In this document: piece by piece, positions 1 to 64,000 of the stretch
Layout of the letters: each line of letters starts with the position of its first letter
Position numbering within the stretch: position 1 is the stretch's first letter
Assembly: GCA_021292105.1 (NCBI GenBank)
Contig: CM037871.1
Span: 40,107,337 to 40,171,336, forward strand
Direction: 5' to 3'
Origin: Anadara kagoshimensis
Lineage: Eukaryota; Mollusca; Bivalvia; Arcoida; Arcidae
DNA: 64,000 nucleotides
Program-made: the position numbers and the translations under genes
The notes under the pieces: model-generated
Seen by the model: only the letters and a program-made list of their open reading frames with translations
What the model was told of the DNA's origin: nothing
Database searches by the model: none

Positions 1-1651
1 GATGTTCCTGAACATCACGAATTCAAGCATGATGAGCCTCGTAGACTCTTTATGAAGATTGTTCTTTTATATATAACATATTTGAATTAATAGTGTAACT
101 TAGAGCATGGTGTAGATTAGACAATGGCTGACTCTGACATTGTAGTGTATTGTTGTATTCTGCTATTTTAGTTGATAGTAAATTATGTATAAACTATTGT
201 CACCCTTCAAAGAAATTTCTCACATAATGATAAGTTAACTTGCTGAGGTACATAGAACTATGTTTGGAAAACTGCCAGGGTACATAAATGCAAACAATGC
301 TTAGCGGTAAAGGAAAGTAACTCATTATATTGCAGAATTCTAGTTCAGGTAACCAAACATGGTGACAATGTATATAAGTCACAAAGAGTACAAAATCAGA
401 GTTAAACGGACCAAACCAATATTGCTTTAAATGGTGACAAAAACTTTATACAGGGTTTTGGCAGGTTACACGGCCCCATGTACCCTGCCAAAACCCTGTA
501 TATCTTCTAATACTGTATATCACTGACCATTAATGTTGACACATGGAAAGTTAAGTGTTGATTTCTTGAAACAAAAACAAAACAAAGAAAAATCATTCTC
601 AAATTAGTAAGTAAAAATGATAAGTTACTAACCTACCTAATCTTCTTATTGCTTTGGTACACATAAGGCTTTTACCATAGACTTCCATTTTTGTCCCCGG
701 TTTGGAACCACTGCTGTACTTGTCTTCATGTCTAACCTTTGTTTTGTTAAAAAATAAACTGGGAAAAATTAAATTTGTAGTATATTTATAAAAAGGTGTA
801 ATGGGAATTTTTCAATGTGTCAGTACTTTTGGTCATTGACTGTTTTGAAATAGTAGCCGTATTTTACTTTGCAGCTATAACTTTTTAATCTAGTCATTTT
901 AACAGTGGCACCATTCTGTCGAGTTTATTCTATTGAATGCATGTCTGTATTACTTCTTATAATCCATTATATATGTTTTGAAACAACTTGTATTTATTTT
1001 TACATATCAGTGTAGGAAATAAGTCAAACTATTCAACTAGTCCTTGTCTTGATAATCTCAACATTTTGGTATAAAGGAGACTATTGAAAAAGTAACCAGC
1101 CCTTCTCAAAGTTACTTTGTCTTGGGCTGCCGACCTGGCTGTTATTTCCACCACTATATATATATGTACTAATTTACATTTTTGGTCTTTTACAAATCCT
1201 TTAAATCATATTCAGGGCTTTAATCCATTTGATCTTTGACTTTCAGGGGACATACTTTTTTTATATAGAGAAATTTTAAGAAAATTTTAAAGTGCAATAA
1301 AATCAATTTATTTCTGATGCATGAAGTTCAGAACCATTTAAGATATTATAAAATAGCAAAATATATCATTGTTGGGTCAATAAAATACCTGACCCCAAGT
1401 GCCTCTGGTATCACATATATACTTGTACATCAATTTTTCTATTCATTTTTTCAGAATTGTAATAGTTTTGAAACAGTGAAAGTTAATATAGTTGCCATGT
1501 GAACTTGTAAAAATAAAATACATGTACAGAAATAATCTTCTTTACCCAAACTTAAATGTAAAAAAATGTCATTGGAATGCATTTAGAAACCATTCAAAAG
1601 TTACTTATCTTTTAAATATTTTAATTTCAAGTTTATTATGATTTATAATAG
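1..1651. other. Intronic DNA upstream of the first recognised exon
   Basis: No exon of the CCDC87-like gene could be supported here, although its upstream exons must lie to the left because the exon at 1652 begins in mid-protein. The stretch is AT-rich with stop codons in all frames. The first ~55 bases have an open frame in frame 1, but it is followed by no good splice donor and does not resemble the family, so it is not called. A short perfect hairpin at 447-502 is listed separately. Confidence 0.5.
447..502. repeat. Short perfect inverted repeat (19-bp arms, 18-nt loop)
   Basis: The arms at 447-465 and 484-502 are exact reverse complements (core CAGGGTTTTGGCAGG) separated by an 18-base GC-richer loop. 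Both outer ends are TATA. This could be the minimal remnant of a TA-targeting MITE that kept only its terminal repeats, or a hairpin transcript. The perfection of the arms is seen directly; the origin is inferred. Confidence 0.7.
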
Positions 1652-4600
1652 GAAACAGATTACCTAGGATCAGTGTTCCATTTCTACGATTCTGAAGACG
1701 ATGATGATGAGGAAGACACGCCCAGGGGACCTGCACTGTACACGCTGTCACACCCACAGTCCAACTTACTACTTAAAGGTCTAACAAATCAACAAAGATC
1801 ATCACCCAGGGGAGCTCACTCTAGCAAAGCAAGAGAAATGAAGTAAGTGTAAAAACTATACAGAAAAAAGTAAAGTTTGAAATTGAGAAGGCGAGACGTC
1901 ATAGTGTGTTAGCTTGTAAACATTCTTTTTGGAGGTTCGTACTGTAAATAGTGGCATGTGGCCAGCATTAACTTGGGATTTTTTGGTACCAAAATTACTC
2001 ATGTGTTAAGACTTCATGTCATGACAGCACATAACAAATGACAACACAAAACACAACAAGTTGTCATTCAACAACAGATAGTTATTTTGCTATTTCTACT
2101 ACTTCTAAAGTTGAGCCAGCCTCCAATCTTTGATGTCTATTCATGTTAATGAATTTCCTTAAATGACATCTGTTAGTTAAAATTAGGTCTATGAAAATAA
2201 GGTTGAATATGCTTGTTATACACATCCAATTTTGTCCACGTAAATTGCATGTGAAACAAACGTGAAAAATTTCATGTGAATAAATTTTTGCTGTGTATGT
2301 TAATGATTTAGTCAGTGTGTAAGTCACTTCAGTGTTATCACAATTATTTGTGGCTCATATGAAAGTAAAATATATGTTATAAATATTGTATATAATGGTA
2401 TCGATTAACAGTTACAGAAATCGACGTGTTCAGATTTTACCTGTGTAAGTAAAAATATTTAAACAATTACTTATTAATTATCACAAATTTAATTTATTGG
2501 TGATATAGGGCTAGGTTGCAGCTGTTTCATTTATTTTATTTTTCTTATGTTTTTTCATCTTTTTCACTTAAAGCTTCATTTATTTATATTTCAAATCATG
2601 TAGCTTCATCTCTTAAATGATGTACATTAAGCTTAACATTATACACATATTAAGAAATAACCAAACTATTCATGAAAGCATGTGGCCAAGTGGTTAAGAC
2701 TGCAGAATGCAGACTCATGATCCAATGGTTATAAGTTGGGAGTCCCAGTCAGGCTGTTTTGTATGTCTTTTTTTACACTGGTCCATTTAAACATTTCTAG
2801 CTACCGTGTCCCTGGACCTGTAAAGATTTCTAGCTCCCAGTTCCTTTGACCTGTAAATATTTCCAGCTTGAGATTTCTTTTACAAATAAAGATTTCCAGC
2901 TACTAGACCCTTTAACAAGTAAAGATTTCACCTACTAGGTCCTTGGACAAGTAAATACATCCAGCACCAGGTTGTTTGTCAAGTAAATATTTCTAGGTCC
3001 AGGTTCCTTGGACAAATAAATATTTCCAACTAGAGATTTCTTGGACCAGTAAAGATTTCCAATTAGAAGTCCTTTGCACAAGTAAACATTTCTGGTTATT
3101 AGCCCTTGGACAAGTAAAATTTTTCAGCACCAGGTTTCTTGGACAAATATAGATTTCCAGCACCAGGTTCCTTGGACAAATAAAGATTTCCAGCTGGAGA
3201 TTTCTTGGACAAGTAAAGATTTCCAGCACCAGGTTTCTTGGACGACAAGTAAATCTTTCCAGCACCAGGTTCCTTGGACAAGTAAATATTTCCAGCACCA
3301 GGTTCCTTGGACAAGTAAAGATTTCCAGCTACTAGACCCTTTAACAAGTAAAAATTTTCAGCTACTGGGTCCTTGGACAAGTAAAAAATTCCAGCTCTAG
3401 GTTCCTTGGGCAAGTAAAGATGTCCAGCCACTAGACTCTTTAACAAGTAAAGATTTTGATGTACTGGGTCCTTGGACAAGTAAAAAATTCCAGCTCTAGG
3501 TTCCTTGGATAAGTAAATATTTCCAGGACCAGGTAAATTAGACAAGTAAATCTTTCCAGCAGCAGGTTCCTTGGACAAGTAAATATTTCCAGCACCAGGT
3601 TCCTTGGGCAAGTAAAGATGTCCAGCTACTAGACCTTTTAACAAGCAAAGATTTTGATGTACTGGGTCCTTGGACAAGTAAAAATTCCAGCTCTAGGTTC
3701 CTTGGATAAGTAAATATTTCCAGGACCAGGTAAATTAGACAAGTAAATATTTCAAGCGCCAGGTTCCTTTTGACAAGTAAATATTTCAAGCACCAGGTTC
3801 CTTGGACAAGTAAAGATGTCCAGCACTAGATTCCTTAGACAAGTAAATATTTCAAGCACCAGGTTCCTTGGACAAGTAAATATTTCAAGCACCAGGTTCC
3901 TTGGACAAGTAAATATTTCAAACACCAGGTTCTTTGGACAAGTAAAGATGTCCAGCACTAGATTCCTTAGACAAGTAAATATTTCAAGCACCAGGTTCCT
4001 TGGACAAGTAAATATTTCAAGCACCAGATTCCTTAGACAAGTAAATCTTTCCTGCACCAGATTCCTTGGACAAGTAAATATTTCAAGCACCAGGTTCCTT
4101 GGACAAGTAAAGATTTCCAACACCAGGTTCCTTGGACAAGAAAAGATTTCCAGCACCAGGTTCCTTGGACTAGTGAATATTTTAAGCACCAGGTTCCTTG
4201 GACAAGTAAATATTTCCAGCACCAGATTCCTTGGACAAGTAAATATGGTATTTCCAACACCAGGTTCCTTGGACAAGAAAAGATTTCCAGCACCAGGTTC
4301 CTTGGACTAGTGAATATTTTAAGCACCAGGTTCCTTTGGACAAGTAAAGATTTCCAGCACCAGGTTCCCATTGAGATGTTCTTTTTTTTTATTTTCCAAG
4401 ATTATATTTTATACCATAGAAGTTCATGCACTGGATGATGTTTTTAAGATTAGAAATGTTTTAGAAATGTTTTAGAGAATCAATGATTTTTTTAGATGTT
4501 GCTACAATATGTATTTTGTTTCTTATGTTATTAGATCTGTTCCATAGCTCAGACAAGTTTGCCAGTTGACAAGTTTCAAAGCTCAGACAGGCTTTCTTTC

Positions 4601-7600
4601 CTGTTCACATTTTACATAGCTAAGAGGAGCTTTCCAGTTGACATGCTCCATAGCTCAGACAAGGTTTCCGGTTGACAGGTTCCATAGTTCTGACAAGCTT
4701 TCCAGTTGACATGTTCTGTAGTTCAGACAAGTTTGCCAGTTGATTTATTCCATAGCTGAGACAAGCTTGCCAGTTGACACATCCATAGCTCAGACAAGCT
4801 TGCCAGTTCACATTTTACTAACTCAGACAAGCTTGCCAGTTGACACATCCAGAGCTCAGACAAGCTTGCCAGTTCACATGTTCCATAGCTAAGACAAGCT
4901 TGCCAGTTGACATGTTCCATAGCTCAAACAAGCTTGCCAGTTGAGATGTTCCAAAGCTCAAACAAGCTTTCCAGTTCACATATTCCTTAGCTCAGACAAG
5001 CTTGCCAGTTTATATGTTCCATAGCTCAGACAAGCTTGCCAGTTGACATATTCCATAGCTCAGATTAGGTTGTCAGTTGACATATTCCATAGCTCAGACA
5101 AGGTTGTCAGTTGACATGTTCCATAGCTCAAACAGGCTTGCCAATTGACATGTTCCAAATCTCAGACAAGTTTGCCATTTGGCATGTTCCATAGCTCAGA
5201 CAAGCTTGCCAGTTGACAAATCCATAGCTCAGACCAGCTTGCCAGTTGACAAATCCATAGCTCAGACCAGCTTTCCAGTTGACATGTTTCATAGCTCACA
5301 CCAGCTTTCCAGTTGACATGTTCCATTGTTCAGACAAGCTTGCCAGTTGACATGTTCCATAGCTCACACAAGATTGCCAGTTGACATGTTTCATAGCTCA
5401 CACAAGATTGCCAGTTGACATGTTTCATAGCTCACACAAGATTGCCAGTTGACATGTTTCATAGCTCGAGACAGGCTTGCATATTTACATATACATCATG
5501 CACATGGCATAATTGTACTTCTAATTGCAAACAGATAAATAATACATGTATAACACAATTAATTTTATATAACTTTATATTTTATACCAATGTAAATAGT
5601 TATAATAGAAATAATCATGCTAATAGTTCAATATATAATTTAAACAATATATTCTGTTATAATAAGATACTAAAACAGATCTGAAGTCTGGAAAATGGCT
5701 ACCTTCAATTTTATTGTATCAACATATTTTGAAGTCTAAGACTCCGTCATCATAACATGTATACATCAGGTATCCATACACTAACATACTATCATGGTGT
5801 TGGTTCTCTGCTCAACCTCTTCACAATATATTCTGTTGTTTAGTTAATCATGCAAATATTTTGTCAAAAATATACAGATCCAGATGCTATTTTCTAATCA
5901 TATTTGTTATATATGACCAGACCTGTAAATTTATTGTTTTTTATTCTTTATCGTGCCAAGCCTACCGTGACACAGGACCTCATTTATTCTAAGTTCCCAT
6001 CAGAAAGAACTGTGACTTTTATTTGGTTATGCTGAGTGATCGGCCAAAGAACAGTCATTCCCAACTTTTAAGTCTTGGGTCAGATCCGGTCTGGGTTTGA
6101 ACCCATGACCTCCCACTTACAGGGCAAACACGCTACCAACTGAGTTACAGCAGTTGTCGTTTCCGTTTTAAGAAGTCAAAACTTCAGACATATGTATCAA
6201 TGCAGTGTTGTACTTGCCCACCTGTCCTTTAGTTTGGTTTTACATATTTTATACATATATAGGGAAAATTTATATTAATGAGCAGTATATATACTGTAAA
6301 TGGGATTACCATATTTTCGTGGGGTGAAAATTTTGCGATTTCTGAAGTCTGGCATTTTGCGTGGGTGTAATTTTTCGCATAACCAATATAAGTGGGTTTA
6401 TATACTATATATTATGACACATTTACCTGTATGGTGGACATTTTTGTATGGAAAAAAATTACATGGTAATTTCTTTAGCCCAAAGTAAGTGGAAAATTTT
6501 ACCCATGCAAAACTTCCCTCCCTACAGTACATGTTGTATATATGATTATCTATATAAAGTATTTTTTTGCTTCTAAAGCCACTATAAAGCTTTTAGATCA
6601 TCTGAGCTTTAAGCTTAAATTAGTATTAACTTGCAGATATCATAGGGAGTAAGTGCTGGCCGCTTCTGTATATGTGTTCATAAAAATTGTATTCATCAAG
6701 AAAATGTTCATGGACAGGTTTTAAACTGCGCATTTTGTATCTCGTAAAATTACCTATATCTATATTATTGCTTACAGTGGTATACATTATACATGTATAT
6801 GTCATAATTTATTTGATATGATTTTGTAATTAAAACATGTTAATAGAAACATTGATTGGATTCGGCAAAATTTGAACGATGGACAATGGGGTTTCATGTG
6901 TATCACGTGATACCCTCTAACGTTTATGCAGATCACTTATTTCCAATGAATATGGAATCACATGTGATGATGTTTCCCCATGAAAATGACATCATTCCAG
7001 GAACTTGTGACATTGGTGTTTTCCAAAACCTTCCACACAAACGTTAAGAGGTATTGATCACGTGGTACAGCGGCGAACCCCATTTACTGCTCAAATATCA
7101 AATACTGTAGCTTATTGTAGGCAGAAGTCATAATGAGGTTAACACATGTATCATGTATAATCCATATTTAATATAAGATCACATAATTTAACTACTCTCC
7201 TATAGCGATTTTCTATTATGACTAGTTTCAAGTAAGTGAAAAAATACCAATCCTTATTCAAATTTATTAGATTTATCTTTGAAAAGTTGCAAAAATCTGC
7301 AGTCACAAACACCATCAGTAGTAGAAGTAACAATTCAATTCAATACAAATAGATTAAATACACTCACAAAAATGACTCTATGTACTGTATAAAAAGAAGC
7401 GTTAGCGGTTGGAAAATTCGCAGGTTTGACCTTCTAAACTATTTTGCAGTAAGAAATTTTCACAAATCTAACTGTATAGAAAGTGTACCAAAGGAAATAA
7501 GAAAATTTAGCTGGGAATATATATTCGCGATAAAAGCTTAACCGTGAAAATTGTGAATGTTTTTTCCACACTAATGATTTTACTTATACAGTAACTGGTT

Positions 7601-10600
7601 ATTGTTCTTTGCCTGTACAAAGTGCAAAAGCGTTATTTTCACACAAACTTAAGTTAGCACCCATTGTTAAGATTTTTAGGGCAATCTTTATAAAATGAAG
7701 TATTTGGATTGCAGTAAAACAATTTTTTTTTAAAAAAACATAGTGTATATTTGAAGGGTTATTGATGACACTTTGTTGATTTTTTCAGGGAAAAAGAAAA
7801 GAAAATAAATGAGTTAAAAAAAGAGAAGAATAAGTATGAGAATGGAATGTGGAATGTTAATGCAGTACTAATGGGAGGACTGGGTAAAGATCCTGTGTTA
7901 GAAGGCAAGTACATGTATTGTTATTATTAAATACCAATGAAGGTTGTGAAAAGAGAGTTTGATAAATCAGAATAATGCAAATGCTAATGTAAGCAATGCT
8001 ATGAAATCTTTAGTGAGCATGTAGAATGCAGTCTGTAGTAAGTAGAAGCCACTAGCATTACAAGAAGAGCAGAATGGTACTTGTCTGTGGACAAACATTA
8101 AATGATTTTAAGGGGAGTTAAGGAAGGAGTTTTATGCCCAAATCAAGATAATTTCATTTATATTGAGACAGTCATTTCTTAGATGCAGGGGTTTAAAATT
8201 ATGTTTTGTAATGAAATGTCCAGGACCTTTTGCCTTTACTTTTGGCATGTCTCATATATAGTTTTGAAAGTCCAATGTCATCATTGAAAGGTTCATGTGC
8301 AATTATCTTTGTGTATGAAAGTAGTATTTTCCTAGTAAAAATGACAGGTCCATCAGACTTTTAAATTAAATATCAAGGGTCCCAATGTGAAATCAAAGGG
8401 TCCTGGATCTTGGACCTGGGGAATTTTGAAACCTTGAGATGGTGGAGTAAACCTTAGTGCCCAGATAAAAATGATGACCTTTGGCAAACAAAGTGACCAA
8501 TTTTGTCGCATAAGATTGTGCCTAAGTGAGATTAAAACATAAGCAGTGAGAGGTATACTGTGATCCATAAGCTGATATTTTAGACCAGTTAATTATCAAG
8601 ACCTACACAAAACATATGTTCAGACGTAACATAGATAAGACACAATCCATCACAGTGCTAGTTTCTAGCTATTTCTGTCAATATCAGCTAAATAGACTGG
8701 AGTAATGTAAATACATATCATATACACAGTGTGTATGTACAACCCTTGGTATCAGGTCGAGTCCTTTTTTTAGTAGGTGTATCACTACGAGTCACGCTTC
8801 CGAGACCTGATACGAAAGGTTGTACATACACACTGTGTATATGATATTTTTATCTAACATTTCCAACTAGGTTATTCAAACTAATAAAAAACAACACTTT
8901 ATATGGAAAAATTATATTTTACCACTGAAAAACACTGAACTATGTTATGACATATGTTCTGTAGTAATGGTGTCATTATTTACATTTGACAAATCGGAGA
9001 TTCCCAAATGACGTCACAATGCAAAATCCTACCAAAAGTGCATGTGTACTTTACCACCAATGTTACTGTGGTGATACAAGATTCTGTATCATGCGTGTTC
9101 GATAAAACTTGTATTTCATCAAATCAGACAGAAAAACTAGTCTAATGTTAGATAAAATTGAATGCCATACCCGGTACTCATTGACATACCATGTAACTAT
9201 AATTAGCCTTAATCGTGAACTCTGGTCTTATACATCAAACTCCATATTTTAAAATATATTTTTGTTTTACTGTAGTATGTTTTCATTTTTATGAAACAAA
9301 TATGCTCAGTTACATCAAAATTTTTGTACATATTTAAAAATTTTCATTTTACTTTACTACAGCACATTCTCATTATTATGATACACAAACATCTATTGTA
9401 CAATTTTCATATTGATATTGATATATCTTATTGTAATGTTTTTGCAGAATATTTTGACATTATAAGTGGTATGTGATCATTCATTGATAAAATTGTGATT
9501 CATCATGGTTAAAGTATACCCTTTTTTTTTAAACCATGTTCATGTATTTTATTTGGATTTATAGGAGTTTAACATTTTCCAGAATTTTAATTTGGTGGCT
9601 GAGAAGTTAAATATTAATTGTTTTGTAGTGTTTTAAATATGAAATATATATATATATATCCATTTTCATTGATATGAGGTGTTTTTGATATGAATATTTA
9701 TACATATATAGTAGGATATAAGTGATTTTAATTATGTTTATTATTTAATTTTATTTGATTTTAATTTTATAATCCTGTAAATATCCACAGATACAAAACC
9801 AGACTATATACCACAGATTCTATGTAATTAAAAATACTATTTATAATATTTCAATTTATCATGTAAGAAATGCTGATGCCACTATAAGAAACTCAACAAA
9901 AGTAATTCTTATCAAATCAATGAGTTCTAATGAAAAATAACGGTTCATTCCCGATTCTCCCACTTTTAATTACCTATAGAATTATAATCCCTTATATATA
10001 CAATTAGAACAATAGGATTAAAAATATAGTCTGTTTTAAAGAAGACTAATACCTGGTTATTTTTATCAGAAATTTATTTACTTAAACATAATTTTAATGT
10101 TTATATTTATCAAGTTCCGTTAAAACAAATATAACATATAATAATGATAATTTTAAGCAACAAAACATAATATCACAATATTAAATACGCCAGATCAAAA
10201 TAAATGTCAATAAAGTTAAGATGAAGCACTATAAATTCAAAAACTTGACATTGTGTATAGTGAAGGGAAAATATTCTTCACAGCATTTCTAGAAGCAATT
10301 TAAAACTCCAATAAAATGACATCTATCTTCACTTTTCCCTGGTAACGGTCCAAATTGCAAAAGCTATAATAAGACCATTGACCATTGCATGTACAGTCTA
10401 ACCTATCTTAAAGGCCACCTTTATATAAGGGTCACCTGCTTATACAGGTCAGTAGATTTATATCCTATTTGTTCTTTATCCATATTATTAGAACCTTTAT
10501 ATAAGGGCCAACTGCCCATAAAGGCCATTACGGCTGATCAGTGTTATTTGGATGGCTTCAATTATTATCATAATTCATAAAATGGTGCTATGATAATAAC

Positions 10601-10759
10601 AACAGGCATTTTTAAAATTTTATTTTATTTTTCAAAAATATTTTTACATATAAAAAACAAATGATTTTAACAGGGAAAAATTAACTAATTTTTTTAAATT
10701 ACGGCTGATCAGTGTTATTTGGCTGGCTCCAATTATTATCATAATTCATAAACTAGTGC

Positions 10760-10796
<37 letters not shown>

Positions 10797-13700
10797 GGTA
10801 TTTTTAAAATTTTATTTTATTTTTATTATTTTTAGTATTTTTTACATTTAAAGAACAAATAATTTAAACAGTGTAAAAATCCAGGTGAATGAAACGAGGG
10901 ATAAGGAAATAGACTATAATTACTAACATAACATTTAAGACCAATGTTTATATTTACCGGTAATTAAAAGTGGGAGAATCGGGAAGACCCCAAAATAACA
11001 TTACCATAGTAATTCTACTTTAAATTAACTCCCTTTACCAAAGATCCTGCTCTTGTCTAGGGTTCTTAATTGTGGACACTTTTACTATATTTTCAAGGGC
11101 AGACTTAATTCATAAACTGCATATTTTTTATATTTCTTATTACTTGTAATAAAAGAAATTAGAGACAGAGAAATTTTAATGTCAAGTAAAACTATTTAGA
11201 GACTAGTACAAATAACTGGTTACTGTAAACCAGCTTTTATTCGTGGATATTAACTTTTGCGATTCTCTTACCAAAACTATTTTGATACTACAATGTATTA
11301 ACTTTCGCGATATGGAGTTTAGCTGAATGCTTGGTATAAATAAAACCATTTTCAGAAACAAATTCGTGACGGTTAACTTTCACGTTATTTTGTCCTCGTG
11401 AAAAAACGTGAAAGTTAATTGCACGCGAATAAAAGTTGGTTTATAGTATTTCTAGTCATTTAGTTAAGATCATGCAGGGACTTACAGATAGACATCTTTA
11501 TTTCTCACATGATAAATTGAAGTGCTGGTACAAAGTTACTGAAATGGTTCTGTTACCTTAAACTTAGTTAGCAATCACACTCAGTTCACACTTCTGTATA
11601 TATCTGTGTTACATTTTGGGAATCTGTAAATATGTACACTGTGGGTTACAGTTACTGTATTTTGTGGTTCTACACACATCATTGAGAATCTTGGGTGGAT
11701 GTGGTGATACATTAATTGCCTTGAATAAAATGAATTTACCGTAGGTCTAATATTACTTTGCACATATGGTGGTTGGACACAGAGATTGTTATTGACTCTT
11801 ATGCAATCACTTGGAATTATTATTAGGTATTAGGCAAAGGTGCAGAAATTTTGCCTGTGCGTTGCGCTGATGGCATTATACAACAGCCAACTGTGACACA
11901 GGACTTGTTTATTTTAAGTCCCCATCCGAAAGAACCGTGACTTTCATTTCGTAATGCCGAGTGCTTGGCGAAAGAACAGTCACTACCCACTTTCAAGTCT
12001 TTGGTCAGACCCGGCGGGGATGGGACCCACGACCTCCCAAGCAAGCACTCTACCATCTAAGCTACCGCAGTGGTCCACCTGCTTGAGAAACACAGGATAA
12101 ATAAACATGGAATTAGAAATATCTAACAAAGTAGAGAAGCATGTTGAGATCACTGATTCTGATAAACAGACACTAATGATACAGGCTGACCAATCAAATT
12201 AATTTATTTGTCCAGCTTGGTGCATTTTTAATATTCAAAGTTGCTATTTAGGTACTTTTTATCGTTAAGTGTTTGATTTTGTACAATTTCCATACAAAAA
12301 GTCCGTAATGTTAGTACCTTTAATTAAAAAAATCCTTCAAAATGGGGAAAAATCTGTCTGATTTGACCTTTTCATTTTATCCGTCCATTTATCTGTTTTT
12401 ATGGAACAAATCCGTCAAATTGGTCAGCCTATTGATGTAACAAAATATCAATCATCAAAGATGAAATGTTCTAAAGAACAGCTAGATAAATGATAAAAGC
12501 AGTTTGATTGGAAATGTTTGTTTAGGTGGTCACTATAAGATGTTTATATAGGTGGCCATAGTAAAAGGTTTTTTTTTCTAGGTGCAGGTCACTAAAATGT
12601 TTTATTGACATCTTAGTCCATGTGTAATCGATAATTTTATCCAGGTGAAAATGTGTCCGGGAGGATATAATTTCATAATAAAATCTATCTGGAGGAATAA
12701 ATGTCATGGCTTATTCTGTAAAATATTATCCATGGAACAAACCTCACAAGAAAATATTATCCTAGGAAAATATTTCATGGAGGATAAAATAAACTGTTCC
12801 ACATGTTACATTTAACAGGAATCAATCTACTACATTCCTGACTTCAGAATTCTTGATATCTAATATCATTGTCATTCATAAACATTCAGAAAAAGTTGGC
12901 CTAACTAATTTAACTTCTTATATTTTCTTCAAATTGACAAAGAAATTAAACTTAAAAATTTTGTGAACTGAATCTCATGATCCCTGGGAAAAGTGGCATC
13001 ATCTTCATATTTTATGGTATGTAATTTAATGAAAATCATTAATTGAATACCATTTAGAATTATCTTGCACAAAATTCTCCAAGCCAAAAACTGTTTTCAA
13101 ATGTTTATGGTGTTGGTCCATAGCTGGTGGTTGGAATGTTTTAAATATAATGTATTATCACTATATTTTACTGTCATATAAGACTTGGTATTTATGGTAA
13201 GGTAATCCTTTCTTGTAAATGGTATAAAAACTGACTTTTTTTCTCATTCTTCAGATAGTGTAGAATTTCTAAGGTTAACCATAGTTTACTATATTAATTA
13301 CAGTTACAAATGTACTTTGATCGAGACTGTTATGTGAATAAGTAAATTTATTAACCACCGTTAATAAACACTGGCTTTTAGTAAGTAAGCACACTGCCAT
13401 TCAATAGTCACAGCTAGTATACTGTGCTCTGTAACAGAAAGCTAAATGCTGTTAAGTTGAAAAATGGGTAATAATGCCCCAGTCAAAATTATTTTATTTG
13501 GGATGGTGGAAGAACCTGAGTATTCAGAGAATACCACCAACCTTTGGCCGGAAAACCGATAAGTTATGACAACAGTAACCTGCTTGATTGGGATTTGCAA
13601 TTTTCACATTCAGTTTATATATCCGTGATCTTGTGCTTCAAACCATTTTTGCCTTTCAAAAGTTAGTTTTCAATTTAAAACAATTTTTCCATGATACATG

Positions 13701-16700
13701 TATGAATCTAAGACACTTGAAACTGCATAATACTACAAACTGCAAAAAGTTATGGTTTTGTAATAGGACAAAAAATTTGTTTTACAGTTGACTGATAATA
13801 AGAAAATCTACACTAATTATATTTATATAAACTGCATGTATCAGTACTAAAATACATGTAATTTGGGAAAAACCAAGATAGTCATTTGAATGTAGAAAGT
13901 TATATTTTTTTCTCTTGTGCAGATGAAGATGATGATTCTAAGAGACAGAAATCAGCTGACACCAGTAGATCAGCCAAAACATTACAAGAAAGAGTTGCAG
14001 CTCGGCATTCTGCTAAATTACAGGAAAAGGCTCAAAGGTTAGTAGTAAAATACATTTCTGGTAGTCCAGCTACCTTTCAATCACTATTTTATGAGTGGAG
14101 ACAGTGAAGACATAATTACTACGTTCATTATATAGCATAGAAATTAAATGATAAATTCTGACGCTAACTTTCTTCTAGTCCGAGATTTCCTGAATCAATT
14201 TTTCATACTGCACGCTTTGTCACATGATACTGTTGTTCATGACATCATATGATTGTTGTTACATGGCTGAAGATGTCAATGCTGTGTTGTTGTCATACGG
14301 CAGAAGTTCTAATATCCATTTACAAGAACAAGTGTAATATTTAGGTATTGTACAACAAAATGGCATTTTATATGAAATACTTGAAGGAAGGAAACAAATT
14401 TTATTTGCTATATAATAAAATCGTTATTGAATTGATAATGAGAGTTTAATAAGCCTATATTCCCGCATATTGGAATCATTTAAGTTAAAAATGGTGATCC
14501 ATGCTGTATCTTGTGGTGATTGAGTGGGATAAGTATGTTTCCATTTTTGCATACCCTGTAAAAGTTTTGAGTGTATGAAAGAATCACCGTTTCTAATTGT
14601 CTGTCTATTCATCCATTCCTCCATCTGTCTATCCAGCCCAATATTGTGTCTGCTTTTTAGCTCACCTGAGCCGAAAGGCTCAGATGAGCTATTGCTATCT
14701 ATCACCGTCCGTCGTCCGTCGTCCGTCGTGCGTAAACTTTACATTTTAATCTTCTCCTCCAAAACTACTGAGCCAAATTTGATGAAACTTGGTGATTATT
14801 ATGCCTGGGTGACAGCCTTTCAAAATTGTGTTCGGGGTTTGACCACGCCCAACAATATGGCTGCCGTTACTATAAATAGCCAAAAGACAAAAAAATCTTC
14901 TTCTCTGAAACCAAAAGGTGCAGGCAAATTTTGATTAGATTTTTGGATTCAGGATACCTAGATACACTAAAATTGTGTTTTTCATGAAATTTGGACGAAA
15001 AATAGGTTACGCGTTTTTTGTGTAAAATTATGTAATTTTTAAAATGAGACATTTATTGTTATAACTTCATAATGGCTGAAGATAATTGTATGGAGTTTTC
15101 ACTGTTGATCTTGTCTTGCGATTTTCTTCCGATTGATGTCAAGGTCAAAGGTCAAAGTCATGTCCCAGTTTTTGACTTTTGATAAAAAATGCTATTTTTT
15201 AAACATTTCTGGTGATAATGATGTAGGATTTTTGGTTAATTGTAGGTATTGACATGACGATCATTTTGATATATCGATTAAGGTCATGGGTTCAAAGGTC
15301 AAGGTCACAGATGTACAAGTTTACCAAAATAGTTAATTATCTGCAAAACTATGAACTTTTTGTATAGGCATGTATATTAGAATATTGTAGGTAATGGCCC
15401 AATGGTCATTTTGATATATAAATAAAGGCCATGAGTTCAAAGGTCAAGGTCACAGATGTAAACAAGTACTGAAATGATTATTTATCTCAAAAACTATAGA
15501 CTTTTTGTATAGGCATGTATATTAGAATATTGTTGGTAATGGCCCAATGGTCATTTTGATATATGAATAAAGGTCATGATTTTAAAGGTCAAGGTCACAG
15601 ATGTAAACAAGTACTGAAATGATTATTTATCTCAAAAACTATAGACTTTTTGTATAGGCAGGTATATTAGAATATTTTAGGTATTATCCTAACGATCATT
15701 TTGATATATGAATGAAGGTCATGGGTTCAAAGGTCAAGGTCACAGATGTTAATGAATACCTGAATGGTTAATTATCTTGAAAACTGTTAACTTTTTGTAT
15801 ATGCATGTATATTAGAATATTGTAGGTATCAGCCTTACAACCATTTTGATATATGAATGAAGGTTATGGGTTCAAAGGTCAAGGTCACGGATGTGAACAA
15901 GTTCTGAAATGATTATTTATCTCAAAAACTATAAACCTTTTGTATAGGCATGTATATTAGAATATTTAGGTATTATCCTAATGATCATTTTGATATATGA
16001 ATGAAGGTCTTGGGATCAAAGGTCAAGGTCACAGATGCAAATGAATACCTAAATGGTTAAATATTTTGAAAACTATGAACTTTTTGTATAGGCATGTATA
16101 TTAGAATATTGTTGGTACTGGCACAGTGGTCATTTTGATATATGAATAAAGAGCATGAGTTTAAATGTCAAGATCACAGATGCAAACAAGTACTGAGATG
16201 ATTATTTATCTCAAAAACTATAAACTTTTTGTATAGGGATGTATATTAGAATATTGGCCTAATTATCATTTTGATATTTGAATGAAGCTCATGGGTTCAA
16301 AGGTCACAGGTGAGCGTTAAGGCCCATGGGCCTCTTGTTTTATTCCACATCTATGAAAGGATTTTCATCAAATTTGGCAGAAATGTTAACATCGTGAAAT
16401 AATGTGTCTCGTACCGAATTCAGGTGTCCTAGTATACAAGGTGGTCAAGAGGTCAAATCTTTGATTATGCCTCATAGGTGATGTTTGGAATTGGGCATTC
16501 ATCACCTAACAGACTGCTCAATCTATTTTGATTAGAACAAATCTGCATGTCATCATATTAATAGCACCAGTAATGTTTATAAATCAGAAGCCAAAATGGG
16601 AAATATACAATGTTCAAAAGGTCCAAACTTATATCATAAGAACTAAAACTGTAATGACTAACACACTAAGTATATTCATGTATTTTATCTTTGTATTAAA

Positions 16701-19700
16701 TAATCAGAGATGCAGTACAGTCCAGAGCATCCAAGATGACATCAGCTACAGGGACTACGAGTAAACTGGATACAGAGAGATCTGCTGACATTGTAAGTGT
16801 TAATATAAATACACAATGAAACCTCCATTCATTATCATCATTTGCTTTATCAGATTTTTGCATTATAAAAGTGCTTGGTGATAAATAAACAGAACAGAGA
16901 CTTATAAAGTAAAAACAAAATCAGAATGGACTTTAGGACTTCAAAATATCTTTGGTAATAAGTGAGGTAGTGAACATATTAGGCAGCATTATAACAAGGT
17001 TTTACTGAATACAGTAAATTTGGAAATTTTTGCGATCGTTTTATTTTGGCATAAATTCGCGAGTGAAACAAGTCGCAAAAAATAAAAGTTTCGCAAAAAA
17101 TAAGCAGTAATTAAAATTATAACTACAGAGTCGCGACCACACGAAAATTAAAAGACGTGAATAAATATTAAAGTGTGTTCCCACGAAAATTAGATGATGC
17201 AAAAAATGTTCAATCTACAGTACTGCTTATATACATACATGTATGCCTTCCTTGCTTCAGAGTTAATTTTTTCATTTATCTGCAAAATTATCCCTTTCTT
17301 TCTTCACCTTCTTATTAAAAAATGTGATTTGCAGCACATCATTTGTAACTACAAATCATGATGTTTTCTGTTATGGTGATATTGTCATGTGAAACCTGTT
17401 AAGATTCTTTCACTTATATTTTAAGGCAGTCTGTTCAGGAAGGAAGATACCGGATTGTCCAGAGAAAACCACTGACCTTTGGTGAATGAACTGACAAATT
17501 TTCTCACTCTAGAATCCTTCCTGTTTGGGATTCAAACCTAGGCAGAGAGCACTTGGCTGCCAAGGCCCCAAGACTTAATGTAGATATATATTTATGAATT
17601 ATGTTTTTGTTTTATCAGAGTCCTGATTTAGACACTTTATCTCCACAAGAACGACTAGAGAAAGTGTGGACAGCATTAGAGATGCCAGATAATCTAAAGT
17701 TAGATATGGCTATAAAATACAGTACAGATAATTTCTACACAAGGATATTAGAGGTAATTATTCTATAAAGTAAAGTGATTAAGTTTTGGTATGCAGCAGG
17801 CTGAGATAGTGGTGATTTTATTATGTTGTATATAGTTGGTATAATACAGTGATTTACTGTCAAGACTTTCTGGTCCTGGTCCCGGTTTCACAATCATTCC
17901 TTAACTAAGATTTTCCTTAACTTAAACTTAGCAAATTTTGGTATTCTGTTTTAGAACTGCTAATAAATATTTTTGTTAAAATTTAATTCAAATGTTATAA
18001 GGTAGAATAGATCTTCAAAATGACACCTTCAATTCCAGAATATCTTTTAAATTAAAAAAAAAAATAAAGATTTAAAAATTTTCTATATTTAGGTTAAGGA
18101 AAATCTTAGCTAAGGAATGATTGTGAAACTGGAGCCAGGTTCTTTAAGCACTGACGCTTAAGCTTGCTTTTCACCCGGAAGGGCCGGGTTCATTCTCCAG
18201 CCAGGGCCCTTGGGAAAGAAGTTGATTTTGTTCAGGTGTTTTGTCCCTCGTTTACAAGTATTTTTTCAAAAAAAAATGTAGTTTGAGTGCCACACTAAAA
18301 AAGCAAATATAAGTGTGAGTTTGTATATCAATATTATGGTTATGGATAAAAAAAGAGCAAAATATTTTTTTAAAGTGAAAATTTGAAATGATGTCATTCA
18401 ATTTTAATTTAGATTAGAAACCAGAGTTACAACTTTGTCGTTGAAAAGTCAAAATGTTGTATTGAAATCCTAAGTTTTTGGTATGATTAAAAACAAGGCT
18501 CAAAATTCTAAGTATTATTGATTCAATAATTGTATTTCTTTGATGAAGGAGTAGAGGGAATACACTGGTAGGTGTTTTATTTGCTTAATTAAATACATTC
18601 TTGTAATAACATGTTTATGTTGTTCTGTTAGACTGGTGTGTAAGGTTATTCTAATAATGTAAATAATATAAACTTGGGGTATAAAGATAGGAAATGGCTT
18701 AAATTTATTTTGTTTTAATTCTTTTCTTGATAGGCTATTGAACACTGGGAAAAAGTTACAGAATTAATATTAAGGAGAGAGGAACTTCTAGGAAAACTGG
18801 AAAAATTTGAAAGAGCTGCCTCAGATCCAAACAGATTCTTTGAAAAAGGTATTAATTGAATTTTCCCATTCCAGGTCTTGGATATACTGATCTGATGTTC
18901 AATGTGCACTCTGTAAACAATGTTATACTGATTTTTTTGCCTTTCTTAATGTTTTAAATTTTCTGGTTGTGCAGTATTTCCAATAAGTACCGGTACTCAT
19001 GGCGGGGTGAAATGGCAAATTTATATCGGCATTGACAATATACATATACACAGGCCAATTTTTGTTCATGTGAATTCCATATTGATAAAGCTTATACAAA
19101 TGTAAATGAAATTCTCCTGAAAAAACAACAAATTCACATTCAACAAATTTAGGTTAAAAATTTAATGTAAAATTCAGGTGACGTAAAATTCATGTTAAAT
19201 TCATATCAAATTCTTTTGAAAATTCTATTAAATCCCATGAAATGAAATTCTTGTAAAGAAAATTCGGCTGCATTTATCCTTCTCCATGTTCTCAGCAGTA
19301 TATGTTGTGAAAAACAGTGACCAGAAGTACAGCATATATAGCTGGCCTGTTTATCTAGTGCATAAAAAACTTGATCAATAAACTTTTAATAATGTTTGTC
19401 TATGGTCACTCTAGTGATACATGTGGCATACATTATAGGTCTTTGTGCAAACAATCCTTTCTAGATTTGAAGTTTTGTCTGTTCTGTATGGTCACTCTAG
19501 GAATGGAGTGGAGTAATGTTGTTTTATGTCCTGGTCAAATTTCTTCACTGATATCGAGGTGGAACACAAGGGTTTAAGCATACTCTTATATATAAATAGA
19601 AAACAAGTAAAATCAGGATGTTTGTAATATAGTCAAATCTGTCTATAAAGGCCACCTAAGGGAACCAGTAAAAGTGGCCTTTATGGGCAGGCGGCCTTTA

Positions 19701-21869
19701 TATACAGGTTCAAATATTATGAATAAAGAACAATTGGGATACAATTCTACTGGCATGTGGCCCTTATATAGAGGTGGCCTTTAAGACAGGTTGGACTGTA
19801 ATAACTATATGTGGTTTGTTTTCTACAGGTGACAAAGGAAGCTCGGCTAAACGTTTAGATGAAGCACGACAGAGAAGTTATTACTACAAGGTATGTATTA
19901 TATGGGTCTGTTTCTGAATTGTAAAACATAACTATTTGTTAAGTCAAGTTTTATCATTACAAAATTGTTGGCAGTTGGCTATACATTATAATTTTCTTAT
20001 CTTAAAATTGCTTTTAGGTGCTGTGACTTTAAAACAAGTTAGTTAAATCCAGAAAAATGTAATAAAAGCACCACTAAAAACTGTGTTATTTGACTTATAA
20101 TTGGATATAGGGTGTTATGTAATGGCAGATTACTTCATACTTTTACAAACACAATGCATGCATGTGAATAAATAAATTAAAAATAAATTGAATACAACTT
20201 AGAACTACATCTCTTGTAAATTTACAAGGATTCCTAGAAAATGACGCAGAATATACCACACCTAATCTTACCTTCTTGCTCAGTCTGTTTCATTCGCTTC
20301 TAGTTGTAAGCATCCCCTGTATGGCCGCAGGTAGCCTACTCTTTTTTGAACTCTACAGAGGTGTCTTAAGCGTGCACCGAGACATGGGACGTCGGTTTTG
20401 AGTCTCATCCGAAAGACTAAACATGTTTTAGTGTATATTTTTCAAGTAGGAACATGTTATTAAAAAACTATTGATGTCTTATTATCCAGTAAAAATTTCC
20501 TAAATGGCAGAGTAAAATACCATATAAAAAGATGCTGACTTCTAGAGTGTTTGGACCTATGATAGTAGATAATAATTTAGTAATGTTTTACTTTGTAGAG
20601 AATAGATCACCTTGAACATGAAATCAAAATTGAACTGGATCACTTGAAACACAGTTATAGAGATGAAGTATCATTTAAGGTTAGTAGGTTTGTAGTAATG
20701 GTCAATTTCAAATAAAACAGGTGTGTATTTGTTATAATATATCAGACCTATCAACATGGGTTGATCCCCATTCACACAGTTGTACTATTAATTAACTTTT
20801 CATTTCTTATTTGATTTGATTATTTTTCTTTTATATTTTCATCAATAAATATCTTTTAAAAACAAAAATTTATACCAAAACCTAATTGACGGATCGCCGA
20901 CCACGCACACAATGTTCCGACAAAGGCCTGGCATGCTTGAATTAAATGCAAAAAGAATGAAAACATGGTCTGAATTGTGCCGTTTAGTGACGTCACTGAC
21001 ACTAGTACGTCATTAGTTGCCGTGACGCTACTTTGGTATTGTGATGGCGGTCAGTGTCGGAACATTAAAGGCATGACCAGTGATACGTCAATTTTAGTAT
21101 ATATGTTAATACATGTATAATGGAAACCAAAAAGCATAACATCTTTGGTTTAATGGAGATAATTCAACTAGTTGGTCACTCTGAATCTTCAATGAACTTT
21201 TGCATTCCATAGGAAACAACTAGACACCTCCTAGCCTCGCAAATTGAGTATTTTACGTGAAAAAAAAATTATACTGGTACCTGGTACTTGCCTTGAAGCT
21301 TTTCAGAACACACCTCTGTTAGTGTATAATAAACTGTAGACAAGATAAATTCATTTATAAACAACAAGTGAGTAGTCACCTTGTTATACAGGTCACTGTT
21401 ACCAAATTTTCTAGAACAGCCACAAATGGTCTCTCTGACTTGAATAATCTAGGTTAGAATCTGAGCAGATTCTAGTGTGAGAAAACTTGCCAGTTCCCTT
21501 GCTGAAGGTTATTAAATCTTTTGGTACTCCAGTTTCCTCCACCATTTTACACATATAAAGAAATTAATGTTGCAGTGGGTAATTATGAAAAAGTTTCAAT
21601 ACAGCAATACATTCACAAAAATGCTTATGTTGGATGGTTTGAGATACTCTTTATCAATCTTAAAAAGATGCTTTAAACTTGTGTTATTTCAGGGAAGGCC
21701 ATACTCAGACAAAATAAAGTGGGACAGAATTGAGATGTTATACTGGTTACAGGAGGAAAGGAAACAGAATGCAATAAAATATGAAGCTATGGTCAAACAT
21801 ATACCTGTTAATCTGAAAACTGCACAGTTAGAACCCTTACCACATATTGAAAAAATAGCAACATTCTAA
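1652..21869 (+). CDS. CCDC87: CCDC87-like coiled-coil protein, C-terminal part (nine exons)
   Basis: Nine exons join in one open frame of 358 residues plus stop: 1652-1842, 7789-7904, 13923-14037, 16708-16792, 17619-17753, 18734-18848, 19829-19890, 20599-20679 and 21693-21869. All phases agree and the lengths sum to a multiple of three. The order of conserved blocks follows human CCDC87 as I remember it: an ETDYLG block before an acidic run (DSEDDDDEED), a Lys-rich helical linker (exons 2-4), then ERLEKVWTALEMPD, LDMAIKYS, EELLGKLEKFERAASDPNRF, and the terminal GRPYSDKIKWDRIEMLYWLQ. The protein is mostly helical and charged, with no membrane segment. CCDC87 is testis-enriched in mammals and linked to sperm function; the role here is inferred. 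Exon 2 ends in a GC donor (AAG/GCAAGT); the other donors are GT. The 5' exons lie outside the window. The neighbour MRPS30 is convergent. The family call rests on recalled sequence, not a search. Confidence 0.85.
2677..2765 (+). mobile_element. tRNA-derived SINE head, partial
   Basis: The segment begins with a good Pol III A-box-like stretch (TGGCCAAGTGGTTAAG), typical of Leu/Ser tRNA D arms, followed by a hairpin-forming anticodon-arm-like part and a weak B-box region (GTTGGGAGTCCC). It sits in the first intron of the CCDC87-like gene, immediately before the minisatellites. There is no recognisable 3' tail, so it is probably truncated. Confidence 0.5.
2808..4372. repeat. 33-bp minisatellite, about 45 copies
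   Basis: The tandem unit is 33 bp, with landmarks CACCAGGTTCCTTGGACAAG followed by TAAATATTTCAAG. Copies at the left end are diverged (GACCTGTAAAGATTTCTAG-like), whereas copies from about 3780 to 4370 are nearly identical. Because 33 is a multiple of three, frames free of stops run for up to about 190 codons on both strands with an 11-residue period; this is a by-product of the unit length. The array lies in an intron of the CCDC87-like gene. The homogeneity gradient suggests recent expansion at the right end. Confidence 0.92.
4545..5470. repeat. 34-bp minisatellite, about 27 copies
   Basis: The unit contains CTTGCCAGTTGACATGTTCC and ATAGCTCAGACAAG and is 34 bp long. It lies about 170 bp after the 33-bp array but is unrelated to it in sequence. 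Several copies differ by small deletions (for example ACACATCC or ACAAATCC in place of ACATGTTCC), and variants occur in runs, as expected from unequal crossover. It is intronic and carries no coding signal. Confidence 0.92.
5963..6155 (-). mobile_element. tRNA-headed SINE, family A, minus orientation
   Basis: Read on the minus strand it starts with a tRNA-like head: A box TAACTCAGTTGGTAG and B box GGGTTCAAACCCAG. A body follows (TCTGACCCAAGACTT, then ACTGTTCTTTGGCC and AAAGTCACAGTTCTTTC). Related copies at 11825-12076, 52225-52550, 54372-54606, 54912-55152 and 59419-59757 confirm a dispersed family. This copy lacks the common 3' tail. Confidence 0.8.
6887..7090. mobile_element. Inverted-repeat element (MITE-like), about 205 bp
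   Basis: The two ends are imperfect inverted repeats: AATGGGGTTTCATG...TATCACGTGATACC on the left mirrors GGTATTGATCACGTGGTAC...GAACCCCATT on the right, and an inner TCTAACGTTT/AAACGTTAAGA pair extends the arms. The open frame of about 63 codons across it (6856-7047) is incidental. It is intronic. Flanking target duplications were not resolved. Confidence 0.6.
7383..7600. mobile_element. Degenerate 'tactgta...tacagta' MITE
   Basis: It starts near TACTGTATAAAAAG and ends near TTATACAGTAAC, with internal TTCGC / GCGA motifs (AATTCGCAGG, ATTCGCGATAAAAG). This matches the layout of better preserved copies at 11221-11448 and 61951-62164. The copy is old and the arms are poorly paired. Confidence 0.45.
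8715..8846. repeat. Long imperfect palindrome with arms of about 45 bp
   Basis: The left arm (8715-8760: ATATCATATACACAGTGTG, then TATGTACAACC and TATCAGGTCG) is mirrored by the right arm (8800-8846: CGAGACCTGATACG, GGTTGTACATACAC, ACTGTGTATATGATAT). The central loop is about 40 bases. It sits beside a second inverted-repeat element starting at about 8847. The intron transcript would fold into a stable hairpin. Confidence 0.75.
8847..9160. mobile_element. Inverted-repeat element, about 310 bp
   Basis: The ends TTTTATCTAACATT and AATGTTAGATAAAA are exact inverted repeats, with ACTAG just inside each end. The interior shows no coding frame. The neighbouring palindrome at 8715-8846 abuts its left end, so the two may be parts of one composite element. 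Confidence 0.6.
9950..10983. mobile_element. 1.03-kb element with perfect 25-bp terminal inverted repeats
   Basis: Positions 9950-9974 (starting CCCGATTCTCCCACTT) and 10959-10983 (ending AAGTGGGAGAATCGGG) are perfect reverse complements over 25 bp. Between them lie no long frame, a partial copy of the family C MITE (10394-10530), a direct duplication of a segment starting TTACGGCTGATCAGTG at about 10527 and 10699, and an AAT microsatellite (~10766-10791). This looks like a non-autonomous DNA transposon that received later insertions. It is intronic in the CCDC87-like gene. Confidence 0.7.
10394..10530 (+). mobile_element. Family C MITE, partial, nested
   Basis: It carries the marks of family C (AAAGGCCACCTTTATATAAG, CCCATAAAGGCC) also seen at 19629-19802, 42518-42697 and 49372-49621. 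The right terminus is missing. It lies inside the 25-bp-TIR element, so it inserted later or was captured. Confidence 0.7.
11221..11448. mobile_element. MITE with TACTGTAAACCAGC termini, about 228 bp
   Basis: The left end TACTGTAAACCAGCTTTTAT and the right end ATAAAAGTTGGTTTATAGTA are inverted repeats. The interior has several TTCGCG/CGTGAAAGTTAA motifs in both orientations, giving a multi-hairpin structure. Related ends occur at 7383-7600, 17008-17224, 57575-57752 and 61951-62164. Flanking TA/TTA duplication is likely but not certain. Confidence 0.7.
11825..12076 (-). mobile_element. tRNA-headed SINE, family A, minus orientation
   Basis: The minus strand reads a head with A box TAGCTTAGATGGTAG, a degenerate B box region (GGTCGTGGGTCCCATCC), the body TCTGACCAAAGACTTGAAAG and ACTGTTCTTTCGCC, and then part of the tail (GCGCAACGCACAGGCAAAAT). 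The 77-codon minus frame inside it (11823-12056) is not a gene. Confidence 0.8.
14655..16341 (+). mobile_element. Family B element with internal 145-bp tandem repeats
   Basis: It runs from AGCTCACCTGAGCC to GGCCCATGGGCCTCTTG, with a GTCCGTCGTCC simple run near the left end. From about 15119 to 16310 it consists of roughly eight tandem units spaced 144-145 bp, each with AAAGGTCAAGGTCACAG and a CATTTTGATATATGAAT block. A second copy lies in opposite orientation at 52946-54104. No transposase frame is present, so it is non-autonomous. It sits in an intron of the CCDC87-like gene. Confidence 0.85.
17008..17224. mobile_element. 'TACTGTA' MITE, diverged
   Basis: The ends ATACAGTAAATTTGG and CTACAGTACTG surround a GCGA/TCGC-rich interior (TTCGCGAGTG, TCGCAAAAAATAA repeated). 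It belongs with the elements at 11221-11448 and 61951-62164, but the arms are degenerate. Confidence 0.5.
17424..17580 (-). mobile_element. SINE fragment, second tRNA-headed family, minus orientation
   Basis: The minus strand shows a B-box-like TAGGTTTGAATCCCAAAC followed by the body with TCACCAAAGGTCAGTGG and TCTGGACAATCC. Related copies are at 57355-57548 (minus) and 23040-23240, 23630-23860 and 48350-48600 (plus). It lies within the intron before exon 5 of the CCDC87-like gene. Confidence 0.55.
17871..18140. mobile_element. MITE with TIRs of about 44 bp
   Basis: The left arm (CCGGTTTCACAATCATTCC, then TTAACTAAGATTTTCC) is the reverse complement of the right arm (GGAAAATCTTAGCTAAGG, then AATGATTGTGAAACTGG) with only a few mismatches. 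The interior of about 180 bp is AT-rich and non-coding. The element lies in the intron between exons 5 and 6 of the CCDC87-like gene. Confidence 0.75.
19629..19802 (+). mobile_element. Family C MITE, about 174 bp
   Basis: The ends (ATCTGTCTATAAAGGCCACC and GGCCTTTAAGACAGGTTGG) are inverted repeats, with further internal 'ggcctttat' copies in both orientations. Full copies at 42518-42697 and 49372-49621 share the body AATAAAGAACAATTGGGATA. It inserted about 30 bp upstream of the exon 7 acceptor of the CCDC87-like gene. Confidence 0.8.
20280..20460 (+). repeat. Dispersed repeat, copy 1 of 2
   Basis: It shares an ordered set of blocks with 46556-46850: GCTCAGTCTGTTTCATT, TTGTAAGCATCCCCTGT, TACAGAGGTG, GCACCGAGAC and GAAAGACTAA. 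Terminal repeats were not found. The copy at 46556-46850 ends in a B-box-like GGTTCGAACTCCC, which suggests a SINE-type element in minus orientation. Confidence 0.6.
20884..21092 (+). mobile_element. Family E MITE, copy 1 (209 bp)
   Basis: The left end AATTGACGGATCGCCG and the right end GATACGTCAATT are imperfect inverted repeats. Near the middle is a perfect CRE-type octamer, TGACGTCA, followed by CTAGTACGTCATTAG. The copy at 24524-24732 has the same length, orientation and CRE. It lies in the last intron of the CCDC87-like gene. Confidence 0.75.
21430..21550 (+). mobile_element. SINE fragment, second family
   Basis: It carries only the body part of the family: GTGTGAGAAAACTTGCCAG, GCTGAAGGTTATTAAATC and the CCAGTTTCCTCCACCAT block, which also occurs at 23160 and 23790. 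No tRNA head is intact. Confidence 0.5.
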
Positions 21870-22093
21870 AATGATAGAAATGTGTGATTTTGATAATATA
21901 TTCACGAGACATTTATCAAATGGTACAGATCCATTATTTAGAGTGTCTGAAGCAAGGTTGAAAACTGATACTTCAGTATTGTTGACAATGCTGAATGTTC
22001 ATCATGGTTCCATCAATGCTTTTTTGAATGTCAAGTTTTTAATTTTATTCATAAATAGAAATTTTTAAGCAGACATTAATACATTTGGAAAAG

Positions 22094-22099
22094 AATAAA
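22094..22099 (+). promoter_or_regulatory. Polyadenylation signal of the CCDC87-like gene
   Basis: AATAAA lies 225 bases after the stop codon at 21869 and is the first canonical hexamer downstream. The cleavage site was not determined. Confidence 0.5.
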
Positions 22100-23039
22100 C
22101 ATTAAACTATTTGTGAGAGAAGTTTAAAACTGTTTGACATGTACAGTGTTCATTCTTGAAAGGGTCATGGGGTCATTTCAAATTGACCCCACTGTTAAGG
22201 CCTTAGTGAGCCCTATTTCACATTTAATTTACATGAATGCAAAAATATTAGAATTATGGTGGTCTTTTTAGGAAAGTTTTTGAAAATGTCCCCACTGAAA
22301 AATCCTAGATTGAACACTACATGTATAATAATCCAACTGTTTGTTATGTTTGTACAAAATAATTTAAAAAAAAGAAAAGTTTAATTTTACAAATTTATGT
22401 ATCTTCAATTATTATATCGTTGTGAAGAATATAAAATGAAACTTGTTAAACTTTTTATGTGAGATAAGTCAAATATTCTGAGTATTTTGCTTCAAGTTTT
22501 ATACGCTGTATTATTTTCATCAGTCCTAATTAATTTAAACAATATTTTATTTGAAAATATTGAAAAGGATCAGACAGCAGGTATTTCCTATATCAGTCCT
22601 CTCCTCGTGCTGACGAGCTCAACTTTCTATGGCAATTAAGCATAGTGTTTTTGCATCCATCTGTAAACTTTAATTTTCTGCTGAAACTGCTGGGCTGAAT
22701 TGAACCAAATTTTGCGAGGAGCATCAGCCAGTACGTTTCTGTACCAATTGTTACTTACGGTACAAATTGCCATGCTATGTTATCGAATCAAATGAATTCC
22801 AGCAAAGGAGGATTATTATTGGGTAATGGTTATTTGCCATAGTAACACATCAACAAAACCTCTTAAAATTTCTGTTGAATGATATAGAAATTGTTTACAT
22901 TGCAAATTCGGAGAAAAAATATCAATTTAAGCCATTCCATATCCAATAAAAGTAATAGTCAGTACAAACATTATGGGGTATCACATAATACATTGATAAA
23001 CCTCTTCCCAATTTTGATTTTAGTATTAGGAATTCATTG

Positions 23040-23240
23040 TTCTACAGTGGTCCAAGTCACACGCTTACAGATCCAAGCACCACTCACCGACAAGGTTCAA
23101 ATCCCACTCGGGAAAGGTCCTAGTGAGGAAGTTTGTGAGTTTGCTCTCCAGGCACTCAGGTTTCCACCGCCATCCATAAACTGACTCTCTTGATACAAGT
23201 GAAAGAATCTTGATTGGGGCCTAAGACTCCATTACTCCAC
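23040..23240 (+). mobile_element. tRNA-headed SINE, second family
   Basis: The head has TGGTCCAAGTCACACGC, an A-box remnant, and a clear B box, AAGGTTCAAATCCCAC. The body includes AGTGAGGAAGTTTGTGAG, the GGTTTCCACCGCCATCC block, and a tail with GATACAAGTGAAAGAATCTT. The 97-codon frame across it (22891-23184) is not a gene. Confidence 0.7.
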
Positions 23241-23629
23241 ACCTTGTTCCACATGTTATTTTAAACTGTTAATTCCGTCCATAGACATGTATTATTATAG
23301 AAAATGCTGCTGAACATTTGTTAAGTTTGTTAATGCATTTTGTTGTTTATAAAACACAAAATATTTTTGGTTGTGCCCGATTTGTATAGATATACTGTAT
23401 GTTATAATTATATATGTATTTTTTGTACTGAGTTTTTATGGTGATTCACCAAACAACTACTGGTTAAGATTATTGTTTGAAAATATATACATGTACAACA
23501 CTTATATTGCTATTCTGTGATAATGTTTGTGACAAAATAGTCACTTTTATGTCTCTCTGTCCAAGAATTATTATCCGAGAACATCCAATTAAAGCATATC
23601 ATATATCCTTTGACATCATTAGTATTGAC

Positions 23630-23860
23630 GTTGGTAACGGTTTCCAACAAACTCACTGGCTGAGCAGATCAAAGCGCCTCTCACTGCCTAGGTTCAATCT
23701 CTCCCCCCCCCCCCAGACAGATACTAATGTGAGAAGGTTTGTCATTTCACTTACCAGAGGTTGGCGATTTTCTCTGGCACTCTGGTTTCCTCTGCCATCC
23801 TAGAACTGACAGTGTCAATATAAGTGAAGAAATCTTGACTGAAGCAAAAAACTTAACACC
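23630..23860 (+). mobile_element. tRNA-headed SINE, second family, with a C run
   Basis: It has the B-box-like TAGGTTCAATCTC followed by a run of C residues (from about 23702), then AATGTGAGAAGGTTTGTC, TGGTTTCCTCTGCCATCC and TCAATATAAGTGAAG. It matches 23040-23240 block by block. Overlapping frames on both strands (23477-23960) are incidental. Confidence 0.7.
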
Positions 23861-24523
23861 ACCAAACTTAATCTGCAAGTGGACTTTACTGGTTCTCTTG
23901 ACACCTCTCGCTGTATCTATTGGTGCAAAAAAAAAAATCATTTTCTGGTGCCAAATGTAATTTTTAGTTTAACAGTATGAAATAAGAGAAGCATAGATCA
24001 CATTCCTATTATAGACAAGACGCTGGTTCATAGTTGTGACAACCAATGTCAATGGCTTTGGTTAAAGTTTTGTAATGGAACAATATGTTCAAATTTTTGT
24101 CTAAAATTTTCTAATGGACTAGATGTGAAGGTCAGATTTGTTGTTCTTGTGATATTTCCTTTTACTCGATTCTACAATTTAAACTGTTTACAAGTGCTAA
24201 TAATAATTTTTTTTGAATTTTAATATTTCAAATAAGACTTGGTAATAGTGATTTTTGGTTGTTGTTTTTTAGGAATATATATTTCAGTAATGAAATTTAT
24301 TATTTATATTTTTATTTTTTAAAGATTTTACCTCAAAAGAAGATTTAACAGTTTGCACTTACTTCAGAACCTATATTTAAAGTATTAAATCTGTGATATG
24401 ATTTATATACATGTACATTGTAATATTTACTGAGTTTACAGATTGTATGACCAAACCCTGGTTGTTTCGCCTTAAAATGTTATCCCCAAATGCCAGTTTG
24501 CCCTTGGTCGATTTGGCCTAGAT

Positions 24524-24732
24524 AATTGACGAATTGCCGGCCATGCCAATAATGTTTCAACAAAGGTCAAGTATGCTTGAATTACACACAAAAGAATGAA
24601 AACTCAGCCTAAATTGTGCCATTTAATGACGTCACTGACACTAGTACGTCATTAGTTGCCATGACACTGCTTTTGTACCATGACAGAGGCAAGTGTCGAA
24701 ACATATAAGGCATGGCCGGAGATACGTCAATT
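24524..24732 (+). mobile_element. Family E MITE, copy 2 (209 bp)
   Basis: It has the same termini as copy 1 at 20884-21092 and better paired arms: ATTGACGAATTGCCGGCC against GGCCGGAGATACGTCAAT. It also keeps the central TGACGTCACTGACACTAG. The identical length and shared CRE indicate two insertions of one family about 3.6 kb apart, on either side of the CCDC87-like terminal exon. Confidence 0.8.
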
Positions 24733-25579
24733 TAGTTCACCCTTGGGTCATACACCCTGTTTATACATTCCACTTTCATATAAATGAAACAAGTAATGTT
24801 TTTAAATAAAAATACACTAATTTTGTTTAATATTTGATTTTGTAGGAGTAATAAGACTAGGGTGAATCGACTCGGGTGTGCAGGCAATAAGGCAAAATGA
24901 CTCCATATTGTATGGCCAATATGTTTACATGATAAACAAATTTGGTTTATCAAATAAAATTGATGAATATATTTTTGTGTCTTAGTATCATCGATTTTTA
25001 TTTATTTTCAAATATTACACCGATAAATGTATTTAATTCAAGTTAATTTAACTTGAAAGAACCTAATAACGTCTGATGTCAATTATCATTTGGACCTATT
25101 ACCTACTGTATTTCCATAAATTGAGTGCAAATAATATTTTTAATTTAAAACATTATTGTTCAGTTCATAGAGAAATTTGATCAAATTTATACTCCAATTG
25201 AGCCTCAATCAAAGTTACATCAGGATATTTAGGGTCAGGTAGGTCATTGTTGTTCCGTTTTTTTCCAGGTGTGATCATCTTGAATATTTCAATTATGACA
25301 TAACGTTTATATTTGTTCCAAGTAAGAAGGTACAGAAGGCATAATTTTGACATAGTCATATTTGTTGTTTTGTTAAAAAGTTCAAAAATTGCTCTATGTA
25401 CAGAATTAAGTTCATTTTTTCATGAATGACAAATATTTTTTCCTATTAGGTCAGTATATTCTGTATTAAGTTTTGACAAATTTTTCGTGAGTTTGTTTGA
25501 AAATACGACTTTATTCTTGCATTTTCCATGTGCACTGAATTTGTGGAAATACAGTAGCTAGCATCACAAACAACAATCC

Positions 25580-25720
25580 TTTCCAAACCACAATCCCAAA
25601 AGCAAAGTAAAAACTGAAAACTGGCAACTTAAATTAAACATGTGAACCTCTACCATGGACCATAAAAGTGGGATCTGGTGCTCCGAAAGGGTAAGCACAT
25701 ACTGTCTAGCTAGCTACACC
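25580..25720 (+). repeat. 120-bp dispersed repeat, copy 1 of 3
   Basis: It shares ACAATCCCAAAAGCAAAG, TGAAAACTGGCA, ACATGTGAAC and GGTGCTCCGAAAGGGTAAGC with 27055-27182 and 61455-61577, all in the same orientation. Termini and origin are unknown. Confidence 0.65.
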
Positions 25721-26249
25721 TGCAAGTTGCAACATGTTATATTAAAAATTGAGAAGAGAACTATGGCAGCCTTTATACGGCCTAAAGAACAAAATAAATA
25801 TTCCTGAAATATTTTGAAACTTTTGATACAACAAAATATGTCATTTGCTACCTGCAAAAAACAACACCATATACAGTACTTACAGAAGGTTCATTATCTC
25901 TATAGCCATATACTGTAAATGTTTAGATTTTAGTGTGCACAGAATTTAGCTTAAACTACAATTTGGGTATATTTATGTGGACTTGATTTGCCATAAATTT
26001 CATGGATGACTTTGTTTACTATGATTGTATTTAATACGACTGTAGATTTAAATTAACATTACTGCATCATCATGAAAATCACTAAAATGAGTACACTGCT
26101 AAAATTAATATGTCAGTATTTATACACTATGAACTTTGTAAAAAGCTGATGACATCTCAATATAAGTGAAATATACTTGAGTGTAACATCATCTCAATCA
26201 AAATAAAATTAATCATAAAACAAACAGGAGAAACAAATTTTTAAAATCC

Positions 26250-26255
26250 TTTATT
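26250..26255 (-). promoter_or_regulatory. Polyadenylation signal of MRPS30
   Basis: AATAAA on the minus strand lies 27 bases downstream of the stop codon, which implies a very short 3' UTR. That would be usual for a compact housekeeping transcript. Confidence 0.65.
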
Positions 26256-26281
26256 ACGGCACCACACAATACAAACATCAT

Positions 26282-29200
26282 TTAACTTTGATCATATACT
26301 ATTTCTTTTTCCTCCTCGATCACAATAACTTCCTTTTCAAAGTACATATCCGGTTTCGCCATGTGGTCTGGTGAATCTGGTGGTATTGTTGGCTTTAAGT
26401 TATACCCTCTATCAACTGGTTCTAACACAATAAATTTGAGTAAGTTTTTAAATACATCATCGTTAAATCCCTTTACTTCTCCGTTCTCGATAACGTCATA
26501 TAAGTTTGCTTCTGGAATTTGCCAGCAGATATTTTGAAATGGATTACTATCGTTACATTTCCACAGTTGTAGTGTATTAAGCTGGTAGGCATGGAAGGAG
26601 AAGGTTTTACCGTTCGTTAATATTGTCTGTGTTGTAAATGGGTAAGTTACGTCTATGTATGAATTAAATCCTGTAATAGAAGTTTTAAAAAAAATTACAA
26701 TTTATTCCATGTACATGGTGTCAAAAGAAAACAATGCATCACAAGTTATACTTATGCCCTCACAATAGCATGACAGAAATACTGGTATTTCACTCAAATA
26801 AACAAAAGGCAATAGCTCTGTCAAATCGGGTTCGCCAGTTACAAAACATGAATTCTAACAAGATATTACCATGATAAACACTTGTATTAAGTTTTATTAA
26901 ATTTTGCTGAGAAATTTCGTTTTTTGAGCGCTGACAAGGAAAGTGTAATATATGTATGTATGGGCCAAATCCAAACTTCATTTGCGAGGCAAAAAAAAAG
27001 GCACCAATGGCCATGTACAACATACCAAACAGAAATATACCTATTTAGTATTCATGATCAAATCACAATCCCAAAGCAAAGTAAAATCTTTGAAAACTGG
27101 CATATTCTATTAAAATGTGAACTTAATCATGGAAGTGAAGCAAGGTGCTCCGGAAGGGTAAGTACCTCCTGTCTAGCTGGTTACAATTTATCATATAAAT
27201 AAAATAAATAAACGCAAAAAAGCTTTAGTTTTAAAGTCAACTGGCAAAAACATTTTGTATTTATTTTATTTATAACTACAAATTAATGTCTTGTTGATGA
27301 GATGATTACCATGTAGTGGATCCAACTGGAGCTCAAGCCCATGATTCTTAAATCATATGTCTACTACTTTAACCACTCTGTTACATTATATAATGTAGTG
27401 GATCCAGCTGGAGCTCAAGCCCATGATTCTTAAATCATATGTCTACTACTTTAACCACTCTGTTACATTATATAATGTAGTGGATCCAACTGGAGCTCAA
27501 GCCCATGATTCTTAAATCATATGTCTACTACTTTAACCACTCTTGTTACATTATATAATGTAGTGGATCCAACTGGAGCTCAAGCCCATGATTCTTAAAT
27601 CATATGTCTACTACTTTAACCACTCTGTTACATTATATAATGTAGTGGATCCAGCTGGAGCTCAAGCCCATGATTCTTAAATCATATGTCTACTACTTTA
27701 ACCACTCTGTTACATTATATAATGTAGTGGATCCAACTGGAGCTCAAGCCCATGATTCTTAAATCATATGTCTACTACTTTAACCACTCTTGTTACATTA
27801 TATAATGTAGTGGATCCAGCTGGAGCTCAAGCCCATGATTCTTAAATCATATGTCTACTACTTTAACCACTCTGTTACATTATATAATGTAGTGGATCCA
27901 GCTGGAGCTCAAGCCCATGATTCTTAAATCATATGTCTACTACTTTAACCACTCTGTTACATTATATAATGTAGTGGATCCAGCTGGAGCTCAAGCCCAT
28001 GATTCTTAAATCATATGTCTACTACTTTAACCACTCTGTTACATTATATAATGTAGTGGATCCAGCTGGAGCTCAAGCCCATGATTCTTAAATCATATGT
28101 CTACTACTTTAACCACTCTTGTACATTATATAATGTAGTGGATCCAACTGGAGCTCAAGCCCATGATTCTTAAATCATATGTCTACTACTTTAACCACTC
28201 TGTTACATTATATAATGTAGTGGATCCAGCTGGAGCTCAAGCCCATGATTCTTAAATCATATGTCTACTACTTTAACCACTCTGTTACATTATATAATGT
28301 AGTGGATCCAACTGGAGCTCAAGCCATGATTCTTAAATCATATGTCTACTACTTTAACCACTCTGTTACATTATATAATGTAGTGGATCCAACTGGAGCT
28401 CAAGCCCATGATTCTTAAATCATATGTCTACTACTTTAACCACTCTGTTACATTATATAATGTAGTGGATCCAACTGGAGCTCAAGCCCATGATTCTTAA
28501 ATCATATGTCTACTACTTTAACCACTCTGTTACATTATATAATGTAGTGGATCCAACTGGAGCTCAAGCCCATGATTCTTAAATCATATGTCTACTACTT
28601 TAACCACTCTGTTACATTATATAATGTAGTGGATCCAGCTGGAGCTCAAGCCCATGATTCTTAAATCATATGTCTACTACTTTAACCACTCTGTTACATT
28701 ATATAATGTAGTGGATCCAACTGGAGCTCAAGCCCATGATTCTTAAATCATATGTCTACTACTTTAACCACTCTGTTACATTATATAATGTAGTGGATCC
28801 AACTGGAGCTCAAGCCCATGATTCTTAAATCATATGTCTACTACTTTAACCACTCTGTTACATTATATAATGTAGTGGATCCAACTGGAGCTCAAGCCCA
28901 TGATTCTTAAATCATATGTCTACTACTTTAACCACTCTGTTACATTATATAATGTAGTGGATCCAGCTGGAGCTCAAGCCCATGATTCTTAACTCATATG
29001 TCTACTACTTTAACCACTCTGTTACATTATATAATGTAGTGGATCCAACTGGAGCTCAAGCCCATGATTCTTAAATCATATGTCTACTACTTTAACCACT
29101 CTGTTACATTATATAATGTAGTGGATCCAACTTGAGCTCAAGCCCATGATTCTTAAATCATATGTCTACTACTTTAACCACTCTGTTACATTATATAATG

Positions 29201-32200
29201 TAGTGGATCCAACTTGAGCTCAAGCCCATGCTTCTTAAATCATATGTCTACTACTTTAACCACTCTGTTACATTATATAATGTAGTGGATCCAACTGGAG
29301 CTCAAGCCCATGATTCTTAAATCATATGTCTACTACTTTAACCACTCTGTTACATTATATAATGTAGTGGATCCAACTGGAGCTCAAGCCCATGATTCTT
29401 AAATCATATGTCTACTACTTTAACCACTCTGTTACATTATATAATGTAGTGGATCCAACTGGAGCTCAAGCCCATGATTCTTAAATCATATGTCTACTAC
29501 TTTAACCACTCTGTTACATTATATAATGTAGTGGATCCAGCTGGAGCTCAAGCCCATGATTCTTAAATCATATGTCTACTACTTTAACCACTCTGTTACA
29601 TTATATAATGTAGTGGATCCAACTGGAGCTCAAGCCCATGATTCTTAAATCATATGTCTACTACTTTAACCACTCTGTTACATTATATAATGTAGTGGAT
29701 CCAACTGGAGCTCAAGCCCATGATTCTTAAATCATATGTCTACTACTTTAACCACTCTGTTACATTATATAATGTAGTGGATCCAGCTGGAGCTCAAGCC
29801 CATGATTCTTAAATCATATGTCTACTACTTTAACCACTCTGTTACATTATATAATGTAGTGGATCCAACTGGAGCTCAAGCCCATGATTCTTAAATCATA
29901 TGTCTACTACTTTAACCACTCTGTTACATTATATAATGTAGTGGATCCAGCTGGAGCTCAAGCCCATGATTCTTAAATCATATGTCTACTACTTTAACCA
30001 CTCTGTTACATTATAAATGTAGTGGATCCAACTGGAGCTCAAGCCCATGATTCTTAAATCATATGTCTACTACTTTAACCACTCTGTTACATTATATAAT
30101 GTAGTGGATCCAACTGGAGCTCAAGCCCATGATTCTTAAATCATATGTCTACTACTTTAACCACTCTGTTACATTATATAATGTAGTGGATCCAACTGGA
30201 GCTCAAGCCCATGATTCTTAAATCATATGTCTACTACTTTAACCACTCTGTTACATTATATAATGTAGTGGATCCAGCTGGAGCTCAAGCCCATGATTCT
30301 TAAATCATATGTCTACTACTTTAACCACTCTGTTACATTATATAATGTAGTGGATCCAACTGGAGCTCAAGCCCATGATTCTTAAATCATATGTCTACTA
30401 CTTTAACCACTCTGTTACATTAATAATGTAGTGGATCCAGCTGGAGCTCAAGCCCATGATTCTTAAATCATATGTCTACTACTTTAACCACTCTGTTACA
30501 TTATATAATGTAGTGGATCCAGCTGGAGCTCAAGCCCATGATTCTTAAATCATATGTCTACTACTTTAACCACTCTGTTACATTATATAATGTAGTGGAT
30601 CCAACTGGAGCTCAAGCCCATGATTCTTAAATCATATGTCTACTACTTTAACCACTCTGTTACATTATATAATGTAGTGGATCCAGCTGGAGCTCAAGCC
30701 CATGATTCTTAAATCATATGTCTACTACTTTAACCACTCTGTTACATTTATAATGTAGTGGATCCAGCTGGAGCTCAAGCCCATGATTCTTAAATCATAT
30801 GTCTACTACTTTAACCACTCTGTTACATTATATAATGTAGTGGATCCAACTGGAGCTCAAGCCCATGATTCTTAAATCATATGTCTACTACTTTAACCAC
30901 TCTGTTACATTATATAATGTAGTGGATCCAGCTGGAGCTCAAGCCCATGATTCTTAAATCATATGTCTACTACTTTAACCACTCTGTTACATTATATAAT
31001 GTAGTGGATCCAACTGGAGCTCAAGCCCATGATTCTTAAATCATATGTCTACTACTTTAACCACTCTGTTACATTATATAATGTAGTGGATCCAACTGGA
31101 GCTCAAGCCCATGATTCTTAAATCATATGTCTACTACTTTAACCACTCTGTTACATTATATAATGTAGTGGATCCAACTGGAGCTCAAGCCCATGATTCT
31201 TAAATCATATGTCTACTACTTTAACCACTCTGTTACATTATTAATGTAGTGGATCCAACTGGAGCTCAAGCCCATGATTCTTAAATCATATGTCTACTAC
31301 TTTAACCACTCTGTTACATTATATAATGTAGTGGATCCAACTGGAGCTCAAGCCCATGATTCTTAAATCATATGTCTACTACTTTAACCACTCTGTTACA
31401 TTATATAATGTAGTGGATCCAACTGGAGCTCAAGCCCATGATTCTTAAATCATATGTCTACTACTTTAACCACTCTGTTACATTATATAATGTAGTGGAT
31501 CCAACTGGAGCTCAAGCCCATGATTCTTAAATCATTGTCTACTACTTTAACCACTCTGTTACATTATATAATGTAGTGGATCCAGCTGGAGCTCAAGCCC
31601 ATGATTCTTAAATCATATGTCTACTACTTTAACCACTCTGTTACATTATATAATGTAGTGGATCCAACTGGAGCTCAAGCCCATGATTCTTAAATCATAG
31701 TCTACTACTTTAACCACTCTGTTACATTATATAATGTAGTGGATCCAACTGGAGCTCAAGCCCATGATTCTTAAATCATATGTCTACTACTTTAACCACT
31801 CTGTTACATTATATAATGTAGTGGATCCAACTGGAGCTCAAGCCCATGATTCTTAAATCATATGTCTACTACTTTAACCACTCTGTTACATTATATAATG
31901 TAGTGGATCCAACTGGAGCTCAAGCCCATGATTCTTAAATCATATGTCTACTACTTTAACCACTCTGTTACATTATATAATGTAGTGGATCCAACTGGAG
32001 CTCAAGCCCATGATTCTTAAATCATATGTCTACTACTTTAACCACTCTGTTACATTATATAATGTAGTGGATCCAACTGGAGCTCAAGCCCATGATTCTT
32101 AAATCATATGTCTACTACTTTAACCACTCTGTTACATTATATAATGTAGTGGATCCAACTGGAGCTCAAGCCCATGATTCTTAAATCATATGTCTACTAC

Positions 32201-35200
32201 TTTAACCACTCTGTTACATTATATAATGTAGTGGATCCAACTGGAGCTCAAGCCCATGATTCTTAAATCATATGTCTACTACTTTAACCACTCTGTTACA
32301 TTATATAATGTAGTGGATCCAACTGGAGCTCAAGCCCATGATTCTTAAATCATATGTCTACTACTTTAACCACTCTGTTACATTATATAATGTAGTGGAT
32401 CCAACTGGAGCTCAAGCCCATGATTCTTAAATCATATGTCTACTACTTTAACCACTCTGTTACATTATATAATGTAGTGGATCCAGCTGGAGCTCAAGCC
32501 CATGATTCTTAAATCATATGTCTACTACTTTAACCACTCTGTTACATTATATAATGTAGTGGATCCAGCTGGAGCTCAAGCCCATGATTCTTAAATCATA
32601 TGTCTACTACTTTAACCACTCTGTTACATTATATAATGTAGTGGATCCAACTGGAGCTCAAGCCCATGATTCTTAAATCATATGTCTACTACTTTAACCA
32701 CTCTGTTACATTATATAATGTAGTGGATCCAACTGGAGCTCAAGCCCATGATTCTTAAATCATATGTCTACTACTTTAACCACTCTGTTGCATTATATAA
32801 TGTAGTGGATCCAACTGGAGCTCAAGCCCATGATTCTTAAATCATATGTCTACTACTTTAACCACTCTGTTACATTATATAATGTAGTGGATCCAACTGG
32901 AGCTCAAGCCCATGATTCTTAAATCATATGTCTACTACTTTAACCACTCTGTTACATTATATAATGTAGTGGATCCAACTGGAGCTCAAGCCCATGATTC
33001 TTAAATCATATGTCTACTACTTTAACCACTCTGTTACATTATATAATGTAGTGGATCCAACTGGAGCTCAAGCCCATGATTCTTAAATCATATGTCTACT
33101 ACTTTAACCACTCTGTTACATTATATAATGTAGTGGATCCAACTGGAGCTCAAGCCCATGATTCTTAAATCATATGTCTACTACTTTAACCACTCTGTTA
33201 CATTATATAATGTAGTGGATCCAACTGGAGCTCAAGCCCATGATTCTTAAATCATATGTCTACTACTTTAACCACTCTGTTACATTATATAATGTAGTGG
33301 ATCCAACTGGAGCTCAAGCCCATGATTCTTAAATCATATGTCTACTACTTTAACCACTCTGTTACATTATATAATGTAGTGGATCCAACTGGAGCTCAAG
33401 CCCATGATTCTTAAATCATATGTCTACTACTTTAACCACTCTGTTACATTATATAATGTAGTGGATCCAACTGGAGCTCAAGCCCATGATTCTTAAATCA
33501 TATGTCTACTACTTTAACCACTCTGTTACATTATATAATGTAGTGGATCCAGCTGGAGCTCAAGCCCATGATTCTTAAATCATATGTCTACTACTTTAAC
33601 CACTCTGTTACATTATATAATGTAGTGGATCCAACTGGAGCTCAAGCCCATGATTCTTAAATCATATGTCTACTACTTTAACCACTCTGTTACATTATAT
33701 AATGTAGTGGATCCAACTGGAGCTCAAGCCCATGATTCTTAAATCATATGTCTACTACTTTAACCACTCTGTTACATTATATAATGTAGTGGATCCAACT
33801 GGAGCTCAAGCCCATGATTCTTAAATCATATGTCTACTACTTTAACCACTCTGTTACATTATTAATGTAGTGGATCCAGCTGGAGCTCAAGCCCATGATT
33901 CTTAAATCATATGTCTACTACTTTAACCACTCTGTTACATTATATAATGTAGTGGATCCAACTGGAGCTCAAGCCCATGATTCTTAAATCATATGTCTAC
34001 TACTTTAACCACTCTGTTACATTATATAATGTAGTGGATCCAACTGGAGCTCAAGCCCATGATTCTTAAATCATATGTCTACTACTTTAACCACTCTGTT
34101 ACATTATATAATGTAGTGGATCCAACTGGAGCTCAAGCCCATGATTCTTAAATCATATGTCTACTACTTTAACCACTCTGTTACATTATATAATGTAGTG
34201 GATCCAGCTGGAGCTCAAGCCCATGATTCTTAAATCATATGTCTACTACTTTAACCACTCTGTTACATTATATAATGTAGTGGATCCAACTGGAGCTCAA
34301 GCCCATGATTCTTAAATCATATGTCTACTACTTTAACCACTCTGTTACATTATATAATGTAGTGGATCCAACTGGAGCTCAAGCCCATGATTCTTAAATC
34401 ATATGTCTACTACTTTAACCACTCTGTTACATTATATAATGTAGTGGATCCAACTGGAGCTCAAGCCCATGATTCTTAAATCATATGTCTACTACTTTAA
34501 CCACTCTGTTACATTATATAATGTAGTGGATCCAACTGGAGCTCAAGCCCATGATTCTTAAATCATATGTCTACTACTTTAACCACTCTGTTACATTATA
34601 TAATGTAGTGGATCCAACTGGAGCTCAAGCCCATGATTCTTAAATCATATGTCTACTACTTTAACCACTCTGTTACATTATATAATGTAGTGGATCCAAC
34701 TGGAGCTCAAGCCCATGATTCTTAAATCATATGTCTACTACTTTAACCACTCTGTTACATTATATAATGTAGTGGATCCAGCTGGAGCTCAAGCCCATGA
34801 TTCTTAAATCATATGTCTACTACTTTAACCACTCTGTTACATTATATAATGTAGTGGATCCAACTGGAGCTCAAGCCCATGATTCTTAAATCATATGTCT
34901 ACTACTTTAACCACTCTGTTACATTATATAATGTAGTGGATCCAACTGGAGCTCAAGCCCATGATTCTTAAATCATATGTCTACTACTTTAACCACTCTG
35001 TTACATTATATAATGTAGTGGATCCAACTGGAGCTCAAGCCCATGATTCTTAAATCATATGTCTACTACTTTAACCACTCTGTTACATTATATAATGTAG
35101 TGGATCCAACTGGAGCTCAAGCCCATGATTCTTAAATCATATGTCTACTACTTTAACCACTCTGTTACATTATATAATGTAGTGGATCCAACTGGAGCTC

Positions 35201-38200
35201 AAGCCCATGATTCTTAAATCATATGTCTACTACTTTAACCACTCTGTTACATTATATAATGTAGTGGATCCAGCTGGAGCTCAAGCCCATGATTCTTAAA
35301 TCATATGTCTACTACTTTAACCACTCTGTTACATTATATAATGTAGTGGATCCAACTGGAGCTCAAGCCCATGATTCTTAAATCATATGTCTACTACTTT
35401 AACCACTCTGTTACATTATATAATGTAGTGGATCCAACTGGAGCTCAAGCCCATGATTCTTAAATCATATGTCTACTACTTTAACCACTCTGTTACATTA
35501 TATAATGTAGTGGATCCAACTGGAGCTCAAGCCCATGATTCTTAAATCATATGTCTACTACTTTAACCACTCTGTTACATTATATAATGTAGTGGATCCA
35601 ACTGGAGCTCAAGCCCATGATTCTTAAATCATATGTCTACTACTTTAACCACTCTGTTACATTATATAATGTAGTGGATCCAACTGGAGCTCAAGCCCAT
35701 GATTCTTAAATCATAGTCTACTACTTTAACCACTCTGTTACATTATATAATGTAGTGATCCAACTGGAGCTCAAGCCCATGATTCTTAAATCATATGTCT
35801 ACTACTTTAACCACTCTGTTACATTATATAATGTAGTGGATCCAACTGGAGCTCAAGCCCATGATTCTTAAATCATATGTCTACTACTTTAACCACTCTG
35901 TTACATTATATAATGTAGTGGATCCAACTGGAGCTCAAGCCCATGATTCTTAAATCATATGTCTACTACTTTAACCACTCTGTTACATTATATAATGTAG
36001 TGGATCCAACTGGAGCTCAAGCCCATGATTCTTAAATCATATGTCTACTACTTTAACCACTCTGTTACATTATATAATGTAGTGGATCCAACTGGAGCTC
36101 AAGCCCATGATTCTTAAATCATATGTCTACTACTTTAACCACTCTGTTACATTATATAATGTAGTGGATCCAACTGGAGCTCAAGCCCATGATTCTTAAA
36201 TCATAGTCTACTACTTTAACCACTCTGTTACATTATATAATGTAGTGGATCCAACTGGAGCTCAAGCCCATGATTCTTAAATCATATGTCTACTACTTTA
36301 ACCACTCTGTTACATTATATAATGTAGTGGATCCAACTGGAGCTCAAGCCCATGATTCTTAAATCATATGTCTACTACTTTAACCACTCTGTTACATTAT
36401 ATAATGTAGTGGATCCAACTGGAGCTCAAGCCCATGATTCTTAAATCATATGTCTACTACTTTAACCACTCTGTTACATTATATAATGTAGTGGATCCAG
36501 CTGGAGCTCAAGCCCATGATTCTTAAATCATATGTCTACTACTTTAACCACTCTGTTACATATATAATGTAGTGGATCCAGCTGGAGCTCAAGCCCATGA
36601 TTCTTAAATCATATGTCTACTACTTTAACCACTCTGTTACATTATATAATGTAGTGGATCCAGCTGGAGCTCAAGCCCATGATTCTTAAATCATATGTCT
36701 ACTACTTTAACCACTCTGTTACATTATATAATGTAGTGGATCCAACTGGAGCTCAAGCCCATGATTCTTAAATCATATGTCTACTACTTTAACCACTCTG
36801 TTGCATTATATAATGTAGTGGATCCAACTGGAGCTCAAGCCCATGATTCTTAAATCATATGTCTACTACTTTAACCACTCTGTTACATTATATAATGTAG
36901 TGGATCCAACTGGAGCTCAAGCCCATGATTCTTAAATCATATGTCTACTACTTTAACCACTCTGTTACATTATATAATGTAGTGGATCCAACTGGAGCTC
37001 AAGCCATGATTCTTAAATCATATGTCTACTACTTTAACCACTCTGTTACATTATATAATGTAGTGGATCCAACTGGAGCTCAAGCCCATGATTCTTAAAT
37101 CATATGTCTACTACTTTAACCACTCTGTTACATTATAATGTAGTGGATCCAACTGGAGCTCAAGCCCATGATTCTTAAATCATATGTCTACTACTTTAAC
37201 CACTCTGTTACATTATATAATGTAGTGGATCCAACTGGAGCTCAAGCCCATGATTCTTAAATCATATGTCTACTACTTTAACCACTCTGTTACATTATAT
37301 AATGTAGTGGATCCAACTGGAGCTCAAGCCCATGATTCTTAAATCATATGTCTACTACTTTAACCACTCTGTTACATTATATAATGTAGTGGATCCAGCT
37401 GGAGCTCAAGCCCATGATTCTTAAATCATATGTCTACTACTTTAACCACTCTGTTACATTATATAATGTAGTGGATCCAACTGGAGCTCAAGCCCATGAT
37501 TCTTAAATCATATGTCTACTACTTTAACCACTCTGTTACATTATATAATGTAGTGGATCCACTGGAGCTCAAGCCCATGATTCTTAAATCATATGTCTAC
37601 TACTTTAACCACTCTGTTACATTATATAATGTAGTGGATCCAACTGGAGCTCAAGCCCATGATTCTTAAATCATATGTCTACTACTTTAACCACTCTGTT
37701 ACATTATATAATGTAGTGGATCCAACTGGAGCTCAAGCCCATGATTCTTAAATCATATGTCTACTACTTTAACCACTCTGTTACATTATATAATGTAGTG
37801 GATCCAACTGGAGCTCAAGCCCATGATTCTTAAATCATATGTCTACTACTTTAACCACTCTGTTACATTATATAATGTAGTGGATCCAGCTGGAGCTCAA
37901 GCCCATGATTCTTAAATCTATGTCTACTACTTTAACCACTCTGTTACATTATATAATGTAGTGGATCCAACTGGAGCTCAAGCCCATGATTCTTAAATCA
38001 TATGTCTACTACTTTAACCACTCTGTTACATTATATAATGTAGTGGATCCAACTGGAGCTCAAGCCCATGATTCTTAAATCATATGTCTACTACTTTAAC
38101 CACTCTGTTACATTATATAATGTAGTGGATCCAACTGGAGCTCAAGCCCATGATTCTTAAATCATATGTCTACTACTTTAACCACTCTGTTACATTATAT

Positions 38201-41200
38201 AATGTAGTGGATCCAGCTGGAGCTCAAGCCCATGATTCTTAAATCATATGTCTACTACTTTAACCACTCTGTTACATTATATGTAGTGGATCCAGCTGGA
38301 GCTCAAGCCCATGATTCTTAAATCATATGTCTACTACTTTAACCACTCTGTTACATTATATAATGTAGTGGATCCAACTGGAGCTCAAGCCCATGATTCT
38401 TAAATCATATGTCTACTACTTTAACCACTCTGTTACATTATATAATGTAGTGGATCCAACTGGAGCTCAAGCCCATGATTCTTAAATCATAGGTCTACTA
38501 CTTTAACCACTCTGTTACATTATATAATGTAGTGGATCCAACTGGAGCTCAAGCCCATGATTCTTAAATCATATGTCTACTACTTTAACCACTCTGTACA
38601 TTATATAATGTAGTGGATCCAACTGGAGCTCAAGCCCATGATTCTTAAATCATATGTCTACTACTTTAACCACTCTGTTACATTATATAATGTAGTGGAT
38701 CCAGCTGGAGCTCAAGCCCATGATTCTTAAATCATATGTCTACTACTTTAACCACTCTGTTACATTATATAATGTAGTGGATCCAGCTGGAGCTCAAGCC
38801 CATGATTCTTAAATCATATGTCTACTACTTTAACCACTCTGTTACATTATATAATGTAGTGGATCCAGCTGGAGCTCAAGCCCATGATTCTTAAATCATA
38901 TGTCTACTACTTTAACCACTCTGTTACATTATATAATGTAGTGGATCCAACTGGAGCTCAAGCCCATGATTCTTAAATCATATGTCTACTACTTTAACCA
39001 CTCTGTTACATTATAATGTAGTGGATCCAACTGGAGCTCAAGCCCATGATTCTTAAATCATATGTCTACTACTTTAACCACTCTGTTACATTATATAATG
39101 TAGTGGATCCAACTGGAGCTCAAGCCCATGATTCTTAAATCATATGTCTACTACTTTAACCACTCTGTTACATTATATAATGTAGTGGATCCAACTGGAG
39201 CTCAAGCCCATGATTCTTAAATCATATGTCTACTACTTTAACCACTCTGTTACATTATATAATGTAGTGGATCCAACTGGAGCTCAAGCCCATGATTCTT
39301 AAATCATGTCTACTACTTTAACCACTCTGTTACATTATATAATGTAGTGGATCCAGCTGGAGCTCAAGCCCATGATTCTTAAATCATATGTCTACTACTT
39401 TAACCACTCTGTTACATTATATAATGTAGTGGATCCAGCTGGAGCTCAAGCCCATGATTCTTAAATCATATGTCTACTACTTTAACCACTCTGTTACATT
39501 ATATAATGTAGTGGATCCAGCTGGAGCTCAAGCCCATGATTCTTAAATCATATGTCTACTACTTTAACCACTCTGTTACATTATATAATGTAGTGGATCC
39601 AACTGGAGCTCAAGCCCATGATTCTTAAATCATATGTCTACTACTTTAACCACTCTGTTACATTATATAATGTAGTGGATCCAACTGGAGCTCAAGCCCA
39701 TGATTCTTAAATCATATGTCTACTACTTTAACCACTCTGTTACATTATATAATGTAGTGGATCCAACTGGAGCTCAAGCCCATGATTCTTAAATCATATG
39801 TCTACTACTTTAACCACTCTGTTACATTATATAATGTAGTGGATCCAACTGGAGCTCAAGCCCATGATTCTTAAATCATATGTCTACTACTTTAACCACT
39901 CTGTTACATTATATAATGTAGTGGATCCAGCTGGAGCTCAAGCCCATGATTCTTAAATCATATGTCTACTACTTTAACCACTCTGTTACATTATATAATG
40001 TAGTGGATCCAACTGGAGCTCAAGCCCATGATTCTTAAATCATATGTCTACTACTTTAACCACTCTGTTACATTATATAATGTAGTGGATCCAACTGGAG
40101 CTCAAGCCCATGATTCTTAAACATATGTCTACTACTTTAACCACTCTTGTTACATTATATAATGTAGTTATCCAACTGGAGCTCAAGCCCATGATTCTTA
40201 AATCATATGTCTACTACTTTAACCACTCTGTTACATTATATAATGTAGTGGATCCAGCTGGAGCTCAAGCCCATGATTCTTAAATCATATGTCTACTACT
40301 TTAACCACTCTGTTACATTATATAATGTAGTGGATCCAGCTGGAGCTCAAGCCCATGATTCTTAAATCATGTCTACTACTTTAACCACTCTGTTACATTA
40401 TATAATGTAGTGGATCCAGCTGGAGCTCAAGCCCATGATTCTTAAATCATATGTCTACTACTTTAACCACTCTGTTACATTATATAAAACTATCAAGGTT
40501 ACACATTTTTATTACACTCTTAATATGGAGAAATCTTAGAAAATGAGGGATACATATATGAAACATATTTATAAGTTGAATAAATAAATATGCTGTAAGC
40601 CTTGACAAATGGCAATATATCAATTACTCATGTAATATATTATTACCTTGGGTATATGCCTGTGCTACAGTCCACAGAAAAGAAGCACCAAGTCCATATC
40701 CCATCCTGTATAATTGTCCATGCTTCTCTCCAACTTCTCTTTCATAATGTTCTGACTTATTATTATATGGATTGATGACAGAAAATGTACCATATTCCCA
40801 GGGATCACCAAGGTTATAACCTATATAACAGATTCATTGTCAAAATCATGTTAGTTTTATGGAAGTTCCACTGATTTCATTAGTATGGAGAGAAAATAAC
40901 AAATTTTATTTATTTAATAAATGGAATAAATATCACCCACACACTTTTAAAATGGACTTCTGCTATTACTACAATATTTGCAAAATGGAAATACAATTTT
41001 TAACAATTTGACATCTACTGGCACCCTTTTAACCCCAGCATCTGTCATTAAACTATTTTGTGGCATATTGGTAAAGCTGTAACTTGTTGAAATATTGGTA
41101 CTTTAAAATTTATAGCTACTCTGTCCGTTCATCTATACTTATCAGTCCAATGCTGGTGACATCTGGATATCAGTGAAATATTCTTGACTGGGACGTAAAA

Positions 41201-44200
41201 CCTCTATACTAATCAGTCCAATGCTGGGGACAAGTTTGTCCTAGTTTCAGTGGCATGAAGTGAGGAGTATACAACCGTCATGAAAGAAAAATTCTGAATT
41301 TTGTATAAATTTTTCTAACACCAATGTTTGGGACAATTTTGTCCCATGTCTACCAGTTTTAGTGGTGTAAAGTGATAAAATTACAACCCTTATAAAATTC
41401 TGAATTTTGTCTAAATATTTCTAAAAATCTGAATTTTTCTAACACCAATGTTGGGGACAAGTTTGTCCCAGTTTTAGTGGTGTAAAGTGATAAATTTGCA
41501 ACCCTTATAAAACAAAGATTCAGAATTTTGTTTTAATATTTCTGAAAATACTAATCATTCTTAATTTTTCTTACACTAAAAAGTTTGTGTCTGAATTTTT
41601 TCTGAAACACTTTTATCTGTATTCTGAATTTAGTCTGACAATACTGAATTGATTATGGAAACAAACAAATTCAATGTAGGCTGACATTCCGACAAAATTT
41701 AGAGAGACACCTGTAATTCAGAACTTTTTCAGACAACTATTTTCATAAGAGAAGTCTCTTGAGAGAATGTGATGCTAGCCCATTACAATAGTATAGTATA
41801 CTTGCCAACTTTAGAGTCCAGTTTCTTCCAGCCAATGACTGTCCCATTTCACACGGATAACAATCAGGACTTTTGGTCTCGTAGCTTCCTGTAGAGAGCG
41901 AGTCTGTACGAGGGATGAACTGTCAAATACAATATATATTAATAGTGTTATCAAATCTTCTATATAACAATAATAAATATATTTAGATGTTTTTTGGGGT
42001 TTATAATTCCTCTAAACATGTATGAAACGGTTTAAAAACTGTTTCATGACAGAACAAACTGAATGCACAAAAAATTGCTGTTTTTGGTCTCTTGTAATCA
42101 TTCTGTTAATCCTGACCATACCAGACAACAGTGTAAACAATGACTTTGTGAATGGGACCCAATATTGACCCCTGATGTTATAGCATTAATAAATAGTAAA
42201 AAATAATTTTCAGTTTGCACTATAGGAGTCTTTGAACTTTTAAAGTGCTGTCATATACACAGCATACTTTAAATAGAACGTACTAAACTGGTACTACTAA
42301 TTCAGATACAAATAACCTCAGAAATTAACACTACTCTGTCTGTAGGTGAGATTTAAGTATGTAACAACATGATAAATCTGACAATATAATAATTTTAATT
42401 TATATAGACTTTCCTGTTTAATCATAAAGCTGAACATTAGACTTTGAAATTTTGCCAAATGAGTAATGATATTTTTTGATAAAACTGATGAAATCATAAT
42501 TAACACTATTAGGGTAGTACAGTAAACCTGTCTATAAAGGCTACCAGAGGAACTAGTGAAAGTTACCTTTATAGGCAGGTGACCTTTATATACAGGTTCA
42601 ATAATATCAATAAAGAACAATTGGGATACAACTCTAGTGGGCTTTATAAGCAGGTGGACCTTATATAGAGGTAGCCTTTAAGGCAGGTTGGACTGTAATG
42701 TTTAACATCCCATCAGCATATTTTCAGCTATAAAGGCATGATCAAGTTTATTAATCTCCAGAGATTAATCTAAGATCATGTTGTTGTATGTGTAATAGTG
42801 TTTTATGGTCAAGCCTATTTACTAGCATGCTCTCATTCACATTATATACTAAAACAGTTGAATGAGTTGATACTTTCATAGACACTGACTCTACCACCAA
42901 GTCACTGAGGAGATATACATAATTATTTCATATCAGTTTTGTAACATTTACAGGGTCATCCAATGGTACAAACCAACTGCTGTGTATGGACCAAGTGGGC
43001 AATACACAACCTGTCCTTTGACAGAGCAGGCAATATACAGAACTATGTCCCTTTAACATTTTTGTACGGCGTTTCACAATAGTGAATGCGTACTTTGCTA
43101 TCGCTTCCTGCCAAGATCAGGCTTCTTTTCTATGAGATTAGTACGCAATAGTGCGCCTGGTAAATGAACGTGAAGGAAATGTATCTGTTTTATCGTGAGA
43201 TATGTATTCTGAAACGGTTAATGCATTTTGTTACATATGCACATTTGGAATAAATTTCCGGAATATATTTCGGAATCTAGTAAAATATTGCGACGGCATG
43301 CTTCCAAAACTTTGTGCAAACTGGCGAACTGATCTCATAAATACAATAAAAAGTAGTCCGGGAAGTTTGCATCCTACCATGTAAAATCATAACTTTTTAT
43401 GAAATAAACAGCAATGACGGGTGGATTTAACTAATTCTTTATGAAATCTACTTTAATTTGAATTTATTTTAAAGGGTATAATAAAGTATTTTGGTGTTGC
43501 GGTACTCTGCTACATTTTAAAACTTATTTATCGATTACATTTGACTTCCGTGAAAGGGAGATAAACTGTACAATGCAATGTGCAAACATTCAGAAGTAAT
43601 GAAACAGGAATATTGTGAATGATAATCAGCAGTTTTTTAAAAACCAGACTTATACAGCAAATTATCCAGTTACATAAAATGCTAGAATGAACCTCCTAAA
43701 GCAGCGGTCGGGTTTGCAAAAACTCTACTTTCTCTTTATCCAAAATGACAAACAACGATCAATCCTGAAGGTACAATTGATAAAACTTTATTTAATTTTA
43801 ATTACTGAACGTCTTTTTCATATATTGATGGAATTATTATTTTTTGTCGTTTTTTACTGAGCAATACATGGTTTGGTACATTTTTTCTTTTCAAAAACAC
43901 TATCCGTCTAACTATGCATCGATGCCGGGGAGATTTTCGGTTATATTCAGTCCTACTCCAGCACCATTCTCCCAGCTACGCCGTACAGCAGCACAGCAGT
44001 GCTATGTTTTAAACATTTGAGCTTATTAGATTAATGAATTAGATATTATCAGGTATTTGGGTATTGAACAGTTCTGCATCTAATATGATAAAATCACTTT
44101 ACTTTCACAGATAATGAATACAACATCAATATTCAATACAGTAAATTACTGTTAAATCATTTTGTTAATTCTCATATTCTTGGAGAGAAATTTTACCTCT

Positions 44201-45041
44201 GGTAACATCTTCTCTGATCTATACTGAAAATCTGCTGTTATATGGCCTATGAATTCAGCACTTTCTTCAAATCCAGTCATCCGAAATTTGCGCATCTTAA
44301 TGTCTTTACGAGATTCCTGTAGCTTATATGTTTTTATGACAGGAACTGTATCTGGGGCATATTCATACAATTCTTTGATTCTTCTTGGTCTAGGGCGTTT
44401 TGTCTGATATCTATCCCAGAATGCCTGAACTATGACATTTTCACTAAGGCATCCTGTTCCCAAGTGTTCATAACTATGAGCAAGAAGTGTAGTAAAATTT
44501 ATAAGCATATTTCTGATAGTATAATTAGAAAGTTGTCTAACATTTTCTTTATCACGCTGAGCAAAGTCATTCTCTAATAACAATGTGTCTATAATAACAG
44601 GTTTTAAAAAGGAAACTTCATCATCAACATTTATTTCATCATAAATTTCTGGAAGTGAATCCTCTATAAGTAAAGTTTTAGTCTTGTCCTGTTGATATTC
44701 AAACGTTCTTGGAGCTAAATTGTCACCTGGGTTGAAAAACCATATTTTTCTGCCATGTTCTCCTTTACTTCTGAAGTAGTCAAGGCGGTCCTGAACTGTT
44801 GGAATTGCAAGTAAATTCTCCATTTCCTTATATCTTCTCCATGTTGTTTTCCTGGGCAAGTCCCCCCAATCACCTGGTGGATATATCGGTTTGACGGGGG
44901 TACACAGCGTCCGTGTCAGCTTCTTGAAGAGAAGATTGTGTACTAAGACATCTTTTCGTATTGTAGCATAGTCTTACAATTTGTTTCTTTGTTGCACATC
45001 TAATAGACTCATTTTCAAAGTTTTTTTACTGCAAAATTCAT
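26282..45041 (-). CDS. MRPS30: Mitochondrial ribosomal protein mL65 (MRPS30)
   Basis: Four exons on the minus strand: 44197-45041, 41802-41919, 40647-40820 and 26282-26670. Splice phases fit throughout. The product belongs to the large mitoribosomal subunit, despite the old S30 name. The C-terminal half follows the recalled human protein: KMLPEF...DCYPC, then GASFLWTVAQAYTQGF, PFTTQTILTNGKTFSFHAYQ, LNTLQLW, NICW, and VKGFNDDVFKNLLKF. The start chosen at 45041-45039 gives a basic, Arg/Ser-containing, acid-poor N-terminus (IVRLCYNTKRCLSTQSS) that fits a mitochondrial import signal. Two one-base excesses break the frame in exon 1: a 7-T run at 45021-45027 and a 5-G run at 44896-44900 (plus strand). 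Removing one base from each restores a frame of 507 codons plus stop, longer than the roughly 440 of human. The last intron (26671-40646) is 14 kb because of the 82-bp satellite. The gene is head to head with GALK2. Confidence 0.88.
27055..27182 (+). repeat. 120-bp dispersed repeat, copy 2 of 3
   Basis: It carries the same blocks as 25580-25720 (ACAATCCCAAAGCAAAG, TTTGAAAACTGGCA, GGTGCTCCGGAAGGGTAAG, CTGTCTAGCTGG). It lies in the last MRPS30 intron, about 130 bp before the satellite array. Confidence 0.65.
27311..40486 (-). repeat. 82-bp tRNA-like satellite, about 160 tandem copies
   Basis: A tandem array of 13.2 kb fills most of the last MRPS30 intron. The unit is 82 bp (landmarks on the plus strand: ATGTAGTGGATCCA, GAGCTCAAGCCC, ATGATTCTTAAATCAT, TTACATTATATA). 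Units are nearly identical. The main variant is A or G in GGATCCA(A/G)CTGG, which creates or removes a PvuII site; rarer changes are one-base indels, CTCTTGTTAC in place of CTCTGTTAC, and a few substitutions. On the minus strand, the MRPS30 sense strand, each unit resembles a Leu/Ser-type tRNA. It has a Pol III A box, TAACAGAGTGG (10 of 11 to TRGCNNAGYGG), an anticodon-arm-like hairpin ATGAT-TTAAGA-ATCAT, a B-box-like GGCTTGAGCTCC, and ends TAATGTA/TACATTA that would pair as a seven-base acceptor stem. The junction between units is the palindrome ACATTATATAATGT, and the array also begins and ends within it. No run of four T exists in the unit on either strand. No coding frame of 60 codons occurs. 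The tRNA origin is inferred. Confidence 0.95.
41215..41520 (+). repeat. Diverged tandem repeat, about three units of 120-130 bp
   Basis: Three copies of a block starting CCAATG(C/T)T(G)GGGACAA and continuing with TTTTAGTGGTGTAAAGTGAT and ACAACCCTTATAAAA lie in tandem within the intron between MRPS30 exons 2 and 3. The copies are diverged, so the array is old. Confidence 0.65.
42518..42697 (+). mobile_element. Family C MITE, 180 bp, complete
   Basis: It runs from TACAGTAAACCTGTC to CAGGTTGGACTGTA. The ends are inverted repeats, and two internal pairs of TAAAGGC / GCCTTTA type sites follow. TA at both ends suggests a TA target duplication. It lies in MRPS30 intron 1. A 100-codon minus frame over it (42318-42620) is incidental. 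Confidence 0.8.
42698..44196. other. MRPS30: MRPS30 intron 1, remaining part
   Basis: Nothing beyond AT-rich unique-looking DNA is seen. A plus-strand frame at 43202-43384 has no splice context or recognisable motif. The intron donor at 44196/44195 (GTAAAA on the minus strand) and its acceptor before 41919 bound it. Confidence 0.5.
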
Positions 45042-45369
45042 GCTTTGACCAAGATGACAGCCATATTTCTTGTAGTTCTTGTTCTTAGTTCCAGACTTTC
45101 TTGGATCACCATTGTGACTCTCAAGGTTATTCCCTAAATGTTTTTAAAGTTAAAATGAAGTCATAAGGAAAGGATATAAAACAAGGTGATATTTGCAAAA
45201 AGTTGTAATGGATATGGCCCACTGTCCACAGTGTCCAAGGTATGGGTCCAAAATGTCTCAGTTGTATGGGACGAAATGTCCACAATCACACGGGACGAAA
45301 TGTCACAGTTACATGAAATGTAGGACGAAATGTCGTGTCATGGGACGAAATTAGTCACATGATTTCAAA
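45042..45369. promoter_or_regulatory. Presumed bidirectional promoter of MRPS30 and GALK2
   Basis: Only 328 bases separate the inferred MRPS30 start codon (minus, 45041) from the GALK2 start codon (plus, 45370), so both transcripts must initiate here or overlap. The interval contains four imperfect copies of GGGACGAAATGTC between about 45267 and 45350, spaced irregularly. These could be transcription-factor sites or a small tandem repeat. No TATA box is evident in a convincing position. Shared promoter use is inferred from geometry. Confidence 0.65.
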
Positions 45370-48300
45370 ATGGTGGATGTACCGCCGGTCAGAAAAATTC
45401 CAGAAAACAAAACTGAACGGTGAATATCTTTGTATCATTGAATTGATAAAGATCAGACACAGAAAATGATAGTTTTTATTAAGTTTTCTGATCATATTTA
45501 CCGATAAAAAAACTCAAACTCCAAGTGTGAGTGACCATTACACGTTTTACTAAGATTTCTTTTCCAAAACTTGTCAACTAGACAGTAGAATCTATTAAAC
45601 TTAAAACATGTTAAAGGATGTTCCTTGGCTAGAGATCTATCTGGATTAAATGCCAAAAGTTTTTTATTTCTTTTTGTCATGGTTGGAAGGATCATTGAAG
45701 CTTGAAACAGAGTGCCAACCCTATTTCGTGTAATTGTGGGTGCATGGACCAGAGTTGCCAACTGACCCGCAACCTGCGGGTTTGACCCAGATTTAGAAAT
45801 TAATTCCCGCTGACCCGCCAAAAAGGGGACTGACCCGCAAATTACCATAGGGCTTGAGGATTTGCAAGGTTCAGTCATTACCACTTAAATCCATCTGCAA
45901 TCGCATCGAATTAGAGTGATTTACATGGACGGGCTAAGGGTTATAGAGGATTAATTTTGTACCCGGGATGCCGCAAATGAAAAATCACTACGTGCATTAT
46001 ACTGTATCCATTTCTCAAAGACACCACATGAGAATGCACCATATCTTTTTATCTAATTTTCAATTCTTTTGGAAGGAATGCACCTAGACACGGCCGGATT
46101 TCGGTCGGACCAACAATTACACAAAATAGGGTTGGCAGCTCTGGCATCCCTACCAAAAGAATTGAAAATAAGATAAAAAAATATGGTGCATTTTCATGTG
46201 ATTTCTTAAAGAAATGGATAAAGTATAATGCATGTAGTGATTTCACACCTACTCCTGGGCACAAAATTAATCCACTACACCCTTAGTTCATCCATGTAAA
46301 CACTCTAATTTGCAGCAATTACAGATGTATTTGAGTGGTATTGAATGAACATTGCAAATCCTCAAACTATTATGGTCATTTGTGGGTCAGTCCCCTTCTT
46401 GGCGGGTCAGCAGGAATTCATGTCAAAATGATGGTTGGACCCGTGGGTTGTGGGTCAGTAAATATGGCAGCTCTGTTGAAACGGCATGCATATAATTAAA
46501 TGTAGTCTAGCTGATTATAGCATTAGTTGATATTAGTTTGGTTTGATGTGGTTTATATTGCTCAGTTTGTTTCAATTGCTTTTAATTGTAAGCATCCTCT
46601 GTAACAGCGACAAGTGGCTTTATATTTAAGAACATTACAGAGGTGACTTTAGCATGCACTGAGAAACGATCCCTCAGTTTTGAAACTAGTCCAAAAGACT
46701 AAGAAGTAACAAGCTTTAACAGTACTAGTATGGGCAGGAGGTGAAAATCATCTCAGAAAATTTCCAAGTTTCGATGAAGGTTCGAACTCCCAACCCTTGA
46801 CTTCGAAAGCCAATGACCTTGTTTACCCATACTCAGCCATGTATGTCCAGTTCAGTTTACACACATTTTAGTTTACTCAGGTTTGGTTTCACAGGTTTCC
46901 TTTGTATATCAAACTCAAAAATTTATTGCTCTGTATAGTAAATTAAAATATAAACATAAGTTATTCCTGTATTAATAGATTTGAAAAAATCCAACAATGT
47001 TTTGTTCAAAAGTATGGACGACAGCCAAAATTTTTTGCAAGAGCATCTGGTCGGGTCAATCTATAGGTGAGTATGTTTTTTTTTCTTGAATTAGAAAAAA
47101 GGTTCTATTGACTTATTTCCGTCTCTCCGTGAGGAGAATCGGGCCATTAAAGGTTCTATTTGTTAAATCCAATTTGTGAAGGGCCTTGATGGCCAAATGG
47201 TCTAAACTCTAAAGCTACATGTAGCTTATGGATCACAGTGCCTAGGATCATTTCCCACATGTGATAACTGAACACAAGGCAGGTCAATACAAGCTTAAAA
47301 GCTTACATTTGATCAGGTTCCAGTAAGTTATAAAAAGAACTAAATGAAATTATGTCATATAGAGACAATTCTGGTTTGATTGTCTTAATAAGTTACCGTA
47401 ATTTGGGTTCAAGATAAATTTTATGCCTATATACCCCATTATTTAAAGTATTATAAGATTTGCATTAATTAAATTTTGTAGGTGAACACATAGATTACTG
47501 TGGTTATGCAGTATTACCAATGGCGATTGAGCAAGATGTTGTGTCAGCTGTATCGACCAATGATTCCAACAGATTAGTTATTGCTAACACTGACAGCAAG
47601 TACAAGTATGTGTTTCATTTATATCCTGTAAACTGCTGGCTATTTTCTGTCTTTTATCCACAATAACTTGTTTTACTTGGTCGGGCCTCTGTGGCCAATT
47701 GGTGTGCTTACAAATCACAGCAAATCTGACTGTCAAGGTTTGAATCCAACTCAGGACAGTTCAGTTCCCTCCACCATTCATGAACAATCACCATCACAAT
47801 GTAGAAAACCTGCACCAAATGTGAATGGACCATTTTTGGGCTAAAGTGGATGTCTTGGTCATGTTGGTTGTCAATAACTTTTTCCATTCTGTTAAAATTT
47901 TTCAGTATCAAACAATTTATAATTAGGAATAAAGATATTGCAAGGCAAAAAATTCTGTCACTTCACTTGGTGGACAATTTTAGATGATGACATTCCATAA
48001 CAATTGACAGTTTTATTACGTTTATTTCTATTTATTTCAGAGATTTTGAATGTGATATAAGTAACTTTGAGATTAACAAATCAGATCCTCAATGGTATAA
48101 CTACTTTTTATGTGGATTGAAAGGCATGCTTGAAGACATGAAATTGGATAAAGTAAAAGGACTAACTTGTATGGTAGATGGTACTGTTCCACCTAGTGCT
48201 GGACTGTCTAGTTCAAGTGCACTTGTATGTTGTTCAGCATTGTTAACGATGCATGCCAATGGTCACTCATTGTCAAAGGTAATATTTCTAACAGTACTTT

Positions 48301-51300
48301 TTGCTATGTTGGCATTAATTAGATCCATATATTGTGAGTGATTGTTAGCTTAGTTGGCTGTGTAGCCACTCTGGGGTAATGGCCTTTACATAGAGCTTTT
48401 GACATGTTTCGATGGTCACAGCGCTTCTTACTACCTCCAACCTAGGTACAAATCTGACTTGAGTCAGATCCCAGTGTGAAAAAAGTTTACTTGCCAAAGG
48501 TTGGTGATTTTTCTCTTGGGACTTCAGTTTCCTTAACTACCCCAGAACTGACTGCCTTGATATACACGAAAAAAAGACTGGGGCATACAAACACAATTAA
48601 TTCTCTCCACTCTACCAACTACTAGTATGCTATTCAGATGTCTTTATTCATCATTCATTTTATCCCATATCCAGTTACTTGACTGGTCGTGACTAATTAT
48701 GTGTATATGGTTCTTCTTCATCTATTAGGTAGTCTTTTGCTCTTGCACATATTTTGCTCTCGTCATTTTGAAATAAAAGATGGGAACTTAAAATAAACGA
48801 GGCCCCTTGTCACTGTAGGCATGACATGATAAAGAACCTTGCTGTATAATGTTATTTGTACAATATACGCGCAAAATTTATGCACCTTCATCTATAGCAG
48901 CTGGCAATGTTTTGATATAAGTGAAATATTGTTAAACACCATTACTCTCAGCTCTCAGTCTGTCAGGTTGTTATCAGTAGCTCTTACCTTGATAAGGTCC
49001 ATCACTAATCATATACAGGTTGTCCAAATATATTGAACTCAGGTATACTTGTATTGAAATCCATCTTATATTAAAATCATTCAAATGACATGCAACTTCC
49101 TTGCAAAAAAACCTTCTTTCTATGATTAAATTCCATGCTTATATTGAACTCGCTTTTTTGTGGTCCCCACAGCAGCAAATACATGTAGTGTTTTATTTTA
49201 TTTGTAGAAGGATATTGCTGATCTATGTGCTAACTGTGAACGTTACATCGGTACCCAGGGTGGAGGAATGGATCAAGCTATATCATTTATGGCTCAACAA
49301 GGAACCGTAAGATCTCTCATTCTACCTCAGTACTAATTATTGACAAGTTTTTCTGATTTATTTAATTAATATACAATCAAACCTGTCTATAAAGGCCACC
49401 CAATGGAAAAAGGTTAAAGTGGCCTTTATGGGCAGGTGGTCTTTAAATACAGATTCAAATAATATGAATAAAAAACATTTGGGATACAATATACTGGCCT
49501 TTATAAGCAGGTGGTCCTTGTATGACATATTTATATGACCCCGAATTCAATGATAAGAGTTCTGTAAGACACACACTTTTATTTAACACTAATGGTGGCC
49601 TTTAAGACAGGTTGGACTGTAGTATGCAGATTACATTTTGTATCAATATTTAAGATGCATGGACTCGTGGTTAAGGACTGGAACTCACGATTCAAAGGTC
49701 TTGGGGTTTAAGCCCTATACCTGGGCCACTAAATGAATGTGTACCAGTTGATATGCTTGAGATGAACCTTGCATTGGACAGGCTTCTTGTACTCCTATGT
49801 GCTTGACTTCACTGAATAATGGATTAATAGACAGGTTTTAACTGTCTCTCAGTATATAAATAAAATATTTCTCAGATACTACCGAAACCATTTCTCTGGC
49901 AGGCAAAATAGAAGTAGCCAGAATCCCCTGGATCTGCCTATGGACAACTAAAATTAATTAAAATGTCATTTTCGGGAAAACCTTTTTAGTGCTTGCATTA
50001 TTATACCATTTACTGTGCATCAATTATTAAATTAGGGTAGAACTATTGTTTTTAATATCCCTTTTATATATTATATATTATACCAATGTTAATTTTACAG
50101 CATTAGACAGCCCTTTCTAAATACAATTCCTCATCAGTAGCGCTTTCACAAAAATTGTGAAACTAAAAATCCTTAAGGGATTGAAAAACACATTCAAAGG
50201 ACCAAAATGTAATTAACCAAATATAGCTGTGGAAATACTTTGCATGTTGGAGTATACCTTAGTTTTTGAGGATTTTCAGAAGCAAGTTTAGACAATATTT
50301 TATTTCCGACAATACAAAAGTATTCCCTAGAGCCTACTGAGTTTATATACTAGCATTATTTTCTTTTATTCAGGCAAAGCTGATTGAATTTAACCCTTTA
50401 AGGTCAACTGATGTTCAGCTACCAGATGGCGCTGTATTTGTAATAGCAAACAGCTGTGTAGAGCTGAATAAAGCTGCTACATCCGATTTTAATATAAGAG
50501 TTGTTGAATGTCGTCTTGCATCACAAGTAAGTGCAGTATAATAGAATCTAGATTAATAGAAACGAGGATTAATATTTTCCTGTCCAGAATGAGCTTTAGG
50601 GATTTCTGGACATTGAAAATATTTATTTGAGTTTGAGATATCTCTGTCTTACCCTGTTACTGGTGTAGGATTCTGTCTCTCACACATGTGCAACATAAAA
50701 CATGATTTGTAAACAAAATTTTTATCACATGTTTAGTTTTCATGTCACCATCCATGCCTACTGAAAATGATGTAATTGATTTTTGTTGACATTCTCACGT
50801 AATATGATTATGATGCTATCAATTGTGGGGGGGGGGGGGGGGGGGGGGTCTTCTTTTAACCTGCTGTAAAACCTTTGAAACAAATAATGTACAGTTATGA
50901 AACTATCCATAAAAACTGTAAGGGTGTTTACTAATTATGTTTACATAAATTACAACCTAATATAGGTCGTGTCTCCTGAGGAAAAATGACTAAAATTTCC
51001 CAGTTTGACTACTTTGATTCAGATATTTTTGATGTATTATCTTTGGAATAAGGATTCCCGCTATAACAACATGTCATGTAAAAAAAAAACTTGTCCCAAA
51101 TGTTTAAGACAGAAGGCAGTAAAAAAACATGAAAGTTTTATGATAAAATAGATTCATTTTTTTATGGAATAGGGAGGTCAGGTTATATAAAGGATCTCCA
51201 TTATACCTGGTTCGTCATGACCTTCATCCAGTTTTACATCTTTGAAATCTAGGTCACAGCATACAGTCAGTGTTTGAAAATTGTGTCTAGGTCATATAAT

Positions 51301-54300
51301 TATATTACTACTAAACAGGTTTAATTGATCCAGAAATTATCTCAATAATCCAATGATATGTCATGACCTTGAACCAAGATAATGTTTTGAAGGTCAGGGT
51401 TATAATGGTGTGTAAGATTTGGGTGCATCAATCCTTTGGATTTCAATTTTTCACTACTAAAGGTATTATTGTATTCATTTAATTGTCAGAAATTTAAAAA
51501 ATGTTGCTTATAAGTATTAAAATCTGTAATTCTTTAAATGTAGATTATAGCAAAGTCCAAAGGTTTAAATTGGAAAGACTTCAAACGTCTTGGTGATGTA
51601 CAAAAACAACTTGGTATAACACTAGAGGATGCTGTAAATGTTGTACAGGAAGTTCTCCATAAAGAACCCTATACTAAACAGGAAGTGTGTGGCATTCTGG
51701 GAGTGTCTGCTGATGAGTTAGCAGATACTAGTCTTAGCCCCAATACTCTTACAGGTAAGATTCAGTTCTGTTGAATATAGCTGAGAAATATTATGTATTA
51801 GTTTTGCCAATGGGGAAGAGGCTACCCTAGAAACATTGCCATGGGGTTTGAAAAATGTGACCGATATGGTTTTGTTGGTTACTGCATGTAGACAAGTCCC
51901 TAGTTTTTTAAATATCATTTTGATAGATTAGAACCTACCTTTTGAAATGTACCTGTTGTATTGTTGTTGTTGTTGTTGGTTGTGTCATGTTTGATATATA
52001 AATCCAGTTGCATTCCTTGTTTTGTACTGCATTTATTGACTCAGGTGCAAATTCAGATTTCAAGCAAAAAATTTAATGTAGTAAAATGCTATTTGGGATT
52101 TTAAAAGAAATTCAAAGTTTCACAAATTATTTTTCATCAACAATTTGCCAATTATAAACAGCCATGAAAATAACAAGACCTGTAGTACTTGTTATGGCTG
52201 AATAGTAGAGTTGAGTTGAGTAATGGTGTTTGACATTCCAGTGAAGAATATTTCACTTATATTAAGACGCCACCCGCTATAGGCCAAGATGCAGAAATTT
52301 TGCCTATGCGTTGCGCTTATGGCATTATACAGTAGGGTTATTTATCGTGATAAACATACTGTGACACAGGACCTCGTTTATTTTAGTTCCCATCGGAAAG
52401 AACCATGACTTTCATTTCATAAAGCCAAGTGCTTGGTGAAAGAACAGTCACTAACCACTTTCATGTCTTTGATCAGACCCGGTAGGGGTTCTAACCCATG
52501 ACCTCAAACTTATGGAGCAAGCACTCTACCAACTGAGCTATAGCAGTGGTGTTTGGCTGAATGGTACCATCACTGACTTTGGAGTTTAAACATTATCTTT
52601 GACTCTTTTTACTTGAACTGTAAACAGTTTGTTACATATGAGACACAAAAGTAGGAGAGTATGAAACCTGTGGTAGATAGCTTCACAGGATGCTTAACAC
52701 TACATGTACTAGTAATTGAATCAGATCAAGCAATGTAAAAATGTTAAAAACGATTTAAAAATGGAAAAAATTTAAAGTAAATTCACTGTTGAAAATGGGT
52801 AAAAAATTACTGATAAGTAATCTTTTGACAGTTTGACACAGATTTATGGAAAGTTCTTTTTTAATTTAAATGAATTCATTAACACATATCCCTAGTAAAA
52901 CAAGAGATGATAAGTGAGTTGATAAATTGAATTAAGGTTGCTTAACAAAACAAGAGGCCCATGGGCCTTAACGCTCACCTGATGAAGAGTACATATCTTA
53001 TGCAGAGGTTCAATGGCCAATGACATTAATAAAGAGAATATCAAAATTTCAGCAGTAAGGGCCAATAATATGCAAGTATTTTTGCAAATTATTATAATAA
53101 TTATTATATAAGTATGCTATATATAACATATTTAAAGTCTAGCTACAATATATTATTTATAAACAGCTAAAACATCTGTATATTAATATGTGCATTAGGC
53201 CAATACCTACAATATTCCAATATACATGCCTATACAAGAGTTTTATAGTTTTTGAGATAATTAACCATTTAAGTATTCGTTTGCATCTATGACCTTGACC
53301 TTTGAACTATGACCTTCATTCATATATCAAAAGATCGATAGGCCAATACCTACAATATTCTAATATACATGCCTATACAAAAAGTTTATAGTTTCTGAGA
53401 TAATTAACCATTTAAGTATTAGTTTGCATCTATGACCTTGACCTTTGAACCTATGAACTTCATTCATATATCAAAATGATCGTTGTGCAAATGCCTACAA
53501 TATTCTAATATACATGCCTATACAAAATGTTTATAGTTTTTGAGATAATTAACCATTTAAATATTCGTTCGCAGCTATGACCTTGACCTTTGAACCTATG
53601 ACCTTCATTCATATATCAAAATGATCGTTAGGCCAATACATAAATATTCCAATATACATGCCTATACAAAAAGTTAATAGTTTTCAAGATATATTGACAA
53701 ATACATAATTTTTAGCAATTTCCCCACTCAGCACCTTACCATTTCCCCATTTTGAGCCCCATGGCTACCATTTGTGCAAATCTGAAACTAGATGACCTAA
53801 GGATGTTATATATGAAATAAATAAGGTATATGTCTTGTAGATTCAGAGGAGAAGATTTTTAAAGTTTTTCACTATTTCCCCCTTATGGGGCCCCAAGGGG
53901 ACATAACTCCTTCATTTGTGCAAATCTGAGAGGGCTTCACCCAGGCATGATGGTTACCAAGTTTCATTAAATTTGGCCCAGTGGTTTTGGAGGAGAAGAT
54001 TAAAATGTAAAAAGTTTACGCACGACGGACGACGGACGACGCACGACGGACGAAGATGGATAGCAATAGCTCATCTGAGCTTTCAGCTCAGGTGAGCTAA
54101 AAATCAGAATCTTCCTATTTCAATATTTTTATTTTTTTTCAGTTGAGACTTTCAAATTACATGACAGAGCTGTGCATGTGTTCAGTGAAGCTAATAGAGT
54201 CCTGCAGTTCAAACAAGTATGTGATGACAAACCAACAGGTGCTATGGAGAAGCTCGGACAGTTGATGAATGACAGTCATGCTAGCTGTAGAGATATGTAC

Positions 54301-55519
54301 GAGTGTAGCTGTCCAGACCTAGACAATCTGGTAGATATATGTGTGTAAGTACTTTAAATAAACTTATCTTATTGGGAGTGGGTTCAAACCCCAACCGGGT
54401 CTGACCCAAGACTTGAAAGTGGGTAGTGACTGTACTTTCGCCAAGCACTCAGCATTATGAAATGAAAGTCACAATAAAGAACCCTGCTGTCTCATGCAAT
54501 CAGTGCAACGCACAGGCAAAATTCTGCACTTTTGTCTATAGCTGGTGACATCTCAATTTAAGTGAAATATTCTTGACTGGGACGTTAAATACCAATACTC
54601 AACTCAACTTATTGGGAATGGAGTAAAATCTTAATTCATTGCAATCATATATTCAGTCTTGGGACTTATAAAGAAAGCATAAAAGATAAAGACTTCTGAA
54701 CTTAAATATTCTGTGGCCATAAGTGGGATGGCATCAAAACTTGATGTCTTCAAACTGGTAATATGAGTTTAATAACCAGTTATACAAATGAGGTGTTTTT
54801 AAACCTGATCCTTTGTAAATTTTCTAGGCCAGTTTGTGGTACAGTCCCTGTTGGGCCTCTTGTTAGTTAATTACATCATGTCTTGACTAAAGTCTCTTTG
54901 AGTATATAGTCTTGGGTTCGAACCCCGACCTGGTCTGACCCAAGACATTACAAAATCCAAGTTGCATTTCTTTCAGATGGAAATTAAAACTAAATGAGAT
55001 CCTCTGTCACGGTAGGCTTGGCACAATAAAGAACCCTGCTGTATAATGCCATAAGTGCACAGTCAAAATTTCTGCACCTTCGCCTATAGCTGGTGATGTC
55101 TGGATATATGTAAAATATTCTTGACTGGGACATTAAATACCATTACTCAACTCAACTCAATTCGACCATTGCAGTATGAACATTTTATATTTGAACAAGG
55201 AGCATACTTGTAACAGTAAATTGATGCTTGTAGTTACTATAAACAATAATTTTCAGTGTCTTTTAAATTATACACTGCAAACATTTACTGGATTTATTCT
55301 AATTTCAGACAATCTGGTGCTATTGGATCAAGATTAACTGGTGCTGGTTGGGGAGGTTGTTCTGTTTCCATGGTTCCGGTCAATCAGGTTGAGTCATTCC
55401 TAGTCAATGTCAAGGACAAATATTATTCAAAATCACCAGCTAGAAATGCTCAAATAGACACAGCATTATTTGCTACACAACCAGGAGGGGGCGCTGCAAT
55501 TTATGTTATGAATCTGTAG
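45370..55519 (+). CDS. GALK2: N-acetylgalactosamine kinase (GALK2)
   Basis: Nine exons: 45370-45419, 46979-47066, 47482-47605, 48041-48278, 49208-49306, 50374-50526, 51544-51754, 54143-54344 and 55309-55519. Allowing one missing base in exon 2, the product is 458 residues, the same length as human GALK2 as I recall it. It is a cytosolic GHMP kinase that phosphorylates GalNAc (and galactose weakly) at C1 with ATP. Visible motifs: galactokinase signature [15 protein letters not shown] (about residues 41-55), GHMP ATP loop [11 protein letters not shown] (138-148), catalytic Asp in GGGMDQ (about 189), [40 protein letters not shown], and the third GHMP motif [11 protein letters not shown] (395-405). 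Exon 1 has a good start context (AAAATGG), and its phase joins exon 2 exactly. Exon 2 reads GTC AAT CTA TAG before the donor; one base is missing relative to the conserved VNLIGEH, which leaves an in-frame stop. Assembly error is the likeliest cause. Confidence 0.95.
45750..46475. mobile_element. Fold-back element, 0.73 kb, arms of about 340 bp
   Basis: The left arm (45750 to about 46073) and right arm (about 46153-46475) are reverse complements over nearly their whole length with roughly 15-20% mismatches. Paired landmarks include CAGAGTTGCCA / TGGCAGCTCTG, CTGACCCGCCAAAAAGGGG / CCCCTTCTTGGCGGGTCAG, and TTTTCAATTCTTTT / AAAAGAATTGAAAA. About 80 bp of unpaired centre includes another GTTGGCAGCTCTGG. 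It lies in GALK2 intron 1. Minus-strand frames here (45498-45884, 46049-46264) are by-products. Confidence 0.85.
46556..46850 (+). repeat. Dispersed repeat, copy 2 of 2
   Basis: It is related to 20280-20460 (GCTCAGTTTGTTTCAATTGC, TTGTAAGCATCCTCTGT, TTACAGAGGTGACTTTAGC, CCAAAAGACTAAG). Its right part ends with AAGGTTCGAACTCCCAACC and GAAAGCCAATGACC, which resembles a tRNA T arm and suggests a SINE. It lies in GALK2 intron 1, just before exon 2. Confidence 0.6.
47198..47300 (+). mobile_element. Possible tRNA-derived SINE head
   Basis: TTGATGGCCAAATGGTCTAA resembles a Leu/Ser-type D arm and A box, followed by a hairpin of AGCTACATGTAGCT. The B-box region (CTAGGATCATTTCCCAC) is decayed. It is intronic in GALK2. 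Confidence 0.4.
47679..47860 (+). mobile_element. tRNA-headed SINE
   Basis: The head GTGGCCAATTGGTGTGCTTA and the B box AAGGTTTGAATCCAACTC are recognisable, followed by the body block TTCCCTCCACCATTCATGAA and AATGTAGAAAACCTGCAC. It lies in GALK2 intron 3. A minus-strand frame (47708-47911) overlaps it and is not a gene. Confidence 0.55.
48350..48600 (+). mobile_element. tRNA-headed SINE, second family
   Basis: A-box-like TTAGCTTAGTTGGCTGTG at the start, B-box-like TAGGTACAAATCTGAC, then GTGTGAAAAAAGTTTAC, CCAAAGGTTGGTGATTTT and TTCCTTAACTACCCCAGAAC. This order matches 23040-23240 and 23630-23860. It is in GALK2 intron 4. Confidence 0.6.
48779..48955 (+). mobile_element. Family A SINE, 3' half only
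   Basis: The body and tail are present (GGGAACTTAAAATAAACGAG, GATAAAGAACCTTGCTGTAT, ATAAGTGAAATATTGTTAAA), matching 59419-59757, but the tRNA head is missing. This is consistent with 5' truncation during reverse transcription. Confidence 0.65.
49372..49621 (+). mobile_element. Family C MITE with an inserted segment (250 bp)
   Basis: The termini match the 180-bp copy at 42518-42697 (TACAATCAAACCTGTC and CAGGTTGGACTGTA). About 70 extra bases between roughly 49520 and 49590 separate the last two internal motifs. It lies in GALK2 intron 5, about 65 bp after the exon 5 donor. Confidence 0.75.
49652..49760 (+). mobile_element. tRNA-derived SINE head
   Basis: GCATGGACTCGTGGTTAAGG (D arm and A box of Leu/Ser type), a decayed anticodon arm, and a B-box-like TTGGGGTTTAAGCCC are arranged at normal tRNA spacing. 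It is one of the unit-length relatives to compare with the 82-bp satellite. Confidence 0.55.
50827..50848 (+). repeat. Poly-G run of 22
   Basis: An uninterrupted run of 22 G in an AT-rich intron of GALK2 (intron 6). It could fold as a G-quadruplex on the plus strand and is a likely place for sequencing error. Confidence 0.9.
52225..52550 (-). mobile_element. tRNA-headed SINE, family A, minus orientation, near full length
   Basis: On the minus strand: A box TATAGCTCAGTTGGTAG, B box ATGGGTTAGAACCCC, body TCTGATCAAAGACATGAAAG and ACTGTTCTTTCACC, then the 3' tail AGTGAAATATTCTTCACTGG. It lies in GALK2 intron 7, about 400 bp before the family B element. Confidence 0.8.
52946..54104 (-). mobile_element. 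Family B element, second copy, inverted
   Basis: It runs from CAAGAGGCCCATGGGCC to AGCTCAGGTGAGCT, the reverse of the copy at 14655-16341. It holds about four internal 145-bp units (ATGACCTTGACCTTTGAAC is the reverse of the AAGGTCAAGGTCA motif) and the GACGGACGACG run near its right end. It is in GALK2 intron 7, ending about 40 bp before the exon 8 acceptor. Confidence 0.85.
54372..54606 (+). mobile_element. Family A SINE, head truncated
   Basis: It begins at the B box (GTGGGTTCAAACCCCAACC) and continues through TCTGACCCAAGACTTGAAAG, GTCTATAGCTGGTGACATC and TTCTTGACTGGGACGTTAAA. It lies in GALK2 intron 8, immediately after the exon 8 donor. Confidence 0.75.
54912..55152 (+). mobile_element. 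Family A SINE, head truncated and internally deleted
   Basis: It begins at TGGGTTCGAACCCCGACC (B box), lacks part of the middle body, and has a full tail (CCTATAGCTGGTGATGTC, TTCTTGACTGGGACATTAAA). It is the second copy in GALK2 intron 8. Confidence 0.75.
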
Positions 55520-56879
55520 TTGAATACTCCGAGAAGACAATTGTTGTTTCAGTGGGATCATATTAATGGTTTTCATTCATATACCATTTGTTTTTTTTCC
55601 AAGATAATCAAGCATTTGGTTTATCTTGTATGTAGGCACAAGTTGTTGGATATTTTTAGTAGGTAAAGTTAGCATTTAGAGTTCTGTCAGTGATACCGTT
55701 TGTTGTCATTGGTTACCAACACAATTTGTTTTCAAACTGTAGGAATATTTTATTTTGACAACATTTGATTCAGAGACTTAATGCACCATTTGATTGGTAT
55801 TTTTAGGGGGGGGGGGGTGTGTGACAATTTTGGCACTTGGTTCCAATTCACCAGAATTAAAATTGCCAATTTTTTTTTTATAATTTATAAATATACAACT
55901 GATTGTAACTAATTTGTTGGTAATTTTCTATCTTTTATATTTTATACAGACTTTATAGTCACAAGTGTTCACCCAAATTTAAAATTGCCAAAATTAAAAT
56001 GCTAAAATTTACAACTGACTTTTTTTACAAGAATCATATAAAAATTTGAGACTGCCAAAATAACATGACATACCGTGCCAGAGTCAGAGAGTCATTATCT
56101 AGATATCTAAAACGTTGAAGCAACTTCCAATGCTTTAGTATACTTTATTTAATATGTTCCTTGTGAAACATAATGCATATAATGTTATCAAAATACTATA
56201 CAGCAGTTAGAAGTTGAGTGGGATTTTCTTTGGATATGTTAATGGTGTTTTTAAATGTTTTTTTTTAAATTTATTTCTTTCCTTATTTTGAGGAAGTCAG
56301 TTCTTGGATTGTGGTAGAAATTTAGGTGCTTATAGAAAACCCAACATTTGGCAAACATATCAGTTGGGTATTTGGAAATTATCGCCAAAAATGATTTTGA
56401 TTTCACATTTAGTGATAATAGTGACAATTTTTTTAACTTGGAAGCCACTAGTCAGTTTTGTTGCCTTTGTAACCGAGAGTTATCATGTGTAGATTGGTTC
56501 TCTATGCTTTACTTTAAATGTGATGTTAGAGAGATATTTTTTATCTCCATTGTTATTATTATAACTTAAAATTACCGTATGTATCATATGCATTTATTTT
56601 TATAGTAATGTTTTGGGACTGGTCTCAATAGAATATATCTTAACTTTTAGATATTCCAAAATTTTGTTATTTTTGTTGTTATTCATGTACATGTACTGTA
56701 AATTTATTAATTTTAGCTTGCACAAATTTTGGAGAAAATTATACATTGAGTAGATTCAAGTGGACTGGAATTATTGTGCACCAACATCATACTTAATTAA
56801 ACAGTGGATACAAATAAGTGCCACTTTATCCTTGCAAAAATCGCTGGAATTAGTACCTCACTAAAAATTACTTGTTTAC

Positions 56880-57272
56880 GTAACTTCAAGGATTTATCAG
56901 GGTTTTTGGGAAAAGGCCCTAAACTAAAAATTGGGGAAAAACTATCAACTTTTCGCTCATTTTCAGAAAACTTCGACATCATTTTTAATGCCATTAATGA
57001 TTAAATCACTGACCTCTTCATCCCCAAACTGGAATCGTTACTTTCAGCCACTGGGAATTTATAATTCTCATGATCACTTGTTGAATCAGAATAATCTTTT
57101 TCTGCCGCTTAGTGTTTATCAGTGCTTAATTTACTTTCGTTTTCATTTAAAAACAACACAATTTTCTAATTGGGAATTTTCTCAGCCAATTTTGGGAAAA
57201 AATCAATGTTTTCCTTTGGGAAAGGGGCCGAATATCGGCCCTAAATAGACCCTTGATAAATCCCTGAACTTA
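56880..57272. mobile_element. Candidate non-autonomous DNA transposon, about 390 bp
   Basis: The ends TTCAAGGATTTATCAGGG and CCCTTGATAAATCCCTGAA are imperfect inverted repeats. Just inside, GGGAAAAGGCCCTAAA mirrors GGGCCGAATATCGGCCC-type sequence. The interior keeps open frames (56804-57004, 56931-57248) with no transposase motif. The 'cagggatttatc' terminus suggests the hAT group; this is inference. Confidence 0.55.
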
Positions 57273-57354
57273 TGTATATATCCACCTGCTGCTATGAAAT
57301 GCAAGTAGACAATCATTCATGGCGAGACAGAACTGAGTTTCACATAAACTGCTG

Positions 57355-57548
57355 AAGGTATAGGTCAGTCAGTCCTGGGATGGTGGAGGAAACAGTAGTA
57401 CCCCTGGAAAACCACCAAGCTACAGCAAGCAAACTGACATACTTTCTCACATTGGGATCTGTCCGGAGTGGGATTTGAACCTAGGCAGTTAGAGGTGCTG
57501 TGATTCCATAAATGTGTGCTTTGGATCACTCAGCCACCTAAACCCCTG
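57355..57548 (-). mobile_element. tRNA-headed SINE, second family, minus orientation, intact head
   Basis: On the minus strand: GGTGGCTGAGTGATCCAAAG (A box of Leu/Ser type), B box TAGGTTCAAATCCCACTCC, then AATGTGAGAAAGTATGTCAG and GGTGGTTTTCCAGGGGTAC, ending at TTTCCTCCACCATCCCAGG. It is the best preserved head of this family in the window. Confidence 0.75.
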
Positions 57549-57574
57549 GTCATTATTGATATTGTAAACATATT

Positions 57575-57752
57575 TAATTATGTGTGTAATTATTTTCGAG
57601 GTATACAAAATGTAGATATCCGTGTAGTTAAATTTTCGTAAATTTTAAATATGCACTGCAACACAATTACCATGATATAGTTTTCGCGCAAAAAAATGAC
57701 CGCAAAATAATCAAAGATTAGTACACTGCGAAAATAAATACATTTACAGTAT
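57575..57752. mobile_element. 'TACTGTA' MITE, one clear end
   Basis: The right end AAATACATTTACAGTAT equals the end of the copy at 61951-62164. The interior has TTTTCGCGCAAAAAAATG and GACCGCAAAATAA. The left end is degenerate. Confidence 0.5.
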
Positions 57753-58357
57753 CCAATTTGAGGAATCTCATGTGCAGAGATTATAACAAGAAAACTTATA
57801 ATTCTGGATAGATAAATTTATTTATTTACAATATACATGTATTTAAAAGTATTATAAACAGAAAATAATAAAACCATATTAAAGAAAATTTAATATCACA
57901 GTCAAATAAAAATAAAAATAAATTTAAAAAATCACTTATGAGAAGTACTTTGTACTTCTTAAGTACTCAACTATTACACACTTTTGGGTCTATAGCATTT
58001 CCATTATGACTTTTAAAAATGGAAAATTTAACTTATGGTATAGTTTTTTTGATCTTTAGAACTTGCTCCATGTCTTTTTGCTTATTAGAATATGTAATCT
58101 CTTGCACCTGATCCAAAAAGTTCAATAATGAATGAAAATCAGTTGCACACATTCTTAAACTAAATTCAGAGTTCTAACAAATTTTCTTTGCAAATACAAG
58201 AAATATTTTCTGCATTGAAGTCCGAACAATGGTTTCAAGATTGAGCTTTGTTCTAGAATGACTGAAATGCAATGCCGAAATTAGAAAATAAGCAAATCTT
58301 CAAGAAAATTATCCAAAAGTCATTAAACTTCAATCTTAATTCATAAGACAAGTATTT

Positions 58358-58700
58358 TCTAGGTTTTTCATTTATTCAGCATCATTTCAGCAGGACTGGT
58401 TCTCTTCATCATATCTTTATATATTAATATGTCCTAGATTTTTCATTTATTCAGCGTCGTTTAAATTTTCAGCAGTATTCTTTATTATACCTTTGGTATA
58501 TATTATGTCCTAGGTTTTTCATTAATTCAGCGTCATTTCAATTTTCAGCAGTATTCTTTATTATACCTTTGGTATATATTATTATGTCCTAGGTTTTTCA
58601 TTAATTCAGCGTCATTTCAATTTTCAGCAGTATTCTTTATTATACCTTTTGTATATATTATTATGTCCTAGGTTTTTCATTTATTCAGCATCGTTTCCAT
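58358..58700 (-). repeat. 79-bp tandem repeat built from a coding exon end
   Basis: About four to five tandem units, spaced 76, 79 and 79 bp at the GTCCTAG landmark (58431, 58507, 58586, 58665). Read on the minus strand, each unit copies the end of the coding exon at 58681-58779 (AAGAAYACTGCTGAAAATKG, then GAYGCTGAAT) plus the first bases after the stop. The proximal member is the exon end itself, and the others are diverged downstream copies, so the 3' UTR contains repeated relics of the coding terminus. Confidence 0.8.
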
Positions 58701-58779
58701 TTTCAGCAGTGTTCTTTACCATCATATAGTTCGGATCAGGATCTTTTTCTATCAAGGTAATTTCCTTTGTATCTCTTTC
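58681..58779 (-). CDS. Terminal coding exon of an unrecognised gene
   Basis: The minus strand shows a good acceptor (CTTTTTACAG) followed by 32 codons and TAA in phase 0. The peptide begins ERDTKEITLIEKDPDPNY and ends KNTAENGNDAE; it is acidic and hydrophilic with no membrane segment, like the cytoplasmic tail or C-terminus of a larger protein. I do not recognise the family. The next exon upstream (higher coordinates) was not found with confidence before 64000. A minus-strand segment at 61671-61880 with an acceptor-like ACAG and a hydrophobic stretch is a weak candidate. The gene would be convergent with GALK2. Confidence 0.5.
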   Translation of the reverse strand, partial: ERDTKEITLIEKDPDPNYMMVKNTAENGNDAE

Positions 58780-59418
58780 CTGTAAAAAGAAAAGTAAATT
58801 GTTTTATTAAGATACATGTATATACATGTACATTCTGTTTAAAGTCTGAAAACAGGTTGTAGAATGGTTCAGATGGTAAAGGGGGTACTTTAACTATATT
58901 ACTAGACATTTTAACTACCATGACCATTTAAGGTCAGTAGTTATATTTAAAACAGTTTGTGGTCACTACTAGTATATGTGTTTATCTTGGAGCAATGTTT
59001 AATTTATTGTCATATCCTTATATTGTAAAAAATAATCATTTACCAGGAATCATAAAAATAAACCAATGCCTTTTTTAGACAAGTTAAGAGATTTTTACAA
59101 TCAACTTTCAAACTGTGTTGAACTCCACAAATTCTGAAAAAAACTCTCTTCACATGGTTAAGTTATTACAATATACATTGATCTATTAGCTATAGGTCCT
59201 TCTGACATCTCAGATCCTAAAAACAACAAAGGCAATTCATAAAAAAATAATTCTTTTCATTGCCATTAAATAATAAGTTTATTGCAAAGGTATATTGTTC
59301 TACAGCTTCACCAAAGCTGGTGACATCTCAATTTAAGTGTGAAATTGTTGAAAGGGAGGTATATTAAGCCTAATTGCACTCTAACACTAACAGTCATACT
59401 AAAAGGATGGATACCACT

Positions 59419-59757
59419 AGGGTAGCTCAATTTGTAGAGTGCTCGCTCCGTAAGTGGGAGGTCGTGGGTTCAAGTCCCAACCAGGTCTGACCCAAGACTT
59501 GAAAATGGGTAGTGACTGTTCTTTCACCAAGCACTTGGCATTACAAAATGAAAGTCATGGTTCTTTCGGATGGGAACTTGAAATAAACAAGGTCCCGTGT
59601 CATGGTAAGCTTGGCACGATAAAGAACCCTGCTGTATAATGCCATCAGCGCAATGCACAGGCAAAATTTCTGCATCTTTGCCTATAGCTGGTGATTTCTC
59701 AATATAAGTGAAATATTCTTGACTGGGACATTAAACGCCATTACTCAACTCAACTCA
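59419..59757 (+). mobile_element. tRNA-headed SINE, family A, full length
   Basis: It is the most complete copy: A box GTAGCTCAATTTGTAGAG, B box GTGGGTTCAAGTCCCAACC, body TCTGACCCAAGACTTGAAAA through AGGTCCCGTGTCATGG and GATAAAGAACCCTGCTGTAT, and tail GCTGGTGATTTCTCAATATA, TTCTTGACTGGGACATTAAA, ending in ACTCAACTCAACTC repeats. The 61-codon frame inside it (59454-59639) is not a gene. Confidence 0.85.
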
Positions 59758-60508
59758 TCTAAAAGGATGGATGGGCACATCGCTATACATTTATGCCTTT
59801 GATTACACGATGGGACATATCATTCGGTTTTCTAAAATTTATCTACTCTATAATCTACTGTTACATTTAAATTAAATTGTTACATTTAAAGATATAAAAC
59901 CTTTTTGAATTAGTTATTCCTTGTGTATTTTTACTTATCAATCATTTCTAGTGTTGTAAAGGGAGTTAATTTCAGTATCTATGTATACAGCTAAAGGGAG
60001 ATAACTAGGACAGTCATCATCCATCATGTATTTTTTGGTTACTGAACAGTTGTAGTGATTTGTAAAGGCCCTTCAAGGGGGTAAATTCAAGTGTCTACTT
60101 ATACATCTAAAGGGAGATAACTGGAGTGTTTATCATTACATCTAGATTTCCAGAATATTAAACAAAAGCTCCGCTGAGCGGGGCAAAATACGCTCGTCAA
60201 TGTCTATAATGTCAGCAGGTATAATAAGAGATGAAAATGATATGCACATCTTCATATAACTGTGGAACTAGTGCAACCTACAAGCCGGACAGACAACGCC
60301 ATACCATAATGCATTTCGTCTTTGATGGGCATATAAAAATTAAGATGTGATGCAACATATACTGTTCTAAGGAAGTAAAATATTAACTTTCAGAAAGACT
60401 AGATGAATGTCTCCAACAAACTGGAAAGCAATTTAGCATTTGTATAATCAGTATGGTAGTTGTTTCCACTACTTTGTCTATTATATAAGAGTTCTATAAA
60501 TTATATAT

Positions 60509-60627
60509 GGTTATTGAACTGATATTGTAAAATATTGTCCCAAGTTGACTTGACATTTGTACGAGCTTGGGAGTGCAAATTTCGAGTCAACGAGGGACAG
60601 TATTTCACAATATCAGTTTAATAACCC
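60509..60627. repeat. Imperfect palindrome of about 119 bp
   Basis: The left arm GGTTATTGAACTGATATTG, AATATTGTCCC is mirrored by GGGACAGTATTTC, CAATATCAGTTTAATAACC. The inner part also pairs (AAGTTGACT with GAGTCAAC). It could be a MITE or a transcript hairpin. Confidence 0.7.
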
Positions 60628-61454
60628 TTTTATTATATAGCAAAATACATTTCTTTTACTTCCCACTTGTAGTTCATCTAATAAACCATTTACTACTAGT
60701 TTAATATGACAACAACACAGCAATGACGTGTCCAGTCATTTAACAACAACCGCATGATGTCAGAAATGACAGTGTCATGTGACAAAGCGTGCAGTATGAA
60801 AAAATGTTTTGACTCTGACTTAAAGTTTGCTTGCAAATATTGATACATATTGCATGCTAATACCTCAGGATTTATTGTTTAATTTCTATGTGAAACATAT
60901 AATGCTATATAATAATATATAATATACGTTGTATTCCCAAACAAAAATTCAATATTCAGGAATTTTCACAGGCAAAATATACCATTTAGAGAATCAAAAC
61001 AATCGCTGAAAAGCAGATTTAGGCAAAATGTCACTCAAAATCTTGTGTAGATAGTAAAAAATAAAGCATTAAAATTAGAGAGACAGTTCACTCAGTACAT
61101 AGAAATAAATTGTGGATATAAATCTGTGATAAAATGGCTCTGACAATGTCAACAAGAGAAGTCACTGTCAACATTAAAAAAACAATCAAATAAAGCAAGA
61201 TACAAGGGATGTCATAAACATAACACAATGAAAAAGAGAAAAAAAACTAAAACAAATTTTTGCAATTGGTCATGACAAGATATTATTTGACATTTGTAAT
61301 GTTACAAACAAGAATGATCTGAAGAAAATTGTAGTTTGCCTGTAAAACTTTACCATAAACTCATAGCATTTGTCAATAAAATACTTGGACACTGTTGAAG
61401 GTCCATGTTCACATGGGAGGTAGGGCATAACTTAACATAATCATACCAGTCCAT

Positions 61455-61577
61455 GTTGAAATCACAATCCCAAAAATAAAGTAAAAACTTTGAAAACTGG
61501 CAAGCTAAGTTGAACATGTGAACTTTCACTAGTGAAGTGAGGTACTGTGCTCTGGAAGAGTAAGCACATACCGACAA
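61455..61577 (+). repeat. 120-bp dispersed repeat, copy 3 of 3
   Basis: It matches 25580-25720 and 27055-27182 in order (ATCACAATCCCAAAAATAAA, CTTTGAAAACTGGCAAG, ACATGTGAAC, GAGTAAGCACATACC). A minus-strand frame (61350-61586) overlaps it. Confidence 0.65.
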
Positions 61578-61950
61578 AGAAAACAAACTATTTTATACTT
61601 GGTCAGGATAGATACAAATTAAACACAAACAAAATATAAAGTGACTATTAAAATCATTTTTAGTGACATATTATATTTTATAAAAAAGTGAAAATACATA
61701 TTTAAAAATGATTTTAAAACCAGTGACATATATTGTTAATAAACGACATTGTGGTGTGTTATGAATGTGAACACAGGTAAAAGCTAATATAACACACAGT
61801 GAATTTGCAGTGACAGATATACTTTTAACATTCTCCTTTGCCCAACTGTAGTCGACTTTCCATCCTGTTATAAAATAATGTGATTTCTTAATTATCAATT
61901 GATAAAATTCATCCATGTTCCATGTGATACCATAAATAAATTTTAACTTA

Positions 61951-62164
61951 TACTGTGAACATATTTATTTTTGCGGTGTACTAATTTTGGCTTATTACGC
62001 AGTCATTTGTTGTGCGCGAAAATTAATACAAAGCAAAAATTATATTATACTTATTATGATATAGAGCATATTTCAAAAACGCAAAAATTTAACTACGTGG
62101 ATATGTCTTAATATCCTATATCGCAAAAAATAAATAATCACGAAATTAAATACATTTACAGTAT
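61951..62164. mobile_element. 'TACTGTA' MITE, 214 bp
   Basis: The ends TACTGTGAACATATTTATTT and GAAATTAAATACATTTACAG pair as imperfect inverted repeats. The interior has TTTTGCGGTG, GTGCGCGAAAATTAAT and TATCGCAAAAAATAAATAA. Together with 11221-11448 it defines the family. Confidence 0.65.
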
Positions 62165-63052
62165 ACAGAGCTTTTATTTCCAGTGGTTATGGAATAGCAT
62201 TATTTGGTTTTTCTCCTATAAAATGGATACAGAGTTATTGAGCCATGTTTACATTCCTAGTAGCCGAAATTGTTATTGGGTACTGGTATCTTAGAAATTC
62301 TTTTAAAAAAGACCAGTTTTAACTAATTTGTCATAAAATAGTTTAAAAGAATTATATATTTTCACAAATTTTGGATATTTGGCTACTGATAATTCTAAAT
62401 TTGTGGAAACCTAGTATTGAGTAATTCTAGGAATCTGTAGTGTGAAAATTTAATTCAACACAGATGTTCTTAGGTATCACATAGCACAAAGATGAATCCC
62501 TTAAACCATCAAACAAGCAAATAGTGAATTACAACAATAACTGACTGATGCAAAACATCCCGTCCCAATAGTGATTACTGTAAATTGGTCTTTTGTTGTT
62601 CAGTCTTAATAAATGACATATCAGAGTTTTTCAACACGTTCATGTCATTTTATAAATGGCCAAATTCAAACTTTCAATGACTTTTATTTTATAAATGTTC
62701 AAGTTGAAACTTCAACAAGTTTTACTGTTGTATTTCATAAATGGTCAAATTCACACTTTAACAAGATTTGTTCATTTTATAAAAGTCAAACTACATGTAT
62801 GTTATATTTTCAGATAATGTAAACATTTATGGGATGTACATTTCACTTGAGTACATGTATAACCAAACCCTATTAACATGCAACATTTTTCTTTGAGCCA
62901 TTTCTGTTTTGCCTGTTTCACTGGATTTACATAGGTAAACAACTTTGACCTGTCTGCTTGACCTTTAATCTAAATATTTATTGTGGACAAGTACATTTAT
63001 GTTTAGGAATCATGCGGGTTTATTTTGTCTACATAATACGACAATAATCATG

Positions 63053-63543
63053 TACAGGGTGTTTCAAAATATCTGTCCCATCTTAAGTTTTCAATATTTT
63101 TACAAATATTTAAGTCACAGATACAAAATTGGTATCACTTGAAACATTGGAATTCTAAGATTTGTTCTTTGCCAAAACGTACGGGAAAAGTTTCGGGTGA
63201 AATATGTACTGTAGTGGTGTCAAATTTCAGAAAGAGACTTTCTCTAATTATCAAGAACAGAGGCGGACATTTGGAACACATTATTTGACTTTCTCTGGTG
63301 TGATGAAATCTTGACGTAAAGTGACGATATTTATCGAAAACGATGCAAATACTGATGTTTACAAAATTTTAGTTCTTGCTTTTCAAATATTTTATTTTAT
63401 ATATTTTTTATATTTTATAATTTTTTCACATATTATAATTGCTAGACATGAAGATTAAATGACGAAATTTTCATCAAGATATATGGTGTGATTATTTTTA
63501 ACGAGTGTTTTAAAATGGGACAGATATTTTGAAACACCCTGTA
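63053..63543. mobile_element. Tc1/mariner-like MITE, 491 bp, TIRs of about 30 bp
   Basis: The left end TACAGGGTGTTTCAAAATAT continues CTGTCCCAT, and the right end reads ATGGGACAG followed by ATATTTTGAAACACCCTGTA. The arms match almost perfectly. TA at both outer ends fits a TA target duplication, and the CAGGGTGT terminus is usual for mariner relatives. The interior is AT-rich with no transposase frame, so it needs an enzyme from elsewhere. The well-paired TIRs suggest a recent insertion. Confidence 0.85.
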
Positions 63544-64000
63544 CCTTGAGTACATTCTATTAACAGTGAATCCTACTACTACTTATTAATTGGATGGATC
63601 CTTCTACATGTATATGAATATTCCTAATGAAAGGTCAAGCGAACAGGTCATTGTTGCTTGCCTACTCTAGTTGTTTACAATTGTGCTTATCTTTCTTGCC
63701 CAAAGACACCCATACCTATGTAAACTAAAGATTTTCAAAGTGACCAACTCGATGAACATCACCAAATTGGCAATAAACACCAGAGATTACAAGCTTCATG
63801 GATTACAAAACCAGTTGGCTGATTTTGGTCTATTGAACATATGTACTTATTTGATTCATCAACACTATTCCTTCAGTTAAGATTTTGCCATTATACAGGG
63901 GTTTGATGATAAATTGAGAGGAACTTATAAAGAAAAACATAGTAGAAATAGATTATGGGACTTCAAGATACTGTGGGTGATAAGTTAGGTAGCAACGTTA

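Follow-up and report, generated by a model that had tools for sequence, protein, structure and literature searches.

A 13-kb satellite of tRNA-like 82-bp units in the last intron of a bivalve MRPS30-like gene

Here, we find that the last intron of an MRPS30-like gene of Anadara kagoshimensis holds a homogeneous array of 161 head-to-tail 82-bp units, and that the unit bears a real resemblance to a tRNA, confirmed on the sense strand of the gene and best in a class I register, which points to derivation from a tRNA. We consider it probable that the array descends from a single tRNA-derived seed of class I, nearest to tRNA-Lys and either a SINE head or a tRNA pseudogene, which was amplified and homogenised. 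The window, i.e. the whole stretch of DNA that was analysed, covers 64,000 nucleotides (positions 40,107,337 to 40,171,336 of contig CM037871.1, assembly GCA_021292105.1); its relevant features are collected in Table 1.

Table 1. Coordinates of the array, its unit and the host gene (positions within the window)
Feature	Position	Strand	Basis or remark
Tandem array of 161 head-to-tail 82-bp units, tRNA-like on the sense strand of the host gene	27311..40487	minus	TRF and 161 anchors
Example unit, sense register TATATAATG...CCACTACAT	27311..27392	minus	
Class I tRNA register (tRNA positions 1-73) in the example unit	27318..27390	minus	similarity confined to about 8-70
A box TAACAGAGTGG	27373..27383	minus	A+B matrix
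B box/T-arm GGCTTGAGCTCC	27328..27339	minus	begins 44 nt after A-box start; T-stem 4/5 pairs
Hairpin ATGATTTAAGAATCAT, proposed anticodon arm	27341..27356	minus	about 8 nt off the anticodon position
Junction palindrome TACATTATATAATGTA at a two-unit boundary, containing the arms of the proposed 'acceptor stem'	27382..27397	.	149 perfect copies in the array
Array-bearing last intron (MRPS30-like gene), about 14.0 kb with an array share of about 94%	26671..40646	minus	GT/AG ends by eye
MRPS30/PDCD9 coding exon directly upstream of the array intron	40647..40820	minus	ends by eye
Last coding exon of MRPS30/PDCD9	26282..26670	minus	start by eye
Open frame with 5' coding exon of MRPS30/PDCD9	44152..44973	minus	PDCD9 53-220, E 3.5e-9

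The array was delimited by TRF with a period of 82, 161.0 copies and 98% matches, and cutting at a fixed 19-base word yielded 161 anchors, in good agreement with the original prediction of about 160 tandem units. Anchor cutting drops one unit, so that 160 of the 161 were compared: 128 take either of two forms that are a single T/C apart, while 32 carry other small changes. The variant AGCTGG is enriched towards the ends of the array, with 29 of its 43 occurrences in the outer 80 of the 160 units (permutation p 0.006), and ACAAG replaces ACAG in four units (0-based positions 3, 150, 154 and 157 of 160), in three of them via an inserted A; no clear higher-order period appeared at unit shifts of 1-40. 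The strings on which the tRNA idea was built are all present in the array, where the sense (minus) strand has 161 copies each of GAGTGGTTAA and TTAAGA and 159 of GGCTTGAGCTCC; elsewhere in the window, GAGTGGTTAA is absent from both strands. A 16-bp palindrome, TACATTATATAATGTA, spans the unit boundaries. A 25-base word of the unit had no exact matches in viral and prokaryote contigs, as expected of a eukaryotic sequence, and a tRNA-Leu pattern had none in viral contigs.

The gene that hosts the array is MRPS30/PDCD9, encoded on the minus strand; its open frames match PDCD9 53-220, 301-365 and 363-449. The array sits between the last two of these frames, which, together with readable GT (40646) and AG (26671) intron ends, bears out its placement in the last MRPS30 intron. 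The downstream frame (26282-26701) matches PDCD9 363-449 with an E value of 3.3e-31, and the upstream one (40624-40833) matches 301-365 with E 1.8e-4 and 21.2 bits, short of the curated threshold of 25. The share of the intron taken up by the array was computed with intron ends a few bases off.

Is the unit a tRNA in origin? An ungapped profile of seven 73-nt class I tRNAs found one register on the sense strand, with a score of 0.476 that was reached in none of 5000 shuffles (mean 0.342, sd 0.016, maximum 0.411) and at only 3 of 101,500 other sites in the window, each of which is the head of a dispersed SINE. Among the 26 tRNAs used for comparison, the closest is tRNA-Lys, identical at 35 of 56 bases over tRNA positions 8-63. 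Ten of the 21 differences from tRNA-Lys are C>T or G>A, a share that fits the expectation of decay. Among the 82 possible offsets, Lys, Lys(UUU), Arg, Phe and Met fit best at a common one, and the seven-tRNA set was picked once this shared offset was known; runs without Lys, with single tRNAs and with all 12 class I tRNAs served as a guard. Indeed, no shuffle out of 2000 equalled the profile without Lys or the profile of all 12, and single-tRNA profiles supported the match for Arg (0/2000), Phe (1/2000) and Met (5/2000); Tyr (528/2000) and Val (90/2000, at a different offset) gave no support. The tRNA likeness claimed for the sense strand is thereby upheld: the unit has collinear tRNA similarity above that of shuffles, which is the mark of a tRNA-derived repeat.

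Gapped local alignment to 18 tRNAs gave a similar picture. No dinucleotide shuffle out of 3000 reached the score of the unit in three of four scoring schemes, and with plain shuffles 0, 2 and 2 of 3000 did so in these three; a separate alignment run gave 1 of 2000. In one stringent scheme, 283 of 3000 shuffles scored as high. Real 82-mers of the window exceed the shuffle rate, with 14 of 1556 unmasked ones attaining the alignment score and the best lying near tRNA-like repeats, and 7-8 of 3000 natural 82-mers still do so after masking of the SINE, tandem and array tracts, which were listed by hand. The A and B boxes were found where they had been placed, at the canonical spacing of 44 nt, and form the best pair in the unit; their joint score was attained by 22 of 3000 shuffles and by 32 of 2093 window tiles.

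The secondary structure tells of decay. In the class I register, 3/7 acceptor, 2/4 D-stem, 4/5 anticodon-stem and 4/5 T-stem pairs are formed, i.e. 6 of the 11 acceptor and D pairs are broken. Two of the arms named in the original prediction fall outside this register and had to be abandoned: the initial two bases of the A box also belong to the supposed acceptor stem TAATGTA/TACATTA, whose 3' arm lies about 10 nt outside the register, and the TTAAGA hairpin read as an anticodon arm lies about 8 nt 3' of the true place, which is occupied by CATATGA. The Rfam tRNA model RF00005 failed to match the unit at any E value up to 10, and ARAGORN called it only at thresholds of 70% or less, at which 698 of 3000 shuffles were also called; its tRNA-Ile(TAT) call at lowered thresholds was rejected on this ground. 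A functional nuclear tRNA gene is likewise rejected, since Rfam and ARAGORN miss the unit and the cloverleaf pairs are broken. The fold of the sense strand is ordinary (z -0.88, with 41 of 200 shuffles equally good). Thus, the proposed comparison of tRNA models with shuffles came out divided: Rfam and ARAGORN did not raise the unit above shuffles, while the in-register sequence tests did.

This division bears directly on an alternative, namely that the array is an AT-rich satellite of anonymous intron sequence whose resemblance to a tRNA arose by chance. The failure of the structure-aware tests (Rfam, ARAGORN and the sense fold) is what such a satellite would show, and the hypothesis was framed post hoc to the sequence, the first profile set being picked after the offset had been seen. 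We nevertheless hold a chance likeness to be unlikely, as the class I profile is unmatched by shuffles, finds its equals elsewhere in the window only in the three SINE heads, and survives both the removal of Lys and the inclusion of all 12 class I tRNAs.

Within the tRNA reading, we prefer class I over class II, with a mixed history possible. The class II (Leu/Ser) idea came from the 82-nt length and from GAGTGGTTAA, and it is disfavoured: an ungapped class II profile was weak, with 64 of 2000 shuffles as high, and in the gapped local alignment Leu(UAA) came second with 32 against 35 for Lys, so that the proposed tRNA-Leu(UAA) identity gives way to tRNA-Lys. Our own covariance models leaned the other way, scoring the unit at 14.4 bits for class II and 9.5 bits for class I with the T-arm unaligned. 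Over the window, the best units attained 14.2-16.1 bits (E 0.016-0.059) with the class II model and 9.5-10.8 bits (E 0.32-0.94) with the class I model, and for each model both alignments inspected left the T-arm unaligned. The class II alignments shown use the junction palindrome as acceptor stem. With this model the array units rank second in the window, behind a SINE head at 57460 (19.9 bits); under the class I model they are outscored by eight sites outside the array, mostly SINE heads or fragments.

How could such a seed have become an array? We propose that it was already present in, or inserted into, the last MRPS30 intron in the same orientation as the gene, that a head-to-tail duplication took in some 9 additional bp, and that unequal exchange or replication slippage, the latter perhaps aided by the junction palindrome, expanded it to 161 copies, with homogenisation strongest in the middle of the array. 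The outward bias of the AGCTGG variant and the positions of the four ACAAG units support such growth. The array would be spliced out with the intron and most likely does nothing for the host.

Could the array instead be active? Its canonically spaced A and B boxes might recruit Pol III, and a unit devoid of TTTT might allow sense readthrough across several units. The 44-nt spacing is consistent with this, as is the absence of TTTT from both strands of the consensus unit and its junction, the first TTTT lying 60 nt past the array; moreover, the longest variant-free stretch of the unit (20 nt; uniform model, P 0.02) includes the A-box core. However, the B box departs from Lys at T54 and C56, which are known as invariant tRNA bases, we estimate that 82 bases free of TTTT are common by chance, and deletion hot spots account for much of the variant clustering. 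Judged from these motifs, Pol III activity seems unlikely. Less likely still is a live Pol III locus, in which 161 promoter cores would recruit TFIIIC or Pol III and either affect the transcription or splicing of MRPS30 or yield long tRNA-like repeat RNAs; if it were true, selection would explain an A-box core unchanged in all 161 copies.

For the single tRNA-derived seed that we favour, we looked for a parent among the SINEs of the window. Its two SINE families showed no likeness to the unit beyond chance (170 of 1000 shuffles as good for consensus A, 491 of 1000 for consensus B), and among 12 tRNA-like sites and two consensus heads the best comparison, on the antisense strand of one site, was equalled by 37 of 1000 shuffles. 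The tail of the unit shares 7-8 of 24 bases with SINE-A tails, and nhmmer gave a weak match at 52637-52476 (E 0.16) that extends into a SINE head. Searched with BLAST, the intron flanks had no match to one copy of family A or two of family B, though the parent could belong to another family, and neither a SINE body nor a target-site duplication was found at the array.

The borders of the array also bear on whether a mobile element, of Helitron/HINE or pearl type, carried the array into the intron as its central repeat. Bivalves offer a precedent in the HINEs of C. gigas, reported to contain satellite-like repeats (PMC7492417), but the oyster clusters described there mostly have units of 140-180 bp and at most 29 monomers. 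Comparison of the 300-bp flanks gave neither inverted nor direct repeats better than shuffles (52 and 47 of 300, respectively, were as good), and the longest word common to the 25-bp array edges is 4 bases; such an origin is highly improbable. A retrozyme-like tandem derived from circular RNA is barely conceivable: the short intronic units are indeed arranged head-to-tail, but neither a hammerhead nor any other ribozyme family matched the units searched.

In summary, the array is a clear example of a satellite that probably arose from a seed of tRNA origin and whose unit consists for the most part of a single decayed tRNA; it is present in high copy number, homogeneous and located in the intron of a housekeeping gene. 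Standard tRNA finders can overlook such units, and a simple in-register profile compared with shuffles detects them. Precedents for satellites derived from tRNAs or SINEs have been published, and the array is a fresh, clean example rather than a new kind. The sSats of squamates are described as short tandem units (67 nt in snakes) formed from the tRNA-derived head and the body of a SINE, with more than 1200 monomers at one locus and greater homogeneity in longer arrays; a minor form in geckos corresponds to the tRNA portion (PMC10702118). Most sSats are reported to retain a longer terminal unit running into the parent SINE and to prefer subtelomeric positions (PMC10702118). They resemble the present array in being tRNA-related short tandem units of high copy number, whereas neither of its edges yielded a SINE remainder and it lies in a gene intron. 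Satellite 1 of Xenopus laevis and Hy/Pol III of Hydromantes are described as satellites that stem from the part of SINE-like elements related to tRNA (PMC9659126). These are amphibian satellites; in the present unit the tRNA register covers 73 of 82 bp. In the limpet Patella caerulea, PcH-sat, with a 179-bp unit mainly from the 3' part of a Nin-SINE, is reported as pericentromeric, devoid of A and B boxes and making up about 10% of the genome (PMC11121367); it is likewise molluscan and of SINE origin, but differs from the present array in the absence of these boxes and in its longer unit. Alongside its counterparts in reptiles, amphibians and the limpet, the array fits a picture in which tRNA and SINE sequences have repeatedly seeded satellites.

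The core of the 82-bp unit whose tandem array fills most of the last intron of MRPS30 (PDCD9) is most likely tRNA-derived. When a profile of 73-nt class I tRNAs was slid ungapped over the tandem unit, with dinucleotide shuffles on both strands and in all registers as the null, one register stood far above the others (0.476 versus a null of 0.342, sd 0.016, maximum 0.411; 0 of 5000 shuffles). Elsewhere in the window, counting both strands, three of 101,500 sites reach this score, and all three are heads of a dispersed tRNA-derived SINE. The same best offset was obtained for Lys, Lys(UUU), Arg, Phe and Met, each alone, and none of 2000 shuffles reached the unit's score with a profile lacking Lys or with a profile built from all 12 class I tRNAs. 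The class II (Leu/Ser) profile was weak (64/2000), and Tyr alone (528/2000) and Val alone (90/2000) gave the match no support. Gapped local alignment ranked tRNA-Lys first (57 columns, one gap) and Leu(UAA) next, with a score reached by 0 of 3000 dinucleotide shuffles in three scoring schemes and by 283 of 3000 in a stringent one; among real 82-mers of the window it was reached by 7-8 of 3000 after masking and by 14 of 1556 unmasked. An A+B box matrix placed the unit's best pair at exactly canonical spacing, at a score reached by 22/3000 shuffles and 32/2093 window tiles. Read in register, the sequence speaks for a tRNA-like unit.

At tRNA positions 8-63 the unit is identical to tRNA-Lys in 35 of 56; C>T or G>A changes account for 10 of the 21 mismatches. 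Retained pairs number 3/7 in the acceptor stem, 2/4 in the D-stem, and 4/5 in both the anticodon stem and the T-stem; CATATGA forms the loop where the anticodon would lie. Based on this anatomy, the A and B boxes of the original prediction were right, and its acceptor stem and Leu(UAA)-like loop were misplaced: the former is part of the 16-bp palindrome across unit junctions, with one side overlapping the A box and the other outside the register, and the latter lies in a different hairpin, roughly 8 nt 3' of the anticodon arm.

Is the unit recognised by finders for genuine tRNAs? It is not. ARAGORN found no tRNA genes in the window. It called the unit only once its threshold had been lowered to 70% or less, a setting at which it also accepted 698 of 3000 shuffled units. 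The Rfam tRNA model returned nothing on the array up to E 10, a 115-base search included. Two covariance models were made from hand-entered tRNAs and run window-wide. Under the class I model the top-scoring units reached 9.5-10.8 bits (window-wide E 0.32-0.94), under the class II model 14.2-16.1 bits (E 0.016-0.059), and the T-arm was skipped in the two alignments shown for each. Eight non-array sites outscored the array in the class I search, in which another of the window's arrays, with a 145-bp unit, scored 7.9 bits. The sense-strand fold of the unit is ordinary (z -0.88, equalled by 41/200 shuffles); the antisense-strand fold is somewhat better than shuffles (z -2.21, 2/200).

Positions of features in the window
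Feature	Position (strand)	Remark
PDCD9/MRPS30 frame (PF07147)	44152-44973 (minus)	profile 53-220
PDCD9/MRPS30 frame (PF07147)	40624-40833 (minus)	profile 301-365; 21.2 bits, under curated 25
PDCD9/MRPS30 frame (PF07147)	26282-26701 (minus)	profile 363-449
82-bp array	27311-40487	161.0 copies, 98% matches (Tandem Repeats Finder)
GHMP-kinase domain frame	47991-48341 (+)	
First SINE family, tRNA-derived, dispersed	59416-59754 (+), 52210-52547 (-), 11831-12074 (-), 5944-6162 (-), 54379-54608 (+), 54909-55156 (+)	
Second SINE-like family	57282-57561 (-), 23046-23294 (+), 23650-23841 (+), 47706-47762 (+), 17489-17545 (-), 8435-8570 (-)	more diverged
145-bp-unit arrays	15259-16311, 53195-53691	Tandem Repeats Finder
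Adjacent minisatellites	2788-4368, 4538-5480	33-bp and 34-bp units; sequences differ (Tandem Repeats Finder)
MIR9746 match	60507-60627 (+)	53.9 bits, E 3.3e-8; family's gathering score 79
Dispersed repeat	27053-27185, 25584-25718, 61452-61567	copies ~76% alike

The PDCD9 frames, together with splice ends read by eye (CAAG/GTAATA at 40647/40646 and TTACAG/GATTT at 26671/26670) whose joining would keep the frame, place the array in the last, 14.0-kb intron, of which it therefore occupies ~94%, its tRNA-like strand in the sense direction of MRPS30. Near this gene lies a GHMP-kinase frame, presumably galactokinase-like.

Cutting at a fixed 19-base word gave 161 anchors and 160 units between them, of which 94 are identical, a further 34 have AGTTGG changed to AGCTGG as their sole difference, and the remaining 32 show minor changes of other kinds. 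A single base is missing from 17 of the 160, for some of which sequencing error is possible. No clear higher-order period was found over shifts of 1-40 units. The 43 units of the AGCTGG form are concentrated towards the array ends: 29 of them fall among the outer 80 (permutation p 0.006). ACAAG replaces ACAG in four units (0-based positions 3, 150, 154 and 157). Such end-enriched placement is the pattern expected from unequal exchange in a growing array and, with the junction palindromes, suggests growth by unequal exchange or slippage.

The seed may have been the head of a SINE, or it may have been a tRNA pseudogene. The array flanks do not match copies of the two window SINE families, the edges show neither target-site duplication nor flank repeat, and neither family is close kin to the unit. 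Copies of the first family share a body and, where complete, a ACTCAACTCAAC-type tail; its pieces are ~78-87% identical to the 52210-52560 copy, and the copy at 59421 is above the Rfam tRNA threshold. Two copies of the second carry GGTTCAAATCCCACTC as their B box; in the copy at 57.5 kb the A and B boxes stand further apart. Elsewhere, the two 145-bp-unit arrays look by eye like one AAGGTCAAGGTCA-type repeat in opposite orientations, the MIR9746 match is possibly a hairpin-forming repeat, and one copy of the dispersed repeat sits 125 bp off the array edge.

Most likely, the array has no function. Pol III activity is a less likely possibility: the box spacing is correct, TTTT is absent from the consensus unit, and the A-box core lies inside the longest variant-free run (20 nt; a crude uniform model gives P 0.02). 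However, the B box deviates at two bases, which we take to be invariant positions.

Among the open-licence papers listed by searches on terms other than MRPS30 and the unit length, we saw neither an 82-bp satellite resembling tRNA-Lys nor a tRNA-Lys-like satellite in an MRPS30 intron. Satellites derived from tRNAs or SINEs are already known, and we rate the array as a further example. They are described for squamates (PMC10702118), a table in PMC9659126 lists cases from Xenopus and Hydromantes, and there is one from a limpet (PMC11121367), whose satellite, unlike the MRPS30 unit, has no A and B boxes.
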